Source: Paracoccaceae bacterium | Lineage (GTDB): Bacteria; Pseudomonadota; Alphaproteobacteria; Rhodobacterales; Rhodobacteraceae | Assembly (NCBI GenBank): GCA_018607905.1 | Contig: JABBAP010000006.1 | Span: 1-49,169, forward strand | Reading direction: 5' to 3' | Length of the DNA stretch: 49,169 bases | Part shown: positions 1 through 49,169 of the stretch, one piece after another | Layout: each line of letters starts with the position of its first letter | Numbering within the stretch: position 1 is the stretch's first letter | Translations under genes and position numbers: made by a program | Notes under the pieces: generated by a model | What the model was told of the DNA's origin: nothing | What the model saw: only the letters and a program-made list of their open reading frames with translations | Database searches by the model: none

Positions 1-68
1 ACGTGAACCGCCTGATCAAAGGCGACCACGAAAAACGCATCGAACAACGTACAGTGAGGACTTCCTAA
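1..68 (+). CDS. scoA: 3-oxoacid CoA-transferase subunit A, C-terminal end (partial)
   Basis: Only the last 21 codons are inside the window; the stop TAA is at 66-68. The visible tail contains EKRIEQRTVR, which matches the conserved C-terminus of the A subunit of succinyl-CoA/acetoacetyl-CoA:3-oxoacid CoA-transferases (family knowledge). The stop overlaps the next ATG by one base (TAATG), so the two genes are probably translationally coupled. The B subunit lies one gene downstream at 382-1011, which supports the assignment. PcaI of the beta-ketoadipate pathway is a close alternative that so short a tail cannot exclude. Confidence 0.8.
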   Translation, partial: VNRLIKGDHEKRIEQRTVRTS

Positions 69-379
69 TGGCTAAATTCATGCTTGCATATCATGGTGGT
101 GGAATGCCCGAAGGCGAAGAAGCACAAGCCGCTGCAATGGCTGCTTGGGGTGCGTACATGACCAAATACGCTGACACATTTGTCGGAGAATCCAACCCAG
201 TCGGCATGTCCAAAACGGTCACGCCTGAGGGTGTCGCAGATAACGGTGGATCGAATCCGATCAGCGGCTTTGCTTTTGTTGAAGCCGCCGACATAAACGC
301 TGCCTGCGCGATCGCCGCAGAATGTCCTGTTCTAACAGATGGCGGCACAGTCGAAGTTGCCCCAGTAGTGGAGATGTAA
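68..379 (+). CDS. YCII-related (DGPF-type) small domain protein
   Basis: This 103-residue protein has the overall pattern of the YCII-related/DGPF family: an N-terminal strand (KFMLAYHGG), a helix with AAWGAYM, a central glycine/proline-rich turn, and a C-terminal '[21 protein letters not shown]' segment. YCII proteins are ferredoxin-like folds; some take part in aromatic catabolism or sit next to sigma factors, but no reaction can be assigned here. The gene is wedged between the two subunits of a CoA-transferase, starting on the last base of scoA and ending two bases before scoB. It is therefore almost certainly co-transcribed with them and probably used together with them. No signal peptide or membrane segment is visible. 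Confidence 0.85.
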
Positions 380-381
380 TC

Positions 382-1011
382 ATGGCTTGGGATCGCAATC
401 AAATGGCCGAACGGGCCGCGCAAGAACTGCAAGACGGGTGGTACGTGAACCTCGGCATTGGCATTCCGACGCTGGTGTCGAACTACATTCCTGAGGGCGT
501 GGAAGTGACGCTGCAATCGGAAAACGGCATGCTTGGCATGGGCCCCTTCCCGACCGAGGAGAACATCGACGCGGACCTGATCAACGCGGGCAAGCAGACC
601 ATCACCGAACTGCCGCAAACCGCGTATTTTGACAGCGCCACATCCTTTGGCATGATCCGTGGCGGCAAGATCGCGATGGCGATTTTGGGCGCGATGGAAG
701 TGGCTGAAAACGGCGATCTGGCGAACTGGATGATCCCGGGCAAGCTGGTCAAGGGCATGGGCGGCGCGATGGATTTGGTGGCAGGCGTTGGCCGCGTGGT
801 GGTGATCATGGATCACGCCAACAAACGCGGCGAAAGCAAGCTGCTCAAGGAATGCACCCTGCCCCTCACAGGCCAAAAAGTCGTGGATCGCATCATCACC
901 AACCTCGGCGTGTTCGACGTCGTCGAGGGTGGTTTGGAATTGGTCGAACTCGCAGAAGGCGTAACCCGCGCCGACGTCGACGCCGTGACAGAAGCAACGC
1001 TCGTGAATTAG
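382..1011 (+). CDS. scoB: 3-oxoacid CoA-transferase subunit B
   Basis: This 209-residue B subunit transfers CoA from succinyl-CoA (or a similar donor) to a 3-oxoacid such as acetoacetate and acts in the cytoplasm as an A2B2 or AB complex. The family hallmarks are visible: the glycine-rich NLGIGIPT stretch (about residues 23-30), the catalytic SENG motif with Glu47, and GGAMDLVAG further on. I chose the ATG at 382 because it gives the usual ScoB start (MAW.R.QMA.RAA.EL.DG.YVNLG) and follows the YCII stop by two bases; an earlier in-frame ATG would lie inside that gene. A strong hairpin terminator follows at 1031-1062. ScoB fits better than PcaJ, but substrate is not proven. Confidence 0.93.
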
Positions 1012-1030
1012 GGGCAAAACCTGAAAACGA

Positions 1031-1063
1031 AAAGGCCTCAGATCATTTCCGAGGCCTTTTTTG
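1031..1063. terminator. Bidirectional rho-independent terminator
   Basis: A perfect 9-bp inverted repeat (AAAGGCCTC at 1031-1039, GAGGCCTTT at 1051-1059) encloses an 11-nt loop and continues into a T run. The complementary strand also shows T-rich sequence after the stem. It sits between the convergent scoB and aldehyde dehydrogenase genes, so it can end both transcripts. Confidence 0.9.
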
Positions 1064-1074
1064 CTTGTAGCGCT

Positions 1075-2546
1075 TTAAACCAGCGTTCCTGGCCCACCGG
1101 AAATAGAGTGATGACCCTGAAACTGCGTCAAGCCTTCATAGCCAAAATTTCGCCCAATGCCCGATTTCTTAAATCCACCAAACGGGCCATTGTTATCCAT
1201 CGCGGACGGGCCGTGCGCATTCACAAAACTATAGCCAGCCTCAATGCGGCGCGACAACGCAACTGCGCGCTCCGTGTCTTGTGTCCAAACAGATGACGCC
1301 AAACCAAACGGGTCGTCATTGGCCATCGCAATCACCTCATCTTCTGTTTCAAACGCGATAAGCGGTAAAATCGGACCGAACTGTTCTTCTTTCACAACCG
1401 AAAGCGACGGGTCAGCGTTGAATACCGGCGCGGGGCGTTGGAAATACCCCGTTTCATAGAGTTCTTGGTCCAGAATTTGCCCCAACTCGTGCAAATCTTG
1501 CCCAGCTGCTCGTGCCTCTCCGATCATATCGGTAACGACCTTCAACTGGTTGGCGTTGTTCATCGGTCCCATCGTGGTTTCAGGCAACAAGCCATCGCCA
1601 ATCACTTGGGCATCAACGATCGCGCGCAATCCTTCGGCGACTTCTTCAAAGCGTGATTTGTGAACGTAAAGCCGTTTCAGCGCGTAACAAATTTGCCCCG
1701 TCGACATAAACGCCGCGCGGTACAGCCGTTGAAATGCGTCGCCAGACAGATCAACATCGTGGCAAATAATGCCCGCGTCATTGCCGCCTAATTCCAAAGT
1801 GACGGGCGTAATATTTTCCGCCGCGACCCGCATAACATGGCGGCCAACATCAACAGAACCAGTGAAATTCACGTATCGCACCAGCGGATTACCGATGATC
1901 GCATCGCCAATTTGGCGGGCCGATCCCGTCACGATATTAACCACGCTTGGCGGCAGCATTTCTGCAATTTTATGTAAAGACATCGCAGGGGCCAGCGCCG
2001 AGTTGGCCGATGGTTTCACCACAACTGTATTGCCCGCCATCAAGGCTTGGGGCAGTTTTGCACCCAGAATAGCAAGCGGCCAATTCCACGGCACAACAAG
2101 GGCCGCAACCCCGCGCGGTTGGCGCGTTATGATCGTATCATTCGGCGCGGCGCGGATGATTTCATCTTTTTCCAATCGCTCTGCATAATTTGCGCATTGC
2201 GTGAACCGCTCGCCAAGACGGCTGATCTCGATATGCGTTTCGCGTAAGATTTTGCCGTGCTCACGGGTGAAAAGACGCGCGCGTCGACCTCTTCCATGGC
2301 TTGGGTGATCGCGGCCGCCACTTTGTGCAGCATTTCTGCACGTTCCCCGTAGCTTAGGGCTGCCCAAGCAGGAAAGGCGCAGTGCGCCGCTTTGACAGCA
2401 GCTTCTACATCGTCAGGGGTGCCAGATGCTGCGCGACCTACCAGTTCTGACGGGCGTGCAGGGTTGAATATTTCGTAGGTTTCACCGTTTGAGGCAGGCC
2501 GTGCCACACCGTCTATAAAAAGCTGTGTTTCAACGAGATCGGTCAT
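1075..2546 (-). pseudogene. NAD(P)-dependent aldehyde dehydrogenase, interrupted by a frameshift
   Basis: Two overlapping minus-strand frames together make a complete ALDH-superfamily protein of about 490 residues. The N-terminal part (from MTDLVETQLFIDGV, ATG at 2544-2546) runs in frame to about 2276. The rest, from LFTREHGK to the C-terminus, continues in another frame. Removing two bases from the CG repeat at 2276-2283 restores 'EEVDARLFTREHGKILRE', which is what the family has at this point. All catalytic landmarks are intact downstream: VPWNWPL (the Asn), TLELGGND (general-base Glu) and STGQIC (nucleophile Cys). Either the gene is a very recent pseudogene, a phase-variable gene, or the base count in the repeat is wrong. 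A start 8 codons upstream (2570) lacks a better ribosome site. Substrate unknown. Confidence 0.85.
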
Positions 2547-2584
2547 GGGGATTTCTTTCAGCGAGGACATAAGACACGCTATTC

Positions 2585-2640
2585 GATAAGTGTGATAAGT
2601 CTTAACAACATTTATGAAATCGCGATTTGTTTAACTTATC
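2585..2640. promoter_or_regulatory. Repeated GATAAGT half-sites upstream of the aldehyde dehydrogenase
   Basis: GATAAGT occurs at 2585-2591 and 2594-2600 in the same orientation, and its reverse complement ACTTATC at 2634-2640. The three copies lie between the aldehyde dehydrogenase start and the end of the LysR gene. The arrangement is typical of an operator. Which regulator binds it is not shown; the neighbouring LysR protein is a candidate. Confidence 0.4.
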
Positions 2641-2642
2641 GA

Positions 2643-3536
2643 CTACATTGAGGAAACACGCCTCCGAATACACATTGCAAGAGCATCTGCGGCAGGCGTT
2701 AGTGGGTGACCCGCTCGTGTCATGAGCGCGATTTTTAGCGGTGCGATGTTCTCACGGATTGCAATCGGCGCAATTTTCCAGGTCTGGCGCACATCTTCCA
2801 AAAGAAGTTCAGGAAATGTGCAAACGGCCCCTAAACTTTCAACCAGCGAAAGTGCCCCAAAATACGATTCCGATGTGGTAAGGGCGTGTGGCGGCGTCAG
2901 CCCATGTTCAAAGAAGGGTTGATTGAAAATATCCCCCGGCCCAGTAGGTGCCCCGATCATGATCCATTGCGCATCGCTCAATTCGCTTAGGGATCTAGCA
3001 TGTAACAACGGCGATCCAAGTGAGGTGACCACCTTGATCGGCGTATCGATCAGGTGCTCAACCGTTATTTCACGCGCCATATCCGTCGGTGGCGCAGGTC
3101 CAATTAACAGATCAGTGCGCCCTTCTCGGAGCGGTTTCAGTGCGCTTGGGAACAAGCCACTGGACAAGCGCACCTCGATTTTCGGGTGGGTTTTGCGAAA
3201 CAAAGTCAGCGCGCGGGGCATGATCCGCATCGCCGCCAAAGGTGAAAGGCAAACACTGACCGCTCCGATTTGCTCGCCGCGTAATTGCGCCACTTCCTCG
3301 TCAAGGCGAGCAATTTCTGACGTTATCGTCCTTGCCCGCACCAACACTCGTTCACCGATCACGGTCAATTCCACCCCGCGCGACGTTCGCGAAAATAGCG
3401 CAACACCAAGATCGTCCTCAGCCTGACGCAGAGATTGGGTTAATGCAGGCTGCGACTTGCCTAGATACTTTGCCGCGGCGCGCAGGCTGCCGTGTTCAGC
3501 AATCGCAACAAGAATTTGGATATGTTGTGGTTTCAT
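2643..3536 (-). CDS. LysR-family transcriptional regulator
   Basis: This 297-residue protein has the LysR layout. An N-terminal winged helix-turn-helix spans about residues 4-62 (ILVAIAEHGSLRAAAKYLGKSQPALTQSLRQAEDDLG, read in pieces), followed by a periplasmic-binding-protein-like effector domain. It is transcribed away from the SDR-P450 gene pair at 3631-6599, with 94 bp between the starts. By the usual LysR logic it probably controls that pair and itself from the shared region. The aldehyde dehydrogenase lies downstream on the same strand and could also be a target. The inducer cannot be read from sequence; an aromatic compound would fit the neighbours (inference). Confidence 0.93.
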   Translation of the reverse strand: MKPQHIQILVAIAEHGSLRAAAKYLGKSQPALTQSLRQAEDDLGVALFSRTSRGVELTVIGERVLVRARTITSEIARLDEEVAQLRGEQIGAVSVCLSPLAAMRIMPRALTLFRKTHPKIEVRLSSGLFPSALKPLREGRTDLLIGPAPPTDMAREITVEHLIDTPIKVVTSLGSPLLHARSLSELSDAQWIMIGAPTGPGDIFNQPFFEHGLTPPHALTTSESYFGALSLVESLGAVCTFPELLLEDVRQTWKIAPIAIRENIAPLKIALMTRAGHPLTPAADALAMCIRRRVSSM

Positions 3537-3630
3537 GGTGATCAGAAAAACTTATACATCATGTTATTTCAAGTCTTTTCATAATCGCTATTTCAGCCCT
3601 AATGTACATCAAAGCCAACGGGAGCCGAAC

Positions 3631-4443
3631 ATGACCAAAATGACCTATGCAGTAACAGGCGTCGCCAGCGGTATCGGCGCTGAACTAGCGCGTATCTTGA
3701 AAACACAAGGCCACCGCGTGATTGGTTTTGATATCCAAAAAACAGACAAAAACGTCGATCACTTTATCCATCTGGATCTGAACGATGCGACCAGCATCGC
3801 CAACGCGGCCACCGTAATTGGTGAACCACTTGATGGGTTGTGCAACAATGCTGGCCTGCCGCCGCGCGACGGTTTGGAAGAAGCAATCTTGCAAGTAAAT
3901 TTCCTTGGGACGCGGGCCTTTACCAATGCCATGATGCCGCACATGCGCAAGGATGCCTCGATCGTGAACATGGCCAGCCGCGCAGGGCAAAATTGGCGCG
4001 AAGGGCTAGAGCAGGTTAAACGGTTAGCACTGCTGTCAGACCCCAGCCAACTCGCTGCTTTTATTGCCTTGGAAGGGATTGATGCCACGCGCTGTTACAA
4101 CTTGACCAAAGAAGCCGTGATCCTGTGGACTGTCGCGGAATCAGAGGCGATGACCGCGCGCGGATTGCGGATCAACTCCCTTAGTCCCGCTGCGGTCGCC
4201 ACTGGCATTCTGGTCGATTTCCAAAAGGCATTTGGCGAAAAGGTGGCCATAAACGTTGCCCGTGCGGGCCGCGCTGGTGCGCCCGAGGAAATCGCCGAAA
4301 TCGCGGCTTTCCTGCTTTCGCCCGCCTCAAATTGGATCAAGGGCGCCGACATCGCCATTGATGGCGGTATAGCATCTTTCGTTCAATCAGATGTAATGGG
4401 CTTGGCCGCGCTGCGCTTGAAATCCGACAGGGATGTAACATGA
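3631..4443 (+). CDS. Short-chain dehydrogenase, coniferyl-alcohol/3-alpha-hydroxysteroid dehydrogenase-like
   Basis: This 270-residue NAD(P)-dependent oxidoreductase has the Rossmann motif TGVASGIG (residues 9-16) and catalytic Ser116, Tyr156 and Lys160 (CYNLTKEA). About 40 residues separate Ser and Tyr, far more than in typical SDRs. This insertion, and the 'KEAVILW' and 'NWIKGADIAIDGGIAS' segments, match the coniferyl-alcohol dehydrogenase (CalA)/3-alpha-HSD subgroup as I know it. ATG 3631 is chosen because GGAG lies at 3621-3624; longer in-frame starts would run into the regulator promoter. The stop overlaps the P450 start by four bases (ATGA at 4440-4443), so the two are coupled. A role in oxidising an aromatic alcohol is inferred. 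Confidence 0.85.
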   Translation: MTKMTYAVTGVASGIGAELARILKTQGHRVIGFDIQKTDKNVDHFIHLDLNDATSIANAATVIGEPLDGLCNNAGLPPRDGLEEAILQVNFLGTRAFTNAMMPHMRKDASIVNMASRAGQNWREGLEQVKRLALLSDPSQLAAFIALEGIDATRCYNLTKEAVILWTVAESEAMTARGLRINSLSPAAVATGILVDFQKAFGEKVAINVARAGRAGAPEEIAEIAAFLLSPASNWIKGADIAIDGGIASFVQSDVMGLAALRLKSDRDVT

Positions 4444-6599
4444 AATCACCCTCGCTCGACATAGATTTCTATTCCGACGAAGTCATCCTCGATCCTTACC
4501 CCGTGTATGAAAAAATGCGTGAACTGGGGCCTGTGGTTTACCTGCCCAAACACGACATGTACGCCCTGCCCCGTTACAAAGAAGTCAGCGAAGTCTTGCG
4601 CCAACCGCTCCGATTTGTCAGCTCGCGTGGGGTTTCACCGATCCAAAAGGTGAACGACATCCTCGTTGGTTCAACGCTGAATTCCGATCCACCAGAACAC
4701 GACAAAACCCGCGCGGTAACATCCGAACCCCTCCTCCCCGGTGCGCTAAAAGAAATCGAACCTTTGTTGGTTTCCTCGGCAAATGGGCTGATCGACACGC
4801 TTTGCCAACGAGGCGCATTCGATGCGATTTCGGACTTTGCGCAATTCTTGCCCGTAACCATCGTTGCCGAACTTGTCGGCTTACCTGTTGATTCCGATCA
4901 AATGCTGAAATGGGCGTCTGCCACGTTCAACCTGTTTGGCACCGAAAACGCCCGCACAAGCCAAGCATTCGAAGACCTCGTAGATTTGCGGGATTTCCTG
5001 CAAGAATATGGCCGTCCAGAAAAGTTGAAAGACGGTGGTTGGGCCAAACGTATTTTCGAGGTCGGCCCAGAACGCGGTATTTCCTATGAAACCTGCGCAC
5101 AATTGATGCGCGACTACATCAATCCGTCCCTTGATACGACCATTTCAACCACTGGGCAGATCGTGAAATTCTTCGCCGACCATCCCGACCAGTGGGATTT
5201 GATCCGCCAAGACGCCAGCCTAATCCCGAACGCAGTTGAAGAAGCCGTGCGCATGGCAACTCCGATCCGCGCCTTCACCCGTTACGCGATTGAGGACAGC
5301 GATATCGCGGGCCACACAATCCCCGCAGGCAAACGCGTGATCGTGATGTACGCCTCTGCCAACCGCGACCCGCGCAAGTTTGCGGATCCAGATCGTTTTG
5401 ATGTGAACCGCGACGTGCATGATCACCTCGGGTTTGGGCAAGGTGTTCACATGTGCATGGGCATGCACCTTGCGCGGCGTGAAATTATCCTGCTGCTCGA
5501 GGCTCTGCGCCGCCGCGTTGAAAAGTTCGAACTGTTAGGCGAACCCGTCGTCGCCATGAACAACACCATCCGCGCCTATGCCAGTATGCCAATTAAGGTT
5601 CACCTGGCCGCAGATGTGCTGGTCGATACGCCAAAGGGCGCTGAACAAGACGATCCTTGGCTGGACGTCACCGTACAAAACCGCACGGATGTTGCAACCG
5701 ATATCATCGGTCTTGAACTGGCCAGCACGCACGGCACGGCCCTGCCCAGCTACGAAGCTGGTGCGCATGTCGATGTTTACGTGAAATCTGGATTGATCCG
5801 TCAATATTCCTTGACGGGCGATCCAGCGGACAGCTCGAAATATCGCCTTGGCATCCTGCTGGATCCAAAATCACGCGGCGGATCAACTGCGATCCACACG
5901 GGGTTTGAAACGGGAGCGCAGATCAAAATCGGTCGCCCCCGCAACAACTTTCCGATGGGGGCAAACGTCGCGCACACGATCCTGTTTGCCGGCGGTATTG
6001 GCGTCACTCCCATGTTGAATATGGCCTACGCGCTTCAAGCGTCTGGTGCGTCTTGGGAAATGCATTATTGCGGGCGGACGGCGGACCGATTGGCGTTTAG
6101 GGATGAACTGGAACGCTTTGGCGACAAGGTTCAGGTGCACATCGATAGCGGCACTGATAATCAAAAGCTGGATATCAACGCCGTGCTGGCGAACGCCGCA
6201 TCTGACAAGCATCTTTATGTGTGTGGCCCCAACGGCTTCATGGATTTTATCGTTAAATCGGCTGAAAACAATGCATGGGATGAAAGTTGCGTTCACCTTG
6301 AACGCTTTGGCGCAGAGGTAAATACCGACGGCGCGCCTTTTACGATTGTTGCGCAAAAATCTGGTAAATCGTTTGAAGTTCTGCCGGGCGAAACTATCTC
6401 GCAAAAATTGGAGGAAAATGGCATCCACGTTCAGGTTTCGTGCCAATCTGGCGTCTGTGGCACCTGCCTTACCCGTGTGAGCGAGGGCATGCCAGACCAC
6501 CGTGATTTGGTCCAAACCGACCTTGAAAAGGCGTCTAACGCGCAGATCACCGTGTGCTGTTCACGTTCAAAAACGAAAAAACTGGTGCTGGACCTGTAG
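4440..6599 (+). CDS. Self-sufficient cytochrome P450 fused to a phthalate-dioxygenase-type reductase
   Basis: This 719-residue fusion joins a heme domain (about 1-395) to an FMN/NAD(P)H/2Fe-2S reductase. In the heme domain the I-helix reads SLDTT (Asp232, Thr233) and the heme loop GFGQGVHMCMG carries the thiolate Cys339. The reductase has the flavin motif RQYS (454-457), the pyridine-nucleotide loop GGIGVTP (518-524), and a plant-type 2Fe-2S cluster with Cys668, 673, 676 and 706 in C-x4-C-x2-C-x29-C spacing. This order is that of class VII (CYP116B-like) enzymes. The heme domain, however, reads to me more like CYP199 (para-substituted benzoate O-demethylases): compare 'DPYP.YE.MRE.GPVVYL' and 'ANRDPRKF.DPDR'. 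No partner proteins should be needed. Substrate likely aromatic (inference). Confidence 0.92.
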   Translation: MKSPSLDIDFYSDEVILDPYPVYEKMRELGPVVYLPKHDMYALPRYKEVSEVLRQPLRFVSSRGVSPIQKVNDILVGSTLNSDPPEHDKTRAVTSEPLLPGALKEIEPLLVSSANGLIDTLCQRGAFDAISDFAQFLPVTIVAELVGLPVDSDQMLKWASATFNLFGTENARTSQAFEDLVDLRDFLQEYGRPEKLKDGGWAKRIFEVGPERGISYETCAQLMRDYINPSLDTTISTTGQIVKFFADHPDQWDLIRQDASLIPNAVEEAVRMATPIRAFTRYAIEDSDIAGHTIPAGKRVIVMYASANRDPRKFADPDRFDVNRDVHDHLGFGQGVHMCMGMHLARREIILLLEALRRRVEKFELLGEPVVAMNNTIRAYASMPIKVHLAADVLVDTPKGAEQDDPWLDVTVQNRTDVATDIIGLELASTHGTALPSYEAGAHVDVYVKSGLIRQYSLTGDPADSSKYRLGILLDPKSRGGSTAIHTGFETGAQIKIGRPRNNFPMGANVAHTILFAGGIGVTPMLNMAYALQASGASWEMHYCGRTADRLAFRDELERFGDKVQVHIDSGTDNQKLDINAVLANAASDKHLYVCGPNGFMDFIVKSAENNAWDESCVHLERFGAEVNTDGAPFTIVAQKSGKSFEVLPGETISQKLEENGIHVQVSCQSGVCGTCLTRVSEGMPDHRDLVQTDLEKASNAQITVCCSRSKTKKLVLDL

Positions 6600-6690
6600 C
6601 GGCGAAACCCAAGCACGGCTCGCACTTTCGGGTTGGACTTGGGTCCGTTATCATTCAAATGGCTTTCAGTATTAGGACGGGTGGACTTCA

Positions 6691-6730
6691 TGCCTCTGTG
6701 CCCTTACGGCTTTGCCGTGCGCAGGCAAGG
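6691..6730 (+). promoter_or_regulatory. Leader hairpin abutting the ribosome binding site of the hemolysin-III-like gene
   Basis: TGCC (6691-6694) pairs with GGCA (6724-6727), TGTGC with GCGCA, and ACGGC (6706-6710) with GCCGT (6714-6718). This forms a bulged stem that ends exactly at the AAGG ribosome site (6727-6730). There is no T run, so it is not an ordinary terminator. It could limit translation of the next gene; this is inference. Confidence 0.35.
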
Positions 6731-6737
6731 TATCATC

Positions 6738-7376
6738 ATGACAACATCAACTTACCCGAGTCAAAACTTGACCCATCGGCGCGCTGATTTAGGGGTCCAT
6801 TTTCTGGGCCTTATCTTGATACTTGGTGCGGGTGGCGTGCTGATTTACAACGCAATAGGCCGCGCTGACACCAACATTATTTTCGCGCTTGTCGTTTATG
6901 TGGTCTGCGCTTTGATATCCAACTTGGCATCTTGGGCCTATCATTTTTCACCTTGGCATGAACGGCGCAAAACCTTGCGCCGGATCGATCATGCCGCAAT
7001 TTACCCAAGCATTGCTGGAACATTCACCCCGTTTTTCGTCCAAGCAAGCACAACCTGGACCCTTATTTTGCTAGGCGTTTGTTGGGCGTTAACCCTATTG
7101 GCGATTTGGAAGAAATTCACCGACGAAAATGTCAAATCCAAATGGTCAACCGCTTCGTATCTGGGTTTGGGTGCAATTGGTTTGTGCGCCTTGCCAGACA
7201 TGACGAATGTGCCAATCATGGCGTTGTGGTGCATTTTGGCGGGATCCGCCTGTTACGTCATCGGGACGATCTTTTACGTGCGCAAAGCCATGCCTTTTCG
7301 GTACGCAATCTGGCACCTTTGGGTGAATTTCGGCGGCATCTTTATGCTCGCAGGAATTTGGTCGGCTTTGTTCTAA
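6738..7376 (+). CDS. Hemolysin III / PAQR-family membrane protein
   Basis: This is a 212-residue polytopic inner-membrane protein with about seven hydrophobic segments. It carries the PAQR/hemolysin III signature: SxxYHFSP near the second helix ('ASWAYHFSPW', then 'RIDHAAIYPSIAGTFTPF') and a final helix with IWHLWVNFGG. Family members include bacterial YqfA/HlyIII-type proteins; conserved Asp and His residues suggest a metal-dependent membrane hydrolase, but the substrate in bacteria is unclear. ATG 6738 is preferred because AAGG lies eight bases upstream and it removes a 35-residue non-family prefix. It runs convergently with the phosphoribosyltransferase gene and does not appear to belong to a larger operon. 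Confidence 0.88.
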   Translation: MTTSTYPSQNLTHRRADLGVHFLGLILILGAGGVLIYNAIGRADTNIIFALVVYVVCALISNLASWAYHFSPWHERRKTLRRIDHAAIYPSIAGTFTPFFVQASTTWTLILLGVCWALTLLAIWKKFTDENVKSKWSTASYLGLGAIGLCALPDMTNVPIMALWCILAGSACYVIGTIFYVRKAMPFRYAIWHLWVNFGGIFMLAGIWSALF

Positions 7377-7382
7377 ACACTG

Positions 7383-7425
7383 AAATGCGAAACCGCCCTG
7401 CACACCGCAAGGCGATTTCGCATTT
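7383..7425. terminator. Long inverted repeat between convergent genes
   Basis: AAATGCGAAA (7383-7392) and TTTCGCATTT (7416-7425) form a perfect 10-bp outer stem. GCC/GGC and TGC/GCA pairs continue inward to a small loop. The element lies between the stops of two converging genes and probably terminates both, although no long T run follows. Confidence 0.65.
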
Positions 7426-7437
7426 GAAAGCAGCGTA

Positions 7438-8070
7438 TTACCGTTTGGTTTGGGGAAAGGCTGCTTCGGGTTTGTAGGACTTAAAGCTCGACAATGTTTG
7501 GTTGTTACATTCGGTCTGCCAACGTGATCCTTGAACAACGGCAGAAACGCAGGGGTAGGTTGCGCGATATTCGTTTGTTCGCTCATTTTCCTCGATCGCG
7601 ACTGCAACCATGCCAGCAACGATGCCTTCTTGGCGCTCAACAAGGCGGATTGATCCGTCCATCGTGCCGCCCGTTTCGACCCATTGATCCACCAGCAAAA
7701 CACGCGTTCCTGGACCAAATGCAGGCAGGCGCATTTCCATGTCTTGGGTGCGGCCAGAATAGTTGCCAAAGGCCACTTTGTCCGTATCAACGCATAATTT
7801 TCCAGCCTTGCGGATTGGCAAAAATCCAACGCCGCGACGCGCCGCGATTGCCGCGCCAAGCACAAAGCCCATCGCATCAAGGCCCGCGACAACGTCACAT
7901 TCAACATCTTTCAAATCTTCGAGCAGATCATCCAGCAGATCGTTAAACGCCTCAGCGTTGATGTAGATAGATGTCGGATCAAGCCAAGCAAATTTGTCGC
8001 CTTTGGTGTTTGGCGCCATAATGTTAAGATACCAACGATCATCGCGGGGGCCTTTGTTGGGGGTGGTCAT
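7438..8070 (-). CDS. Phosphoribosyltransferase (adenine-PRT-like)
   Basis: This 210-residue type I phosphoribosyltransferase would attach a nucleobase-like ring to PRPP, or run the reverse phosphorolysis, in the cytoplasm. The PRPP-binding loop is at about 124-140 (VLLVDQWVETGGTMDGS), recognisable but atypical because canonical loops read DD.xATGGT. Upstream, 'DVVAGLDAMGFVLGAAIAARRG' is the expected dinucleotide/Rossmann-side segment of APRT-like proteins. Its ATG overlaps the stop of the TIM-barrel gene by four bases, so the two are coupled and follow one promoter at about 8814-8893. The two may salvage or degrade an unusual base (inference). General adenine salvage is possible but the atypical loop and pairing argue for a special substrate. 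Confidence 0.82.
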   Translation of the reverse strand: MTTPNKGPRDDRWYLNIMAPNTKGDKFAWLDPTSIYINAEAFNDLLDDLLEDLKDVECDVVAGLDAMGFVLGAAIAARRGVGFLPIRKAGKLCVDTDKVAFGNYSGRTQDMEMRLPAFGPGTRVLLVDQWVETGGTMDGSIRLVERQEGIVAGMVAVAIEENERTNEYRATYPCVSAVVQGSRWQTECNNQTLSSFKSYKPEAAFPQTKR

Positions 8071-8813
8071 GGTGCAGTTCCTTTGGAAAGAGAGCGTGTG
8101 ATCGACATCAATTCGCCCAATCGGGTTGGATCAATGTCGTAAAAATTTCCCGGTTCGTTGATGCCAGTTGCAACCATAAAACAATCAACATCGCGGTAGT
8201 CGCGCGCATTTTCAGGCGAAATGCCAGAGGCCAATGCCATCGGGCGATCGCCAATTGCGGCGCGGAATGTTTCGATTTTTCCGAGGTCTGCCTCTTGCCC
8301 CGTGGCGACGCCAGACGTGGTGATCACCTCCATGAAGGGGCAGGCTTCGCGAGCCGCGTCGCCGTATCGGCTTTTGTCGACTTCGCGTTGTTTCTTAAAT
8401 GCTGTGCCGCCAAAATACAGGCCATCCCAACCGCTTTTGGCACGCACGTCGGCAATTTCTTTGGCCTCAATATTGGCGCCGTCTTCGTCGATGCAGGCGT
8501 CATCTGCCCAATAAGCGTCAACTTGGCAGCCTTCGGATTGTAACTGGCCGAGGATCGGAAAGGCGTCTTTGCCCGTGACCGCAAGGAAATTCACCGCCAT
8601 CCAAAGCGACGGAAATGCGGCGCGCGTATCGCGAATAATTGGCAAGAACCGCTCTGGCTCAAAGTCATGGTTGATCAGGAAACACCCCTGCGCCCCTGCC
8701 TCAAGCAAGATTTCGACGTTCTTTCGGGTCCGAGCACTGTCCAGCACATGGATCACTGGCAATACAACTGGGCCAGGTGTTTTGAACAATTTATGGAATT
8801 CATCGCGTTTCAT
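8067..8813 (-). CDS. TIM-barrel protein, BtpA/aldolase-like
   Basis: This 248-residue protein shows the alternating strand/helix pattern of a phosphate-binding TIM barrel: PVIHV, GCFLINH, WMAVNFLAVTG, DAYWADDA, GLYFGGTAF, VITTSGVATG, MALASGISPENA and CFMVATGI. The last two strands, ending in 'SGISPENA..Y' and 'ATGI', resemble BtpA/SgcQ-type and other phosphate-binding barrels, though I cannot fix the family. It has no signal peptide or membrane segment. It is the first gene of a two-gene operon with the phosphoribosyltransferase and is divergent from a LysR gene. A role in processing a phosphoribosylated compound is inferred from that neighbour, not from residues. Confidence 0.7.
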   Translation of the reverse strand: MKRDEFHKLFKTPGPVVLPVIHVLDSARTRKNVEILLEAGAQGCFLINHDFEPERFLPIIRDTRAAFPSLWMAVNFLAVTGKDAFPILGQLQSEGCQVDAYWADDACIDEDGANIEAKEIADVRAKSGWDGLYFGGTAFKKQREVDKSRYGDAAREACPFMEVITTSGVATGQEADLGKIETFRAAIGDRPMALASGISPENARDYRDVDCFMVATGINEPGNFYDIDPTRLGELMSITRSLSKGTAP

Positions 8814-8893
8814 TTTGTTAGGTTAGAATAGATTCTTGAATAACGAAAATTTATACTCTTAATAGAAGGATATGAATTCGAAATGGATAGGCA

Positions 8894-9763
8894 TTGGCCC
8901 AAGTAAATCTACCGACCGAGTTGTTGCGCACTTTCGTCACTGTGATCGAAGTCGAGAGTTATACCCATGCCGCGTCTCTTTTGGGGCGTACGCAACCCGC
9001 GATCAGTTTGCAGATGAAACGTCTTGAGGAACTGGTTGGCCAACCGCTGATTTTGCGCAAAGGCCGTGTTGTGACCCTTACGGAACGTGGCGAAGCGTTG
9101 ATTGGCCATGCCCGCCAGATGCTCCGACTGAACGACATCGCCGTCAGCCAGTTTGATCGTAAAATGGAAAACAAAGCACTGCGGATCGGGCTGCCTGTCG
9201 ATTATGGGGTGCGGATGCTGCAATCGTGCATGACGCGGATTGTGCGCGGAAATCCAAACATCAAAATGGAAATCCGGTGTGATTTGTCGCGAAATTTGAT
9301 CGAGGCTTTGCGCAAGGACGAATTGGACATCGCCGTTGGCCTGTACCCCGGCAGTGATCAGCAATTCTTGTATCGCAGCTGGTTGGAAAAACCTGTTTGG
9401 GTTGCTGCAAAGGGGCTGACGTTTGGCGGTGCAGATGAACTGCCCCTTGTCGCGCATCCGTTCGGCTGTGTGTACCGTGACCGTATGACCGAAGCCCTAA
9501 AGCACGCAAAACGTCGTTGGCGCGTGGCGTTTTCCAGCCCAGGAATTGCGAGCGTTCAACAAGCGATTTTGGACGGTATTGGCGTATCCTGCCTGACTGG
9601 GCCAACGATGATAGATGGGCTTCAACGATTGCAAACGAACCTAGATTTTCCCGATCTAGATCCGATTCACATCGGATTATTTTACCGCCAAACCCGTTTG
9701 GAGCAGGGCGGTCATGATGTGGTGAACAAGATCGAAGCGACACTTGATGAAGCCTTCGCATAA
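8894..9763 (+). CDS. LysR-family transcriptional regulator
   Basis: This is a 289-residue LysR protein with an N-terminal winged helix-turn-helix (about 8-66; ASLLGRTQPAISLQMKRLEEL is the recognition region, read in pieces) and a C-terminal effector-binding domain. The start is a TTG at 8894 preceded by GGATAGG (8885-8891); I see no in-frame ATG that would keep the first helix (PTELLRTFVTVIEVESY). It faces away from the TIM-barrel/phosphoribosyltransferase operon across 80 bp of AT-rich DNA, the classic layout for LysR control of the divergent operon. A Pot-type transporter operon begins 149 bp downstream on the same strand and might also be a target. Confidence 0.92.
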   Translation: MAQVNLPTELLRTFVTVIEVESYTHAASLLGRTQPAISLQMKRLEELVGQPLILRKGRVVTLTERGEALIGHARQMLRLNDIAVSQFDRKMENKALRIGLPVDYGVRMLQSCMTRIVRGNPNIKMEIRCDLSRNLIEALRKDELDIAVGLYPGSDQQFLYRSWLEKPVWVAAKGLTFGGADELPLVAHPFGCVYRDRMTEALKHAKRRWRVAFSSPGIASVQQAILDGIGVSCLTGPTMIDGLQRLQTNLDFPDLDPIHIGLFYRQTRLEQGGHDVVNKIEATLDEAFA

Positions 9764-9912
9764 GAAATTTTTATGAAAGCATACGAAGGATAAATTTCCA
9801 TTTGAACATCCCTTGACTTAGCCTTCTTTCTAATCACGATCAAAATAAGGCCCAATAGCCAATTTAAGAGCTGCCTTTCTTACCAACAAGAATAAACATC
9901 TGGGAGACGACA

Positions 9913-11052
9913 ATGACCAAATCTACAAAGAGTAATTTTCTGAGCATGCCTAGCCGGCGCCAAGTGCTGCAAGGTGGCGGTGCAATCGCGTTGACCGCGC
10001 CGTTTGTAAGCCGAGCTTGGGCTGCGACAACAGAGATTAACATGTTGGCATGGTATGGTCATGGTGAGGCCGATATGGTCGCCGAATACGAAGCTGCAAA
10101 TAACGTGAAATTCGTTCCCAAATATTACGCGGGCGGCGACAATATGTTGGCGTTGATCGCGCAATCTCCTCCTGGCACGTATGACCTGATCCTGTCAGAC
10201 GGTGAATTTGTGCAACAGTTGAACGCGGCTGGTTACATCGACGAGATGGAGGCCGCAGACTATCCGTTTGACGACATGCTGCACGAAGATTTCACCAAAT
10301 TCCCAGGCCACTGGAAAGACGGCAAGTTGTTTTCCATGATGCTGCGTGGCGGGCATTTGGGCGTATCCTACAACAAAAACTCAGTGACAGCTGCAGAAGC
10401 TGAAAGCTACGCCTGCTTCTGGAAACCAGAAATCGCAGGCAAAGTCGGCCACTTTGATTGGCATTTACCGAGCCTTGGACAGATGAGCCTGTACAATGGC
10501 AATGGCGCTGATCTTTGGAACATCGACGATGCAAAATGGGCCGCAGTTCAAGAAACGACGCTGGGTTTGCGCAAACAAGTCGGCGGTTTCTTTGACTACG
10601 GTGGCACATTCAATGGCCTGAAAAACGGCGAGATGCAAGCAATGGTTGGCATCGGCGATTGGATCACCGGCGTATTGGAAAAAGACGGCGCGCCAGTTGC
10701 GTCGGTCATTCCAAAAGAAGGCGGCATTCAATTCACCGAAAGCTATTCCATCGGCAAGGGCAGTGAAAAAGCAGACCTTGTGAAGAATTTCATCCAGTAC
10801 ATGATGTCACCAGCGGGTCAGGTTAAATCCGCACAAATGGCGGCTTATCCAGGCTTCTGTGTCACCAAAGCCGGTCGTGCAGCCCTGATCGAGGCCGATT
10901 TGGCCGAGGCCACACGTTCGCACCAAATCGACGGCGACCCGCAGGATCCCATCACGCTGATCAAAGAAGGTCGCATCCATTACCGCGACATTCCGCAGCA
11001 ACAATCTCTGGAAGATTGGAACGATTTCTGGTCAGAATATAAAAACGCCTGA
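9913..11052 (+). CDS. Pot-type ABC transporter substrate-binding protein (Tat-exported)
   Basis: This 379-residue periplasmic binding protein belongs to the spermidine/putrescine (PotD/PotF) cluster. It starts with a twin-arginine signal: SRRQVLQGGGAIALTAPFVSRAWA, in which RR is followed by a hydrophobic stretch and a likely cleavage after AWA (about residue 37). The mature part begins 'EINMLAWYGHGEADMVAEYE' (two segments), with the usual two-lobed pattern. A good ribosome site (GGGAG) precedes the ATG. The gene opens a transporter operon and is separated from the permease genes by a strong hairpin at 11071-11101, a common way to make more binding protein than membrane parts. The ligand need not be a polyamine: the downstream enzymes point to a cyclic nitrogen compound (inference). 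Confidence 0.9.
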   Translation: MTKSTKSNFLSMPSRRQVLQGGGAIALTAPFVSRAWAATTEINMLAWYGHGEADMVAEYEAANNVKFVPKYYAGGDNMLALIAQSPPGTYDLILSDGEFVQQLNAAGYIDEMEAADYPFDDMLHEDFTKFPGHWKDGKLFSMMLRGGHLGVSYNKNSVTAAEAESYACFWKPEIAGKVGHFDWHLPSLGQMSLYNGNGADLWNIDDAKWAAVQETTLGLRKQVGGFFDYGGTFNGLKNGEMQAMVGIGDWITGVLEKDGAPVASVIPKEGGIQFTESYSIGKGSEKADLVKNFIQYMMSPAGQVKSAQMAAYPGFCVTKAGRAALIEADLAEATRSHQIDGDPQDPITLIKEGRIHYRDIPQQQSLEDWNDFWSEYKNA

Positions 11053-11070
11053 TCCCCTTTTCTGAACTCT

Positions 11071-11101
11071 AAAAGTGGGCGATTTTGGTCGCCCACTTTT
11101 T
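11071..11101 (+). terminator. Intra-operon terminator/attenuator after the binding-protein gene
   Basis: A perfect 12-bp stem, AAAAGTGGGCGA (11071-11082) with TCGCCCACTTTT (11089-11100), surrounds a 6-nt loop and ends in a T run. It lies between the substrate-binding-protein gene and its permease genes and would let only part of the transcripts through. Confidence 0.88.
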
Positions 11102-11118
11102 AAGGATCGCTTAAAACA

Positions 11119-11982
11119 ATGCCTTCAAAACCGCGCCGTAGCATCAATTTTTACGCCCTGACATGGCGACTGCCCATCATCGTTTGGCAGTTCGTGTTCT
11201 TTGTCGGGCCGGTTTTGTTCATGGTGGCGATGTCGTTTTTCTTGGTGAAAAACTATCGCATGACCGAGGCGTTTGAGTTCGTCAATTGGACCAAAATGCT
11301 ATCGCGGGGATATTTTTGGGACAGCTATTGGTACACGATTTTCATCGCAGCCGCCTCTACGGTTTGCGCAATGTGTATCGCTTTCCCAGCCGCCTTTGCC
11401 CTTGCGTTTCGCGCCAGTGAAAGCACGCGGCGTTGGGCGATCTTCCTGCTGATTATTCCCTTTTTCACCAGCTATCTGGTGCGTACATTTTCTTGGTTTG
11501 TGATCCTGTCGGAAAGCGGCGTGATAAATGCGCTGCTCGGCAATCTCGGGATTGGCCCTTTTACAATGTTGAACACTAATTTTGGCACGCTGGTCGGATA
11601 TATGACCCTGACCCTGCCCCTTGTGGTGATCTTGCAAACCGTGACCATGGCGAACATCGACAAAAACTTGATAGAGGCTGCCCGCAATCTTGGGTGCAAG
11701 CCATTCGCAACAATTTGGCAGGTGATCATTCCGCTCTCAAAAACGGGTCTGATCATCGCGGCCATTTTCTGCTTTATTCTGTCCTTTGGTGATTTCGTGG
11801 CGCCATTTTACCTTGGCGGCTCGCAAGAACCGACCTTGCCAATTTTGATCCTTGATACCACCAAATCTGGCCAACAATGGCCCCGTGCTGCGGTGGTTGC
11901 GATCATGATGATGGGGACCCTGTTCGCGGTCGCCTTTACCGGAATTGCTTTGGCCTATCGCAAACGAAGGGGCGCGAAATGA
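11119..11982 (+). CDS. ABC transporter permease (PotB-like)
   Basis: This 287-residue inner-membrane protein has six predicted membrane segments and the binding-protein-dependent permease loop 'EAARNLGCKPFATIWQVIIPLSKTG' (EAA motif; two pieces around residues 187-213), which docks on the ATPase. The N-terminal segment (WQFVFFVGPVLFMVAMSFFLV) is typical of the PotB/PotH branch. It overlaps the next permease gene by four bases (ATGA at 11979-11982). Together with the PotC-like permease and ATPase it forms the importer served by the Tat-exported binding protein. Confidence 0.92.
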   Translation: MPSKPRRSINFYALTWRLPIIVWQFVFFVGPVLFMVAMSFFLVKNYRMTEAFEFVNWTKMLSRGYFWDSYWYTIFIAAASTVCAMCIAFPAAFALAFRASESTRRWAIFLLIIPFFTSYLVRTFSWFVILSESGVINALLGNLGIGPFTMLNTNFGTLVGYMTLTLPLVVILQTVTMANIDKNLIEAARNLGCKPFATIWQVIIPLSKTGLIIAAIFCFILSFGDFVAPFYLGGSQEPTLPILILDTTKSGQQWPRAAVVAIMMMGTLFAVAFTGIALAYRKRRGAK

Positions 11983-12779
11983 AAACCAACCGCGTCTCCA
12001 ACATTGTTCTGACGATTTATGTCGCGCTGATCTTTGCGTTCGTCTTTGCACCGATCATTTTCAGCATGATCTTTTCGTTCAACTCGCAACGGTTTCCCAC
12101 GATCCCGCTCGGCAGCTTTACCACCGAATGGTATCAAAAAATCCTTGCCGACCCCGACGTATGGGAAGCCGCTCTTAACAGTCTGATCGTTTCTTGTTCT
12201 ACGGCCGTCATCGCGACATTTCTTGGGTTTTGCACTGCCTATTCCGATTACCGCTATAACTTTCGCTTCAAAGGGCCGTATCTGGCGTTGATCCTACTTC
12301 CCCCAACAATTCCTCTAATTATCATGGCGTTGGCGATGCTAGCTTGGTTTTCGAAAATCGGCATGTCAGGCCAAATCTATTCCATCATCATCGCCCACAG
12401 CGTGCTTACCGCGCCTTTTGCGATGGCCGTGATCCGACTGCGTTTGAACCAGATGGACCCTGATCTTGAAGCCGCTGCGTGGAACCTTGGTGGTTCCGAA
12501 TGGGCCACTATGCGCCATGTGATTATTCCGTTTTGCATGCCGGCAATTGCATCAGGTTTGTTTCTGACAGCTGCGGTTTCTTTTGATGAGTTTGCCGTGT
12601 CTTGGTTCGTTTCTGGCCTGAACAAAACGCTGCCTGTGATCATCCTTGAAATCGTGCAAGGCAACATCGACCCGCAGGTAAATGCCATCGGAACATTCGT
12701 CTTTTTAATCTCAATGACCCTCGTTGTGCTGGCGCAAATTTTCTTTGCCAGCCGCCAATTGAAAAGTATTCGACCATGA
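11979..12779 (+). CDS. ABC transporter permease (PotC-like)
   Basis: This 266-residue inner-membrane protein is the second permease half. It has six hydrophobic segments and the EAA loop 'LEAAAWNLGGSEWATMRHVIIPFCMP' (in two parts). ATG 11979 is chosen because it overlaps the PotB-like stop and gives the standard short cytoplasmic N-terminus; an upstream in-frame start would lie within the preceding gene. Its own stop overlaps the ATPase start (12776-12779). Order and overlaps show one transcriptional unit. Confidence 0.92.
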   Translation: MKTNRVSNIVLTIYVALIFAFVFAPIIFSMIFSFNSQRFPTIPLGSFTTEWYQKILADPDVWEAALNSLIVSCSTAVIATFLGFCTAYSDYRYNFRFKGPYLALILLPPTIPLIIMALAMLAWFSKIGMSGQIYSIIIAHSVLTAPFAMAVIRLRLNQMDPDLEAAAWNLGGSEWATMRHVIIPFCMPAIASGLFLTAAVSFDEFAVSWFVSGLNKTLPVIILEIVQGNIDPQVNAIGTFVFLISMTLVVLAQIFFASRQLKSIRP

Positions 12780-13861
12780 CCGCACCGCTGGTAATCTTTG
12801 ACAAAGTCCAAAAACACTTCGGCGATTTTGTTGCCGTAAACGAACTAGATTTCGAAATCCGCGAAGGTGAGTTTTTGGCAATCATGGGCCCATCAGGGTG
12901 CGGTAAAACCACAACTTTGCGCATGCTAGCAGGGCTTGATACGCCAACCACAGGCGAAATCCGTTTGGGTGACAAAGTGATGAATGACGTAGCCCCCCAT
13001 GAACGCGATACGCCATTAGTCTGGCAATCACTGGCCCTATTTCCATTCCTAACAGCCCGTGAAAACGTCGAATTTGGTCTGAAAATGCGCGGGGTGGGCA
13101 AAGTTGAGCGCAAAGAACGCGCACTTAAATGGCTCGACAAGATGCAAATCCTAGAGTTCGCAGATCGTGATATTTCAACGCTGTCTGGCGGTCAAAAACA
13201 ACGTGTGGCCCTTGCACGCTCGCTTGTTATGGAACCGCAAATTTTGTTGCTCGATGAGCCTTTGTCTGCGCTCGATGCACACCTCGTTATCCGAATGCAA
13301 GCCGTGCTGACCGATCTGCAACGCGAGTTGGGCATCACATTTGTCTACGTAACCCACTCCCAATCCGAAGCATTCGCAATGGCCGACCGCGTTGTGATCA
13401 TGGGCGAGGGAGAGATCGCACAGATCGGCTCTCCAAAAGATATCTACCGTGAACCCGCCAATCAATTCGTTGCGGAATTCGTTGGCCGCAACAATATCTT
13501 GTCTGGCACGGTCGCCACACTGGCAAAAGGCAGTGCAATGATCACCACGCCATCTGGAGATTTCACTGTGCCGATGAATGAGGTGACTTTGAACGAAGGA
13601 CAAAGGGCGAGCTTTGTGATCTCGGCTGACCTTGTTCATATCGCCAAGGGCAAACCGAACGGTGAAAACGCGGCCCATTGTAAGCTGATCTCTGAAGAAT
13701 TTGTCGGCTCGATGGTAACCTTATTTCTGGAAGATAGGACAGGCCACGAATTCAAAGTACAAATGCAAGAACGCGAGTTATCAAAGTTCGACCTTACGGG
13801 CGGCGATGAAATTTGGCTGTCTTGGGATACCCAAAGCGCGCACGTCTTAAACGAAAGTTGA
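12776..13861 (+). CDS. ABC transporter ATP-binding protein (PotA-like)
   Basis: This 361-residue ATPase powers the importer. It has Walker A GPSGCGKTT (38-46), the Q-loop in WQSLALFPFLT, the signature LSGGQKQRVALARS, Walker B ILLLDEPLSALD and the H-loop VTHSQSEA. A C-terminal TOBE-like region of about 120 residues (from 'NILSGTVATLA') is usual for PotA/MalK-type proteins and may sense the substrate or a regulator. All catalytic residues are intact. The gene ends five bases before the deacetylase-like gene, so transport and the following hydrolases are expressed together. Confidence 0.94.
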   Translation: MTAPLVIFDKVQKHFGDFVAVNELDFEIREGEFLAIMGPSGCGKTTTLRMLAGLDTPTTGEIRLGDKVMNDVAPHERDTPLVWQSLALFPFLTARENVEFGLKMRGVGKVERKERALKWLDKMQILEFADRDISTLSGGQKQRVALARSLVMEPQILLLDEPLSALDAHLVIRMQAVLTDLQRELGITFVYVTHSQSEAFAMADRVVIMGEGEIAQIGSPKDIYREPANQFVAEFVGRNNILSGTVATLAKGSAMITTPSGDFTVPMNEVTLNEGQRASFVISADLVHIAKGKPNGENAAHCKLISEEFVGSMVTLFLEDRTGHEFKVQMQERELSKFDLTGGDEIWLSWDTQSAHVLNES

Positions 13862-13865
13862 TGCT

Positions 13866-14753
13866 ATGATCCGCAACCCGATCCCATGGCCAAATGGTGC
13901 AAAATGCGCGGTTGCGATTACGTTTGATATGGATGCGGACAGCCTGATCCATATCGCCAAACCAGAAGACAGCCATGACCGCCTGTATCCTATTTCGATG
14001 GGCCGTTACGGGCCGATCGTCGCCCTGCCCCGTATACTTGATACCTATCGCCGGCTTGGCTTGAAACAATCGTTTTTTATCCCTGGTTGGTGTCTGGAAA
14101 CCTATCCCGATGTGGCCGAGGCGATCCTGAAAGACGGGCACGAAATTGGCCACCACGGGTATTTGCACGAAGACCCTATCCAAACGCGCGGCACGCAGCG
14201 CGAGTGGTTTGAACGAACGCTAGATGTGCATCAACGCATCTGTGGGCAAAAACCACGCGGCTACCGCGCACCAGTTTACAACATCACCCAAGAAGTCGTT
14301 GATCTGATGATCGAGCACGGCATGCGTTACGACAGTTCGATGATGGCAGATGATGTTCCCTACCAATTAAAAACCACCAAAGGTTCGCTCTACGAAATGC
14401 CAGTGCATTGGGGGACGGACGATTGGCCGCCTTTCGCGCATTACGACGAGATTGGGTACATGATGCCCGTACGATCGCCTTCACAGGGGTTGGCTGGGTT
14501 CTGGGAAGAGTTCGATGCCCAATACGCCGCAGGCGGTTTCTTTATGATGATCCTTCACCCGTTTTTGACAGGCAGGTTGGCACGTTGGAAACAGGTTGAA
14601 ACATGGATTGCCAAAACGCAGGCCGAAAAAAACGTATGGTTTGCGACGTTGGATGAAATTGCCGATCACATGGATGCTTTGCGGCACAAAGGCATTTGGC
14701 AACCGAGTGTAGAAGCGTTACCTTACTACGACGGACCGATCCTTAAACAGTAG
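13866..14753 (+). CDS. Polysaccharide-deacetylase-fold hydrolase (PgdA/allantoinase/cyclic-imide-hydrolase-like)
   Basis: This 295-residue protein has the NodB-type fold. The first motif is ITFDMDAD, the metal-binding second motif GHEIGHHGYLHED, then 'RGYRAPVYNI', and a C-terminal 'FMMILHPFLTGR'. The overall length and the 'PGWCLETYP...AILKDGHEIGHHGY' stretch resemble the H. pylori PgdA-like and PuuE/cyclic imide hydrolase branch rather than secreted chitin deacetylases. There is no signal peptide, so it works in the cytoplasm. Placed between an importer and a cytosine deaminase, opening of a cyclic imide or ureide ring is a better guess than deacetylation of cell-wall sugar (inference). ATG 13866 is five bases after the ATPase stop. 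Confidence 0.85.
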   Translation: MIRNPIPWPNGAKCAVAITFDMDADSLIHIAKPEDSHDRLYPISMGRYGPIVALPRILDTYRRLGLKQSFFIPGWCLETYPDVAEAILKDGHEIGHHGYLHEDPIQTRGTQREWFERTLDVHQRICGQKPRGYRAPVYNITQEVVDLMIEHGMRYDSSMMADDVPYQLKTTKGSLYEMPVHWGTDDWPPFAHYDEIGYMMPVRSPSQGLAGFWEEFDAQYAAGGFFMMILHPFLTGRLARWKQVETWIAKTQAEKNVWFATLDEIADHMDALRHKGIWQPSVEALPYYDGPILKQ

Positions 14754-14764
14754 GAATAACTGAC

Positions 14765-15208
14765 ATGAACGCTGACGACACACGCCTGCTGGGCATCGCC
14801 TATGACGAGGCTAAAGCTGGATATGACGAGGGCGGCTGCCCCATCGGCTCGGTGCTGGCACGGGGCGGCGAAGTGGTATCACAGGGGCGCAATCAGCGCG
14901 TCCAAAAGGGCGACCCGATTGCCCACGGCGAAATGGATGCTTTGCGCAAAGCTGGCCGCCAGAAAACGTACCGCGACACCACGCTTTACACCTCCCTTAG
15001 CCCTTGCATGATGTGCACGGGCACGATCCTGCAATTTGGCATTCCACGCGTTGTCATCGGCGAGAATAAGAACTTTGGCGGCAACGAAGAGTTTTTGCGT
15101 TCAAAAGGTGTAGAAGTGATTGTCGCTGATGACCCTGATTGCACTGCGTTGATGCTGCGGTTTATCGAAGAAAAACCAGAGCTGTGGGCGGAAGACATCG
15201 CTGAGTAA
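14765..15208 (+). CDS. Cytosine deaminase-like nucleoside/nucleobase deaminase (yeast Fcy1 type)
   Basis: This 147-residue zinc enzyme of the cytidine-deaminase fold has the ligand motif HGE (His54, Glu56) and PCMMC (Cys81, Cys84). Its resemblance to fungal cytosine deaminase is strong beyond the zinc site: 'AYDEAKAGYDEGGCPIG', 'RDTTLYTSLSPCMMCTGTI', 'GIPRVVIGENKNF' and the C-terminus 'FIEEKPELWAEDI' match Fcy1 as I remember it, including the tail that closes over the active site. It would release ammonia from cytosine or a related amino-substituted ring. It is the last gene of the transporter operon, ten bases after the ring-hydrolase-like gene. E. coli CodA is unrelated in fold. Confidence 0.88.
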   Translation: MNADDTRLLGIAYDEAKAGYDEGGCPIGSVLARGGEVVSQGRNQRVQKGDPIAHGEMDALRKAGRQKTYRDTTLYTSLSPCMMCTGTILQFGIPRVVIGENKNFGGNEEFLRSKGVEVIVADDPDCTALMLRFIEEKPELWAEDIAE

Positions 15209-15227
15209 AAATTCAGACTTGCGCGCC

Positions 15228-16076
15228 CTAAATTTCAATTTCCATTAGGTCTTCTGCAATCCGAACCGACGAGCCATGGGCTTTGCTTGCAGCGTCTATC
15301 GCCGCTTCATTCGCACCGGAGCGATCCATGTGTTTGCGAAAATGCGTGAGCATCAGGTTCTTAACACCACTTTTTTTGGCCATTTCACCTATTTGCGATG
15401 GAGTTGGCGTGAACTCTTTCATCATCGGATTCGCCTCCTCACCATCTAAACGATAACACCAATGCAGCAATAAATCAGCATTTTGCGCGAGTTGACCAAG
15501 CGGATCGCAAATACCTGCGTCCCCAGAATAAACGAATTTTTTCCCATTCGAACTTACCGAAAATGCCATACAATCGAGAATTGGCTGCGCATGTGGAACC
15601 TCGCAACTGGCAAGGGTCCAGCCATCACCGTCAAACGAAAATCCAGGTGCAATTTCTGTAACATTAGGTGCAGGCCAAGGGCGCGGAAGCGCGCCTCCAC
15701 GGGCGACCCAGACATCTTGGGACGGCTTCAACTCCGTACGAGCCCGCAAATCGTGTGACATGACCCCATCTTGCCCAAAATAGGCGTTAGTGATCCCCTT
15801 GATTGGCGAAGGGCCATGAACTTTGATGGCGGCCCCTCCTTCATCCCAAGCGGCGTGTACAAGACGGGCGTAATCCATCATGTGATCAGAATGAAAATGC
15901 GTGAAAAAGATATGCGTAATGTCAGAGGGGCGCAGGCCAGCGCGCAGCAAGTTATCAAATACGCCACCACCGCAATCAAACAAAATCTTATCCTGTCCAA
16001 TTTCCAACAGATACCCCGATGAAGCACGGCGCACGTAAGCTTCTGGCGATCCAGACCCTAAGATGGATAATTTCAT
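15228..16076 (-). CDS. Metallo-beta-lactamase-fold hydrolase (RNase Z-like group)
   Basis: This 282-residue protein has the metallo-beta-lactamase fold. The N-terminal strand MKLSILGSGSP, FDCGGG, the dinuclear metal motif THFHSDH (His60, His62, Asp64, His65), VYSGDAG and a late LTHFRKHMD are all visible. The opening and the FTHFHSDHMMD segment are closest to the RNase Z/arylsulfatase-type small hydrolases. It is too short and lacks the extra arm of true tRNase Z, so tRNA processing is unlikely. It is divergent from the sulfatase gene with about 250 bp between starts, which may allow shared control. Substrate unknown. Confidence 0.85.
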   Translation of the reverse strand: MKLSILGSGSPEAYVRRASSGYLLEIGQDKILFDCGGGVFDNLLRAGLRPSDITHIFFTHFHSDHMMDYARLVHAAWDEGGAAIKVHGPSPIKGITNAYFGQDGVMSHDLRARTELKPSQDVWVARGGALPRPWPAPNVTEIAPGFSFDGDGWTLASCEVPHAQPILDCMAFSVSSNGKKFVYSGDAGICDPLGQLAQNADLLLHWCYRLDGEEANPMMKEFTPTPSQIGEMAKKSGVKNLMLTHFRKHMDRSGANEAAIDAASKAHGSSVRIAEDLMEIEI

Positions 16077-16327
16077 TTCATCGTCTCCAACACAGATTTT
16101 CCAATTTGTTCCTGAACAAGTTTGTTAAAGTCTACCAACCCATCATCCGACAATCAAAGGGTCGATTCACGTAGAACATTTGGGCACCTTCAAATTTGAA
16201 CCGAATTTATCGTTTCGATGCTCTGATCACTCGCCACACCTAAGATCTTTAAATTTGCGAGAATATCACGGCTGTGGTTAATTTAGATACGACCGCGCTG
16301 GGTCTAAGGGATAAGAAAGACGAGGAA

Positions 16328-17746
16328 ATGGCAAAGGGATTGATTGTAATTCTATCTGATGAACACCGCGCCGATGCCTTGAGTTGCGCGGGGCATCCGT
16401 TTGTTGATACACCTAATCTTGACGCGCTCGCCGCCGATGGTACGCGCTTTAGCGATGCCTACACTCCTTCGCCAATTTGCGTCCCCGCACGCGCAGCCTT
16501 TGCTACGGGTCAACACATCCATAAAACACGCCATTGGGACAATGCCATGCCCTATTGCGGAACGCCTGAAAGCTGGGGCCATATTTTGCAACGCGGCGGC
16601 GTACAGGTGGAATCCATCGGCAAATTGCATTACCGCGACCCATCCGATGATGTTGGGTTTGATCAGATGCACATACCCATGATGGTCAAAGATGGTGTCG
16701 GGATGGTTTGGGCGTCTTTGCGCCGTGAAAACGAGCGGTTAAGCCCTAAGGGGCGTATGTTGGGAAACGAGATTGGGGCAGGAGAAAGCGATTACACGCG
16801 CTACGACGATGCGGTTGTGAGACACGCGGTCCAGTGGTTAAAGGATCACGCGCAAACAGATCGAGACAGACCTTGGTGTTTGTATGTTGGCCTTGTCGCC
16901 CCGCATTTTCCACTGATTTGCCCAGAGCCCTTTTTCAGTAAGTATCGTAAAATGAATTTGCCCAAGCCGAAACTGTTGCCGTGCGATGGCTACAAGCCGC
17001 ACCCTTGGATTGCGAAACAAAATGCATTTATGGACAGCGAGGCGAAATTTAAATCAGAAGAAGAACGCAAAGATGCCATCGCGGCCTATTGGGGGCTGTG
17101 TGAATGGCTCGACCACAATATTGGGCGCATCTTAACAGGGTTGAAGGACAGCGGATTGGACGCCGATGTGATTTATTCGTCCGATCACGGCGACAACGCA
17201 GGAGATCGCGGGCTTTGGGGGAAATCCAACATGTACCGTGAGGCTGTGAATGTTCCCTTGATTGCGAATGTTAAAGGTGTGCCAAAAGGCCTGTGTGAAA
17301 CGCCTGTTTCGCTGTTAGATATTTCAGAAACCATTCCCGCATTCTTTGGCTTGGAGTGGCACGGCGACAGGCCCGGAAAACCGCTGCAGGACATCGCGAA
17401 CCAACCAACAGAAACAGATCGCGAGATGATCTCGCAGTACCACGCAGCAGGCTCTGTTTCTGGGGCATTCATGCTGCGAAAAGGGCGTTGGAAATATATC
17501 GAATATCTCGGGTTTGAACCCGAATTGTTTGATCTGAAGAACGACCCAGCCGAGCAGTTTAATATCACAGTTCAGAACCCAAGTATCGTGCTCGAACTCT
17601 CGACTGCGTTACGAAAACACATTGATCCAATTGCCGTCAACGAACAAGCGTTCGTGGATCAAGATGCATTAATCGAAGCGCACGGTGGGAGGGAACAAGC
17701 CATTAATCTTGGCGCAAAAGGGGCAACGCCGCCGCCAAAAACCTGA
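16328..17746 (+). CDS. Type I sulfatase (formylglycine-dependent)
   Basis: This 472-residue alkaline-phosphatase-superfamily sulfatase would release sulfate from an organic sulfate ester. It has the modification motif CVPAR with Cys51 as the future formylglycine, metal ligands in VILSDEHR (start) and YSSDHGDNAG, and a catalytic Lys in 'GKSNMYREAVNVP'. No signal peptide is seen, so it is cytoplasmic, as for choline-sulfatase-like or phosphonate-monoesterase-like members. ATG 16328 gives the usual family start; a GTG 18 codons upstream (16274) is possible but lacks a clear ribosome site. An anaerobic or FGE-type maturase is not in the window. It lies just upstream of the aminotransferase gene. 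Confidence 0.87.
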   Translation: MAKGLIVILSDEHRADALSCAGHPFVDTPNLDALAADGTRFSDAYTPSPICVPARAAFATGQHIHKTRHWDNAMPYCGTPESWGHILQRGGVQVESIGKLHYRDPSDDVGFDQMHIPMMVKDGVGMVWASLRRENERLSPKGRMLGNEIGAGESDYTRYDDAVVRHAVQWLKDHAQTDRDRPWCLYVGLVAPHFPLICPEPFFSKYRKMNLPKPKLLPCDGYKPHPWIAKQNAFMDSEAKFKSEEERKDAIAAYWGLCEWLDHNIGRILTGLKDSGLDADVIYSSDHGDNAGDRGLWGKSNMYREAVNVPLIANVKGVPKGLCETPVSLLDISETIPAFFGLEWHGDRPGKPLQDIANQPTETDREMISQYHAAGSVSGAFMLRKGRWKYIEYLGFEPELFDLKNDPAEQFNITVQNPSIVLELSTALRKHIDPIAVNEQAFVDQDALIEAHGGREQAINLGAKGATPPPKT

Positions 17747-17814
17747 TCCCCACACCGTTGTCATTCGAGCCCAAGCCGCGCACAAAGTGAGGATCAAACC
17801 TAGCAGGCCACACG

Positions 17815-19143
17815 ATGAACCACGTTTTTCCACGCCAAGCCAACAACGCCTTGATCAAAGCAGTTTCAAGTGAGGGATGCTACATAGTTGATGAAAACGG
17901 CAAACGGTACTTCGACGGATCGGGCGGCGCAGCTGTGTCTTGTCTTGGGCACGGCGATCCAGCAGTTGTGCAGGCCATCCAAGACCAAGTTGCGAAACTG
18001 GCCTATGCCCACACGAGTTTTTTCACCAACGATCCCGCCGAAGAACTTGCTGATATCCTAATCGAGCACGCCGCGGGTGATTTGGATCGCGTTTACTTCG
18101 TATCCGGTGGATCGGAAGCCGTTGAGGCCGCCTTAAAACTTGCGCGGCAATATCACGTCGAGAACGGCGAACCACAGCGCCAACATTTGATCGCACGACG
18201 TCAAAGTTACCATGGGAATACGCTTGGAGCTTTGGCCGTTGGGGGCAATCAATGGCGGCGCGCACAATTCGAACCTATACTGATAAACGCGTCCCACATC
18301 GCACCGTGCTACGAATACGTAGACAGACGAGACGACGAAACTGCATTTGAATACGGGCAACGAATTGCGCAAGAATTAGAAGACGAAATTCTGCGTTTGG
18401 GCGAAGACAAAGTCATCGCCTTTTTGGCCGAACCCGTTGTCGGCGCAACGCTGGGCGCCGTCCCGCCGGTGGAAGGTTATTTCAAGCGCATACGCGAAAT
18501 TTGCGATAAATATGGCGTGCTGCTGATCCTCGACGAAGTCATGTGCGGCATGGGGCGAACGGGCCATTTGTTCGCCTGCGAGGCAGAAGGTATCGTGCCT
18601 GATATCCTGTGCATCGCAAAGGGCCTTGGGGCAGGATACCAGCCCATTGGCGCGATGCTTTGCACGAAAAATATCTACGAAACCATTGGCGCTGGTTCAG
18701 GATTTTTCCAACACGGGCACACCTATGTAGGGCATCCAGTTGCATGTGCCGCTGGGGTTGCGGTGTTAAATGCCATCATCAGGCGTGGCTTAATCAATGA
18801 CGTTCGCACCCGCTCTGATCAGCTGTTTGCAGCTTTGCAAGCAAAATTCGGACAGCACCCCCACATCGGCGATATCCGCGGACGCGGGTTGTTTATTGGT
18901 CTTGAAATCGTGAAAGACCGAGACACGAAAACCCCGCTTGATCCCACCTTAAAAGCCGCTGCAAACTTCAAGAAACTTGCGTTTGAGGCAGGGTTGGCCT
19001 GCTATCCAATGAGCGGTACACGGGATGGTAAATCGGGCGATCACGTCATCCTTGCGCCGCCTTTCATCACCACCCAAGATCAAATCAGCGAAATTGTTGA
19101 GAAGTTGGATATTGCCTTTGGGAAGCTTGATTACGCACCCTAG
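17815..19143 (+). CDS. Class III pyridoxal-phosphate aminotransferase
   Basis: This 442-residue fold-type I aminotransferase moves an amino group from an omega-amino compound to a keto acid. Visible features are the cofactor-binding SGGSEAVEAALKLAR, YHGNT, the Asp in LILDEVMCGMGRTG, and the Schiff-base Lys269 in CIAKGLGAGYQP; FFQHGHTYVGHPVA completes the family pattern. It follows the sulfatase by 68 bp and precedes the acyl-CoA dehydrogenase pair by 78 bp, all on the same strand. This suggests a route from a sulfated amino compound through a keto acid to an acyl-CoA (inference). Confidence 0.92.
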   Translation: MNHVFPRQANNALIKAVSSEGCYIVDENGKRYFDGSGGAAVSCLGHGDPAVVQAIQDQVAKLAYAHTSFFTNDPAEELADILIEHAAGDLDRVYFVSGGSEAVEAALKLARQYHVENGEPQRQHLIARRQSYHGNTLGALAVGGNQWRRAQFEPILINASHIAPCYEYVDRRDDETAFEYGQRIAQELEDEILRLGEDKVIAFLAEPVVGATLGAVPPVEGYFKRIREICDKYGVLLILDEVMCGMGRTGHLFACEAEGIVPDILCIAKGLGAGYQPIGAMLCTKNIYETIGAGSGFFQHGHTYVGHPVACAAGVAVLNAIIRRGLINDVRTRSDQLFAALQAKFGQHPHIGDIRGRGLFIGLEIVKDRDTKTPLDPTLKAAANFKKLAFEAGLACYPMSGTRDGKSGDHVILAPPFITTQDQISEIVEKLDIAFGKLDYAP

Positions 19144-19221
19144 GCCAAGTGGCGTAGCGTTTCGATTGTCACCGCGCGAAACTTCGTTCAAAATTTCGCT
19201 AACAACGGGAGAAGAAACATC

Positions 19222-20418
19222 ATGGATCTGAATTACACAGATGCAGAGATTGCATTTCGCGACGAAGTCCGCGCGTTTTTAAAAGCCAATTTACCAGAGC
19301 GATTGGTGGATCGCAGCAAACATGGCCAGAGCCTTACGAAAGCTGATTTCGAAGAATGGCACGCGATTTTGAACGCGCAAGGTTGGTTGGCGTCGAACTG
19401 GCCCAAAGAGTTTGGCGGCACCGCCTGGAACGCAATTGAACGCCACATTTTTGAAGACGAAATGACCAAGGCAAACGCCCCGCGTGTTGTGCCATTTGGC
19501 CTGTCGATGCTGGCTCCTGTATTGCAAAATTTTGGATCAAAAGAACAACAAGATTATTACCTGCCGCGCATTCTAAATGGCGACGATTGGTGGTGTCAGG
19601 GCTATTCAGAACCGGGCGCTGGCTCGGATCTTGCGGCCGTTCGCACATCGGCTGTTCGTGACGGCGATCATTACATTGTGAATGGTCAAAAGACGTGGAC
19701 GACGCTTGGCCAATACGCCAATAAAATCTTTTGTTTGGTGCGTACATCGAAAGAGGGAAAACCACAGCAGGGGATTTCATTCCTGCTGATCGACATGGAC
19801 ACACCTGGCATCGAAGTGCGCCCGATTATCCTAATTGATGGCACGCCAGAAGTGAACGAAGTGTTCTTCGACAATGTCAGAGTGCCAATCGAAAACCTTG
19901 TGGGCGAAGAAAACAAGGGCTGGACCTACGCCAAGTTTTTGCTGACCCATGAACGCACAAATATTGCGGGTGTCGGATTTGCAAATGCGGGGTTGGAGAA
20001 CCTGAAACGCATCGCGCGGCTGGAACAATCTGGCGGACAACCTTTGATCAAGAACCCTCATTTCGCCGCCCGTATTGCGCGGGTTGAAATTGAATTGATG
20101 GCAATGTCGACAACCAACCTGCGCGTTGTTTCACAAGCGGCTGCGGGCCAAGCACCTGGCGCAGAAAGTTCGATGCTAAAAATCAAAGGTACAGTGATCC
20201 GCCAAGAGATTAACGCGCTGACACGATCCGCCGCTGGCACTTATGCCATGCCATTTGCCAGCGAAGCATTGGAGGAAGGCAGCAATGCTGAACCGGTCGG
20301 CCCTGCCTATGCAGCCCCTGCAACAGCGCAGTATTTGAACAACCGAAAGCTCTCAATCTTTGGTGGTTCAAACGAAATACAACGCACCATTATCACCAAA
20401 GCCATTCTGGAATTGTGA
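19222..20418 (+). CDS. Acyl-CoA dehydrogenase (first of a pair)
   Basis: This 398-residue FAD flavoprotein introduces a 2,3 double bond in an acyl-CoA and passes electrons to ETF. The N-terminal helical domain is followed by the signature 'GYSEPGAGSDLAAVRTSA', 'NGQKTWTTLGQYA' and a C-terminal 'FGGSNEIQRTI'. The combination with a second, shorter acyl-CoA dehydrogenase directly downstream (7-bp gap) is the arrangement of heteromeric enzymes known from sterol and side-chain catabolism. A good ribosome site (GGGAG) lies before ATG 19222. Natural substrate unknown. Confidence 0.93.
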   Translation: MDLNYTDAEIAFRDEVRAFLKANLPERLVDRSKHGQSLTKADFEEWHAILNAQGWLASNWPKEFGGTAWNAIERHIFEDEMTKANAPRVVPFGLSMLAPVLQNFGSKEQQDYYLPRILNGDDWWCQGYSEPGAGSDLAAVRTSAVRDGDHYIVNGQKTWTTLGQYANKIFCLVRTSKEGKPQQGISFLLIDMDTPGIEVRPIILIDGTPEVNEVFFDNVRVPIENLVGEENKGWTYAKFLLTHERTNIAGVGFANAGLENLKRIARLEQSGGQPLIKNPHFAARIARVEIELMAMSTTNLRVVSQAAAGQAPGAESSMLKIKGTVIRQEINALTRSAAGTYAMPFASEALEEGSNAEPVGPAYAAPATAQYLNNRKLSIFGGSNEIQRTIITKAILEL

Positions 20419-20425
20419 GGACGCT

Positions 20426-21550
20426 ATGAATTTTGATCTGACAGACGAACGGCAAATGTTGCAAGACGGTTTACGCCGTTATTTGAACGATGCTTACAGC
20501 GCAAATGCCCGCGCAGCCATTGAAGACGCCGAGACCGGATTCTCTGCTGAAATATGGAACGGGCTTGCGGAAATGGGGGTCATTGGTGCGCTGTTTCGTG
20601 AAGAAGACGGCGGCTTTGCTGGCGAAGGCTTTGACCTTGCGTTGGTTTTTGAAGAGCTGGGCCGTATCGGCGCGGTTGATCCTTTGATCGACACAGCCGT
20701 TTTGGGCGGTGGCCTGATTGCTGAACTTGGCAGCGGCGCACAGAAGGAGATGATAGAGGCGGTCATTTCTGGCGCGGCGCATCTCGCATTTGCACATGGT
20801 GAACCTACCAGCAGATTTGATCTGTCGCGTGTTGAAACAGCCGCGAAAAAGACGGCTAATGGCTACATGATTAATGGGCGCAAAGCTGTTGTAGTGAATG
20901 CCCCATCTGCCGAAACCTTGATCGTCAGTGCACGCACGTCTGGCAAAGCTTCCGATGCCGACGGCATCAGCCTGTTTATCGTTCCAACAAACGCTGATGG
21001 CGTAACCCTTCGCAGCTACAGCGTTGTTGGTGGTGGCCTTGCAGCCGAAGTGATTTTGAATGACGTAACCGCCGATTTGTTGGGCAATGAAGGCACCGCT
21101 CATGATGCAATTTCACAGGTAACTGCACGTGCAACACTTGCCATTTGCGCAGAGGCTTTGGGCCTTATGGAAAGCATCAAAATGCTGACAAACGAATACC
21201 TGAAAACGCGCAAACAATTTGGGGTTCCCATTGGAAAATTCCAAGCATTGCAACACCGTTTGGCAGATGTCCTGATCGAAATTGAACAAGCACGTTCTGC
21301 GGTTATCAATCTTGCGGGGCACATAGATGCAACGCCAGAGGTTCGCGATTTGCATGTCAGTGCCACAAAAAACCTGATTGGCGATGCAGCTCGTTTGGTT
21401 GTCGAGGAGGGAATCCAAATGCACGGCGGAATCGGGATGACCATGGAGTATGAATTGGGGCACCTAGCGAAACGGCTTACGATGATTGATCACCGTTTTG
21501 GCGACACAACCTTTCACTTGGAACGGTTTATTGAATTGGCGGTGGGGTAG
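20426..21550 (+). CDS. Acyl-CoA dehydrogenase (second of a pair)
   Basis: This 374-residue flavoprotein is the probable partner of the upstream dehydrogenase. The C-terminal half has the classical 'TRKQFGVPIGKFQALQHRLADV' and 'GIQMHGGIGMTMEYELGHLAKR' segments. The middle is degenerate compared with well-known ACADs, since the usual 'TEP.AGSD' FAD loop reads FAHGEPTSRFD. This fits a heteromeric complex in which each subunit supplies only part of the active site (family knowledge, inferred here). ATG 20426 is selected because GTGAGGA lies at 20415-20421; an upstream in-frame ATG falls inside the previous gene. A hairpin overlaps its stop. Confidence 0.9.
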   Translation: MNFDLTDERQMLQDGLRRYLNDAYSANARAAIEDAETGFSAEIWNGLAEMGVIGALFREEDGGFAGEGFDLALVFEELGRIGAVDPLIDTAVLGGGLIAELGSGAQKEMIEAVISGAAHLAFAHGEPTSRFDLSRVETAAKKTANGYMINGRKAVVVNAPSAETLIVSARTSGKASDADGISLFIVPTNADGVTLRSYSVVGGGLAAEVILNDVTADLLGNEGTAHDAISQVTARATLAICAEALGLMESIKMLTNEYLKTRKQFGVPIGKFQALQHRLADVLIEIEQARSAVINLAGHIDATPEVRDLHVSATKNLIGDAARLVVEEGIQMHGGIGMTMEYELGHLAKRLTMIDHRFGDTTFHLERFIELAVG

Positions 21551-21566
21551 GTCACCCCCGCCAATT
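21534..21566. terminator. Stem-loop across the end of the acyl-CoA dehydrogenase gene
   Basis: AATTGGCGG (21534-21542) pairs perfectly with CCGCCAATT (21558-21566), followed by TTATCC. The stem includes the stop codon region and lies between two convergent genes, so it probably terminates transcription. Confidence 0.7.
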
Positions 21567-21570
21567 TATC

Positions 21571-22590
21571 CTAAAAATCTACAAGCTTTACAGTGCGGCG
21601 ATCCCGAATTCTCTTTGGGGTCAGCCCAAATTCATCTTTCATCGACTTTGCCAGCGTTTGGGTAGAACCAAAGCCCGTCGCGACAGAAATATCGACGATC
21701 GACATCATCGTCTCTTCTAACATCGCCTTGGCGCGCTTTACCCTAAGACGCTTGTAAAAACGCGCGGGTGTATCGGAAAACACCTCGTTAAACTGGCGTT
21801 CCAGATGACGCACTGAAACCCCCAACTGGTCGGCCAGATCGACCATCGGCAATGGCTCGCTAATGGTTTCTTCCATCAGGTTAATTGCCTTGGCGATCCG
21901 CTTGTCGAACAGGCTTTCGTTGTGACCAATATTACGAGGCTGTTCCGCACTTGTTTTTCGGATGGATGACATCAGCAGATGGCTGGACAACTCCGCGATT
22001 TGCGGCCCAGTAAGGTGATCTGAAATCAGCCCAATCATTAGGTCCAAAGTCGATGAATTTCCCGCGGATGTGATTATCCCATTCGCGTTTTCCGCGATAT
22101 TAAAGGTCAAGTTCGGATAATATCCAGCCTCGCTTAGGGTCAGAACATCACGCCAATGCGCCGTCACTTTGCCAGAAGTAGGGCCCGTTGTTTCAATGAA
22201 CGACGTTGCAGCATCAGACAGTAAAACTACTCTCCGCCCTGCCCGTTTCATCGCTCGAACACGCGCAATCCAATCGCTTCCTTTTCGTTTGCGCCCACCC
22301 GTCACGATCATCACTTGCGAAAAATCATGGTTGGCCACGGCTGGCTCTGCGCGCACGATCATTCCTTGGGATCCTGTCAGCAAGCCCGGTGTGTCAGAAA
22401 CATATCGCCACTCGAACGGATTGGCGTCCAAAATACCATTGGCCTGCGCCAGAACTCCGCTTACAGCGGCCACTTCTAAGGCATTAAACCCAGCACTGAC
22501 AAAAATTTCAAACCGCACAATTTGCATCTCCGTTTTGCGGGCGGTGGTTGCAACGTCCTCTGTAAACACATGTGCTAGAACACCACTCAT
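21571..22590 (-). CDS. GlxA-family transcriptional regulator (DJ-1/PfpI-like domain plus AraC HTH)
   Basis: This is a 339-residue regulator. The N-terminal part (about 25-200) has the DJ-1/PfpI-like glutamine-amidotransferase fold (VRFEIFVSAGFNALEVAAV, VMIVTGG, 'AGNSSTLDLMIGLI'). The C-terminal 110 residues are an AraC/XylS double helix-turn-helix ('MVDLADQLGVSVRHLERQF', 'SIVDISVATGFGSTQTLAKSMKDEFGLTPKR', in pieces). The domain pair is typical of GlxA, CdhR and ArgR-type activators of quaternary-amine and amino-acid use. ATG 22590 is supported by AGGGA eight bases upstream; a longer start at 22620 has none. It converges on the acyl-CoA dehydrogenase operon, which is a plausible target. Confidence 0.92.
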   Translation of the reverse strand: MSGVLAHVFTEDVATTARKTEMQIVRFEIFVSAGFNALEVAAVSGVLAQANGILDANPFEWRYVSDTPGLLTGSQGMIVRAEPAVANHDFSQVMIVTGGRKRKGSDWIARVRAMKRAGRRVVLLSDAATSFIETTGPTSGKVTAHWRDVLTLSEAGYYPNLTFNIAENANGIITSAGNSSTLDLMIGLISDHLTGPQIAELSSHLLMSSIRKTSAEQPRNIGHNESLFDKRIAKAINLMEETISEPLPMVDLADQLGVSVRHLERQFNEVFSDTPARFYKRLRVKRAKAMLEETMMSIVDISVATGFGSTQTLAKSMKDEFGLTPKRIRDRRTVKLVDF

Positions 22591-22888
22591 TAGGTCGTCC
22601 CTAACGCGGCAAACATACAAAAGCCAAGAGCGCCAGACGCATTACGCTTATAAAAAGCCGATTTTCGATAGATGTGATTCTTGCTCATAGCCAAATTTGG
22701 CTTAAATATTCATACAATTCAATATTATTTCTTTTGGGTGATTATTTAGCTTGATCCGTTACGCAACATGCAAAATTGGCCGTCACTTTCTTGGAACACG
22801 TCAATTTACACTGCCAATCTACGGTTTCATGCGGTCCGTTTCAGATTTTCATCCAAATCATGCAACAAGATCAATGTTCAAAACCCCG
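22591..22888. promoter_or_regulatory. AT-rich region upstream of the GlxA-type gene, with a 14-bp palindrome
   Basis: This nearly 300-bp stretch has no convincing gene. It holds a perfect 14-bp palindrome, AGCCAAATTTGGCT, at 22689-22702, about 100 bp before the regulator start, and an AT-rich tract (22700-22760) suited to a promoter. The palindrome is a candidate operator; I see no other structure. Confidence 0.4.
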
Positions 22889-23563
22889 CTACTCGTCACC
22901 CGCAACACCATAAGACGGCGCCGCACGTGGATCGAGTGCGCGTTTCACGTAATCTGCCATTTGCGGCTTATAGACATCCCACGCCAAAGCGATTGCTTCA
23001 ATCGGGCACTCTTGCGTCCAATCACAGCGAAGATCTGCTGCAGGCCAAGAAACCTCGTCGCAAATTTGCATCCCAGCAGAATGGATTGGCCCTGCTTCGC
23101 CGCCCGCTGCAAGCCCTGCACGCATTGCTGCAATTAAACGATCACCAAGATGCCCAGGCGCCTCCTGAAAACCGTCAACCAACGCTTGCGGCACGTCCTC
23201 ATTTGCCAGCAGATTGCCAGCGGCAACAACATCTGCCCCATATGCGTGCGTCCAAACACCAAGAGAGTTTTGACCAGAATGGATCGCCGTGTTTCCGTTG
23301 CCATCAATTGCCAAAACTTGGCGGTATTCCAAAAACTGTGCTTGATCTTTGATGCCTGCAATCACTTCACCCGCAGACATGCCGCCTTGCATTAAATCCA
23401 GCGCGAACGGCCCTAAACGCGGGTCAGTAATATTCTGGCTCGCGACTGCGCCGACACCTGCGCGCGTATAGGCGCACCGTGCTGCAACGGCAGGAGAAGA
23501 GGAGGAAATTGCGACGCCAAACATGCCTGTCTCTGCGCATCGCGCGACCAATGAAAATGTCAT
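22889..23563 (-). CDS. DUF1028 family protein (Ntn-hydrolase-like)
   Basis: This 224-residue protein has the DUF1028 signature: the start 'TFSLVARCAETGMFGVAISSSSPAVAARC' (two parts), 'GAVASQNITDPRLGP', and 'AAGNLLANEDVP'. Members are related to Ntn-hydrolases and often occur with Rid proteins and amino-acid or pyrimidine catabolic genes; no activity has been established that I know. No signal peptide. It overlaps the upstream Rid-family gene by four bases (23560-23563), so the two are made together. Its operon lies behind the GlxA-type regulator gene on the same strand but with a separate promoter region between. Confidence 0.9.
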   Translation of the reverse strand: MTFSLVARCAETGMFGVAISSSSPAVAARCAYTRAGVGAVASQNITDPRLGPFALDLMQGGMSAGEVIAGIKDQAQFLEYRQVLAIDGNGNTAIHSGQNSLGVWTHAYGADVVAAGNLLANEDVPQALVDGFQEAPGHLGDRLIAAMRAGLAAGGEAGPIHSAGMQICDEVSWPAADLRCDWTQECPIEAIALAWDVYKPQMADYVKRALDPRAAPSYGVAGDE

Positions 23564-23976
23564 GAGGGGATCACCGCAGTTCCGTCAATTTCCACCAACC
23601 ATTCTGGCCGTGCCAACGCCTGAACAACCAAACCCGTAGAAACTGGATAAACGCCCTTAATGTATTCGCCCATCGTGCGGTACACATCTTCGCGGTGACG
23701 CACGTCCGTGATGTAAACCACGACCTTTACCAAATGCTCCATCTCGCCACCTGCTTCTTGAATCAATTGGCGAATATTCTGCATGACTTTGTGGGTTTGT
23801 TCCACAGGATCGTGGCTTTCGATATTTTTGGCATCATCCAGATTTTGCGGACACTGGCCGCGCAAATAAACTGTTTTTCCACCGTCAACCACAACAGCCT
23901 GACACAAATCATTGTCGAGGTTTTGTTCAGGATAAGTATCTGATGTGTTGAATTTGCGAATGCGTGTATGTGCCAT
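23560..23976 (-). CDS. Rid-family (RidA/YjgF-like) protein
   Basis: This 138-residue member of the Rid superfamily has the segments 'VVVDGGKTVYLRGQCPQN', 'VVVYITDVRHREDVYRTM' and 'WLVEIDGTAVI'. RidA itself hydrolyses reactive enamine/imine intermediates with the help of a conserved arginine. Here the segment that should hold that Arg reads PVSTGLVVQALARPEW, with Gly at the position, so deaminase activity of the RidA type is doubtful. It probably belongs to another Rid subgroup. It is first in an operon with the DUF1028 gene. Confidence 0.88.
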   Translation of the reverse strand: MAHTRIRKFNTSDTYPEQNLDNDLCQAVVVDGGKTVYLRGQCPQNLDDAKNIESHDPVEQTHKVMQNIRQLIQEAGGEMEHLVKVVVYITDVRHREDVYRTMGEYIKGVYPVSTGLVVQALARPEWLVEIDGTAVIPS

Positions 23977-24055
23977 GATTGATCCTTAAATGCGCACCGC
24001 CAAATTGACGATGCGCATAGTCTTACGCAAGCTAAGCCTGAACGCCTAGAGCTAA

Positions 24056-24844
24056 TTATTCAAAGACCGCCGCAAGATTGTCAACGCCAACACCTTCTTT
24101 GATTTCCCGAAGCCGTGCATAAATCAAGGCCACGGCCATACCGATCAAACCATAGGTAAAGGTTGAAAGAAACGCCGTCAGAATGGTTAGCACAATGATT
24201 GTGGCTGTCCCAAGGGAACCAGTCAGCAAGAAGCCAACGATGGTCGTTGGAATAAGGTTTAGGACCATGGCAGCGATAAAGATCACAATCATAGCTCCAA
24301 TCACGGGCCACCTGTATTCCTTGGTCAATTCTGCGCTACGCCGCATCGCGCCAAATCCAACACGTTCAATAACCAACGCAGGTACCGTCACGGCGAAAAC
24401 CCCATACACCCAAATACCGGGCAAGATCAGCGCAAGCATCGCGAATGACGCCAAGATCGTAATCACCAAAGTCAGCACCACATTTGGCAGCAATGTCGCA
24501 ATGGCAGCCGAGGCATACTTGCCGAAATTCGTGCTCCTCCCCAGTTTTGCGTCATACGCCAATTGGACAATAATCGCTGTGACAATCCCATAAATCACAA
24601 CCGAAACAAGTGTGTTCAAAATCATCATCGGCACGAAACTCGGATCCAACGCATCGGGTGTCGCTGCGCCAAACGTGATGTCAAAGCCGAGCATCATGCC
24701 TGATAAAGTGATCATAATCAGCAACGGAATAAACGCAGCCAATGCTACAGCAACAATATTCCCAAACAACAGCGAGAAACTCTCTGACAGGATCTTGCCC
24801 ACACCAAATGGTTCGTGTTCGGAATTTGTATTTAGATCTGTCAT
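24056..24844 (-). CDS. Polytopic membrane protein, last gene of the MoxR-type operon
   Basis: This 262-residue protein has about six hydrophobic segments (for example IVAVALAAFIPLLIMITLSG, VVIYGIVTAIIVQLAY and the pair near 'GAMIVIFIAAMVLNLIP'). A conserved-looking amphipathic region, VERVGFGAMRRSAELTKEYRWPV, resembles the short helices of DUF975/GDPD-membrane-domain proteins, but I cannot name a family with confidence. Its ATG overlaps the RDD gene stop (24841-24844), placing it at the 3' end of the seven-gene operon. Function unknown; it likely acts with the RDD and SpoIIM-like membrane proteins. Confidence 0.8.
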   Translation of the reverse strand: MTDLNTNSEHEPFGVGKILSESFSLLFGNIVAVALAAFIPLLIMITLSGMMLGFDITFGAATPDALDPSFVPMMILNTLVSVVIYGIVTAIIVQLAYDAKLGRSTNFGKYASAAIATLLPNVVLTLVITILASFAMLALILPGIWVYGVFAVTVPALVIERVGFGAMRRSAELTKEYRWPVIGAMIVIFIAAMVLNLIPTTIVGFLLTGSLGTATIIVLTILTAFLSTFTYGLIGMAVALIYARLREIKEGVGVDNLAAVFE

Positions 24845-25791
24845 GATTTTTCCTTTTCCATTGAATTAGTTTTGTTATCTTTTTCTTGCGCGTGCCGCTT
24901 GTTCGTTCGTTTGTCGCCAAACAATTGCCGTTGTTCCAAAAATGCGCGCTGTGCGTTGTAAAATGCGCTCAAAAACTCGATGTTTTCAGATGGAAGCACT
25001 TTATCTGCAAAATCAATCTTTTTGCGGATTTGTTTAACAACCGCATCCACTGTCGATTTACGCCGCTGCGCCGTGGACGCATTGTAGGCACGCACATCGG
25101 CTCGCAATAAATCCTCGAGCGTTTGCAACTCAAACGCGCCGTAGTGATCCAAATGGTGGGCCAAAAACGTGAATTTTGATTTCGTCGGTACGCTGGCTTT
25201 TGATGCCAAAGCCAGATCCTTCAGCAATATCGGCTTGGGCAAATGTATCACAAAAGTCCCGGCAATCATGTCTCCCAGCCGTTGGCTGCGACGACTCATC
25301 AGCGGAACCGCCATAACACCCGTGATCCAAGCGAGCGAAATCAACGACCAGATCGGCGTTGTCGCGTTTATCGTCAGCAACAGCGTTCCTGGCAAAAATA
25401 TCTCGGCTTCTTTCATCAGGTTGCGCACGACCAAACTTTGCGCTGTCAAAGACCCACTTTTGGAGGCAATGACCTTGATCTTGACCATCCGCTTGCCCAG
25501 CGTCTGACCATTCCAAAGCAGCTCCGTGACCACGTAATACGGAATGCGAATGAGGAAAAACAACATCGATGCAATCGCCATCATGGATCCTGGTTTGGAC
25601 AATCCGATGGATCCTAAAAATAACAACAGCGCGATCGCTGCCAGCGATGTGATCAGGATATCCACAAGTTGCGCGCCAAAACGCACGCCAAAGGTAGCGA
25701 TCTCAAAATACAATGGCACACCCTCGGGCGGCATTATTTCATCAAACCCAGGGCGGTCTGGCTTGGCCCGTTTCCTAAACCAAAACCTCAT
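24841..25791 (-). CDS. RDD-family membrane protein
   Basis: This 316-residue protein starts with an RDD domain: Arg in GVRFGAQLVD, the Asp nearby, 'LLWNGQTLGKRMVKIKV' and 'SQRLGDMIAGTFVI' give the family pattern, with about four membrane segments in residues 35-190. The C-terminal third (about 200-316) is hydrophilic, charged and probably helical, and ends in a lysine/glutamate-rich tail. RDD proteins are linked to ion or osmolyte exchange in some bacteria, but nothing here proves that. It overlaps the SpoIIM-like gene (25788-25791) and the following membrane gene. Confidence 0.9.
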   Translation of the reverse strand: MRFWFRKRAKPDRPGFDEIMPPEGVPLYFEIATFGVRFGAQLVDILITSLAAIALLLFLGSIGLSKPGSMMAIASMLFFLIRIPYYVVTELLWNGQTLGKRMVKIKVIASKSGSLTAQSLVVRNLMKEAEIFLPGTLLLTINATTPIWSLISLAWITGVMAVPLMSRRSQRLGDMIAGTFVIHLPKPILLKDLALASKASVPTKSKFTFLAHHLDHYGAFELQTLEDLLRADVRAYNASTAQRRKSTVDAVVKQIRKKIDFADKVLPSENIEFLSAFYNAQRAFLEQRQLFGDKRTNKRHAQEKDNKTNSMEKEKS

Positions 25792-26792
25792 GACCGTTTA
25801 CGCCCAGCGAATACAAACCAACTTAACCACAACGCGCCTACGCCCCAACCGATGACAAAACGCGCGGTACGATCTTGGATCAATTGTCGCCCGAACCCTT
25901 CTAACAAGGCGGCTGCAATTAGCATGATCGCTGCAACCAGCGCTAATTTGACAGCGTCGCGCCCCGCATCGCGCAGCGCATCACCGCGTGTCCGTTGCCC
26001 AGGAAACAGCACCGCAGCGCCCAACTGAACGCCACCGCCGCACGCGATACAAATCGCCGACAACTCGGTTACGCCATGGATCGAGAGCCAGCCCGCCAGA
26101 TCGAGGCCCAGGCCCCGCTCAACGTGCAAGGCGTAAAATGCGCCAAGCAACAGGCCGTTGTAAAACGTAAGTAATATTGCGGGCACACACAAAAATGCCC
26201 CCAGTCCAAACACAAAAATAGCGATCCGAGTGTTGTGCGAAAACAAAAGCGTTGCAAACGCACCCAGTCCATTGACGTCAGGATCGTTGTCGTAAATCAC
26301 GCTGCGCAATTGTTCGGTCGAACTGTCTGGCCCGCGTCCACCTGCCATTTCTGGCGGCATAAATACATGAAACCAAGACGCATTCTCAAAGAACAGGAAA
26401 TATCCAGCGATCGCGCCAAGCGCCATGCACAAGAAGCCGATCAGGATAAATGCCCATGATCGGCGCATCGCTTGCGGGGCACCTTGCGTTAAAAAGCGGC
26501 GCAACAATCCACCTAGGCGTTCTTGGGGTGCGTAAACGCTCAGATATGCCCGCGAGGTCAGCGCCTCCAAATACCGCAACAAAGCTCGATCAAGCGATAT
26601 TTGTCGTGCAATCGACAGGGCCGTGGTGCTGCGTCGATAAAGGCTTGCTAGATCCCGCGCCTCAGCAAAACTCATACGGTTTAGACCTTGTTTTTCGGCC
26701 TTCGCCGTCAATGCTTCCAGTTTGCGCCAATCCGTTTCACGTTCCGCCCGAAATCGCGCAGAGCGCATGATATCACTTTGATCGCTCATCAA
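25788..26792 (-). CDS. SpoIIM (stage II sporulation protein M)-like membrane protein
   Basis: This 334-residue inner-membrane protein has a soluble N-terminal helical part (about 1-110, 'WRKLEALTAKAEKQG') and then the SpoIIM domain: 'RRSWAFILIGFLCMALGAIAGYF', 'NTRIAIFVFGLGAFLCVPAILLTFYNGLLLGAF' and 'HGVTELSAICIACGGGVQLG' (each in part). In Firmicutes SpoIIM works in sporulation. In Gram-negative non-sporulators the gene is regularly in MoxR/DUF58 operons, as here, and its job is unknown. Starts and stops overlap neighbours by four bases. Confidence 0.9.
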   Translation of the reverse strand: MMSDQSDIMRSARFRAERETDWRKLEALTAKAEKQGLNRMSFAEARDLASLYRRSTTALSIARQISLDRALLRYLEALTSRAYLSVYAPQERLGGLLRRFLTQGAPQAMRRSWAFILIGFLCMALGAIAGYFLFFENASWFHVFMPPEMAGGRGPDSSTEQLRSVIYDNDPDVNGLGAFATLLFSHNTRIAIFVFGLGAFLCVPAILLTFYNGLLLGAFYALHVERGLGLDLAGWLSIHGVTELSAICIACGGGVQLGAAVLFPGQRTRGDALRDAGRDAVKLALVAAIMLIAAALLEGFGRQLIQDRTARFVIGWGVGALWLSWFVFAGRKRS

Positions 26793-28072
26793 ATAACCTC
26801 CCGCGCTTTAATATCCAGATAGGTCGAAATCAGTTGCGCCGTCACCGTGCCAGGCTTTGCATCTACAATCGTCACCCCAAGCGCCGCCAATCGACCCAAC
26901 ACCAGTTGGCGTTCATTCAAAGTTTGCCCAGCAGCCACCAACTCAGCCACCTGATCCATGTCAGTGGGCGCGTTTTCGGTGAGGTTTTCCAATTCAGGAT
27001 CACGCATGATTACAAAAATTACCGCATGACGTTTGGACAAAACGCTTATGTTTTCCACCATCAATTCGGCAGTCGTGGTGTCCACAAAATCAGAGAAAAT
27101 GATAATCAAACTGCGTTTTGGCGTACGCGCATTCAGCTCAGTCATCGCCAACGTGTGGTTTGTTTCTAGGCTTACGTAATCCAATTCGGACGTACGCAAC
27201 CGCAGCGCAGGAAACGCCGCGCGCCCAGGTTTTGGTGCAACAAAGATGTTCGGCCGCGTGTCATAGGCGTAAAACCCAACCATATCACCACCCAACGCCG
27301 CCGCCCAAGCCGTTGCCAACGCCGCTGTGACCGCATGGTCAATTTTGGGCAATCCCGCAATTTCTTCGCGCATCAAATAGCCATTATCCAGCGCGATAAT
27401 CACATGGTGGTTCCGTTCAGCGCGCAATTCACGCGACACTAAATTGCGATGCCGCGCAGAGCGTTTCCAGTCGATGGATTTCACATCCATTCCTGTTACA
27501 AAATCACGCAATTGATGGAACTCTGTCCCCTCACCCACGGCGCGATTTTCTTTCATGCCAAACATGTTGGACAACACCACAGATGTAATTTGCCCTGATT
27601 GCACAAGACGAATATTAGGCACAACTTTTACATCCAGCGCCAATGCCAGCGTTGGTACACGTTCAAACAGTTTAAATCGCGACGACCAAATCAAATGCAA
27701 CTGCGTTACATGCCAACTGCCACGACGCACCGCGCGCACAGGGACTTTCGTAAGCCCATCGTTCGCAAATTTAATGCTATCTGGACCAGACAATCCTTCG
27801 GGCCAGTCAACCTTACCCGTCATGCCCTTTGAAATTGGTGTGATATCAAAAGCGAAGTCCTCGGTCTCACCGACAAACATTTCAGGCGGGATTGCAACGC
27901 TAACTTCTTTGCGCGGCACCCGCGACAACACCAGATCCAGCACAACACCAACGCCAAGGATGGCCCACGGCGCAAGGGCTGATTCGCGCAAACCTTGACC
28001 AAGGACCAACACAATGGCCGACAAACCAAGCGCGATAGCACCCGCCGCCAGCAATCTGCGGGATGGACGTAT
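26789..28072 (-). CDS. DUF58 protein, apparent ATA start codon
   Basis: The product has two N-terminal membrane helices and then the DUF58 domain: 'HQLRDFVTGMDVKSIDWKRSARH', 'LVSRELRAERN' and a vWA-like C-terminal part ('VIIALDNGYLMREE', 'SLIIIFSDFVDTT'). Such proteins work with MoxR ATPases, perhaps assembling or inserting cofactors into exported complexes. The reading frame has no ATG at its natural start. The family start (M-RPSRRLL) would fall on ATA at 28070-28072, which overlaps the MoxR stop as TGATA where TGATG is usual; GAGG lies ten bases before. The first standard start is a TTG at 28054, without ribosome site. A G-to-A error or mutation is an alternative. Confidence 0.85.
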   Translation of the reverse strand: MRPSRRLLAAGAIALGLSAIVLVLGQGLRESALAPWAILGVGVVLDLVLSRVPRKEVSVAIPPEMFVGETEDFAFDITPISKGMTGKVDWPEGLSGPDSIKFANDGLTKVPVRAVRRGSWHVTQLHLIWSSRFKLFERVPTLALALDVKVVPNIRLVQSGQITSVVLSNMFGMKENRAVGEGTEFHQLRDFVTGMDVKSIDWKRSARHRNLVSRELRAERNHHVIIALDNGYLMREEIAGLPKIDHAVTAALATAWAAALGGDMVGFYAYDTRPNIFVAPKPGRAAFPALRLRTSELDYVSLETNHTLAMTELNARTPKRSLIIIFSDFVDTTTAELMVENISVLSKRHAVIFVIMRDPELENLTENAPTDMDQVAELVAAGQTLNERQLVLGRLAALGVTIVDAKPGTVTAQLISTYLDIKAREVI

Positions 28073-29028
28073 CAGCGGGGAGCCTCGATTTGGTTCAGGA
28101 TGTTTTCAAGGGATTGTACCGACGTGCGACCTTCGATTTCTGCACCGGGACCGAGCACAATGCGGTGACGCATAGAGGGAATGAAAAGACGTTTCACATC
28201 ATCAGGAATGGCAAAGTCACGCCCTTGCAATGCTGCGGCGGCGCGTGTGGCAGCTGCCAGCGCATCCGCGGCACGTGTTGATGCCCCGTACGAAATGTCA
28301 GAGCTACTGCGGGTCGCGCGAACAAGACGTAAAATATACGCAAGGATATCGTCGTCAATTATAATGCTGTCCACCACATCGCGGCTTTCTTGCAGAGCTT
28401 TTGCATCCAAAACATTCTCAACCCGTTCAGTGGCACCTGCGAAACTTAATGGCTCGGCGGCGTGGTGCTGCAAGATTGCCATTTCCGTCGCCTCGTCTGG
28501 AAACTCCAGAACAATTTTGAACAAGAACCGATCAAGTTGTGCTTCGGGCAATGGATAGGTGCCCTGCTGCTCGATTGGGTTTTGCGTGGCAATCACAATA
28601 AATTCCGACCCAAGATCATGATCTTCACCATCAATACTCACCACCCGTTCGTTCATCGCCTGCAACAACGCAGCCTGCGTTTTGGGCGGCGCGCGGTTGA
28701 TCTCATCTGCTAACAGAACTTGGCTGAAAACAGGGCCTTTGCTCAAGATGAACTCGGATGTTTGAAAGTTAAAAATCGACGTCCCCAAAACATCGCCGGG
28801 CATCAAATCTGGCGTGAACTGAATACGTCCAAAATCAAGGTTCAACGCGCCCGCAAAACTGCGTGCAAGCAATGTTTTTGCCGTACCTGGCGGGCCTTCT
28901 AGCAACGCGTGGCCCTTGGCAAACAAGGTGATCAACAGCAGGTCGATAACCTCTTCCTGACCATGCACTGTTTTTGAAATCTCTGCACGAAAGGCCTCGG
29001 CGCGCGCCTGAAGGGTTTCAAGTGTCAT
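28072..29028 (-). CDS. MoxR-family AAA+ ATPase
   Basis: This 318-residue MoxR ATPase has Walker A GPPGTAKT (45-52), Walker B VLLADEINRAPP, sensor 1 IVIATQNPIEQQG, the EFPDEATEM arm, and a sensor 2/lid region (IPDDVKRLFIPSMRHRIV). MoxR proteins act as chaperone-like ATPases with vWA or DUF58 partners, and the DUF58 gene follows directly. It overlaps the DUF4350 gene by 11 bases upstream. Cytoplasmic; activity needs ATP and its catalytic residues are intact. Confidence 0.95.
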   Translation of the reverse strand: MTLETLQARAEAFRAEISKTVHGQEEVIDLLLITLFAKGHALLEGPPGTAKTLLARSFAGALNLDFGRIQFTPDLMPGDVLGTSIFNFQTSEFILSKGPVFSQVLLADEINRAPPKTQAALLQAMNERVVSIDGEDHDLGSEFIVIATQNPIEQQGTYPLPEAQLDRFLFKIVLEFPDEATEMAILQHHAAEPLSFAGATERVENVLDAKALQESRDVVDSIIIDDDILAYILRLVRATRSSSDISYGASTRAADALAAATRAAAALQGRDFAIPDDVKRLFIPSMRHRIVLGPGAEIEGRTSVQSLENILNQIEAPR

Positions 29029-30316
29029 TGTTCAATTGCTCCAAAATGTTTTCGAATTTGTCGACAGTGGCGATGGCCGCTGCCGCAGAAAGGTTTGAGG
29101 GTTGGGTGCGAATGGCGTTCAGCGCATCTTGCAATCCATCCGCAAGATCGGGCCGTTTACGCCGTACAAATCGCACGGCAGCATCGGGATCGTTTTTATG
29201 GCTGGGACCAAGGTTTTTGGCCGCAATCGCAGCCAATCGCACATTTGCGTAATCCCCCAGTAACGCGCCGTCTTGTTCGGTAAGCCGCATCAATCGCGCA
29301 GCGGCCTGATTGGCAACTTTCTTGCTCGCATCGACTTCGGATTTACGCGCAAGGATTGGTCCAAATCGCGCACTTGCCCGCCACAAAATCAACCCAAACA
29401 GAATTGCCGCGCTCGCCCAAAGAACCGAAAACGGATAGGCGAAAAACCGCATCAAATCGGCCCAAGTTCGGTCGCGCTTAATGCCCTCGTATTGATTGAC
29501 CAGCCAAACACGATCGCTGTAATCAATCATAAACGTGCCCTCGCCAGCCAAGGGCAAAATCAGTTCTTTCGCGATCTGCGCATTGTCCCCAAGGCGCAAA
29601 CCGTGATTGTTCAACAAGTCAGGATCAGACAACACCCAGACGAACCCATCATCCCAGCCCTCGCTCATTGGACAGCGCCCCAAGATCATTTCGCCGACAC
29701 GTCCGATCAGCGGCGCGCACCCGTTGCCCTCGAACACTTGCGCAACGTACATCCGCGCCGTTTTGCTCTCGCCTGACTGTAAAGTCACCGCGAAATCAGT
29801 GAACGGTCGCCGAATTACCGAAACACGGCCCAATTTGGATGAAATCACATCATGTAGCACCCGCGTCGCATCGTTTTGATCCAGCAACAATGCAGGATGC
29901 CCTAACCCCGTAAGCCGCAAACCACTGCGCCACTTTGGCAGCACATACATTGTTTGAACGATCTCGCCTTTTCGCTGCACAATACTTTCGCGAAGGTCGT
30001 ATTCGTCACTTTGCATCAGCAATTCTTCTTTGCTGGTCGGATTTACTTTGCGCGCATTCAAGCGCGTATCATAAATCGGTAAGACCCGCAGGCCAACAAC
30101 GTCAGGATCACTGGCCCAGCCCCCTGTAAAGCTGCGGACGGGATGGCCTTCGGTGGCAATCCACGCATGTAATCCGTCAAATCCGGACGGAGACTTTCGC
30201 AACTGTTGTTGGCTTCCAGACGCAAAATAGGCCAAAATTCCCAGCAGAACTAACGCCCCTGCGCCAATCAAAATCAGATCTGTTCTGCTCTGTCGTTCAA
30301 CGCCCGTATCGCTCAT
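29018..30316 (-). CDS. DUF4350 domain membrane protein
   Basis: This 432-residue protein has an N-terminal membrane helix (about 12-30, LILIGAGALVLLGILAYFA). It is followed by a soluble extracytoplasmic region of about 250 residues with the DUF4350 pattern 'KSPSGFDGLHAWIATEGHPVRSF' (in pieces), a second membrane helix near 305-325 (FSVLWASAAILFGLILW) and a cytoplasmic tail. It overlaps its upstream neighbour (30313-30316) by four bases. DUF4350/DUF4129/MoxR/DUF58 genes form a recurrent operon; the biochemical role of DUF4350 is unknown. Confidence 0.88.
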   Translation of the reverse strand: MSDTGVERQSRTDLILIGAGALVLLGILAYFASGSQQQLRKSPSGFDGLHAWIATEGHPVRSFTGGWASDPDVVGLRVLPIYDTRLNARKVNPTSKEELLMQSDEYDLRESIVQRKGEIVQTMYVLPKWRSGLRLTGLGHPALLLDQNDATRVLHDVISSKLGRVSVIRRPFTDFAVTLQSGESKTARMYVAQVFEGNGCAPLIGRVGEMILGRCPMSEGWDDGFVWVLSDPDLLNNHGLRLGDNAQIAKELILPLAGEGTFMIDYSDRVWLVNQYEGIKRDRTWADLMRFFAYPFSVLWASAAILFGLILWRASARFGPILARKSEVDASKKVANQAAARLMRLTEQDGALLGDYANVRLAAIAAKNLGPSHKNDPDAAVRFVRRKRPDLADGLQDALNAIRTQPSNLSAAAAIATVDKFENILEQLNNDT

Positions 30317-31023
30317 GACGACAACTCCTGCAGCAGGGGTTTTGCGCGTTTGGCATAATCGGCAAATTCTTCTTCGCTTACGTCACGTTCCCCAAAATGA
30401 ACCAACTCGCCCTTCAAAACCAACGCATTCAGTTCAGCTAAATAGGTACTGTTCTTGGGCATTCGGCGTAAAACATCACGTGCTGTCCAGCTGCGCTGCA
30501 ACAATAAATCATTTGCCGAAACAGCCTTGTAGATCAAAAGTTGAGCAAGTTGAATCAACGCTTGTTGACGATCTGGATTGCTAAGAATTCCATCGAAGGA
30601 TTGCATATCTAGCGGCGCGTTTTTCGCAGTCCTGCGACCATCACTTTGTCCACGTTTCGGATTTTGCACATCTTTTCGCAGAACCAATGATCCAGAGCCA
30701 CCAAACCTCAGAAACAGGGCCCCAATCGCGATAAGTATTGCGCCCGTAATCAAAGCAAACGGAAGATCAATCCCGGCCGACCTGTTTGGGCTATTTCTAC
30801 GCTCTTCTGGTTTTGGCTTTTCATTTGTGACAAAATCTGGTGGCGGGCGCGTCGGATCGTAATACTGAACCGCGCTTTGTATACCTTTCAATCGAATGGC
30901 GCGAATGTAATCTTCTGCGGTTTCGCTCACTTCTAACGGCTGGGCGGCATCCTGTGATTGGGCCGCCAGAGGAGCCAAAAGCATAAGAAATGCTAGAATA
31001 TATATGGACCGAAAAAATGTCAT
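30313..31023 (-). CDS. DUF4129 domain protein, first gene of the MoxR-type operon
   Basis: This 236-residue protein begins with a Sec signal or signal anchor (MTFFRSIYILAFLMLLAPLA, then QSQDAAQ). It has a periplasmic part, a central membrane helix (LPFALITGAILIAIGALFLRF) and a C-terminal cytoplasmic helical segment with the DUF4129-like 'LAQLLIYKAVSANDLLLQRSWTARDVLRRMP' (in pieces). ATG 31023 puts the signal peptide at the N-terminus; an ATG 12 codons upstream gives an unlikely charged prefix. It leads the operon to 24056, divergent from the CoA-transferase gene with 176 bp between. Confidence 0.85.
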   Translation of the reverse strand: MTFFRSIYILAFLMLLAPLAAQSQDAAQPLEVSETAEDYIRAIRLKGIQSAVQYYDPTRPPPDFVTNEKPKPEERRNSPNRSAGIDLPFALITGAILIAIGALFLRFGGSGSLVLRKDVQNPKRGQSDGRRTAKNAPLDMQSFDGILSNPDRQQALIQLAQLLIYKAVSANDLLLQRSWTARDVLRRMPKNSTYLAELNALVLKGELVHFGERDVSEEEFADYAKRAKPLLQELSS

Positions 31024-31199
31024 TGATCGGAATCTAGGGTAGCCGATTCCAGAACACAACTGCCATACTAGTACTCAAAACGCATTTTGTGTCGTAAGAT
31101 AAACTTTACGGCATTTTAGCGGTATTTCGCACCAAGACATTGTTTTGAACACGCGACGACTTTATCCAAGTAAAAACACCTTTAAACTGGGCTAATTGA
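31024..31199. promoter_or_regulatory. Divergent promoter region, MoxR operon and CoA-transferase
   Basis: This 176-bp spacer separates two diverging genes and must hold promoters for both. I see AT-rich sequence and no clear palindrome, terminator or small gene. Confidence 0.4.
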
Positions 31200-32405
31200 A
31201 TGACGAATGACGAACCAGCACTAGCTTCAGGGCCACTCGCAGGGTTGCGGGTTTTGGACCTTTCCAGAATACTCGCAGGCCCGAGTTGCACCCAGCTTTT
31301 GGGGGATTACGGCGCTGATGTTATTAAGATCGAAAAACCAGGTTTGGGAGACGACACACGTGCATGGGGCCCCCCATTTGTTACGGGGGCAGATGGAAAC
31401 CCAACAGGCGAAAGCGCCTATTACCTGTCCGCCAATCGAAACAAACGATCTGTGGCTCTTGATATCGCGACACCAGATGGTGCCGCAAAGGTAAAGGCGC
31501 TGGCCAAGCACTGTGACATCGTCATCGAGAATTTCAAAACGGATGGACTACGAAAATACGGGCTTAATCATGAAACATTGCGCGCGGATCATCCGGGCCT
31601 GATTTACTGTTCGATCACTGGGTTCGGACAAACGGGGCCAAATGCGCTTAAACCGGGGTATGATCTGCTTGCCCAAGCCTTTGGCGGGATCATGAGCCTG
31701 ACAGGTGATCCAAGTGGCGAACCCATGAAAGTTGGCGTTGGAATTGCAGATGTTGTCTGCGGGCTTTATGCCACCACCGCGATTTTGGCCGCTCTTCGTC
31801 ATCGCGATCAAACAGGGATCGGACAACACATCGACATCGGGCTTGCCGATACTACCGTGTCATGGCTTGTGAATGCAGGCACAAATTATCTGATGTCGGG
31901 CCAAGAACAGCCTCGTTTGGGTAACCAGCACCCAAATATCGTACCCTATCAGGTGTTCAAAGCCGCAGATGGGCATCTTATTGTCGCGGCAGGAAATGAC
32001 GCCCAATACGCGCGGTTTTGCACCATCATTGGGCGCACTGATTTGGCCAGCGACCCGCGCTTTGCCACGAACGTCTTACGGATCGAAAACCGCGACGAAA
32101 TCGTATCCATTCTGTCAGACGAAATCCAAAAGTATCGCGAACACGATCTGGTCACCGCGATGGATGCGAACAACGTGCCAGGTGGGTCAATAAATACATT
32201 GCGCGAGGTGTTTGCATCGGATCAAGTCGCGGCGCGCAACATGAAGATCGAAATGCCCAATGCGAATGCGCGTCAAGGTCATGTCGACCTGATTGGCAAT
32301 CCTGTGAAGTTCAGCGAGACGCCAGTAACCTATCGTCATGCCCCGCCAACATGCGGGCAGCATACTGATGAAATTTTAGAAGTTTTGCTCGGCGAAAATC
32401 CCTAG
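31200..32405 (+). CDS. Class III (CaiB/BaiF-type) CoA-transferase
   Basis: This 401-residue family III CoA-transferase moves CoA between acids in the cytoplasm. It shows 'LAGLRVLDLSRILAGPSCTQLLGDYGADVIKIE' (in pieces), 'ANRNKRSVALD', and 'IENFKTDGLRKYGL' with the conserved sequence after which the catalytic Asp follows (LGDY region). It ends in the usual 'HTDEILEVLLG'. No associated racemase or dehydratase is adjacent; it is divergent from the MoxR operon. Its stop TAG shares the palindrome CTAG with the stop of the converging ABC gene, leaving no spacer. Substrate not predictable. Confidence 0.92.
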   Translation: MTNDEPALASGPLAGLRVLDLSRILAGPSCTQLLGDYGADVIKIEKPGLGDDTRAWGPPFVTGADGNPTGESAYYLSANRNKRSVALDIATPDGAAKVKALAKHCDIVIENFKTDGLRKYGLNHETLRADHPGLIYCSITGFGQTGPNALKPGYDLLAQAFGGIMSLTGDPSGEPMKVGVGIADVVCGLYATTAILAALRHRDQTGIGQHIDIGLADTTVSWLVNAGTNYLMSGQEQPRLGNQHPNIVPYQVFKAADGHLIVAAGNDAQYARFCTIIGRTDLASDPRFATNVLRIENRDEIVSILSDEIQKYREHDLVTAMDANNVPGGSINTLREVFASDQVAARNMKIEMPNANARQGHVDLIGNPVKFSETPVTYRHAPPTCGQHTDEILEVLLGENP

Positions 32406-35400
32406 TCGTCCAAGTTCCCGTTAGGCCGATACCCTGCCTCGGCGGCTGAACGCAAAGCTTCTCCGGCACTCTTCAGATGACCGCCAACAGCGCGCAGCAA
32501 ACTACCCGCAACAGCGGCGTCATTTTCGATCACTGCGTTCAATTCAGACGCGCCAATGCGCAGAAATACAGTGTCTTCAATTGCCACCAAATCCAGAATC
32601 CGAGCATCATCTAAAATCACAGCCAAATCTCCGATTAACCGACCAGAGTTGATTTCTGTGACCAACCGTTCCGCGTCGCTGCCAACTTCCCAAAACAGGC
32701 CCGCCTTGCCGGAAACACAAAGGTAGGCCGCATCCGCCTGTTCGTCTTTGCGAAACACAGTCTGCCCAGCTTTGGCATTGTACCATTGCGCACTGTAAGC
32801 CAGTAAACGCTGATTTTTAAGGTCGATATCTTTAAACAAATCGGCCTGCGAAATTGCTGCAAGTTTGCGATTTAGATCGTCTCGGGACATATTGTCAGTT
32901 CCCAGATCAACGGCTTTCTGTCCGCCATCAATGCGCCCATTTTCAATCTCGATAAACATGTCGTAGGACTCTGGCGCGTTAAAATGATTTTCAATGAAAA
33001 TCTTTGTTGCTTTGGGCATCAGATTGCCAATCCGTTCACGCATCTTACTGCGATTGTCCGCATCATGGCTGCTTAACGCGCTTTGCAAAATTAGGATATC
33101 TGGCTTTTTAATTCCTGCTCGGCTGATCGCGGCCCGTTCCCGAAATACCGCTGGCAAATTCGTTCCGCCGATCCCCATTTCCAGATCGAAAATAGATTGC
33201 GCCGTTTGACGCCGCCAGCCTTGTTCATTGATCACTTCAACAACGATATCTTCCACTTGCTGTTCTTTTGCACCCGCCATACCCGAAATTCGCCCGAAAA
33301 TTGCGTTCCCCAGAACCGTCATCACTGGAATGTATTTCTCAGGGCTAATTCTCTCAAACAAGCCGCCTAATTCCGCCACCAAATGTTCAGAACTTGATTC
33401 GCGAATTTCAAGAACGCGATCTTTGAATTCTTCATTAAAAGCGGGTCCAATTTGCTCCGCCGAGAACGCAAACGGCACGGTCATCAACAAGGATAGTTCT
33501 TCGTCCTCCAAGCCTTCGTTGCCATTCTTATTTCGTTTCATGTGAATGTCAGAAAGTTGCTGATACAGCTCATCATCCATGTTCAGGCGGCGGAACAGCG
33601 GGTGATCGGTTCCATCCGATCCAAATGTAGCGATCAGATTGCCGACAACGCTCGCAGACATATCGGTCAGCTGTTCTACCAACCCTTCGGCTCGTAAAAC
33701 CCGCAAAAACCCCTCACTCGCGCCAAGCGTAGTTTGCTGCAAGAACCGAACTGGCAGTGCGTACATAAGGTTGCTGCCAAGTGGGGACACTGGATTAAAC
33801 TTTTCAGGATCAAATCGATACACCACATCAAGCAATCCAGCCGCTTCGAGTCGTGTTTCAATTTCAGGGCGCAAATTCACAATCAACTCTGCCAATTCTG
33901 GTTGTGTTTGCGGGTTCATGCGCGTGCGCAAAGCACGTCGCACCATAAATTCGTCACTTCCCATCGCCTCGACCAGTTGGAACCACCAGTCGCGAATTGC
34001 CTCGTCGTTTTCGAACCCAACTTTCGGTGGATCAATCCATTTCGCGCTGAGCGGGTCCAAACTATTGCCGGATCGTTTGGCCTCATCGAGCCATTCATCA
34101 AATTTCACCTGCGCGCCATCCGTGATTTGCGGGCTATGCTTTAAAGGCAGCATCAAATTATCGCCCAACGTTCCATCGAACATATAGGGCGCGGATTGGG
34201 CATATCCGATGCGACTACCTACAACACCTTGATGTAACTCATTTAGATTGAGACCGGCGATCGTGATCGTTCCTCGATGCGGGATCACCTCGCGCGTCAA
34301 AAGATCGGCAAAAGCCTGGCTCGCAGCTTCACTTGTTGCTTTGACCGCGACACGCGCACCTGCTCGGATTGTAAGGTTTAAATCCTCTAAAACCACATGA
34401 TCGTTGTCATCGCGCACCGTCACGTTTTTCAGAACAATTTCGCCAACCAGGCTTGGGTTTTCAACAGGCTCACCCTCAAACAGGGCATCTTCTACCAATG
34501 TCTTTGGCGCGAAGCGTTCTGTCACAACTTCCCAACGCAACGCCATGTCCTGCGTTTGATTGTAGTAAGACAGCAGTTCTTTCCACGGCGATGACAGATC
34601 TTTGTAGGCCGCCAGGGCTGCGACCAAAGCGCCAACTGTGATTTGGCCTTGGATCGCGAGATACCCGCCAACAGAATAGAAAAAGAACGGCGTCAATTGG
34701 TTGATGAAATTATTCAGAAACTTCATGAAAAACTTTTTCTGGTAAATCTGGAACCGAATACCAAACAACGCGCCTAAACGATTGGAAAACAGCGCCAACC
34801 GAAACCGCAAGCCACCGTTCACGCGAATATCACTTACACCCGCCGCCGTTTCACCGATATCGGCGGCTAGTTTACGAACTTCTTGAATGCGCGTTTTATT
34901 CAGCTGGTTAATCTGGCGCTGCAATTTGGGAATGACCCATGCCTGTAAGGGAATAAGTGCAACAGATGCCAAGCCAAACCAAAAGCTTTGAGCGAACAAA
35001 AACGTCAAAATGGTTATCATTTGGCCCGCCTGAAACACCGGCTGAGACAGCATATCGCCCATCAACCCGCCCATTGGCTCGGCCTCTGATGTGACCATCG
35101 AAACCAGCTCGCCTTGTGATGTTTTGCGAAAAAAAGGCCTCGGGAACCGCATCATTCGGCTTAGCAATTGGAACCGAAACCGCCGCAACAGGCGTTCGGC
35201 CAACACACCTTTCATGGTGTTAAGTCGCATTTTCAACAAGCCGTTGGCCAACACCGACACCAGAAAACCACCACACAAAACCATCAAGAATTGCATTTGT
35301 TCGAACTGATATCCGTACACATCGACAGGATTACCGTCGCCGCCAATCGCGTCGTTGATTATTCGTTTGGGCAGTTCCAGCGTGATATACAGCAGCGGAA

Positions 35401-35482
35401 AAGTCGCCAACGTAACCGCCAACAAAATTAACTGACTGCGTTTTGAATGTTTCCAAATGAACGAAAAAAGTGTGGAATCCAT
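32402..35482 (-). CDS. ABC-exporter-like protein with degenerate ATPase, large insertion and cyclic-nucleotide-binding domain
   Basis: This is a protein of about 1026 residues (1037 if the ATG at 35515 is used; numbers below count from there). Residues 15-340 look like an ABC exporter membrane domain. The nucleotide-binding domain begins at about 358, but Walker A (393-401) reads ATSEAASQA, with no Gly-rich loop or Lys. Walker B (807-812) reads LILQS, with Asp and Glu replaced. The signature is changed to GIGGT (781-785). The Q-loop (YAQSAPYMFDGT, Gln440) and an H-loop His843 persist. About 320 residues separate Q-loop and signature, roughly 250 more than normal, helical and unlike anything I recognise. 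Residues 890-1010 form a cNMP-binding domain. ATP hydrolysis seems lost; a receptor or scaffold role is possible (inference). Confidence 0.85.
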   Translation of the reverse strand: MDSTLFSFIWKHSKRSQLILLAVTLATFPLLYITLELPKRIINDAIGGDGNPVDVYGYQFEQMQFLMVLCGGFLVSVLANGLLKMRLNTMKGVLAERLLRRFRFQLLSRMMRFPRPFFRKTSQGELVSMVTSEAEPMGGLMGDMLSQPVFQAGQMITILTFLFAQSFWFGLASVALIPLQAWVIPKLQRQINQLNKTRIQEVRKLAADIGETAAGVSDIRVNGGLRFRLALFSNRLGALFGIRFQIYQKKFFMKFLNNFINQLTPFFFYSVGGYLAIQGQITVGALVAALAAYKDLSSPWKELLSYYNQTQDMALRWEVVTERFAPKTLVEDALFEGEPVENPSLVGEIVLKNVTVRDDNDHVVLEDLNLTIRAGARVAVKATSEAASQAFADLLTREVIPHRGTITIAGLNLNELHQGVVGSRIGYAQSAPYMFDGTLGDNLMLPLKHSPQITDGAQVKFDEWLDEAKRSGNSLDPLSAKWIDPPKVGFENDEAIRDWWFQLVEAMGSDEFMVRRALRTRMNPQTQPELAELIVNLRPEIETRLEAAGLLDVVYRFDPEKFNPVSPLGSNLMYALPVRFLQQTTLGASEGFLRVLRAEGLVEQLTDMSASVVGNLIATFGSDGTDHPLFRRLNMDDELYQQLSDIHMKRNKNGNEGLEDEELSLLMTVPFAFSAEQIGPAFNEEFKDRVLEIRESSSEHLVAELGGLFERISPEKYIPVMTVLGNAIFGRISGMAGAKEQQVEDIVVEVINEQGWRRQTAQSIFDLEMGIGGTNLPAVFRERAAISRAGIKKPDILILQSALSSHDADNRSKMRERIGNLMPKATKIFIENHFNAPESYDMFIEIENGRIDGGQKAVDLGTDNMSRDDLNRKLAAISQADLFKDIDLKNQRLLAYSAQWYNAKAGQTVFRKDEQADAAYLCVSGKAGLFWEVGSDAERLVTEINSGRLIGDLAVILDDARILDLVAIEDTVFLRIGASELNAVIENDAAVAGSLLRAVGGHLKSAGEALRSAAEAGYRPNGNLDD

Positions 35483-35581
35483 AGAATGAGACCTAAAATC
35501 TAAAGGGAGTGCCATTAGATTTAGAGGTGTGGAATAAAATTACAATGACAACTGGTGGCGCGCCAAAGAATTGTGTGCGCG

Positions 35582-36286
35582 CTAATGGCCGAAATATGCC
35601 TGCGCTAAACGCTCATCATCTGCCAATTCTGCAGGGGTGCCTTGCGCAGAAATATGGCCACTTTCCATCACATAAACTTTTTCGGCCAGCGTCATGGCAA
35701 AATTCGCATTCTGTTCAGTGATCACGACGGTCAATCCAAATTCACCGCGCAATCGGCGCAAAACTTCGGCGATTTCCAAACACACTTTCGGTGCTAACCC
35801 GATCGTCGGCTCATCCACCAACAACAGGCGCGGACTCGTCATTAACGCTCGCCCAAGCGAAACCATCTGCCGCTCCCCACCTGACTGCGTGGATGTTTCC
35901 TGGTCTTCTCGTTCGGCCAATCGCGGAAACAATTCGTGTATCATCTTCATGTTTTTTTCAATGTCATCACGTGCCGTATAACTTCCGACCAACAGGTTAT
36001 CGCGCACGCTCATGTAGGGAAACAGATTGAACCGCTCAGGCGCATAACCGATGCCCCTTTGCACCACATGCGCAGCCGTTTTTCCTACCAACGATGCACC
36101 ATCGAACCGCATATCACCTGTGGTTTTTGTCAGCCCCATAATGCTATCGAGCAGTGTGGATTTCCCCGCGCCATTTGCGCCGATCAACGCAATAGCCCCG
36201 CCCTCTTCCACATCAAATGAAACGCCATGCAAGGCTTGCGCTTTGCCATAAAACGCCGACAGGTTTTCAATTTCCAGAAATGCCAT
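35582..36286 (-). CDS. Branched-chain amino acid-type ABC transporter ATPase (LivF-like)
   Basis: This 234-residue ATPase is one of two powering a Liv-family importer. Walker A is GANGAGKS (36-43); 'GYAPERFNLFPYMSVRDNLLVG', signature SGGERQMVSLGRALM, Walker B LLLVDEPTIGLAP and 'ITEQNA' follow the LivF pattern, and all key residues are present. It starts on the last base of livG-like gene's stop region (36286) and is the last gene of the operon that runs from 40167. Substrate is set by the binding protein, not by this subunit. Confidence 0.92.
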   Translation of the reverse strand: MAFLEIENLSAFYGKAQALHGVSFDVEEGGAIALIGANGAGKSTLLDSIMGLTKTTGDMRFDGASLVGKTAAHVVQRGIGYAPERFNLFPYMSVRDNLLVGSYTARDDIEKNMKMIHELFPRLAEREDQETSTQSGGERQMVSLGRALMTSPRLLLVDEPTIGLAPKVCLEIAEVLRRLRGEFGLTVVITEQNANFAMTLAEKVYVMESGHISAQGTPAELADDERLAQAYFGH

Positions 36287-37017
36287 TACGCCTCTCCCAG
36301 ATAGGACGCGCGAACCGCCTCACTACTCATGACATCGCCGTATGACCCCTGTGCAACCATGCTGCCATAGTTAATCGCAATCGCCGTATCGACCAGTGGT
36401 TCCAGCGCTTTCAGATCATGACTAACAATCAAGAACGTCATGCCATCGGATCGCATTTTTTGAACCAACCCGCTGATCATCGCGATTTCAGCAACCGTCA
36501 AGCCCGCGAACACTTCGTCCAACAGCATCACCTTGGGATCAGTCGCCATTGTTCGTGCCATTTCCAGCTTGCGCAGATCCCCCATCGACAATTCTGCAGG
36601 GGTGCGATCTAGGTCGTTTTCGCTAAACCCGACCGCCATCGCCAGTTCCAATTCGCGATCTCGGTTCGGCCCCTTAAGGATCATCCCAAACACACTGTCA
36701 GGCATCAAGCCAACGCGAATATTCTCAGCCACACTCATCTCTGCAAACGGGCGCGGCACCTGATACGTTCGGCTGACGCCACGGCGAATACGCGCAGGCG
36801 TGGTCATCTTTGACAGCTCTTCACCATCCAGCATGATCGACCCCGAAGTTTGGCGATGCTCCCCCATCACAAGGCTAAACACTGTCGTTTTTCCTGCGCC
36901 ATTTGGCCCGATCAAACCAACCGATTGGCCAGGTTCAACCGTGAATGACAAATCATTTGTCGCCGTCAGCCCACCAAATTTCTTTACCAAATTTGTGATT
37001 TTTAAGGACGCACTCAT
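36286..37017 (-). CDS. Branched-chain amino acid-type ABC transporter ATPase (LivG-like)
   Basis: This 243-residue ATPase has Walker A GPNGAGKT (37-44), the LivG-type 'RRGVSRTYQVPRPFAEMSVAENI', signature LSMGDLRKLEMARTM, Walker B VMLLDEVFAGL and the H-loop VSHDLKA. It overlaps LivM by four bases (37014-37017). The signature LSMGDLRK varies from the LSGGQ consensus, as is frequent in LivG/UrtD-like proteins. Forms a heterodimer with the LivF-like subunit. Confidence 0.92.
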   Translation of the reverse strand: MSASLKITNLVKKFGGLTATNDLSFTVEPGQSVGLIGPNGAGKTTVFSLVMGEHRQTSGSIMLDGEELSKMTTPARIRRGVSRTYQVPRPFAEMSVAENIRVGLMPDSVFGMILKGPNRDRELELAMAVGFSENDLDRTPAELSMGDLRKLEMARTMATDPKVMLLDEVFAGLTVAEIAMISGLVQKMRSDGMTFLIVSHDLKALEPLVDTAIAINYGSMVAQGSYGDVMSSEAVRASYLGEA

Positions 37018-37955
37018 GACCGCGCCCTGACCTTGGACCAGCCTTGGTTGATGATCTCATAAATCCCTTTGGGCTGGTACATGTACAACAACAACGCCAC
37101 CCCGCCATAAATGAAATACCGCTCTGCGCCGGGCAGATAAGGCCGCAAGTATTCCAATAAAAATGTTAGGAAAAACGCACCGATAATCGGCCCAATCGTG
37201 GTGGATGCGCCACCAATCAGCGCCGCCACAATGATCGTGAACACAAAGTTGATATCGAACAACGCACGCGGCGCTATTGACCCCAGATAATGCACGTAAA
37301 ATGCCCCTCCGAGGCCTGCAATCAACGCGCTCAACAGAAACGCAAACAGCTTGAGTCGCGTTACAGACAATCCAGATCCCTTTACCGCCTCTTCGTTCAT
37401 TCCAATCGCAGACAGCGCCGTGCCGATCCGCGTGCGCATCAAAAGCCAGACACAAAACGCGACAATCACCATCAAGGTCAGCGACATGTAATACCCGTTC
37501 ACCGCGCCCCGCGTCAGCGTCGGCAGGCCCGACATGCCCCGCGTTCCACCTGTCAAATCGGGGCGGATGACCTGAACAAGTTGATAGATCAACTCCATAT
37601 ATGCCAGCGTAATCAGCGCGAAATAACTGCCTTTGATGCGCAAGGCTGGCAACACCACCAGTAACCCAGCAATCATCGTAACGATAACGGCAATAGGGAT
37701 CGACAACTCCACAGGCACATCAAACCGCTTGGTCAGAATGGCCGTAGTATAGGCCCCAATCCCGATCAAAAACGGATGCCCAAAGCTCACGTAACCTGTA
37801 CGCCCTGACAAAACATCCCAACTGATCGCAAACACAGCCAAGAAGTTCGCAAAAATGAAAATCCGTAGCGTACCCTTGGATACCATTTCAGGCATCAGAA
37901 ACATAAATACGACAAACGCAGCCCACGCCGCAAAGTGATACCAACGCAGTTCCAT
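37014..37955 (-). CDS. Branched-chain amino acid-type ABC transporter permease (LivM-like)
   Basis: This 313-residue inner-membrane permease has about nine hydrophobic segments and the family pattern 'SGRTGYVSFGHPFLIGIGAY' and 'ALIGGASTTIGPIIGAFFL' (each in part). ATG 37955 is chosen because GAGGA lies eight bases upstream and it follows the LivH-like stop by one base; the frame stays open for seven further codons upstream. It pairs with the LivH-like protein to form the membrane channel. Confidence 0.93.
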   Translation of the reverse strand: MELRWYHFAAWAAFVVFMFLMPEMVSKGTLRIFIFANFLAVFAISWDVLSGRTGYVSFGHPFLIGIGAYTTAILTKRFDVPVELSIPIAVIVTMIAGLLVVLPALRIKGSYFALITLAYMELIYQLVQVIRPDLTGGTRGMSGLPTLTRGAVNGYYMSLTLMVIVAFCVWLLMRTRIGTALSAIGMNEEAVKGSGLSVTRLKLFAFLLSALIAGLGGAFYVHYLGSIAPRALFDINFVFTIIVAALIGGASTTIGPIIGAFFLTFLLEYLRPYLPGAERYFIYGGVALLLYMYQPKGIYEIINQGWSKVRARS

Positions 37956-37956
37956 C

Positions 37957-38808
37957 CTACAATTCCTCTCGACCAAAGAGGCCTTTGGGCCGTAAAATCA
38001 AAACCCCGATAATCAGGGCCATCGTCATCACACCGCGCAATTCTGGCGCTATAAAAGCAGAGGTCATGACTTCCATAAATCCAATGATATGGGCAACAAT
38101 TAGCGTGCCAATAATCGAGCCAATGCCACCCACAATCACGACGGCCACGGCGATAATCAGTGGCGCAACCCACATGCCGGGATACAACTGCGTGTAGCTG
38201 GCAAAAAACACCCCCGCGACGGCACCCAAGGTGCCAGAAATGCCCCAAGTAATCATGTTGATCCGGTCCGCATCAATGCCCGAAATCGCAGCGCCCTTCG
38301 GGTCCATCGAAACGGCCTGCATCGCGCGACCCGTGTGTGTTTTTCGCACAAAGAAATACAGCGCGATTAGAATGACCCAACTGGCAACAGCCGCAAACAG
38401 GTTAGAATATGGAACAGCCGCACCCGCAATCCGCTCCACACCTGGAATGATCGGAAGCAAGATTTTCGAGCTGTCGCCAAACATTAAAACTACCCCAGCC
38501 TGCAACACTACCGCAAGGATAAGCGAGGAAATTTCAACGGCGACATGATCGCCTTTTAACGGTTTGACCAGCAGCTTGAATTTCAAAATACCCATCGTAC
38601 AGCCCAGAATGGCAGCCAGCAAAACACCCGCAATTTTCGGCATGCCAAGCGTTTGCGCGAAGTAGAAATAGGTATATCCGCCAATCAGCAGATAGGCGCC
38701 GTACGCAAGGTTCAGGATACGTCCGACGCTAAAGATAAGCGTGAACCCCATCGCAATCAGCGCGTATAGCCCGCTTAAAAGCAGTCCTTGGATCAGGATT
38801 TGCGTCAT
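37957..38808 (-). CDS. Branched-chain amino acid-type ABC transporter permease (LivH-like)
   Basis: This 283-residue permease has about eight membrane helices, the start 'GLLLSGLYALIAMGFTLIFSVGRILNLAYGAY' (in pieces), and the conserved 'SIIGTLIVAHIIGF' near the C-terminus. It ends with 'RPKGLFGREEL', a standard LivH tail. A hairpin (38841-38866) lies between it and the upstream binding-protein gene. Function: translocation channel with the LivM-like partner. Confidence 0.93.
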   Translation of the reverse strand: MTQILIQGLLLSGLYALIAMGFTLIFSVGRILNLAYGAYLLIGGYTYFYFAQTLGMPKIAGVLLAAILGCTMGILKFKLLVKPLKGDHVAVEISSLILAVVLQAGVVLMFGDSSKILLPIIPGVERIAGAAVPYSNLFAAVASWVILIALYFFVRKTHTGRAMQAVSMDPKGAAISGIDADRINMITWGISGTLGAVAGVFFASYTQLYPGMWVAPLIIAVAVVIVGGIGSIIGTLIVAHIIGFMEVMTSAFIAPELRGVMTMALIIGVLILRPKGLFGREEL

Positions 38809-38840
38809 AAAATCATGCCTGTTGGAAGAAAATTAAACAA

Positions 38841-38866
38841 CGGTGGCACAGTTGTCTGCGCCACCG
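38841..38866 (-). terminator. Intra-operon terminator/attenuator after the binding-protein gene
   Basis: Reading the minus strand, CGGTGGC pairs with GCCACCG (38860-38866 and 38841-38847) and is followed by a T-rich stretch (TTGTTTAATTTT). It would reduce readthrough from the binding-protein gene into the permease genes, echoing the layout of the Pot-type operon at 11071. Confidence 0.75.
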
Positions 38867-38877
38867 AAGATGTTTGT

Positions 38878-40167
38878 TTATTTCTTTACCCAGCTTGGCA
38901 AAGTAAACGTCGTTGTCGCGAATTCAGGTGGGTAAACCACCCCGACGCTTCCGTCTTCTTTCCACTGAACCACAACCATCGAAGGTGCCGCATCTTCATA
39001 GGGTGCTGTCAGATCGAACAGCGCGTTATGGGGGTAGGTGCGGCCTGTTACTGGTTCGACCGTATCTTTGTCCCAGAACCCGTAACGCAACACCAACTTG
39101 TCATCCTTTTTCAGCGTTAGGTCTTGCTTTTCCATCGCAGCGGCCCATTTTTTCACGTCTTTGAAACCACCAGCTTCTTCTGCAGCAGCCATCGCTTGTT
39201 TCAGGCCATAATAAGCGTTGAAACCGTTGAAATGTGGGATTGCAGGGCGCGACGAATATTTCGCCTTATAGGTTTTCACGAATGCTTCGGATGTAGCGTC
39301 AAGCGCGTAACCAACTGATGGAACAGGCGACAATGTGGAAATTCCGCCGCCTTGGCCGCCCGTATCTTCCCAGTATTCCATACCGAGTGCGGATACGTTC
39401 ACGCCTGTCATACCCATAGGCACTTGCAGCTTCACATATTGGCTGGAAATCACTTGCGAGTTCACCGAACTGACCTGATAAATAAAGTCCGCTCCAGATG
39501 CTTCTGCTTTCGAAAACAGCGGTGCGAAATCGTTGGTGTTCACGTCATAGGTGATGATTTCTTTCACTTCGATCCCAGCAACTGGCCCCAAAGCCTCGGT
39601 CACTAGCCCCGTGATCGCGCCACCGAATGCGGTGTCTTCGGCCAAAATAACAACACTCTCCCAGCCCATTTCTTTCTTCAGAACATCCGCACCAAAATTG
39701 ATGTACAGCGTGGCCAAAGCCTCGTCCGACGCGATGTTCATGAAATATGGCGCCATCGTTTCAGGGTCTTCGATGACCATGTCGATGATACCGATGTAAG
39801 ACGTCCAGGTATCCAGTGTCGGGATTTGGAATTCCTGCATCCGTGGCAACCAACCGAGTGTTACATCGTCGATGGAACCAGAAATGATGAAATCGACTTC
39901 TTCGCTTTCGGCCAAATATTCATAAGCTTTTACGCCTTCAGTGACGTCTTCGCCGGTATCCGCAGACACCAGAACGATTTTCTCGCCCATTAGGCCGCCT
40001 TTGGCGTTCAATTCTTCGATGGCGATAGTTGCGCCGCGCAATGTGGACAGGCCGGTATCGGATGACAATGATCCGATGAAGCCGACTTTGATATCTGCAA
40101 AAGCAGCCGAGCTGAGCAAAAGCGTGCTCAATGCTGCCGTTGAAAACAGAGTTTTCGTAAGTTGCAT
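38878..40167 (-). CDS. Liv-type ABC transporter substrate-binding protein
   Basis: This 429-residue periplasmic binding protein has a Sec signal peptide (MQLTKTLFSTAALSTLLLSSAAFA; cleavage near residue 24). The mature start 'DIKVGFIGSLSSDTG' and 'IAIEELNAKGGLMGEKIVLVSADTGEDV' (in pieces) belong to the type I leucine/amide/urea family. ATG 40167 is preferred for its GGGAGAA ribosome site and the signal peptide. The length is longer than LivJ/LivK, nearer to amide- or urea-type binding proteins. It opens the transporter operon; a 14-bp palindrome shared with the BMC operon lies about 50 bp before its start, so the ligand may be the BMC substrate or a precursor (inference). Confidence 0.92.
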   Translation of the reverse strand: MQLTKTLFSTAALSTLLLSSAAFADIKVGFIGSLSSDTGLSTLRGATIAIEELNAKGGLMGEKIVLVSADTGEDVTEGVKAYEYLAESEEVDFIISGSIDDVTLGWLPRMQEFQIPTLDTWTSYIGIIDMVIEDPETMAPYFMNIASDEALATLYINFGADVLKKEMGWESVVILAEDTAFGGAITGLVTEALGPVAGIEVKEIITYDVNTNDFAPLFSKAEASGADFIYQVSSVNSQVISSQYVKLQVPMGMTGVNVSALGMEYWEDTGGQGGGISTLSPVPSVGYALDATSEAFVKTYKAKYSSRPAIPHFNGFNAYYGLKQAMAAAEEAGGFKDVKKWAAAMEKQDLTLKKDDKLVLRYGFWDKDTVEPVTGRTYPHNALFDLTAPYEDAAPSMVVVQWKEDGSVGVVYPPEFATTTFTLPSWVKK

Positions 40168-40217
40168 TAGATTCTCCCATTTGGTTAAAACGGTGCCGTC
40201 TCCCCAGCTCCGTCGTA

Positions 40218-40231
40218 TACTGTATACAGTA
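40218..40231. promoter_or_regulatory. Palindromic operator upstream of the Liv-type importer
   Basis: TACTGTATACAGTA is a perfect 14-bp palindrome about 50 bp before the binding-protein start, flanked by another GTATAC repeat unit (40215-40220). Its match at 47035-47048 differs at two of 14 positions. Sites of this form are typical of GntR-family regulators (family knowledge); no such gene is in the window. Confidence 0.7.
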
Positions 40232-40286
40232 CACATCGCAAGATTCGTTGCAACAGTGGATTTTTGGGACTTTTTGCGAAGATGGC

Positions 40287-40697
40287 CTACCTAAGGGCAA
40301 TATTTCCGTCTTCGTCGTGAATGATCGCATCCACATCGATCTCAACCATCATACCGGGTTGGGTCAGCCCAGCCTCGACCCCCGTCATCACCGGATCAAT
40401 CCCCTTGAACACCTCGCCGTGGGCTTTAACCAAACCACCCGCCACAGAAATATCCGTAACATAGGCCCGCGTGCGCACCACGTGGCGCATCTCGGCCCCA
40501 ACTTCACGCAATGCTTCTTCGATGCGACCAAGAATATAGACGCTCTGCGCATAACAATCGTTCGGTGCGTGCAATTTTCCAGACGGTTCAATCGCCGTGG
40601 TTCCCGCAATGTAAACAAACGGCCCCACACGTTTGGCCCGTGAATAACTGCCGATTTCTTCAAACCGCCCGCCAGAATTCCACTTGCGCAGGGTCAT
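40287..40697 (-). CDS. Rid-family protein, last gene of the BMC operon
   Basis: This 136-residue Rid-superfamily protein has the segments 'YSRAKRVGPFVYIAGTTAIEPSGK' (in part), 'VRTRAYVTDISVAGGLVKAHGEVF' and 'GMMVEIDVDAII'. The usual RidA arginine position reads DPVMTGVEAGLTQPG and has no Arg, so it is more likely of a non-RidA subgroup. Its ATG overlaps the malate-dehydrogenase-like stop by four bases. Rid proteins remove or channel reactive enamines and imines; in a compartment operon fed by amine oxidation this would be useful (inference). It has no visible targeting peptide. Confidence 0.88.
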   Translation of the reverse strand: MTLRKWNSGGRFEEIGSYSRAKRVGPFVYIAGTTAIEPSGKLHAPNDCYAQSVYILGRIEEALREVGAEMRHVVRTRAYVTDISVAGGLVKAHGEVFKGIDPVMTGVEAGLTQPGMMVEIDVDAIIHDEDGNIALR

Positions 40698-41872
40698 AGC
40701 CCAAGCCGCGTGCGAATGGCCTCTGCGGCACCGTGCAGCGCGTCGGTCTCATCAGGTGTCAGCCGCAGTTCTTCAACCCCAACCAGCCCAGTTTGCCCCA
40801 AATGCGCAGGCACACCGAGCACCACACCAGAAACCCCGTATTCCCCTTCCAGCATTACCGACGCTGGAACAGGCCCAACCTTGGCCCCGCGAATATGATC
40901 CATCAATTCAATCGAGGAATGCGCAGGTGCAATCGTGGCCGAGCCAGATTTTTTCAACGCAACAACTTGTCCGCCACCCGTAATCGCATCTTTCACACAA
41001 TCCGCAATTTGATCCGCCGACAAGAACCGTTCCAACGCGCGCCCTTTGATCCGCGCCAAAGACGTGATCGGCGCCATCTCATCGCCGTGCGACCCCAGCG
41101 TAATTGCGGACACATCGGCAGGTGTAACACCCGCCGCCATCGCCAGCGCGTTGCGGAAACGGCTGCTGTCAAGCGTGCCCGCCATCCCCAAAACCCGTTC
41201 GCGCGGAAACCCAGTGGCCCGCAGCATTTCTACCGTCATTTCATCGAGCGGGTTGGTCACAACAATCACAATCGCATTCGGCGCGTTCGATTTTATCGCC
41301 TCTGCCGCTGCATGAATAACCCGTGTATTCACATCAATCAGATCGGCCCGCGTCATACCCGGCCCCCGCGCACGCCCAGCGGTCACAACAACGACATCTG
41401 CGCCAGCAACCATCGCCAAATCTTCGCCGCCAACGCACCGTGCCCGCACACCCGTAATCCCGCTTGTGTGGTTCAAATCGAGCGCCGTCGCTGCCGCCAT
41501 TCCAGGCGCAATATCAATCAGCGTGATTTCATCCGCCATATCCGCCATAGCTGCGAGATGCGCGATATTGCCACCAACACCACCTGCGCCAACCAGCGCA
41601 ACCTTGGCGAACCGACGCACATTTCGCTGTGTCACAGGCTTGGGCGCTGCCCATTTCGCGCCGCGCCGATATAGCCCACGCCGCATGGCGGTGTTGCCGT
41701 CCGTTCGTGCCAAGCTCGGTTTTTCCAGTGGCCCATCGACAAGGCGAATCCCCAACCGCGCCGCCGTTTCTCGTGCTAAATCCGTAACGATGTCATCAGG
41801 CAGGATTTCGAACACAATGCGGCTGCGTTGCCTTGCTTGTTCGATATGTTCTGTTCCGATGACACGCGACAT
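40694..41872 (-). CDS. Malate/lactate dehydrogenase-like enzyme with an N-terminal extension
   Basis: The C-terminal 300 residues of this 392-residue protein are an NAD-dependent 2-hydroxyacid dehydrogenase. Visible are GAGGVGG (95-101), 'ITLIDIAPGMA' with the NAD-selecting Asp, Arg169 and Arg175 in GRARGPGMTRADL, Asp235 and Arg238, and catalytic His262 in GSHGDEM. Arg169 corresponds to the malate-type specificity residue. About 88 extra residues precede the core: 'GTEHIEQARQRSRIVFEI' and 'DDIVTDLARETAARLGIRL' resemble short adaptor segments seen at the ends of BMC-associated enzymes, followed by a basic linker. It overlaps the BMC-T gene by one base. It may regenerate NAD inside the compartment in place of an alcohol dehydrogenase (inference). 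Confidence 0.86.
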   Translation of the reverse strand: MSRVIGTEHIEQARQRSRIVFEILPDDIVTDLARETAARLGIRLVDGPLEKPSLARTDGNTAMRRGLYRRGAKWAAPKPVTQRNVRRFAKVALVGAGGVGGNIAHLAAMADMADEITLIDIAPGMAAATALDLNHTSGITGVRARCVGGEDLAMVAGADVVVVTAGRARGPGMTRADLIDVNTRVIHAAAEAIKSNAPNAIVIVVTNPLDEMTVEMLRATGFPRERVLGMAGTLDSSRFRNALAMAAGVTPADVSAITLGSHGDEMAPITSLARIKGRALERFLSADQIADCVKDAITGGGQVVALKKSGSATIAPAHSSIELMDHIRGAKVGPVPASVMLEGEYGVSGVVLGVPAHLGQTGLVGVEELRLTPDETDALHGAAEAIRTRLGL

Positions 41873-42495
41873 TACTCTGTCCGTCCGTCCACAGCTTCAA
41901 TCGCTTTGGTCGCTGCTTCAACCGCTGTTTGAACCGAATTTTCGGACCCAGAAATAAACAACCGCCCAAAACGTCCAACCGCGCGAACCTCGACCATGTC
42001 AATCTCTGCAGATTTCTCGGCCTCATTTGCGGCAATCGAAATATAGGCCGCTGGCGCACATTCGATAATCCCCAGCGTTTGCCCCGGAACCAACAACGAA
42101 CCCTTGCGCCATTTGTTCAACAATTGCGCCTGATACGGCTCAACGCTCGTGATAATCTGCGTGTTCGTAATCGCAGGCTTCAACCGATCTGACATCGTCG
42201 CGCCCAACTCGGACAACATCGCATCGCGTGCAGCCGTCACTTCTGCATTGCTTGGGGAGCGCAAGATAAAGAACCCAAATTCCCGCTCAACCATTTGCGT
42301 CGTTGCTTCAACGCTCGACGCTTTCAACGCACGGTCAATCAGTGAAAACACGCCGTTGCCCGGTGCAAATTCCCCGATCAGAACGGTGTCACCCGACAAA
42401 GGCACAGATCCCTGCACAGTTGCCCCGTTGTAAGCGGCAAATTTTGGCTGCAAATTGTCGATTTGCATCAACGCCCGAATAGTAATTCCACTCAT
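41872..42495 (-). CDS. BMC shell protein with tandem BMC domains (BMC-T trimer)
   Basis: This 207-residue protein holds two BMC domains. The first (about 5-95) is divergent ('PGNGVFSLIDRALKASSVEA', 'EFGFFILRSP'). The second (about 130-205) is clear: 'GQTLGIIECAPAAYISIAANEAEKSAEIDMVEVRAVGRFGRLFISG' (in pieces) and 'VQTAVEAATKAIEAV'. Such proteins form pseudohexameric trimers in the facets of the shell, often with a gated pore. Overlaps both neighbours. It is the only tandem-domain shell protein here. Confidence 0.94.
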   Translation of the reverse strand: MSGITIRALMQIDNLQPKFAAYNGATVQGSVPLSGDTVLIGEFAPGNGVFSLIDRALKASSVEATTQMVEREFGFFILRSPSNAEVTAARDAMLSELGATMSDRLKPAITNTQIITSVEPYQAQLLNKWRKGSLLVPGQTLGIIECAPAAYISIAANEAEKSAEIDMVEVRAVGRFGRLFISGSENSVQTAVEAATKAIEAVDGRTE

Positions 42496-43871
42496 TCACC
42501 GTACTCCTCATAGATGTCGCGCCAAGGTCGGCTTTGATAGGCCACGCGCTTAATATTGATCAGGTGCAACGCGGTCACATTGTCCGATGTGATTGATCCC
42601 GACCACGTTCCCGTGCCCAACATGAAAGACGGCTCCAGATCGGTGGAATATCCCATGCCACCCATGATCGCGGGCGTATTCACCAACACCCGCCCTGTCG
42701 GAACAGCGGCAAATTGCGCCACAATCGCAGGATCGTTTGAATGCAGACAGGCAGAATGCCCCCAGCCCTCAAACTTTGCGATATTGATCGACATCTCGAT
42801 GCCGTGCTGGCTGTCGCGCGCCTCATAGAACGCCAGTACAGGGTTCAGTTTCTCAGCACTTAACGGGCGATGCCAACCGATTTCGGTTTCATTCGACACC
42901 AAACAACGGGTTTTCGGCGGAATAGAAAACCCAGACAATTCCGCCAAAACCTGCGGGCTTTGCCCAACACGCTCAGGGTTCATCGCTTGCTTGCCAGTAA
43001 AAATAACCTTCGCCAAACGATCGCTTTCCGCAGGGGTGCAGAAATATGCCCCGCGCATTTTCATTTCTTGGCGCAGCTCGCGGGCAATTTCTGGATCGGC
43101 AATCACCGCTTGTTCGGAAACACAGGCGGTTCCGTAATCAAAACACTTTGACGTGACGATCATTTCAGCCACTTCACCGATCTCGCCTGCCATGGATTTA
43201 TGCACGTAACACGGCACATTGCCCGCGCCCACGGCGAGCGTCGGCTTGCCGCTGGAATAGGCCGCCTTAACCATCGCAGGGCCACCCGTCGCCATAACAA
43301 CAGAGGTGCGTTTGTGCTTCATCAATTCCGCCGTGCCCGCAATCGTTACTTGGTCCAAACACTGGATCAACCCTTTGGGCGCACCCATCTGTTCGGCCAC
43401 ATTCGCCATCACTTTGACAGTCGCCATGCCTGATTTAATGCCGCGGGGATGGGGCGCACAGACAATCGCATTGCCCGCTTTTACAGCCGACAAAATCTTG
43501 AAAATAATCGTCGAGGTCGGGTTCGTCACAGGCACCAATGCCGCCACAACACCCATCGGCTCGCCAAACGCCGCAATCTTGGTCGCGTCATCGCGCCACA
43601 ACATGCCCAGCGTCGTTACATCACGCAGATAATCGGCAACCGACAGTGCGTTAAACAGGTTCTTCACCCGTTTATCATCGACATTTCCGTAACCCGTTTC
43701 GTCTACCGCAATTTGTCCCAGCTCTTTGGCAACAGGTTCAATCGCGCGCGCCATCGCATCCACAATCGCGTCCACATGCGCAGGATCCGTGTCCAGAAAT
43801 TTCTGATACGCTGCAAAGGCAGATTCCGCAGATCGGCGTGCAGCCGCGATGGATTTCAGATCAGCATCCAT
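42492..43871 (-). CDS. CoA-acylating aldehyde dehydrogenase (PduP/EutE-like)
   Basis: This 459-residue enzyme converts an aldehyde plus CoA and NAD to an acyl-CoA. It has 'ETGYGNVDDKRVKN', 'VPVTNPTSTIIFKILSAVKAGNAIV' (in pieces), 'GAGNVPCYV', and the catalytic Cys250 in SKCFDYGTACVSEQ; it matches the PduP/EutE/AdhE N-domain family. ATG 43871 is used because it lies one base from the previous stop and starts right at the helical domain; seven more codons upstream are open. I see no N- or C-terminal encapsulation peptide of the PduP type. It is the core aldehyde-processing enzyme of the compartment. Confidence 0.94.
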   Translation of the reverse strand: MDADLKSIAAARRSAESAFAAYQKFLDTDPAHVDAIVDAMARAIEPVAKELGQIAVDETGYGNVDDKRVKNLFNALSVADYLRDVTTLGMLWRDDATKIAAFGEPMGVVAALVPVTNPTSTIIFKILSAVKAGNAIVCAPHPRGIKSGMATVKVMANVAEQMGAPKGLIQCLDQVTIAGTAELMKHKRTSVVMATGGPAMVKAAYSSGKPTLAVGAGNVPCYVHKSMAGEIGEVAEMIVTSKCFDYGTACVSEQAVIADPEIARELRQEMKMRGAYFCTPAESDRLAKVIFTGKQAMNPERVGQSPQVLAELSGFSIPPKTRCLVSNETEIGWHRPLSAEKLNPVLAFYEARDSQHGIEMSINIAKFEGWGHSACLHSNDPAIVAQFAAVPTGRVLVNTPAIMGGMGYSTDLEPSFMLGTGTWSGSITSDNVTALHLINIKRVAYQSRPWRDIYEEYGE

Positions 43872-43872
43872 A

Positions 43873-45060
43873 TTATGTCCGTCCCGTCGCAATAGCGTCC
43901 ATCGCGGAACGCGCTGTATCTATGTCCGTTGTCGTGATGCCGATTGTATCAAGCCGTCGCCCCGCAGCGGCTACATCAGCCCCTAGTACAGCACTTGCCA
44001 AAGTAATCATCGCTTGCGTTACAGGCAGATCAATTCCCGCCATTTTAGCCGCCGACATCAGCGGCACCAGCGATCCAATAGTCCCATCGCGCAACAAGGC
44101 CTTCGCGCCATCTTGATCAGGGACAGGCCGCGTGGCCGCCCCCTTCACAACACCCGCATGGATTTCGATCAACGCATCTGCATCCGCCAGTCCACGCACC
44201 CCAAAGGCCTTAGCCACCGACGTGCGCTCTGCTGCCAATTGTTCAATCAAATTGCGCTGCTCATCACCGATCAGCGCCGCAAAATTCTGATTGTCTGCCA
44301 ACGGCATTCCACCCATCGGAACAGGCACTGCACCTGAGCCAAGCGCAGGGCCGCTCATCAATAATGCAGGAAATTCGACCAACGCGGAACCATCAGCAAA
44401 CCCGGATGCCAGAACACTGTCCTTCGCATCTAAATTCGGCAAATACCGTGCCAAACCAGCCAACACGTTGCGACGCCCACTTGGTAACGTCGCTGCGGCA
44501 ACAGGCCCACAAGGCGTAAGGTTCAAAACCGCGCCCTCGGCCCGTACAAAATACGGCAGACCTTGCGCCTCAACGATTGTCACGTCTGCGGTGCAACCAC
44601 CAATGCGCAAAAACCAAGCAGTTTCTAACGCGCCAAGGGATCGACCAGGGGCCAAAACCAGCACCTGCCCATCAGACAGATGATCGGCCAAAACCATCGC
44701 ATAGGTTCGTTGCTTGTGCACAGGGCCCGTCAGGAAAATCACATCTGCATCTTTCACAGACGCATCCAATTCCGCTGTCGTTTGGATCGCATTGCTCGCA
44801 CGATCAACCTGATACGTGCCAACAGGCCCAGCGCCGCGCAACGACACACCGCTGGAGGAACGCATAGCCTCCAGCTCCGTCCCGTACGCCGAAAACAGCG
44901 AAACATTCGCGCCTTCAGCCAAACACAACGCCGCAATCAGCCGCGCATCTTCGCCGCCACCCAGAACCGACACGCGATCATAGGACGGCACGCTGCTTGG
45001 TTGTTTGGACACAGACGATTTAGACGCCGCATCAGCGAATTCTGCAAACGCATTGGTCAT
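43873..45060 (-). CDS. Opine-dehydrogenase-like NAD(P) protein with an encapsulation-peptide-like N-terminus
   Basis: This 395-residue protein has a Rossmann domain starting at about residue 29 (VSVLGGGEDARLIAALCLAEGANVSLFSA, in two pieces) and the C-terminal all-helical domain of opine/octopine dehydrogenases and related NAD-binding proteins ('GFADGSALVEFPALLMSGPAL', 'GSLVPLMSAAKMAGID'). The residues before it form an amphipathic helix (TNAFAEFADAASK) and a Ser/Pro-rich linker, as in known BMC cargo peptides. The His of the NPxxH motif of opine dehydrogenases is not visible: the region reads VEFPALLMSG. A changed reaction or a non-catalytic role is therefore possible. Lies between the BMC-H and aldehyde dehydrogenase genes. 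Confidence 0.82.
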   Translation of the reverse strand: MTNAFAEFADAASKSSVSKQPSSVPSYDRVSVLGGGEDARLIAALCLAEGANVSLFSAYGTELEAMRSSSGVSLRGAGPVGTYQVDRASNAIQTTAELDASVKDADVIFLTGPVHKQRTYAMVLADHLSDGQVLVLAPGRSLGALETAWFLRIGGCTADVTIVEAQGLPYFVRAEGAVLNLTPCGPVAAATLPSGRRNVLAGLARYLPNLDAKDSVLASGFADGSALVEFPALLMSGPALGSGAVPVPMGGMPLADNQNFAALIGDEQRNLIEQLAAERTSVAKAFGVRGLADADALIEIHAGVVKGAATRPVPDQDGAKALLRDGTIGSLVPLMSAAKMAGIDLPVTQAMITLASAVLGADVAAAGRRLDTIGITTTDIDTARSAMDAIATGRT

Positions 45061-45089
45061 GGATACTTCCCTTCGCCAGCTAGAACAAT

Positions 45090-45386
45090 TTAACCAGCGA
45101 TGCCTTCAAGAATGGCTTCCAGCTCGTCGTGTGGGCGTGCGATCACGTGCACAGACACAACTTCGCCGATTTTGTTTGCAGCTGTCGCGCCCGCATCTGT
45201 TGCGGCTTTAACCGCACCAACTTCGCCACGTACAAGCGTGGTCACCAAACCGCCGCCTGCTTTTGTTTGTGCAACAATTGCAACGCTGGCTGCTTTGACC
45301 ATCGCATCTGCCGCTTCGATAGACGCGACAAGGCCACGTGTTTCGATCATACCAAGGGCTGTTTGGCCCGCTGCTGGTTTCGCCAT
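45090..45386 (-). CDS. BMC-H hexameric shell protein
   Basis: This 98-residue single-domain shell protein carries the BMC fold from '[27 protein letters not shown]' (in pieces) through '[24 protein letters not shown]'. It forms hexamers that tile the shell facets; the pore-lining loop is in AGGGL. ATG 45386 is supported by a strong AAGGAGAG ribosome site; a longer open frame upstream has no such site and adds a non-family prefix. Its strong ribosome site agrees with a major shell component. It is the only BMC-H in the window. Confidence 0.96.
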
Positions 45387-45417
45387 GAGTTCTCTCCTTA
45401 AGAGGTTGTTATTTGAG

Positions 45418-45687
45418 TTATTTTGCGAGGGTGACTTGATCCACCACCGCGATAATTGCTGCATTTATGGGCGCACCCGATGTTCCAGCTGCCATACGAG
45501 CCGCTGAACCAGTTGTCATTAACACCGTGTCACCAACGCCAGCGCCCACCGTATCGGCGGCCACTTCGGCGGGTGTTACAACTTTGCCCGCGCCATCAAT
45601 GATGTCACACACCAGCAAGGTCGCCCCCACAAGCTGCGCGTCTTTTGCTGTCGCTACGACAGTTCCTGTTACGCGGGCCAGTTTCAT
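45418..45687 (-). CDS. BMC-P pentameric vertex protein (EutN/CcmL-like)
   Basis: This 89-residue protein forms pentamers that cap the icosahedral vertices of the shell. The family pattern is complete: the start '[30 protein letters not shown]' (in pieces), '[22 protein letters not shown]' and '[12 protein letters not shown]'. The stop of the glutamine-synthetase-like gene overlaps its ATG by one base (TGATG). It is the only vertex gene here. Confidence 0.95.
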
Positions 45688-46994
45688 CAGAAGTTACCCA
45701 TGTAACGATCACGCTCTAATTGTGTGACCTGGTTGTTGATAAAGTCGTTGTAAAAGCCCAACTCGCGCTCGCACATCTGGCAATAGATTTCCCACTGCGT
45801 TTCGCCCATCAGCTCTTTCAGCCAATCAGACCCGCGCGCCAGCTCAATCGCGGCGTCCAAACCCGCAGGGAGCGGCTGCGCCCGTTCAGATTCATACGCA
45901 TTGCCCAACTCACACTCATCAGGCTCGATGCTCTGTTCAATACCGTCCAAGCCCGCTGCGATATCCGCTGCCAGCAACAAATACGGGTTCGCATCTGCGC
46001 CTGCATCGCGCTTTTCAATGCGGGTAGATGCATCTGATCCTTGGATCACGCGCAAACCAACTGTGCGATTATCCAATCCCCACGCGTTGTTAATCGGACA
46101 GAAAGTATAGGGCTGGCGACGGCGATAACCATTCACTGTTGGCGAACCTAAAACAGAGGTTTCCGCCATCCGTTTCTGCAATCCACCAACAAAATGCTGT
46201 CCAGCTTTGCTCAGCTTTCCACCATCAGCAAAAACATTCTTGCCGTCTTTCCACAGTGAATAATGCGTGTGAAACCCGTTGCCGCTTTCCTCCAAGAAAG
46301 GCTTCGCCATGAAGGTCGCTTTGTAACCGTGCGCCGCAGCCAATTGTTTTACCAATGTGCGGAATTCAACCGTACGATCCGCAGATAACATCGCCTCGCC
46401 GTAGCGAATGTTTACCTCTACTTGACCAGCGGCATATTCAGGGTTCGATTGTTCAATCGGTATCCCATATTCGTTGATCAGATGGCGGATTGGCCCAAGC
46501 ACATGCTCCAGCTCCGCCGCACGATCAAGGCCGTACACACCGATCCCTTTATCTTTTGGCAGGTTCGTTTCTGGATCGAGCAGATAAAACTCCAACTCTG
46601 TTCCAACCTGCACTTCATATCCCAGTGCCGCTGCACGTTCTAACTGACGCTTCAAAACATTGCGCGGATCAATGGGCAACTCGCTATGATCCATTGCCTC
46701 AGAACGCGCCATACACATCGCAACGCCTGGCTCCCAAGGCAACTCGACCGGCTGTGTCATCGGGAACATATGGAAATCAGGGTACCCGTTTTCAAAGTTC
46801 ACATAAGGCGTGTCCCAGACATCGCAGGTCATATCGATCGCAAAAAGTGCCATCGAATAAGCGTTACCATTCTTACAGATACTATCCCAATGGGTTGCTG
46901 GAATGCGTTTCCCCCGCATGATTCCACACATATCCGCAAGGCCCATAACAACCGTATGCGTGCCTTCTGGCAACTTAAACTCTTGATTAGCCAC
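45687..46994 (-). CDS. Glutamine-synthetase-like ligase (PuuA/gamma-glutamyl-amine synthetase type)
   Basis: This 435-residue enzyme has the catalytic fold of glutamine synthetase: VGTELEFYLLD (metal-binding Glu), 'NPEYAAGQVEVNIRYGEAM', 'ATFMAKPFLEESGNGFHTHYSLW' (in pieces), 'NRTVGLRV' and the C-terminal 'RIEKRDAGADANPYLLLAADIAAGLDGI'. The N-terminal beta-grasp part is present. Rather than ammonia, members of this branch join glutamate to an amine (PuuA, GlnA3/4-like) using ATP. It is the first gene of the BMC operon, 40 bp behind an operator-like palindrome. True nitrogen-assimilating GlnA is unlikely: wrong context and divergent active-site loops (NAWGLDNRT instead of YENRTA). Confidence 0.88.
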   Translation of the reverse strand: MANQEFKLPEGTHTVVMGLADMCGIMRGKRIPATHWDSICKNGNAYSMALFAIDMTCDVWDTPYVNFENGYPDFHMFPMTQPVELPWEPGVAMCMARSEAMDHSELPIDPRNVLKRQLERAAALGYEVQVGTELEFYLLDPETNLPKDKGIGVYGLDRAAELEHVLGPIRHLINEYGIPIEQSNPEYAAGQVEVNIRYGEAMLSADRTVEFRTLVKQLAAAHGYKATFMAKPFLEESGNGFHTHYSLWKDGKNVFADGGKLSKAGQHFVGGLQKRMAETSVLGSPTVNGYRRRQPYTFCPINNAWGLDNRTVGLRVIQGSDASTRIEKRDAGADANPYLLLAADIAAGLDGIEQSIEPDECELGNAYESERAQPLPAGLDAAIELARGSDWLKELMGETQWEIYCQMCERELGFYNDFINNQVTQLERDRYMGNF

Positions 46995-47026
46995 ATTATT
47001 CTCCCTGTTCTACAGTCCTTGCTATC

Positions 47027-47064
47027 AAACTGTATTCTGTATACCGTATCCATAAATACAGTTT
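47027..47064. promoter_or_regulatory. Operator region upstream of the BMC operon
   Basis: TTCTGTATACCGTA (47035-47048) matches the perfect palindrome before the Liv-type importer at 12 of 14 positions and lies about 40 bp before the ligase start. It is enclosed by a perfect 10-bp inverted repeat, AAACTGTATT (47027-47036) and AATACAGTTT (47055-47064), giving several CTGTAT half-sites. GntR-type control of the BMC operon is inferred. Confidence 0.7.
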
Positions 47065-47105
47065 CCGCAAGGATTTTCTGATGGCAAAGCCTAACATCAT
47101 TAAGT

Positions 47106-47208
47106 GTTTCGCGAAAACTTCGAAATGTGTGCGTTTCGCGAAACACACACTCTTTCAGGAGTAGATGAGCGTTGCAACGAACCCGACAGACAAACCGAAA
47201 TTCGCGAA
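47106..47208. promoter_or_regulatory. Three TTCGCGAA palindromes at the start of the amine-oxidase-like gene
   Basis: TTCGCGAA occurs at 47108-47115, 47135-47142 and 47201-47208. The second is part of a perfect 12-bp palindrome, GTTTCGCGAAAC (47133-47144), flanked by GTGT/ACAC. The first two lie upstream of the oxidase start and the third just inside it. Possibly operators for another regulator; the spacing of the first two is 27 bp. Confidence 0.45.
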
Positions 47209-48338
47209 ACGTAGTTGTAGTCGGCGGCGGAATAGCCGGTTCCATGACTGCACTACATTTACAGCGCCGCGGCGAACAGGTGACGTTGATCGACCGTTGG
47301 GAACCAGGCCACCCACGCGCCGCGTCCTCTGATTACAATCGCGTCATCCGCGCCATTTCTGGGCGCGACGAATTTTATACTCGCTGGGCACGGGAAAGCC
47401 GTACACGTTGGTTAGAATTACAGGCCGAAACGGGTCAAAACCTCATGTACGAATGTGGCGCCCTGATCCTAGCCACCAAAGGCCACTGCGATTGGGAAGA
47501 TGCGACCTCTGAAACCTTCGACCGGGTCGGCGTCCCATATTACAAATTCTCAAAGCAAGACATCCAACAACGGTTCCCGCAGTTCAAAGTGGATGAAATT
47601 GACTATGCTTTGTTTGAGCCTGAAGCAGGGCTATTGATGGCGCACCGCTGCGTAATCACCACGCTCGATTTGTTCAGAAAAGAAGGCGGCATCGTCAAAC
47701 GTGGCATCGTCACCACAGACGCAACTGAACGCCCCATGCTGGATGGCAAACCCCTAGAAGCAGACGTCATCATCGTGTCCACAGGCGCGTGGATGTCGGA
47801 AATGTTCCCAAAAACCATCAAGCCAATCACTACGATCATGGGCATCAACGTACTTTACACCTCTACGCCCGATGGTTCGGATCAGTACGACATGGAAAAC
47901 ATGCCCTGCTGGATCGACCACGGCCAGGGCTCGTTTGGCATTCCATCTTCCGAAGGTTCAGGCGTCAAAGCCGCGGTTGTGATCCCCAACACACCGATTG
48001 ATATCAACAACGACGAACGCTTGATCGAAAAACAATCACTCGCCAAAACCCGCCAATACATCCGCCACCGCCTGCCCGGCCTAGAAGGACAGCGCGTTGT
48101 GGACAGCAAATTCAACCAAGTCATCCTCACGCCGGACACGCATTTCATCGTGGACTGGCACCCCCAACACGAGAACGTCCTATTGGCGGGCGGCTGTTCA
48201 GGGCACCTATTCAAACACGGGCCGATGTTTGGTGATTTCACAGCAGGCGTGGCCGTGAAAGACTACGGCACAGCAGATCGTTTTAAGATCGCAGGTCGTC
48301 GGAAATTATCCCCAAAAGAGAGCCCAAGTGGCCGTTAA
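47165..48338 (+). CDS. FAD-dependent amine oxidase-like protein (DAO/sarcosine-oxidase/PuuB-like)
   Basis: This protein of about 390 residues belongs to the DAO family: NVVVVGGGIAGSMTALHLQRRG binds ADP of FAD (in pieces), and 'TPDTHFIVDWHPQHENVLLAGGCSGHLFKHGP' is the C-terminal signature. The cysteine that holds FAD covalently in monomeric sarcosine oxidase appears as Asn (FNQVILTPD), so FAD is probably not covalent there. Start is ambiguous. AGGAG (47157-47161) stands before ATG 47165, but that frame (MSVATNPTDKPKFAK) is one base out from the enzyme frame. A TTG at 47172 is in frame. Dropping one C after the FAK codons joins them as KFAKVVVVGGG. Divergent from the BMC operon, so probably part of the same pathway. 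Confidence 0.82.
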
Positions 48339-48395
48339 AACTTGTTGGTTCGCATCCGCGCTCTACCTGTACAAAGATCACAGGAGAAACACCGA

Positions 48396-48890
48396 ATGAA
48401 ACCATATCTTTTCGCAACCGCAGCGCTCTTTTGCGCAACTACAGCCGCAGCAGACCTGATCGTAACCTTTGACGAAGGCGCCCCCAAAGACCGCTTCACG
48501 TTCCAAAACACGGGCACGTGCAGCCTGCCCGCCGCAACGCTACGGATTGACCTGAAAAACTCCGCAGGCGGATTGGTCTTTGATGTTACAGACCAAGGCG
48601 CTGGGGTCGAAGTATTCCAACCCTTTGAACTAACCTCAGGCATTGGCGCCGTGACCAAAACCAGCCCAGTTACAGACGGCGATACACAGCTAGCGATTGA
48701 TATCACAGGCTTGCAGCCAAACCAAAAACTGGCTTTCACCATTGATGTGGACGATACGCTCGGACAGCGAGAAATCACTGTAAATGATGCGGAAATCAGT
48801 GGTGCAGAGGGGTCGATAACGGCACAAAACCTACGATCTAGCGCGAGCTTTTCTGGCGATACTGCAGTTATTTCAGTGACCTGCTCGTAA
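48396..48890 (+). CDS. Small secreted protein, aggregation-factor-core-like
   Basis: This 164-residue protein has a clear Sec signal peptide (MKPYLFATAALFCATTAAA, cleavage near residue 19). A mature beta-rich domain follows: 'DLIVTFDEGAPKDRFTFQNTGTCSL', 'GGLVFDVTDQGAGVEVFQPFE' and a final Cys. Two cysteines in the mature part (after TGT and near the end) could form a disulfide. I recall similar roseobacter proteins annotated as aggregation factor core; the function is not established. GGAG precedes the ATG. It is probably independent of the upstream oxidase gene. Confidence 0.78.
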   Translation: MKPYLFATAALFCATTAAADLIVTFDEGAPKDRFTFQNTGTCSLPAATLRIDLKNSAGGLVFDVTDQGAGVEVFQPFELTSGIGAVTKTSPVTDGDTQLAIDITGLQPNQKLAFTIDVDDTLGQREITVNDAEISGAEGSITAQNLRSSASFSGDTAVISVTCS

Positions 48891-48909
48891 TATACTGCTG
48901 CGCTGGACC

Positions 48910-49169
48910 CTAGGAACCCGCCAGATTTTCGCGAAAAAACGTAGCCACTTCAGCTGCCATCAAATCCTGCTGCACATCAGACGCTTTGAAACTCGCCAAA
49001 GCCGCGTCCATATCTGCGTCATTGGGAAACCCATCGGCTCCGCGCGCACGCTCAAAGATATCCGCGATGTTGCGTTCCCAATGTTCTGGGTGAAACTGCA
49101 CACTTGCAGCAGGAAAATCATATTCCAACGCACCCACAGGGCAATAAGGCGCAGACGCGGTTACTTTTG
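48910..49169 (-). CDS. Class I glutamine amidotransferase-like protein, C-terminal end (partial)
   Basis: The frame is open through the window edge, so the N-terminus (with the nucleophile Cys) is missing. The visible 85 residues contain 'APYCPVGALEYDFPAASVQFHPEH', in which the FHPE triad His/Glu are the class I amidotransferase pair, and a helical tail of about 55 residues. It could be a gamma-glutamyl hydrolase (PuuD-like) or a general GMP-synthase-like amidotransferase; the 'ALEYDFPA.SVQFHPE' context looks to me more like the latter. The stop is at 48910-48912. Confidence 0.78.
   Translation of the reverse strand, partial: KVTASAPYCPVGALEYDFPAASVQFHPEHWERNIADIFERARGADGFPNDADMDAALASFKASDVQQDLMAAEVATFFRENLAGS

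Follow-up and report, generated by a model that had tools for sequence, protein, structure and literature searches.

A small bacterial microcompartment operon of a Paracoccaceae bacterium that probably serves the breakdown of amines

The bacterial microcompartment locus MIC1 (Axen 2014; PMC4207490) has been described as a shell with an aldehyde dehydrogenase (AldDH) and a lactate/malate-type dehydrogenase but no phosphotransacylase, and a core of this kind thus has a precedent. The MIC2-7 loci of the 2021 catalogue (Sutter 2021; PMC8217296) are reported to carry an AldDH and no obvious signature enzyme. The model pathway for amines bound to glutamate comprises the reactions of GmaS, NMGS and NMG-dehydrogenase, as given in PMC6237917. 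In many catalogued microcompartments no source of the aldehyde can be identified, and the regulon evidence given below supplies a likely one. In the searchable open-access literature no microcompartment joined with GmaS/N-methylglutamate chemistry or with an opine dehydrogenase was found among the matches listed, and we know of no characterised metabolosome that uses glutamate-bound intermediates.

The window, i.e., the whole stretch of 49,169 nucleotides that was analysed, contains the eight-gene microcompartment operon claimed in an earlier note made from the same DNA. Its same-strand genes encode three shell proteins, namely one BMC-P, one BMC-H and one CcmP-like BMC-T, together with a GS-like ligase, a protein with the opine dehydrogenase fold, an acylating AldDH, a malate-type dehydrogenase and a Rid protein (Table 1). 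The comparison with relatives which that note had suggested found the gene order intact in 12 of the 15 loci and interrupted by contig ends in the other three; this conserved order, together with a shared operator, rules out chance adjacency of unrelated genes. The operon is also present in a sequenced Sulfitobacter. Ten of 80 related loci were annotated gene by gene, and the remaining 70 were covered by a blastp of their ORFs for the opine-type protein, which returned none at 1e-30 from a list that, through ORF choice, also missed the real gene of the Sulfitobacter locus. In class and phylum samples the own genome was the sole match at E ≤ 1e-40 (1/385 and 1/398, respectively), although such samples overlook rare carriers, because named relatives exist in records labelled as the Hyphomicrobiales/Rhizobiaceae group and in gammaproteobacterial records.

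Table 1. Features of the operon and its surroundings, in window coordinates.
Feature	Coordinates	Strand	Basis
ABC transporter permeases and ATPases, same unit as the Peripla_BP_6 protein	35582..38808	-	ORFs; homologs follow the substrate-binding protein in relatives
ABC transporter substrate-binding protein (Peripla_BP_6)	38878..40236 (start likely near 40167)	-	PF13458; adjoins operon in relatives
Putative tandem GTATACNGTATAC-like operator, ABC-transporter promoter	40215..40234	.	
Rid-family protein	40287..40697	-	PF01042
Malate-type dehydrogenase, N-terminal extension of ~88 aa	40694..41872	-	PF00056/PF02866; PRK06223 exceeds cut-off
Double-domain BMC-T (CcmP-like)	41872..42495	-	PF00936; NF053796 206 bits vs cut-off 340; closest PDB 4ht5 CcmP
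CoA-acylating-type AldDH, without C-terminal extension	42492..43871	-	PF00171; TIGR02518 495 bits vs cut-off 620; tree and termini
Opine-dehydrogenase-fold protein, N-terminal amphipathic helix and linker (encapsulation-peptide-like)	43873..45060	-	
BMC-H shell protein	45090..45386 (ORF to 45464)	-	PF00936 87 bits; AGGAG upstream of ATG at 45386
BMC-P vertex protein	45418..45687	-	PF03319 89 bits
GS-like ligase (predicted gamma-glutamyl-amine synthetase)	45687..46994	-	PF00120 303 bits; TIGR03105 243 bits vs cut-off 469.6
Putative tandem GTATACNGTATAC-like operator, GS/DAO promoter	47032..47051	.	
FAD oxidoreductase, monomeric-sarcosine-oxidase-like (DAO)	47172..48338	+	PF01266; nearest PDB 1l9c
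Class-I GATase, C-terminal part	48910..49169	-	Continues on contig C29 (L088 3-500); homologs in relatives

The shell is as minimal as had been claimed: BMC-P and BMC-H genes, which characterise a metabolosome, were both found by profile search, and beyond the single BMC-H and the single BMC-T no further PF00936 protein is encoded in the genome. The absences reported earlier also hold, since PF06130, the PduL-type phosphotransacylase, was matched in 0/8 genomes, and among the eight operon genes there is no phosphotransacylase, no alcohol dehydrogenase, and no signature enzyme of the B12 or glycyl-radical type. The complete metabolosome core is consequently lacking, and the locus is an 'incomplete core' (MIC) under the published naming rule.

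In the phylogenetic tree, from which locus ORFs shorter than 400 aa or without a phmmer match at 1e-20 were excluded (locus L004 stops before the gene), the AldDH groups with the AldDHs of other microcompartment loci, and its clade is sister to the MIC1-like enzymes with 100/100 support. The enzyme does not have the usual C-terminal extension, which counts against the pathway proposed below, and no encapsulation peptide was seen in its termini. The malate-type dehydrogenase had been suggested as a possible cofactor recycler, and the sequence agrees with a likely role in recycling NAD: its malate-type Arg motif aligns with solved malate dehydrogenases, and the Arg is kept in 9/9 sequences. A profile of its N-terminus matches six proteins of other microcompartment loci above the inclusion threshold (E values 8e-5 to 7e-3) and one more, from L063, below it. 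An assignment of this region as a EutQ-type domain was dropped as suggestive only (hhalign probability 2.2, P 0.022), and E. coli EutQ, which was included in the search set, went unmatched by the profile at E ≤ 10. Judged by eye, the N-terminus resembles proteins of Methylibium and Rhodococcus.

The ligase scores under the cut-offs of both ordinary glutamine synthetase and GmaS and was assigned to neither; as it lies far under the GmaS cut-off, its amine need not be methylamine-like. A putrescine-type (PuuA-B-C-D) pathway was likewise rejected, the gamma-glutamylputrescine synthetase model giving 208 against a cut-off of 650, and to our knowledge Mgs genes are no part of that pathway. Among solved structures the ligase is closest to 5dm3, from Chromohalobacter. 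At the end of the window the contig shares a 55-bp overlap with contig C29, on which the class-I GATase is followed by mgsC-, mgsB- and mgsA-like genes of the N-methylglutamate-synthase type and then by a GntR regulator. An MgsC-like ortholog with 87-100% identity occurs in 14/15 operon-bearing genomes, and the fifteenth carries part of mgsA at the edge of a contig. The hallmarks of a three-subunit Mgs, a class-II GATase, GXGXG and a Glu_synthase domain, are all present in L007 and two of the three in L008; the copies of the own genome are homologous to those of L007 and are matched by the corresponding NCBIfam models at scores under the cut-offs. Elsewhere in the genome lies a canonical gmaS-mgsABC-tmm cluster (GmaS 644 bits, cut-off 469.6; Tmm 823 bits, cut-off 675), and therefore the Mgs set associated with the microcompartment is a second one. 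Feeder genes do exist, but most are located past the window edge (mgsABC and the GATase) or on the other strand (the flavin oxidase).

These genes are connected by a palindrome, GTATACNGTATAC. In the 3.17-Mb genome a search allowing at most one mismatch gave six forward sites, i.e., three tandem pairs, and none with the reversed control; all of them lie at three promoters, those of mgsA/GntR, oxidase/ligase and the ABC transporter. A GntR regulator with this operator probably controls the three transcription units, with GTATACTGTATACAGTATAC as candidate target sequence of the regulator. The operator accompanies mgs where mgs is located elsewhere (L119, L120), and the transporter where the transporter is located elsewhere (L127). 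L008 and L011 gave no operator match, although a weak remnant, at the 4-mismatch level, persists at GS/DAO in L008. In the other 11 genomes 70 forward matches stand against 48 for the reversed pattern, and with controls nearly as many as matches, nothing but the clustering around the locus carries weight there. The transporter type does not decide the substrate, as a Peripla_BP_6 protein is found at the locus and an SBP_bac_5 protein behind the operator in genomes G178 and G1109. The transporter of L010 was not counted as detached, since both contigs end at the junction and the separation may stem from the assembly.

Gene content, conservation, operator distribution, and fold and family assignments are direct results, and from them we infer all reactions of the pathway, the targeting to the lumen, the match of regulator and operator, and the substrate. 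The microcompartment probably breaks down amines. We favour, with some confidence, a metabolosome whose amine substrate is initially bound to glutamate, the aldehyde derived from it being converted to acyl-CoA in the shell with NADH recycling by the malate-type enzyme. The amine would enter via the ABC transporter and be coupled by the GS-like ligase, with ATP, to the gamma-carboxyl of glutamate; the MgsABC-like enzyme would then shift it to 2-oxoglutarate, giving an N-substituted glutamate. Oxidation of this compound at the side carbon, by the opine-type enzyme and/or the sarcosine-oxidase-like flavoenzyme, would yield glutamate and an aldehyde, and the Rid protein may aid imine hydrolysis. 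Within the one-P/one-H/one-T shell the acylating AldDH would convert the aldehyde to acyl-CoA, and the malate-type dehydrogenase would re-oxidise NADH by an oxaloacetate/malate shuttle. With no PduL, CoA and acyl-CoA are likely to be exchanged via the gated double BMC-T. The simplest candidate substrate is ethylamine, which would give acetaldehyde, since the AldDH falls among enzymes of the acetaldehyde type; other short amines, ethanolamine included, may also be used. The earlier note had read the locus as a metabolosome with different cofactor recycling, which agrees with the minimal shell, the lack of PduL and the malate-type recycler, but it was incomplete as to the feeder genes, and the core has its precedent in MIC1.

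It is somewhat short of an even chance that the locus is already listed in the 2021 catalogue as one of the function-unknown types among MIC2-MIC7, in which case only the functional reading is new. In keeping with this, the MIC2-7 description quoted above fits the locus, the AldDH clade is sister to the MIC1-like enzymes, the sequenced Sulfitobacter carries the operon (L012), and in PMC8217296 'MIC12/BUF23', read as MIC1, MIC2, BUF2 and BUF3, form one BMC-T(dp) clade. On the other hand, the main text of that paper, as far as available, gives no GS or opine dehydrogenase gene list, and the words 'glutamine' and 'malate' occur in it 0 times.

Which enzyme releases the aldehyde is a separate matter. 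An ambitious version of the favoured pathway, which we hold to be possible but doubtful, makes the opine-dehydrogenase-fold protein an N-alkylglutamate dehydrogenase and the signature enzyme, freeing the toxic aldehyde from the glutamate-tethered amine inside the three-protein shell; with a malate/oxaloacetate NAD shuttle, no CoA-recycling enzyme and one dedicated operator, this would be a new metabolosome principle. The N-terminus of the protein is amphipathic, with F5 conserved in 11/11 sequences, and may target it to the lumen, judging from sequence. The alignment indicates, however, that the catalytic His of the nearest solved relative, His202 in 1bg6, is not conserved, and in L008 the counterpart of Asp297 is Cys, which leaves the reaction uncertain. 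Alternatively, and with a similarly low probability, the flavin oxidase frees the aldehyde, and the opine-type enzyme is a luminal NADH sink, joining an amino acid and a 2-oxo acid, or does something else, and the locus would then have two NAD recyclers. Opine dehydrogenases serve as NADH sinks in invertebrates. The DAO gene is divergent from and adjoins GS in 13/14 loci reaching that far, and DAO aligns with monomeric sarcosine oxidase at the carboxylate-binding Arg/Lys and the O2-activating Lys of that enzyme; these residues are conserved in all 13 sequences of the alignment, to which L010 and L005 contributed no row. There is no Cys in the aligned stretch for the covalent flavin attachment of monomeric sarcosine oxidase. 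A shell-less relative, G289, also bears on this. Its genome has no PF00936 match, and its cluster keeps the operator, mgsABC (MgsC 85%), GS (67%) and Rid (59%), with an ALDH, an acyl-CoA ligase and an FAD oxidase replacing the shell and the acylating AldDH; no opine-type match was obtained at 1e-60, four candidates being scored per genome. This favours a flavoenzyme as the aldehyde source; the G289 oxidase belongs to another subgroup than DAO. Against the flavin oxidase, it is the opine-type gene, with its F5 and amphipathic N-terminus, and not DAO that the shell operon contains; no DAO was called in L010, and the DAO alignment has no obvious targeting extension.

It is improbable that the Mgs-like genes and GS only assimilate ammonia or handle nitrogen and that the aldehyde degraded by the metabolosome has nothing to do with them: genes with GS and glutamate synthase domains are indeed widespread in nitrogen metabolism and the operon GS falls outside the GmaS equivalog, but the operator is common to Mgs/GS and the shell operon, the two co-occur in 14/15 genomes, the shell-less relative retains ligase, Mgs and Rid with an aldehyde-to-acyl-CoA module, and four more PF00120 genes are present in the genome beside the operon GS and GmaS.

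Amine breakdown via glutamate-bound intermediates is predicted from regulon evidence, and the relative in which seemingly the same pathway occurs without a shell offers a natural control. The locus also lets one test a malate-type enzyme as a stand-in for alcohol dehydrogenase in a PduL-free shell, and the small one-P/one-H/one-T shell would be useful for engineering.

Among known systems, the closest AldDH relatives found sit in loci fitting the MIC1 description, matched here to loci of Methylibium and a Rhodococcus plasmid. The present operon shares with them the AldDH and lactate/malate-type dehydrogenase without phosphotransacylase, and BMC-P, BMC-H, AldDH and malate-type dehydrogenase are similarly ordered, although in Methylibium a BMC-domain gene lies between the shared genes. 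AldDH identity is 52% (Methylibium) and 49% (Rhodococcus), and the C-terminal extension is missing in both locus types. In comparison with these two loci, the alcohol dehydrogenase, EutJ (MreB-like), hydrolase and phosphatase (HAD) genes are absent, and the present operon instead has the GS-like ligase, the opine-type protein, Rid, mgsABC and the flavin oxidase. The RMM (amino-2-propanol) metabolosomes are similarly amine-linked and GntR-regulated, with no obvious NAD/CoA recycling, but their proposed route uses an aminotransferase, and the available passages of PMC4207490 mention no GS, Mgs or opine-type genes for it. Gamma-glutamylation of ethanolamine (GlnA4 type, cytosolic) also employs a GS-like ligase on an amine, with a route drawn for C. 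salexigens and S. coelicolor; in the accessible text of PMC9397018 it is treated apart from microcompartments, and no Mgs or shell is named. Relative to N-(1-D-carboxylethyl)-L-norvaline dehydrogenase and other opine dehydrogenases, the present protein is distinguished by the missing catalytic His, the targeting-like N-terminal helix and its genomic context. The N-methylglutamate pathway (gmaS-mgsABC-mgdABCD), as laid out in the available parts of PMC6237917 and PMC5520151, has in common with the locus a ligase and a three-subunit Mgs, followed, as predicted here, by oxidation of an N-substituted glutamate. Here, in contrast, the ligase is below the GmaS cut-off, MgsC is 52-53% identical to the canonical copy of the genome, opine-type and sarcosine-oxidase-like enzymes lie nearby in place of MgdABCD, and there are a shell and an acylating AldDH.

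All eight genes of the microcompartment operon claimed by the earlier note are present as described, i.e., a glutamine-synthetase-like ligase (GS), BMC-P, BMC-H, an opine-type protein, an acylating aldehyde dehydrogenase (AldDH), BMC-T, a malate-type dehydrogenase (MDH) and Rid. Of the seven junctions, four are overlaps of 1 or 4 bp, and the others comprise a single 1-bp gap and two gaps of ~30 bp. The nearest NCBIfam model to AldDH is the acetylating acetaldehyde dehydrogenase TIGR02518 (495 bits, under the 620 cut-off), while BMC-T is nearest to CcmP (206 bits, under the 340 cut-off). The minimal shell also stands, as a search of the 95.9% complete genome detected no PF00936 proteins beyond the two of the operon. 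The profile of the MDH N-terminal domain, perhaps a shared cargo-targeting domain, also matches proteins of unrelated microcompartment loci (L022, L044, L051, L053, L066 and L083). Lactate/malate-type dehydrogenases 37-38% identical to MDH occur in six Bacillales microcompartment loci (L040, L051, L054, L061, L063 and L077), and thus this enzyme type recurs in other shells.

Coordinates of features in the window and in compared loci
Feature	Sequence	Position
Eight-gene operon	window	40287..46994 (-)
MDH N-terminal domain	window	~41710-41872
719-aa protein, by eye resembling a P450-reductase-ferredoxin fusion	window	4440-6599
Second Rid-like gene adjoining a DUF1028-looking gene (by eye)	window	22889-23976
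One isolated weak operator match	window	14032
Shell-less cluster of genome G289 (L118)	G289:C72	138000-157500
Operators before SBP_bac_5 transporter gene (G178, G1109)	L129; L130	7405; 6000
Extra operator before small gene (116 aa) between GATase and DAO	L104	4976

A scan of genome contigs that used the BMC-H protein as query hit at least 592 stretches (586 confirmed), and among the best 80 the operon was found in ten (L004-L012 and L025), labelled Rhodobacteraceae, Sulfitobacter, Rhizobiaceae group, Tepidamorphus, Hyphomicrobiales, Granulosicoccaceae and Thioalkalivibrio; the remaining 70 had no opine-type ORF at 1e-30. With up to four candidates scored per genome, the opine-type profile was matched (E <= 1e-60) in 5 of 390 genomes of the order, including the bacterium's own, and at 1e-40 in none but that genome across the class sample (385 genomes) and the phylum sample (398). 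Fifteen loci were compared, namely the window, the ten from the scan and four more (GS of L105 included). The eight-gene order, whose conservation the earlier note had raised, is unbroken in 12, the other three being cut by contig ends. The gene for the transporter's substrate-binding protein follows Rid in 11 of the 15. In the L009 genome it is placed elsewhere, in the L010 genome it is on a different contig that may adjoin the first, and L004 and L011 stop before its position.

The final 55 bases of the window are identical to the first 55 of contig C29, which continues with the rest of a class-I GATase, then MgsC-like (474 aa), MgsB-like (230 aa) and MgsA-like genes and a divergent GntR regulator gene. 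These MgsC, MgsB and MgsA share 88, 80 and 84% identity with the L007 copies, in which class-II GATase, GXGXG and Glu_synthase domains are all demonstrated. Contig C71 of this genome carries canonical MgsABC with GmaS and trimethylamine monooxygenase (both above cut-off), which makes the shell-linked set a second one, its MgsC 52-53% identical to the canonical protein. That gmaS-mgsABC-tmm methylated-amine cluster (L089) thus lies apart from the shell locus within one genome. MgsC orthologs (87-100% identity) occur in 14 of the 15 operon-bearing genomes, whereas in the 15th part of an mgsA (70% over 131 aa) borders a contig edge. In the order sample, such MgsC (E <= 1e-165) was found in 6 of 390 genomes, the five with the operon plus G289.

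The palindrome GTATACNGTATAC, often a 20-bp tandem, sits at the promoters of GntR/mgsA, the transporter and GS with its divergent sarcosine-oxidase-like gene (DAO). Chance expectation with two mismatches is 0.18 sites per 49 kb (one fixed 13-mer, 50 Markov-1 sequences). At <=1 mismatch, six forward sites occur in the bacterium's own genome, every one in these three promoters, and the reversed pattern gives none. The operator was not found in L011 or in L008, which has a weak remnant. Eleven further genomes gave 70 forward sites against 48 reversed controls, so that genome-wide counts there do not discriminate; by our reading, 57 of the 70 fall within the locus or within modules of it located elsewhere, including two in the shell-less cluster and two on the L010-genome transporter contig. 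Two others precede an SBP_bac_5 transporter gene (proteins 56% identical), which suggests that a second uptake system may belong to the regulon. From the position of its gene, we infer that GntR binds the operator. The L007 counterpart of the 116-aa gene that L104 carries between GATase and DAO matches DUF6455.

The G289 cluster, with operators before mgsA and Rid, keeps GntR (49%), mgsABC (MgsC 85%), GS (67%) and Rid (59%), followed by genes for acyl-CoA ligase (PRK12583, 833.6 bits versus 832), aldehyde dehydrogenase and FAD oxidase. Neither an opine-type protein (at 1e-60) nor a PF00936 protein was matched in G289. Its route seems to run from aldehyde to acid to acyl-CoA, where operon loci use the shell and acylating AldDH. 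This cluster is the best evidence for an upper pathway ending in an aldehyde.

As to the substrate, AldDH points to acetaldehyde-type aldehydes. The nearest solved relative of the ligase is 5dm3, presumably from Chromohalobacter. For C. salexigens, a review depicts a route in which ethanolamine is gamma-glutamylated (PMC9397018). Together, these make ethylamine and ethanolamine the foremost candidate amines.

By the published rule, the locus is a metabolosome with incomplete core (MIC). Identity with MIC1 and with the canonical N-methylglutamate pathway was rejected, as tests showed that the locus lacks defining features of each. The 2021 catalogue describes MIC2-7, to which this locus may belong, as having no obvious signature enzyme, and a gated BMC-T(dp) that may let large cofactors through (PMC8217296). 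The proposed reactions would follow the order of the N-methylglutamate pathway, as outlined in PMC6237917; compared with that outline, they would end in a different terminal oxidation, and the locus adds a shell.
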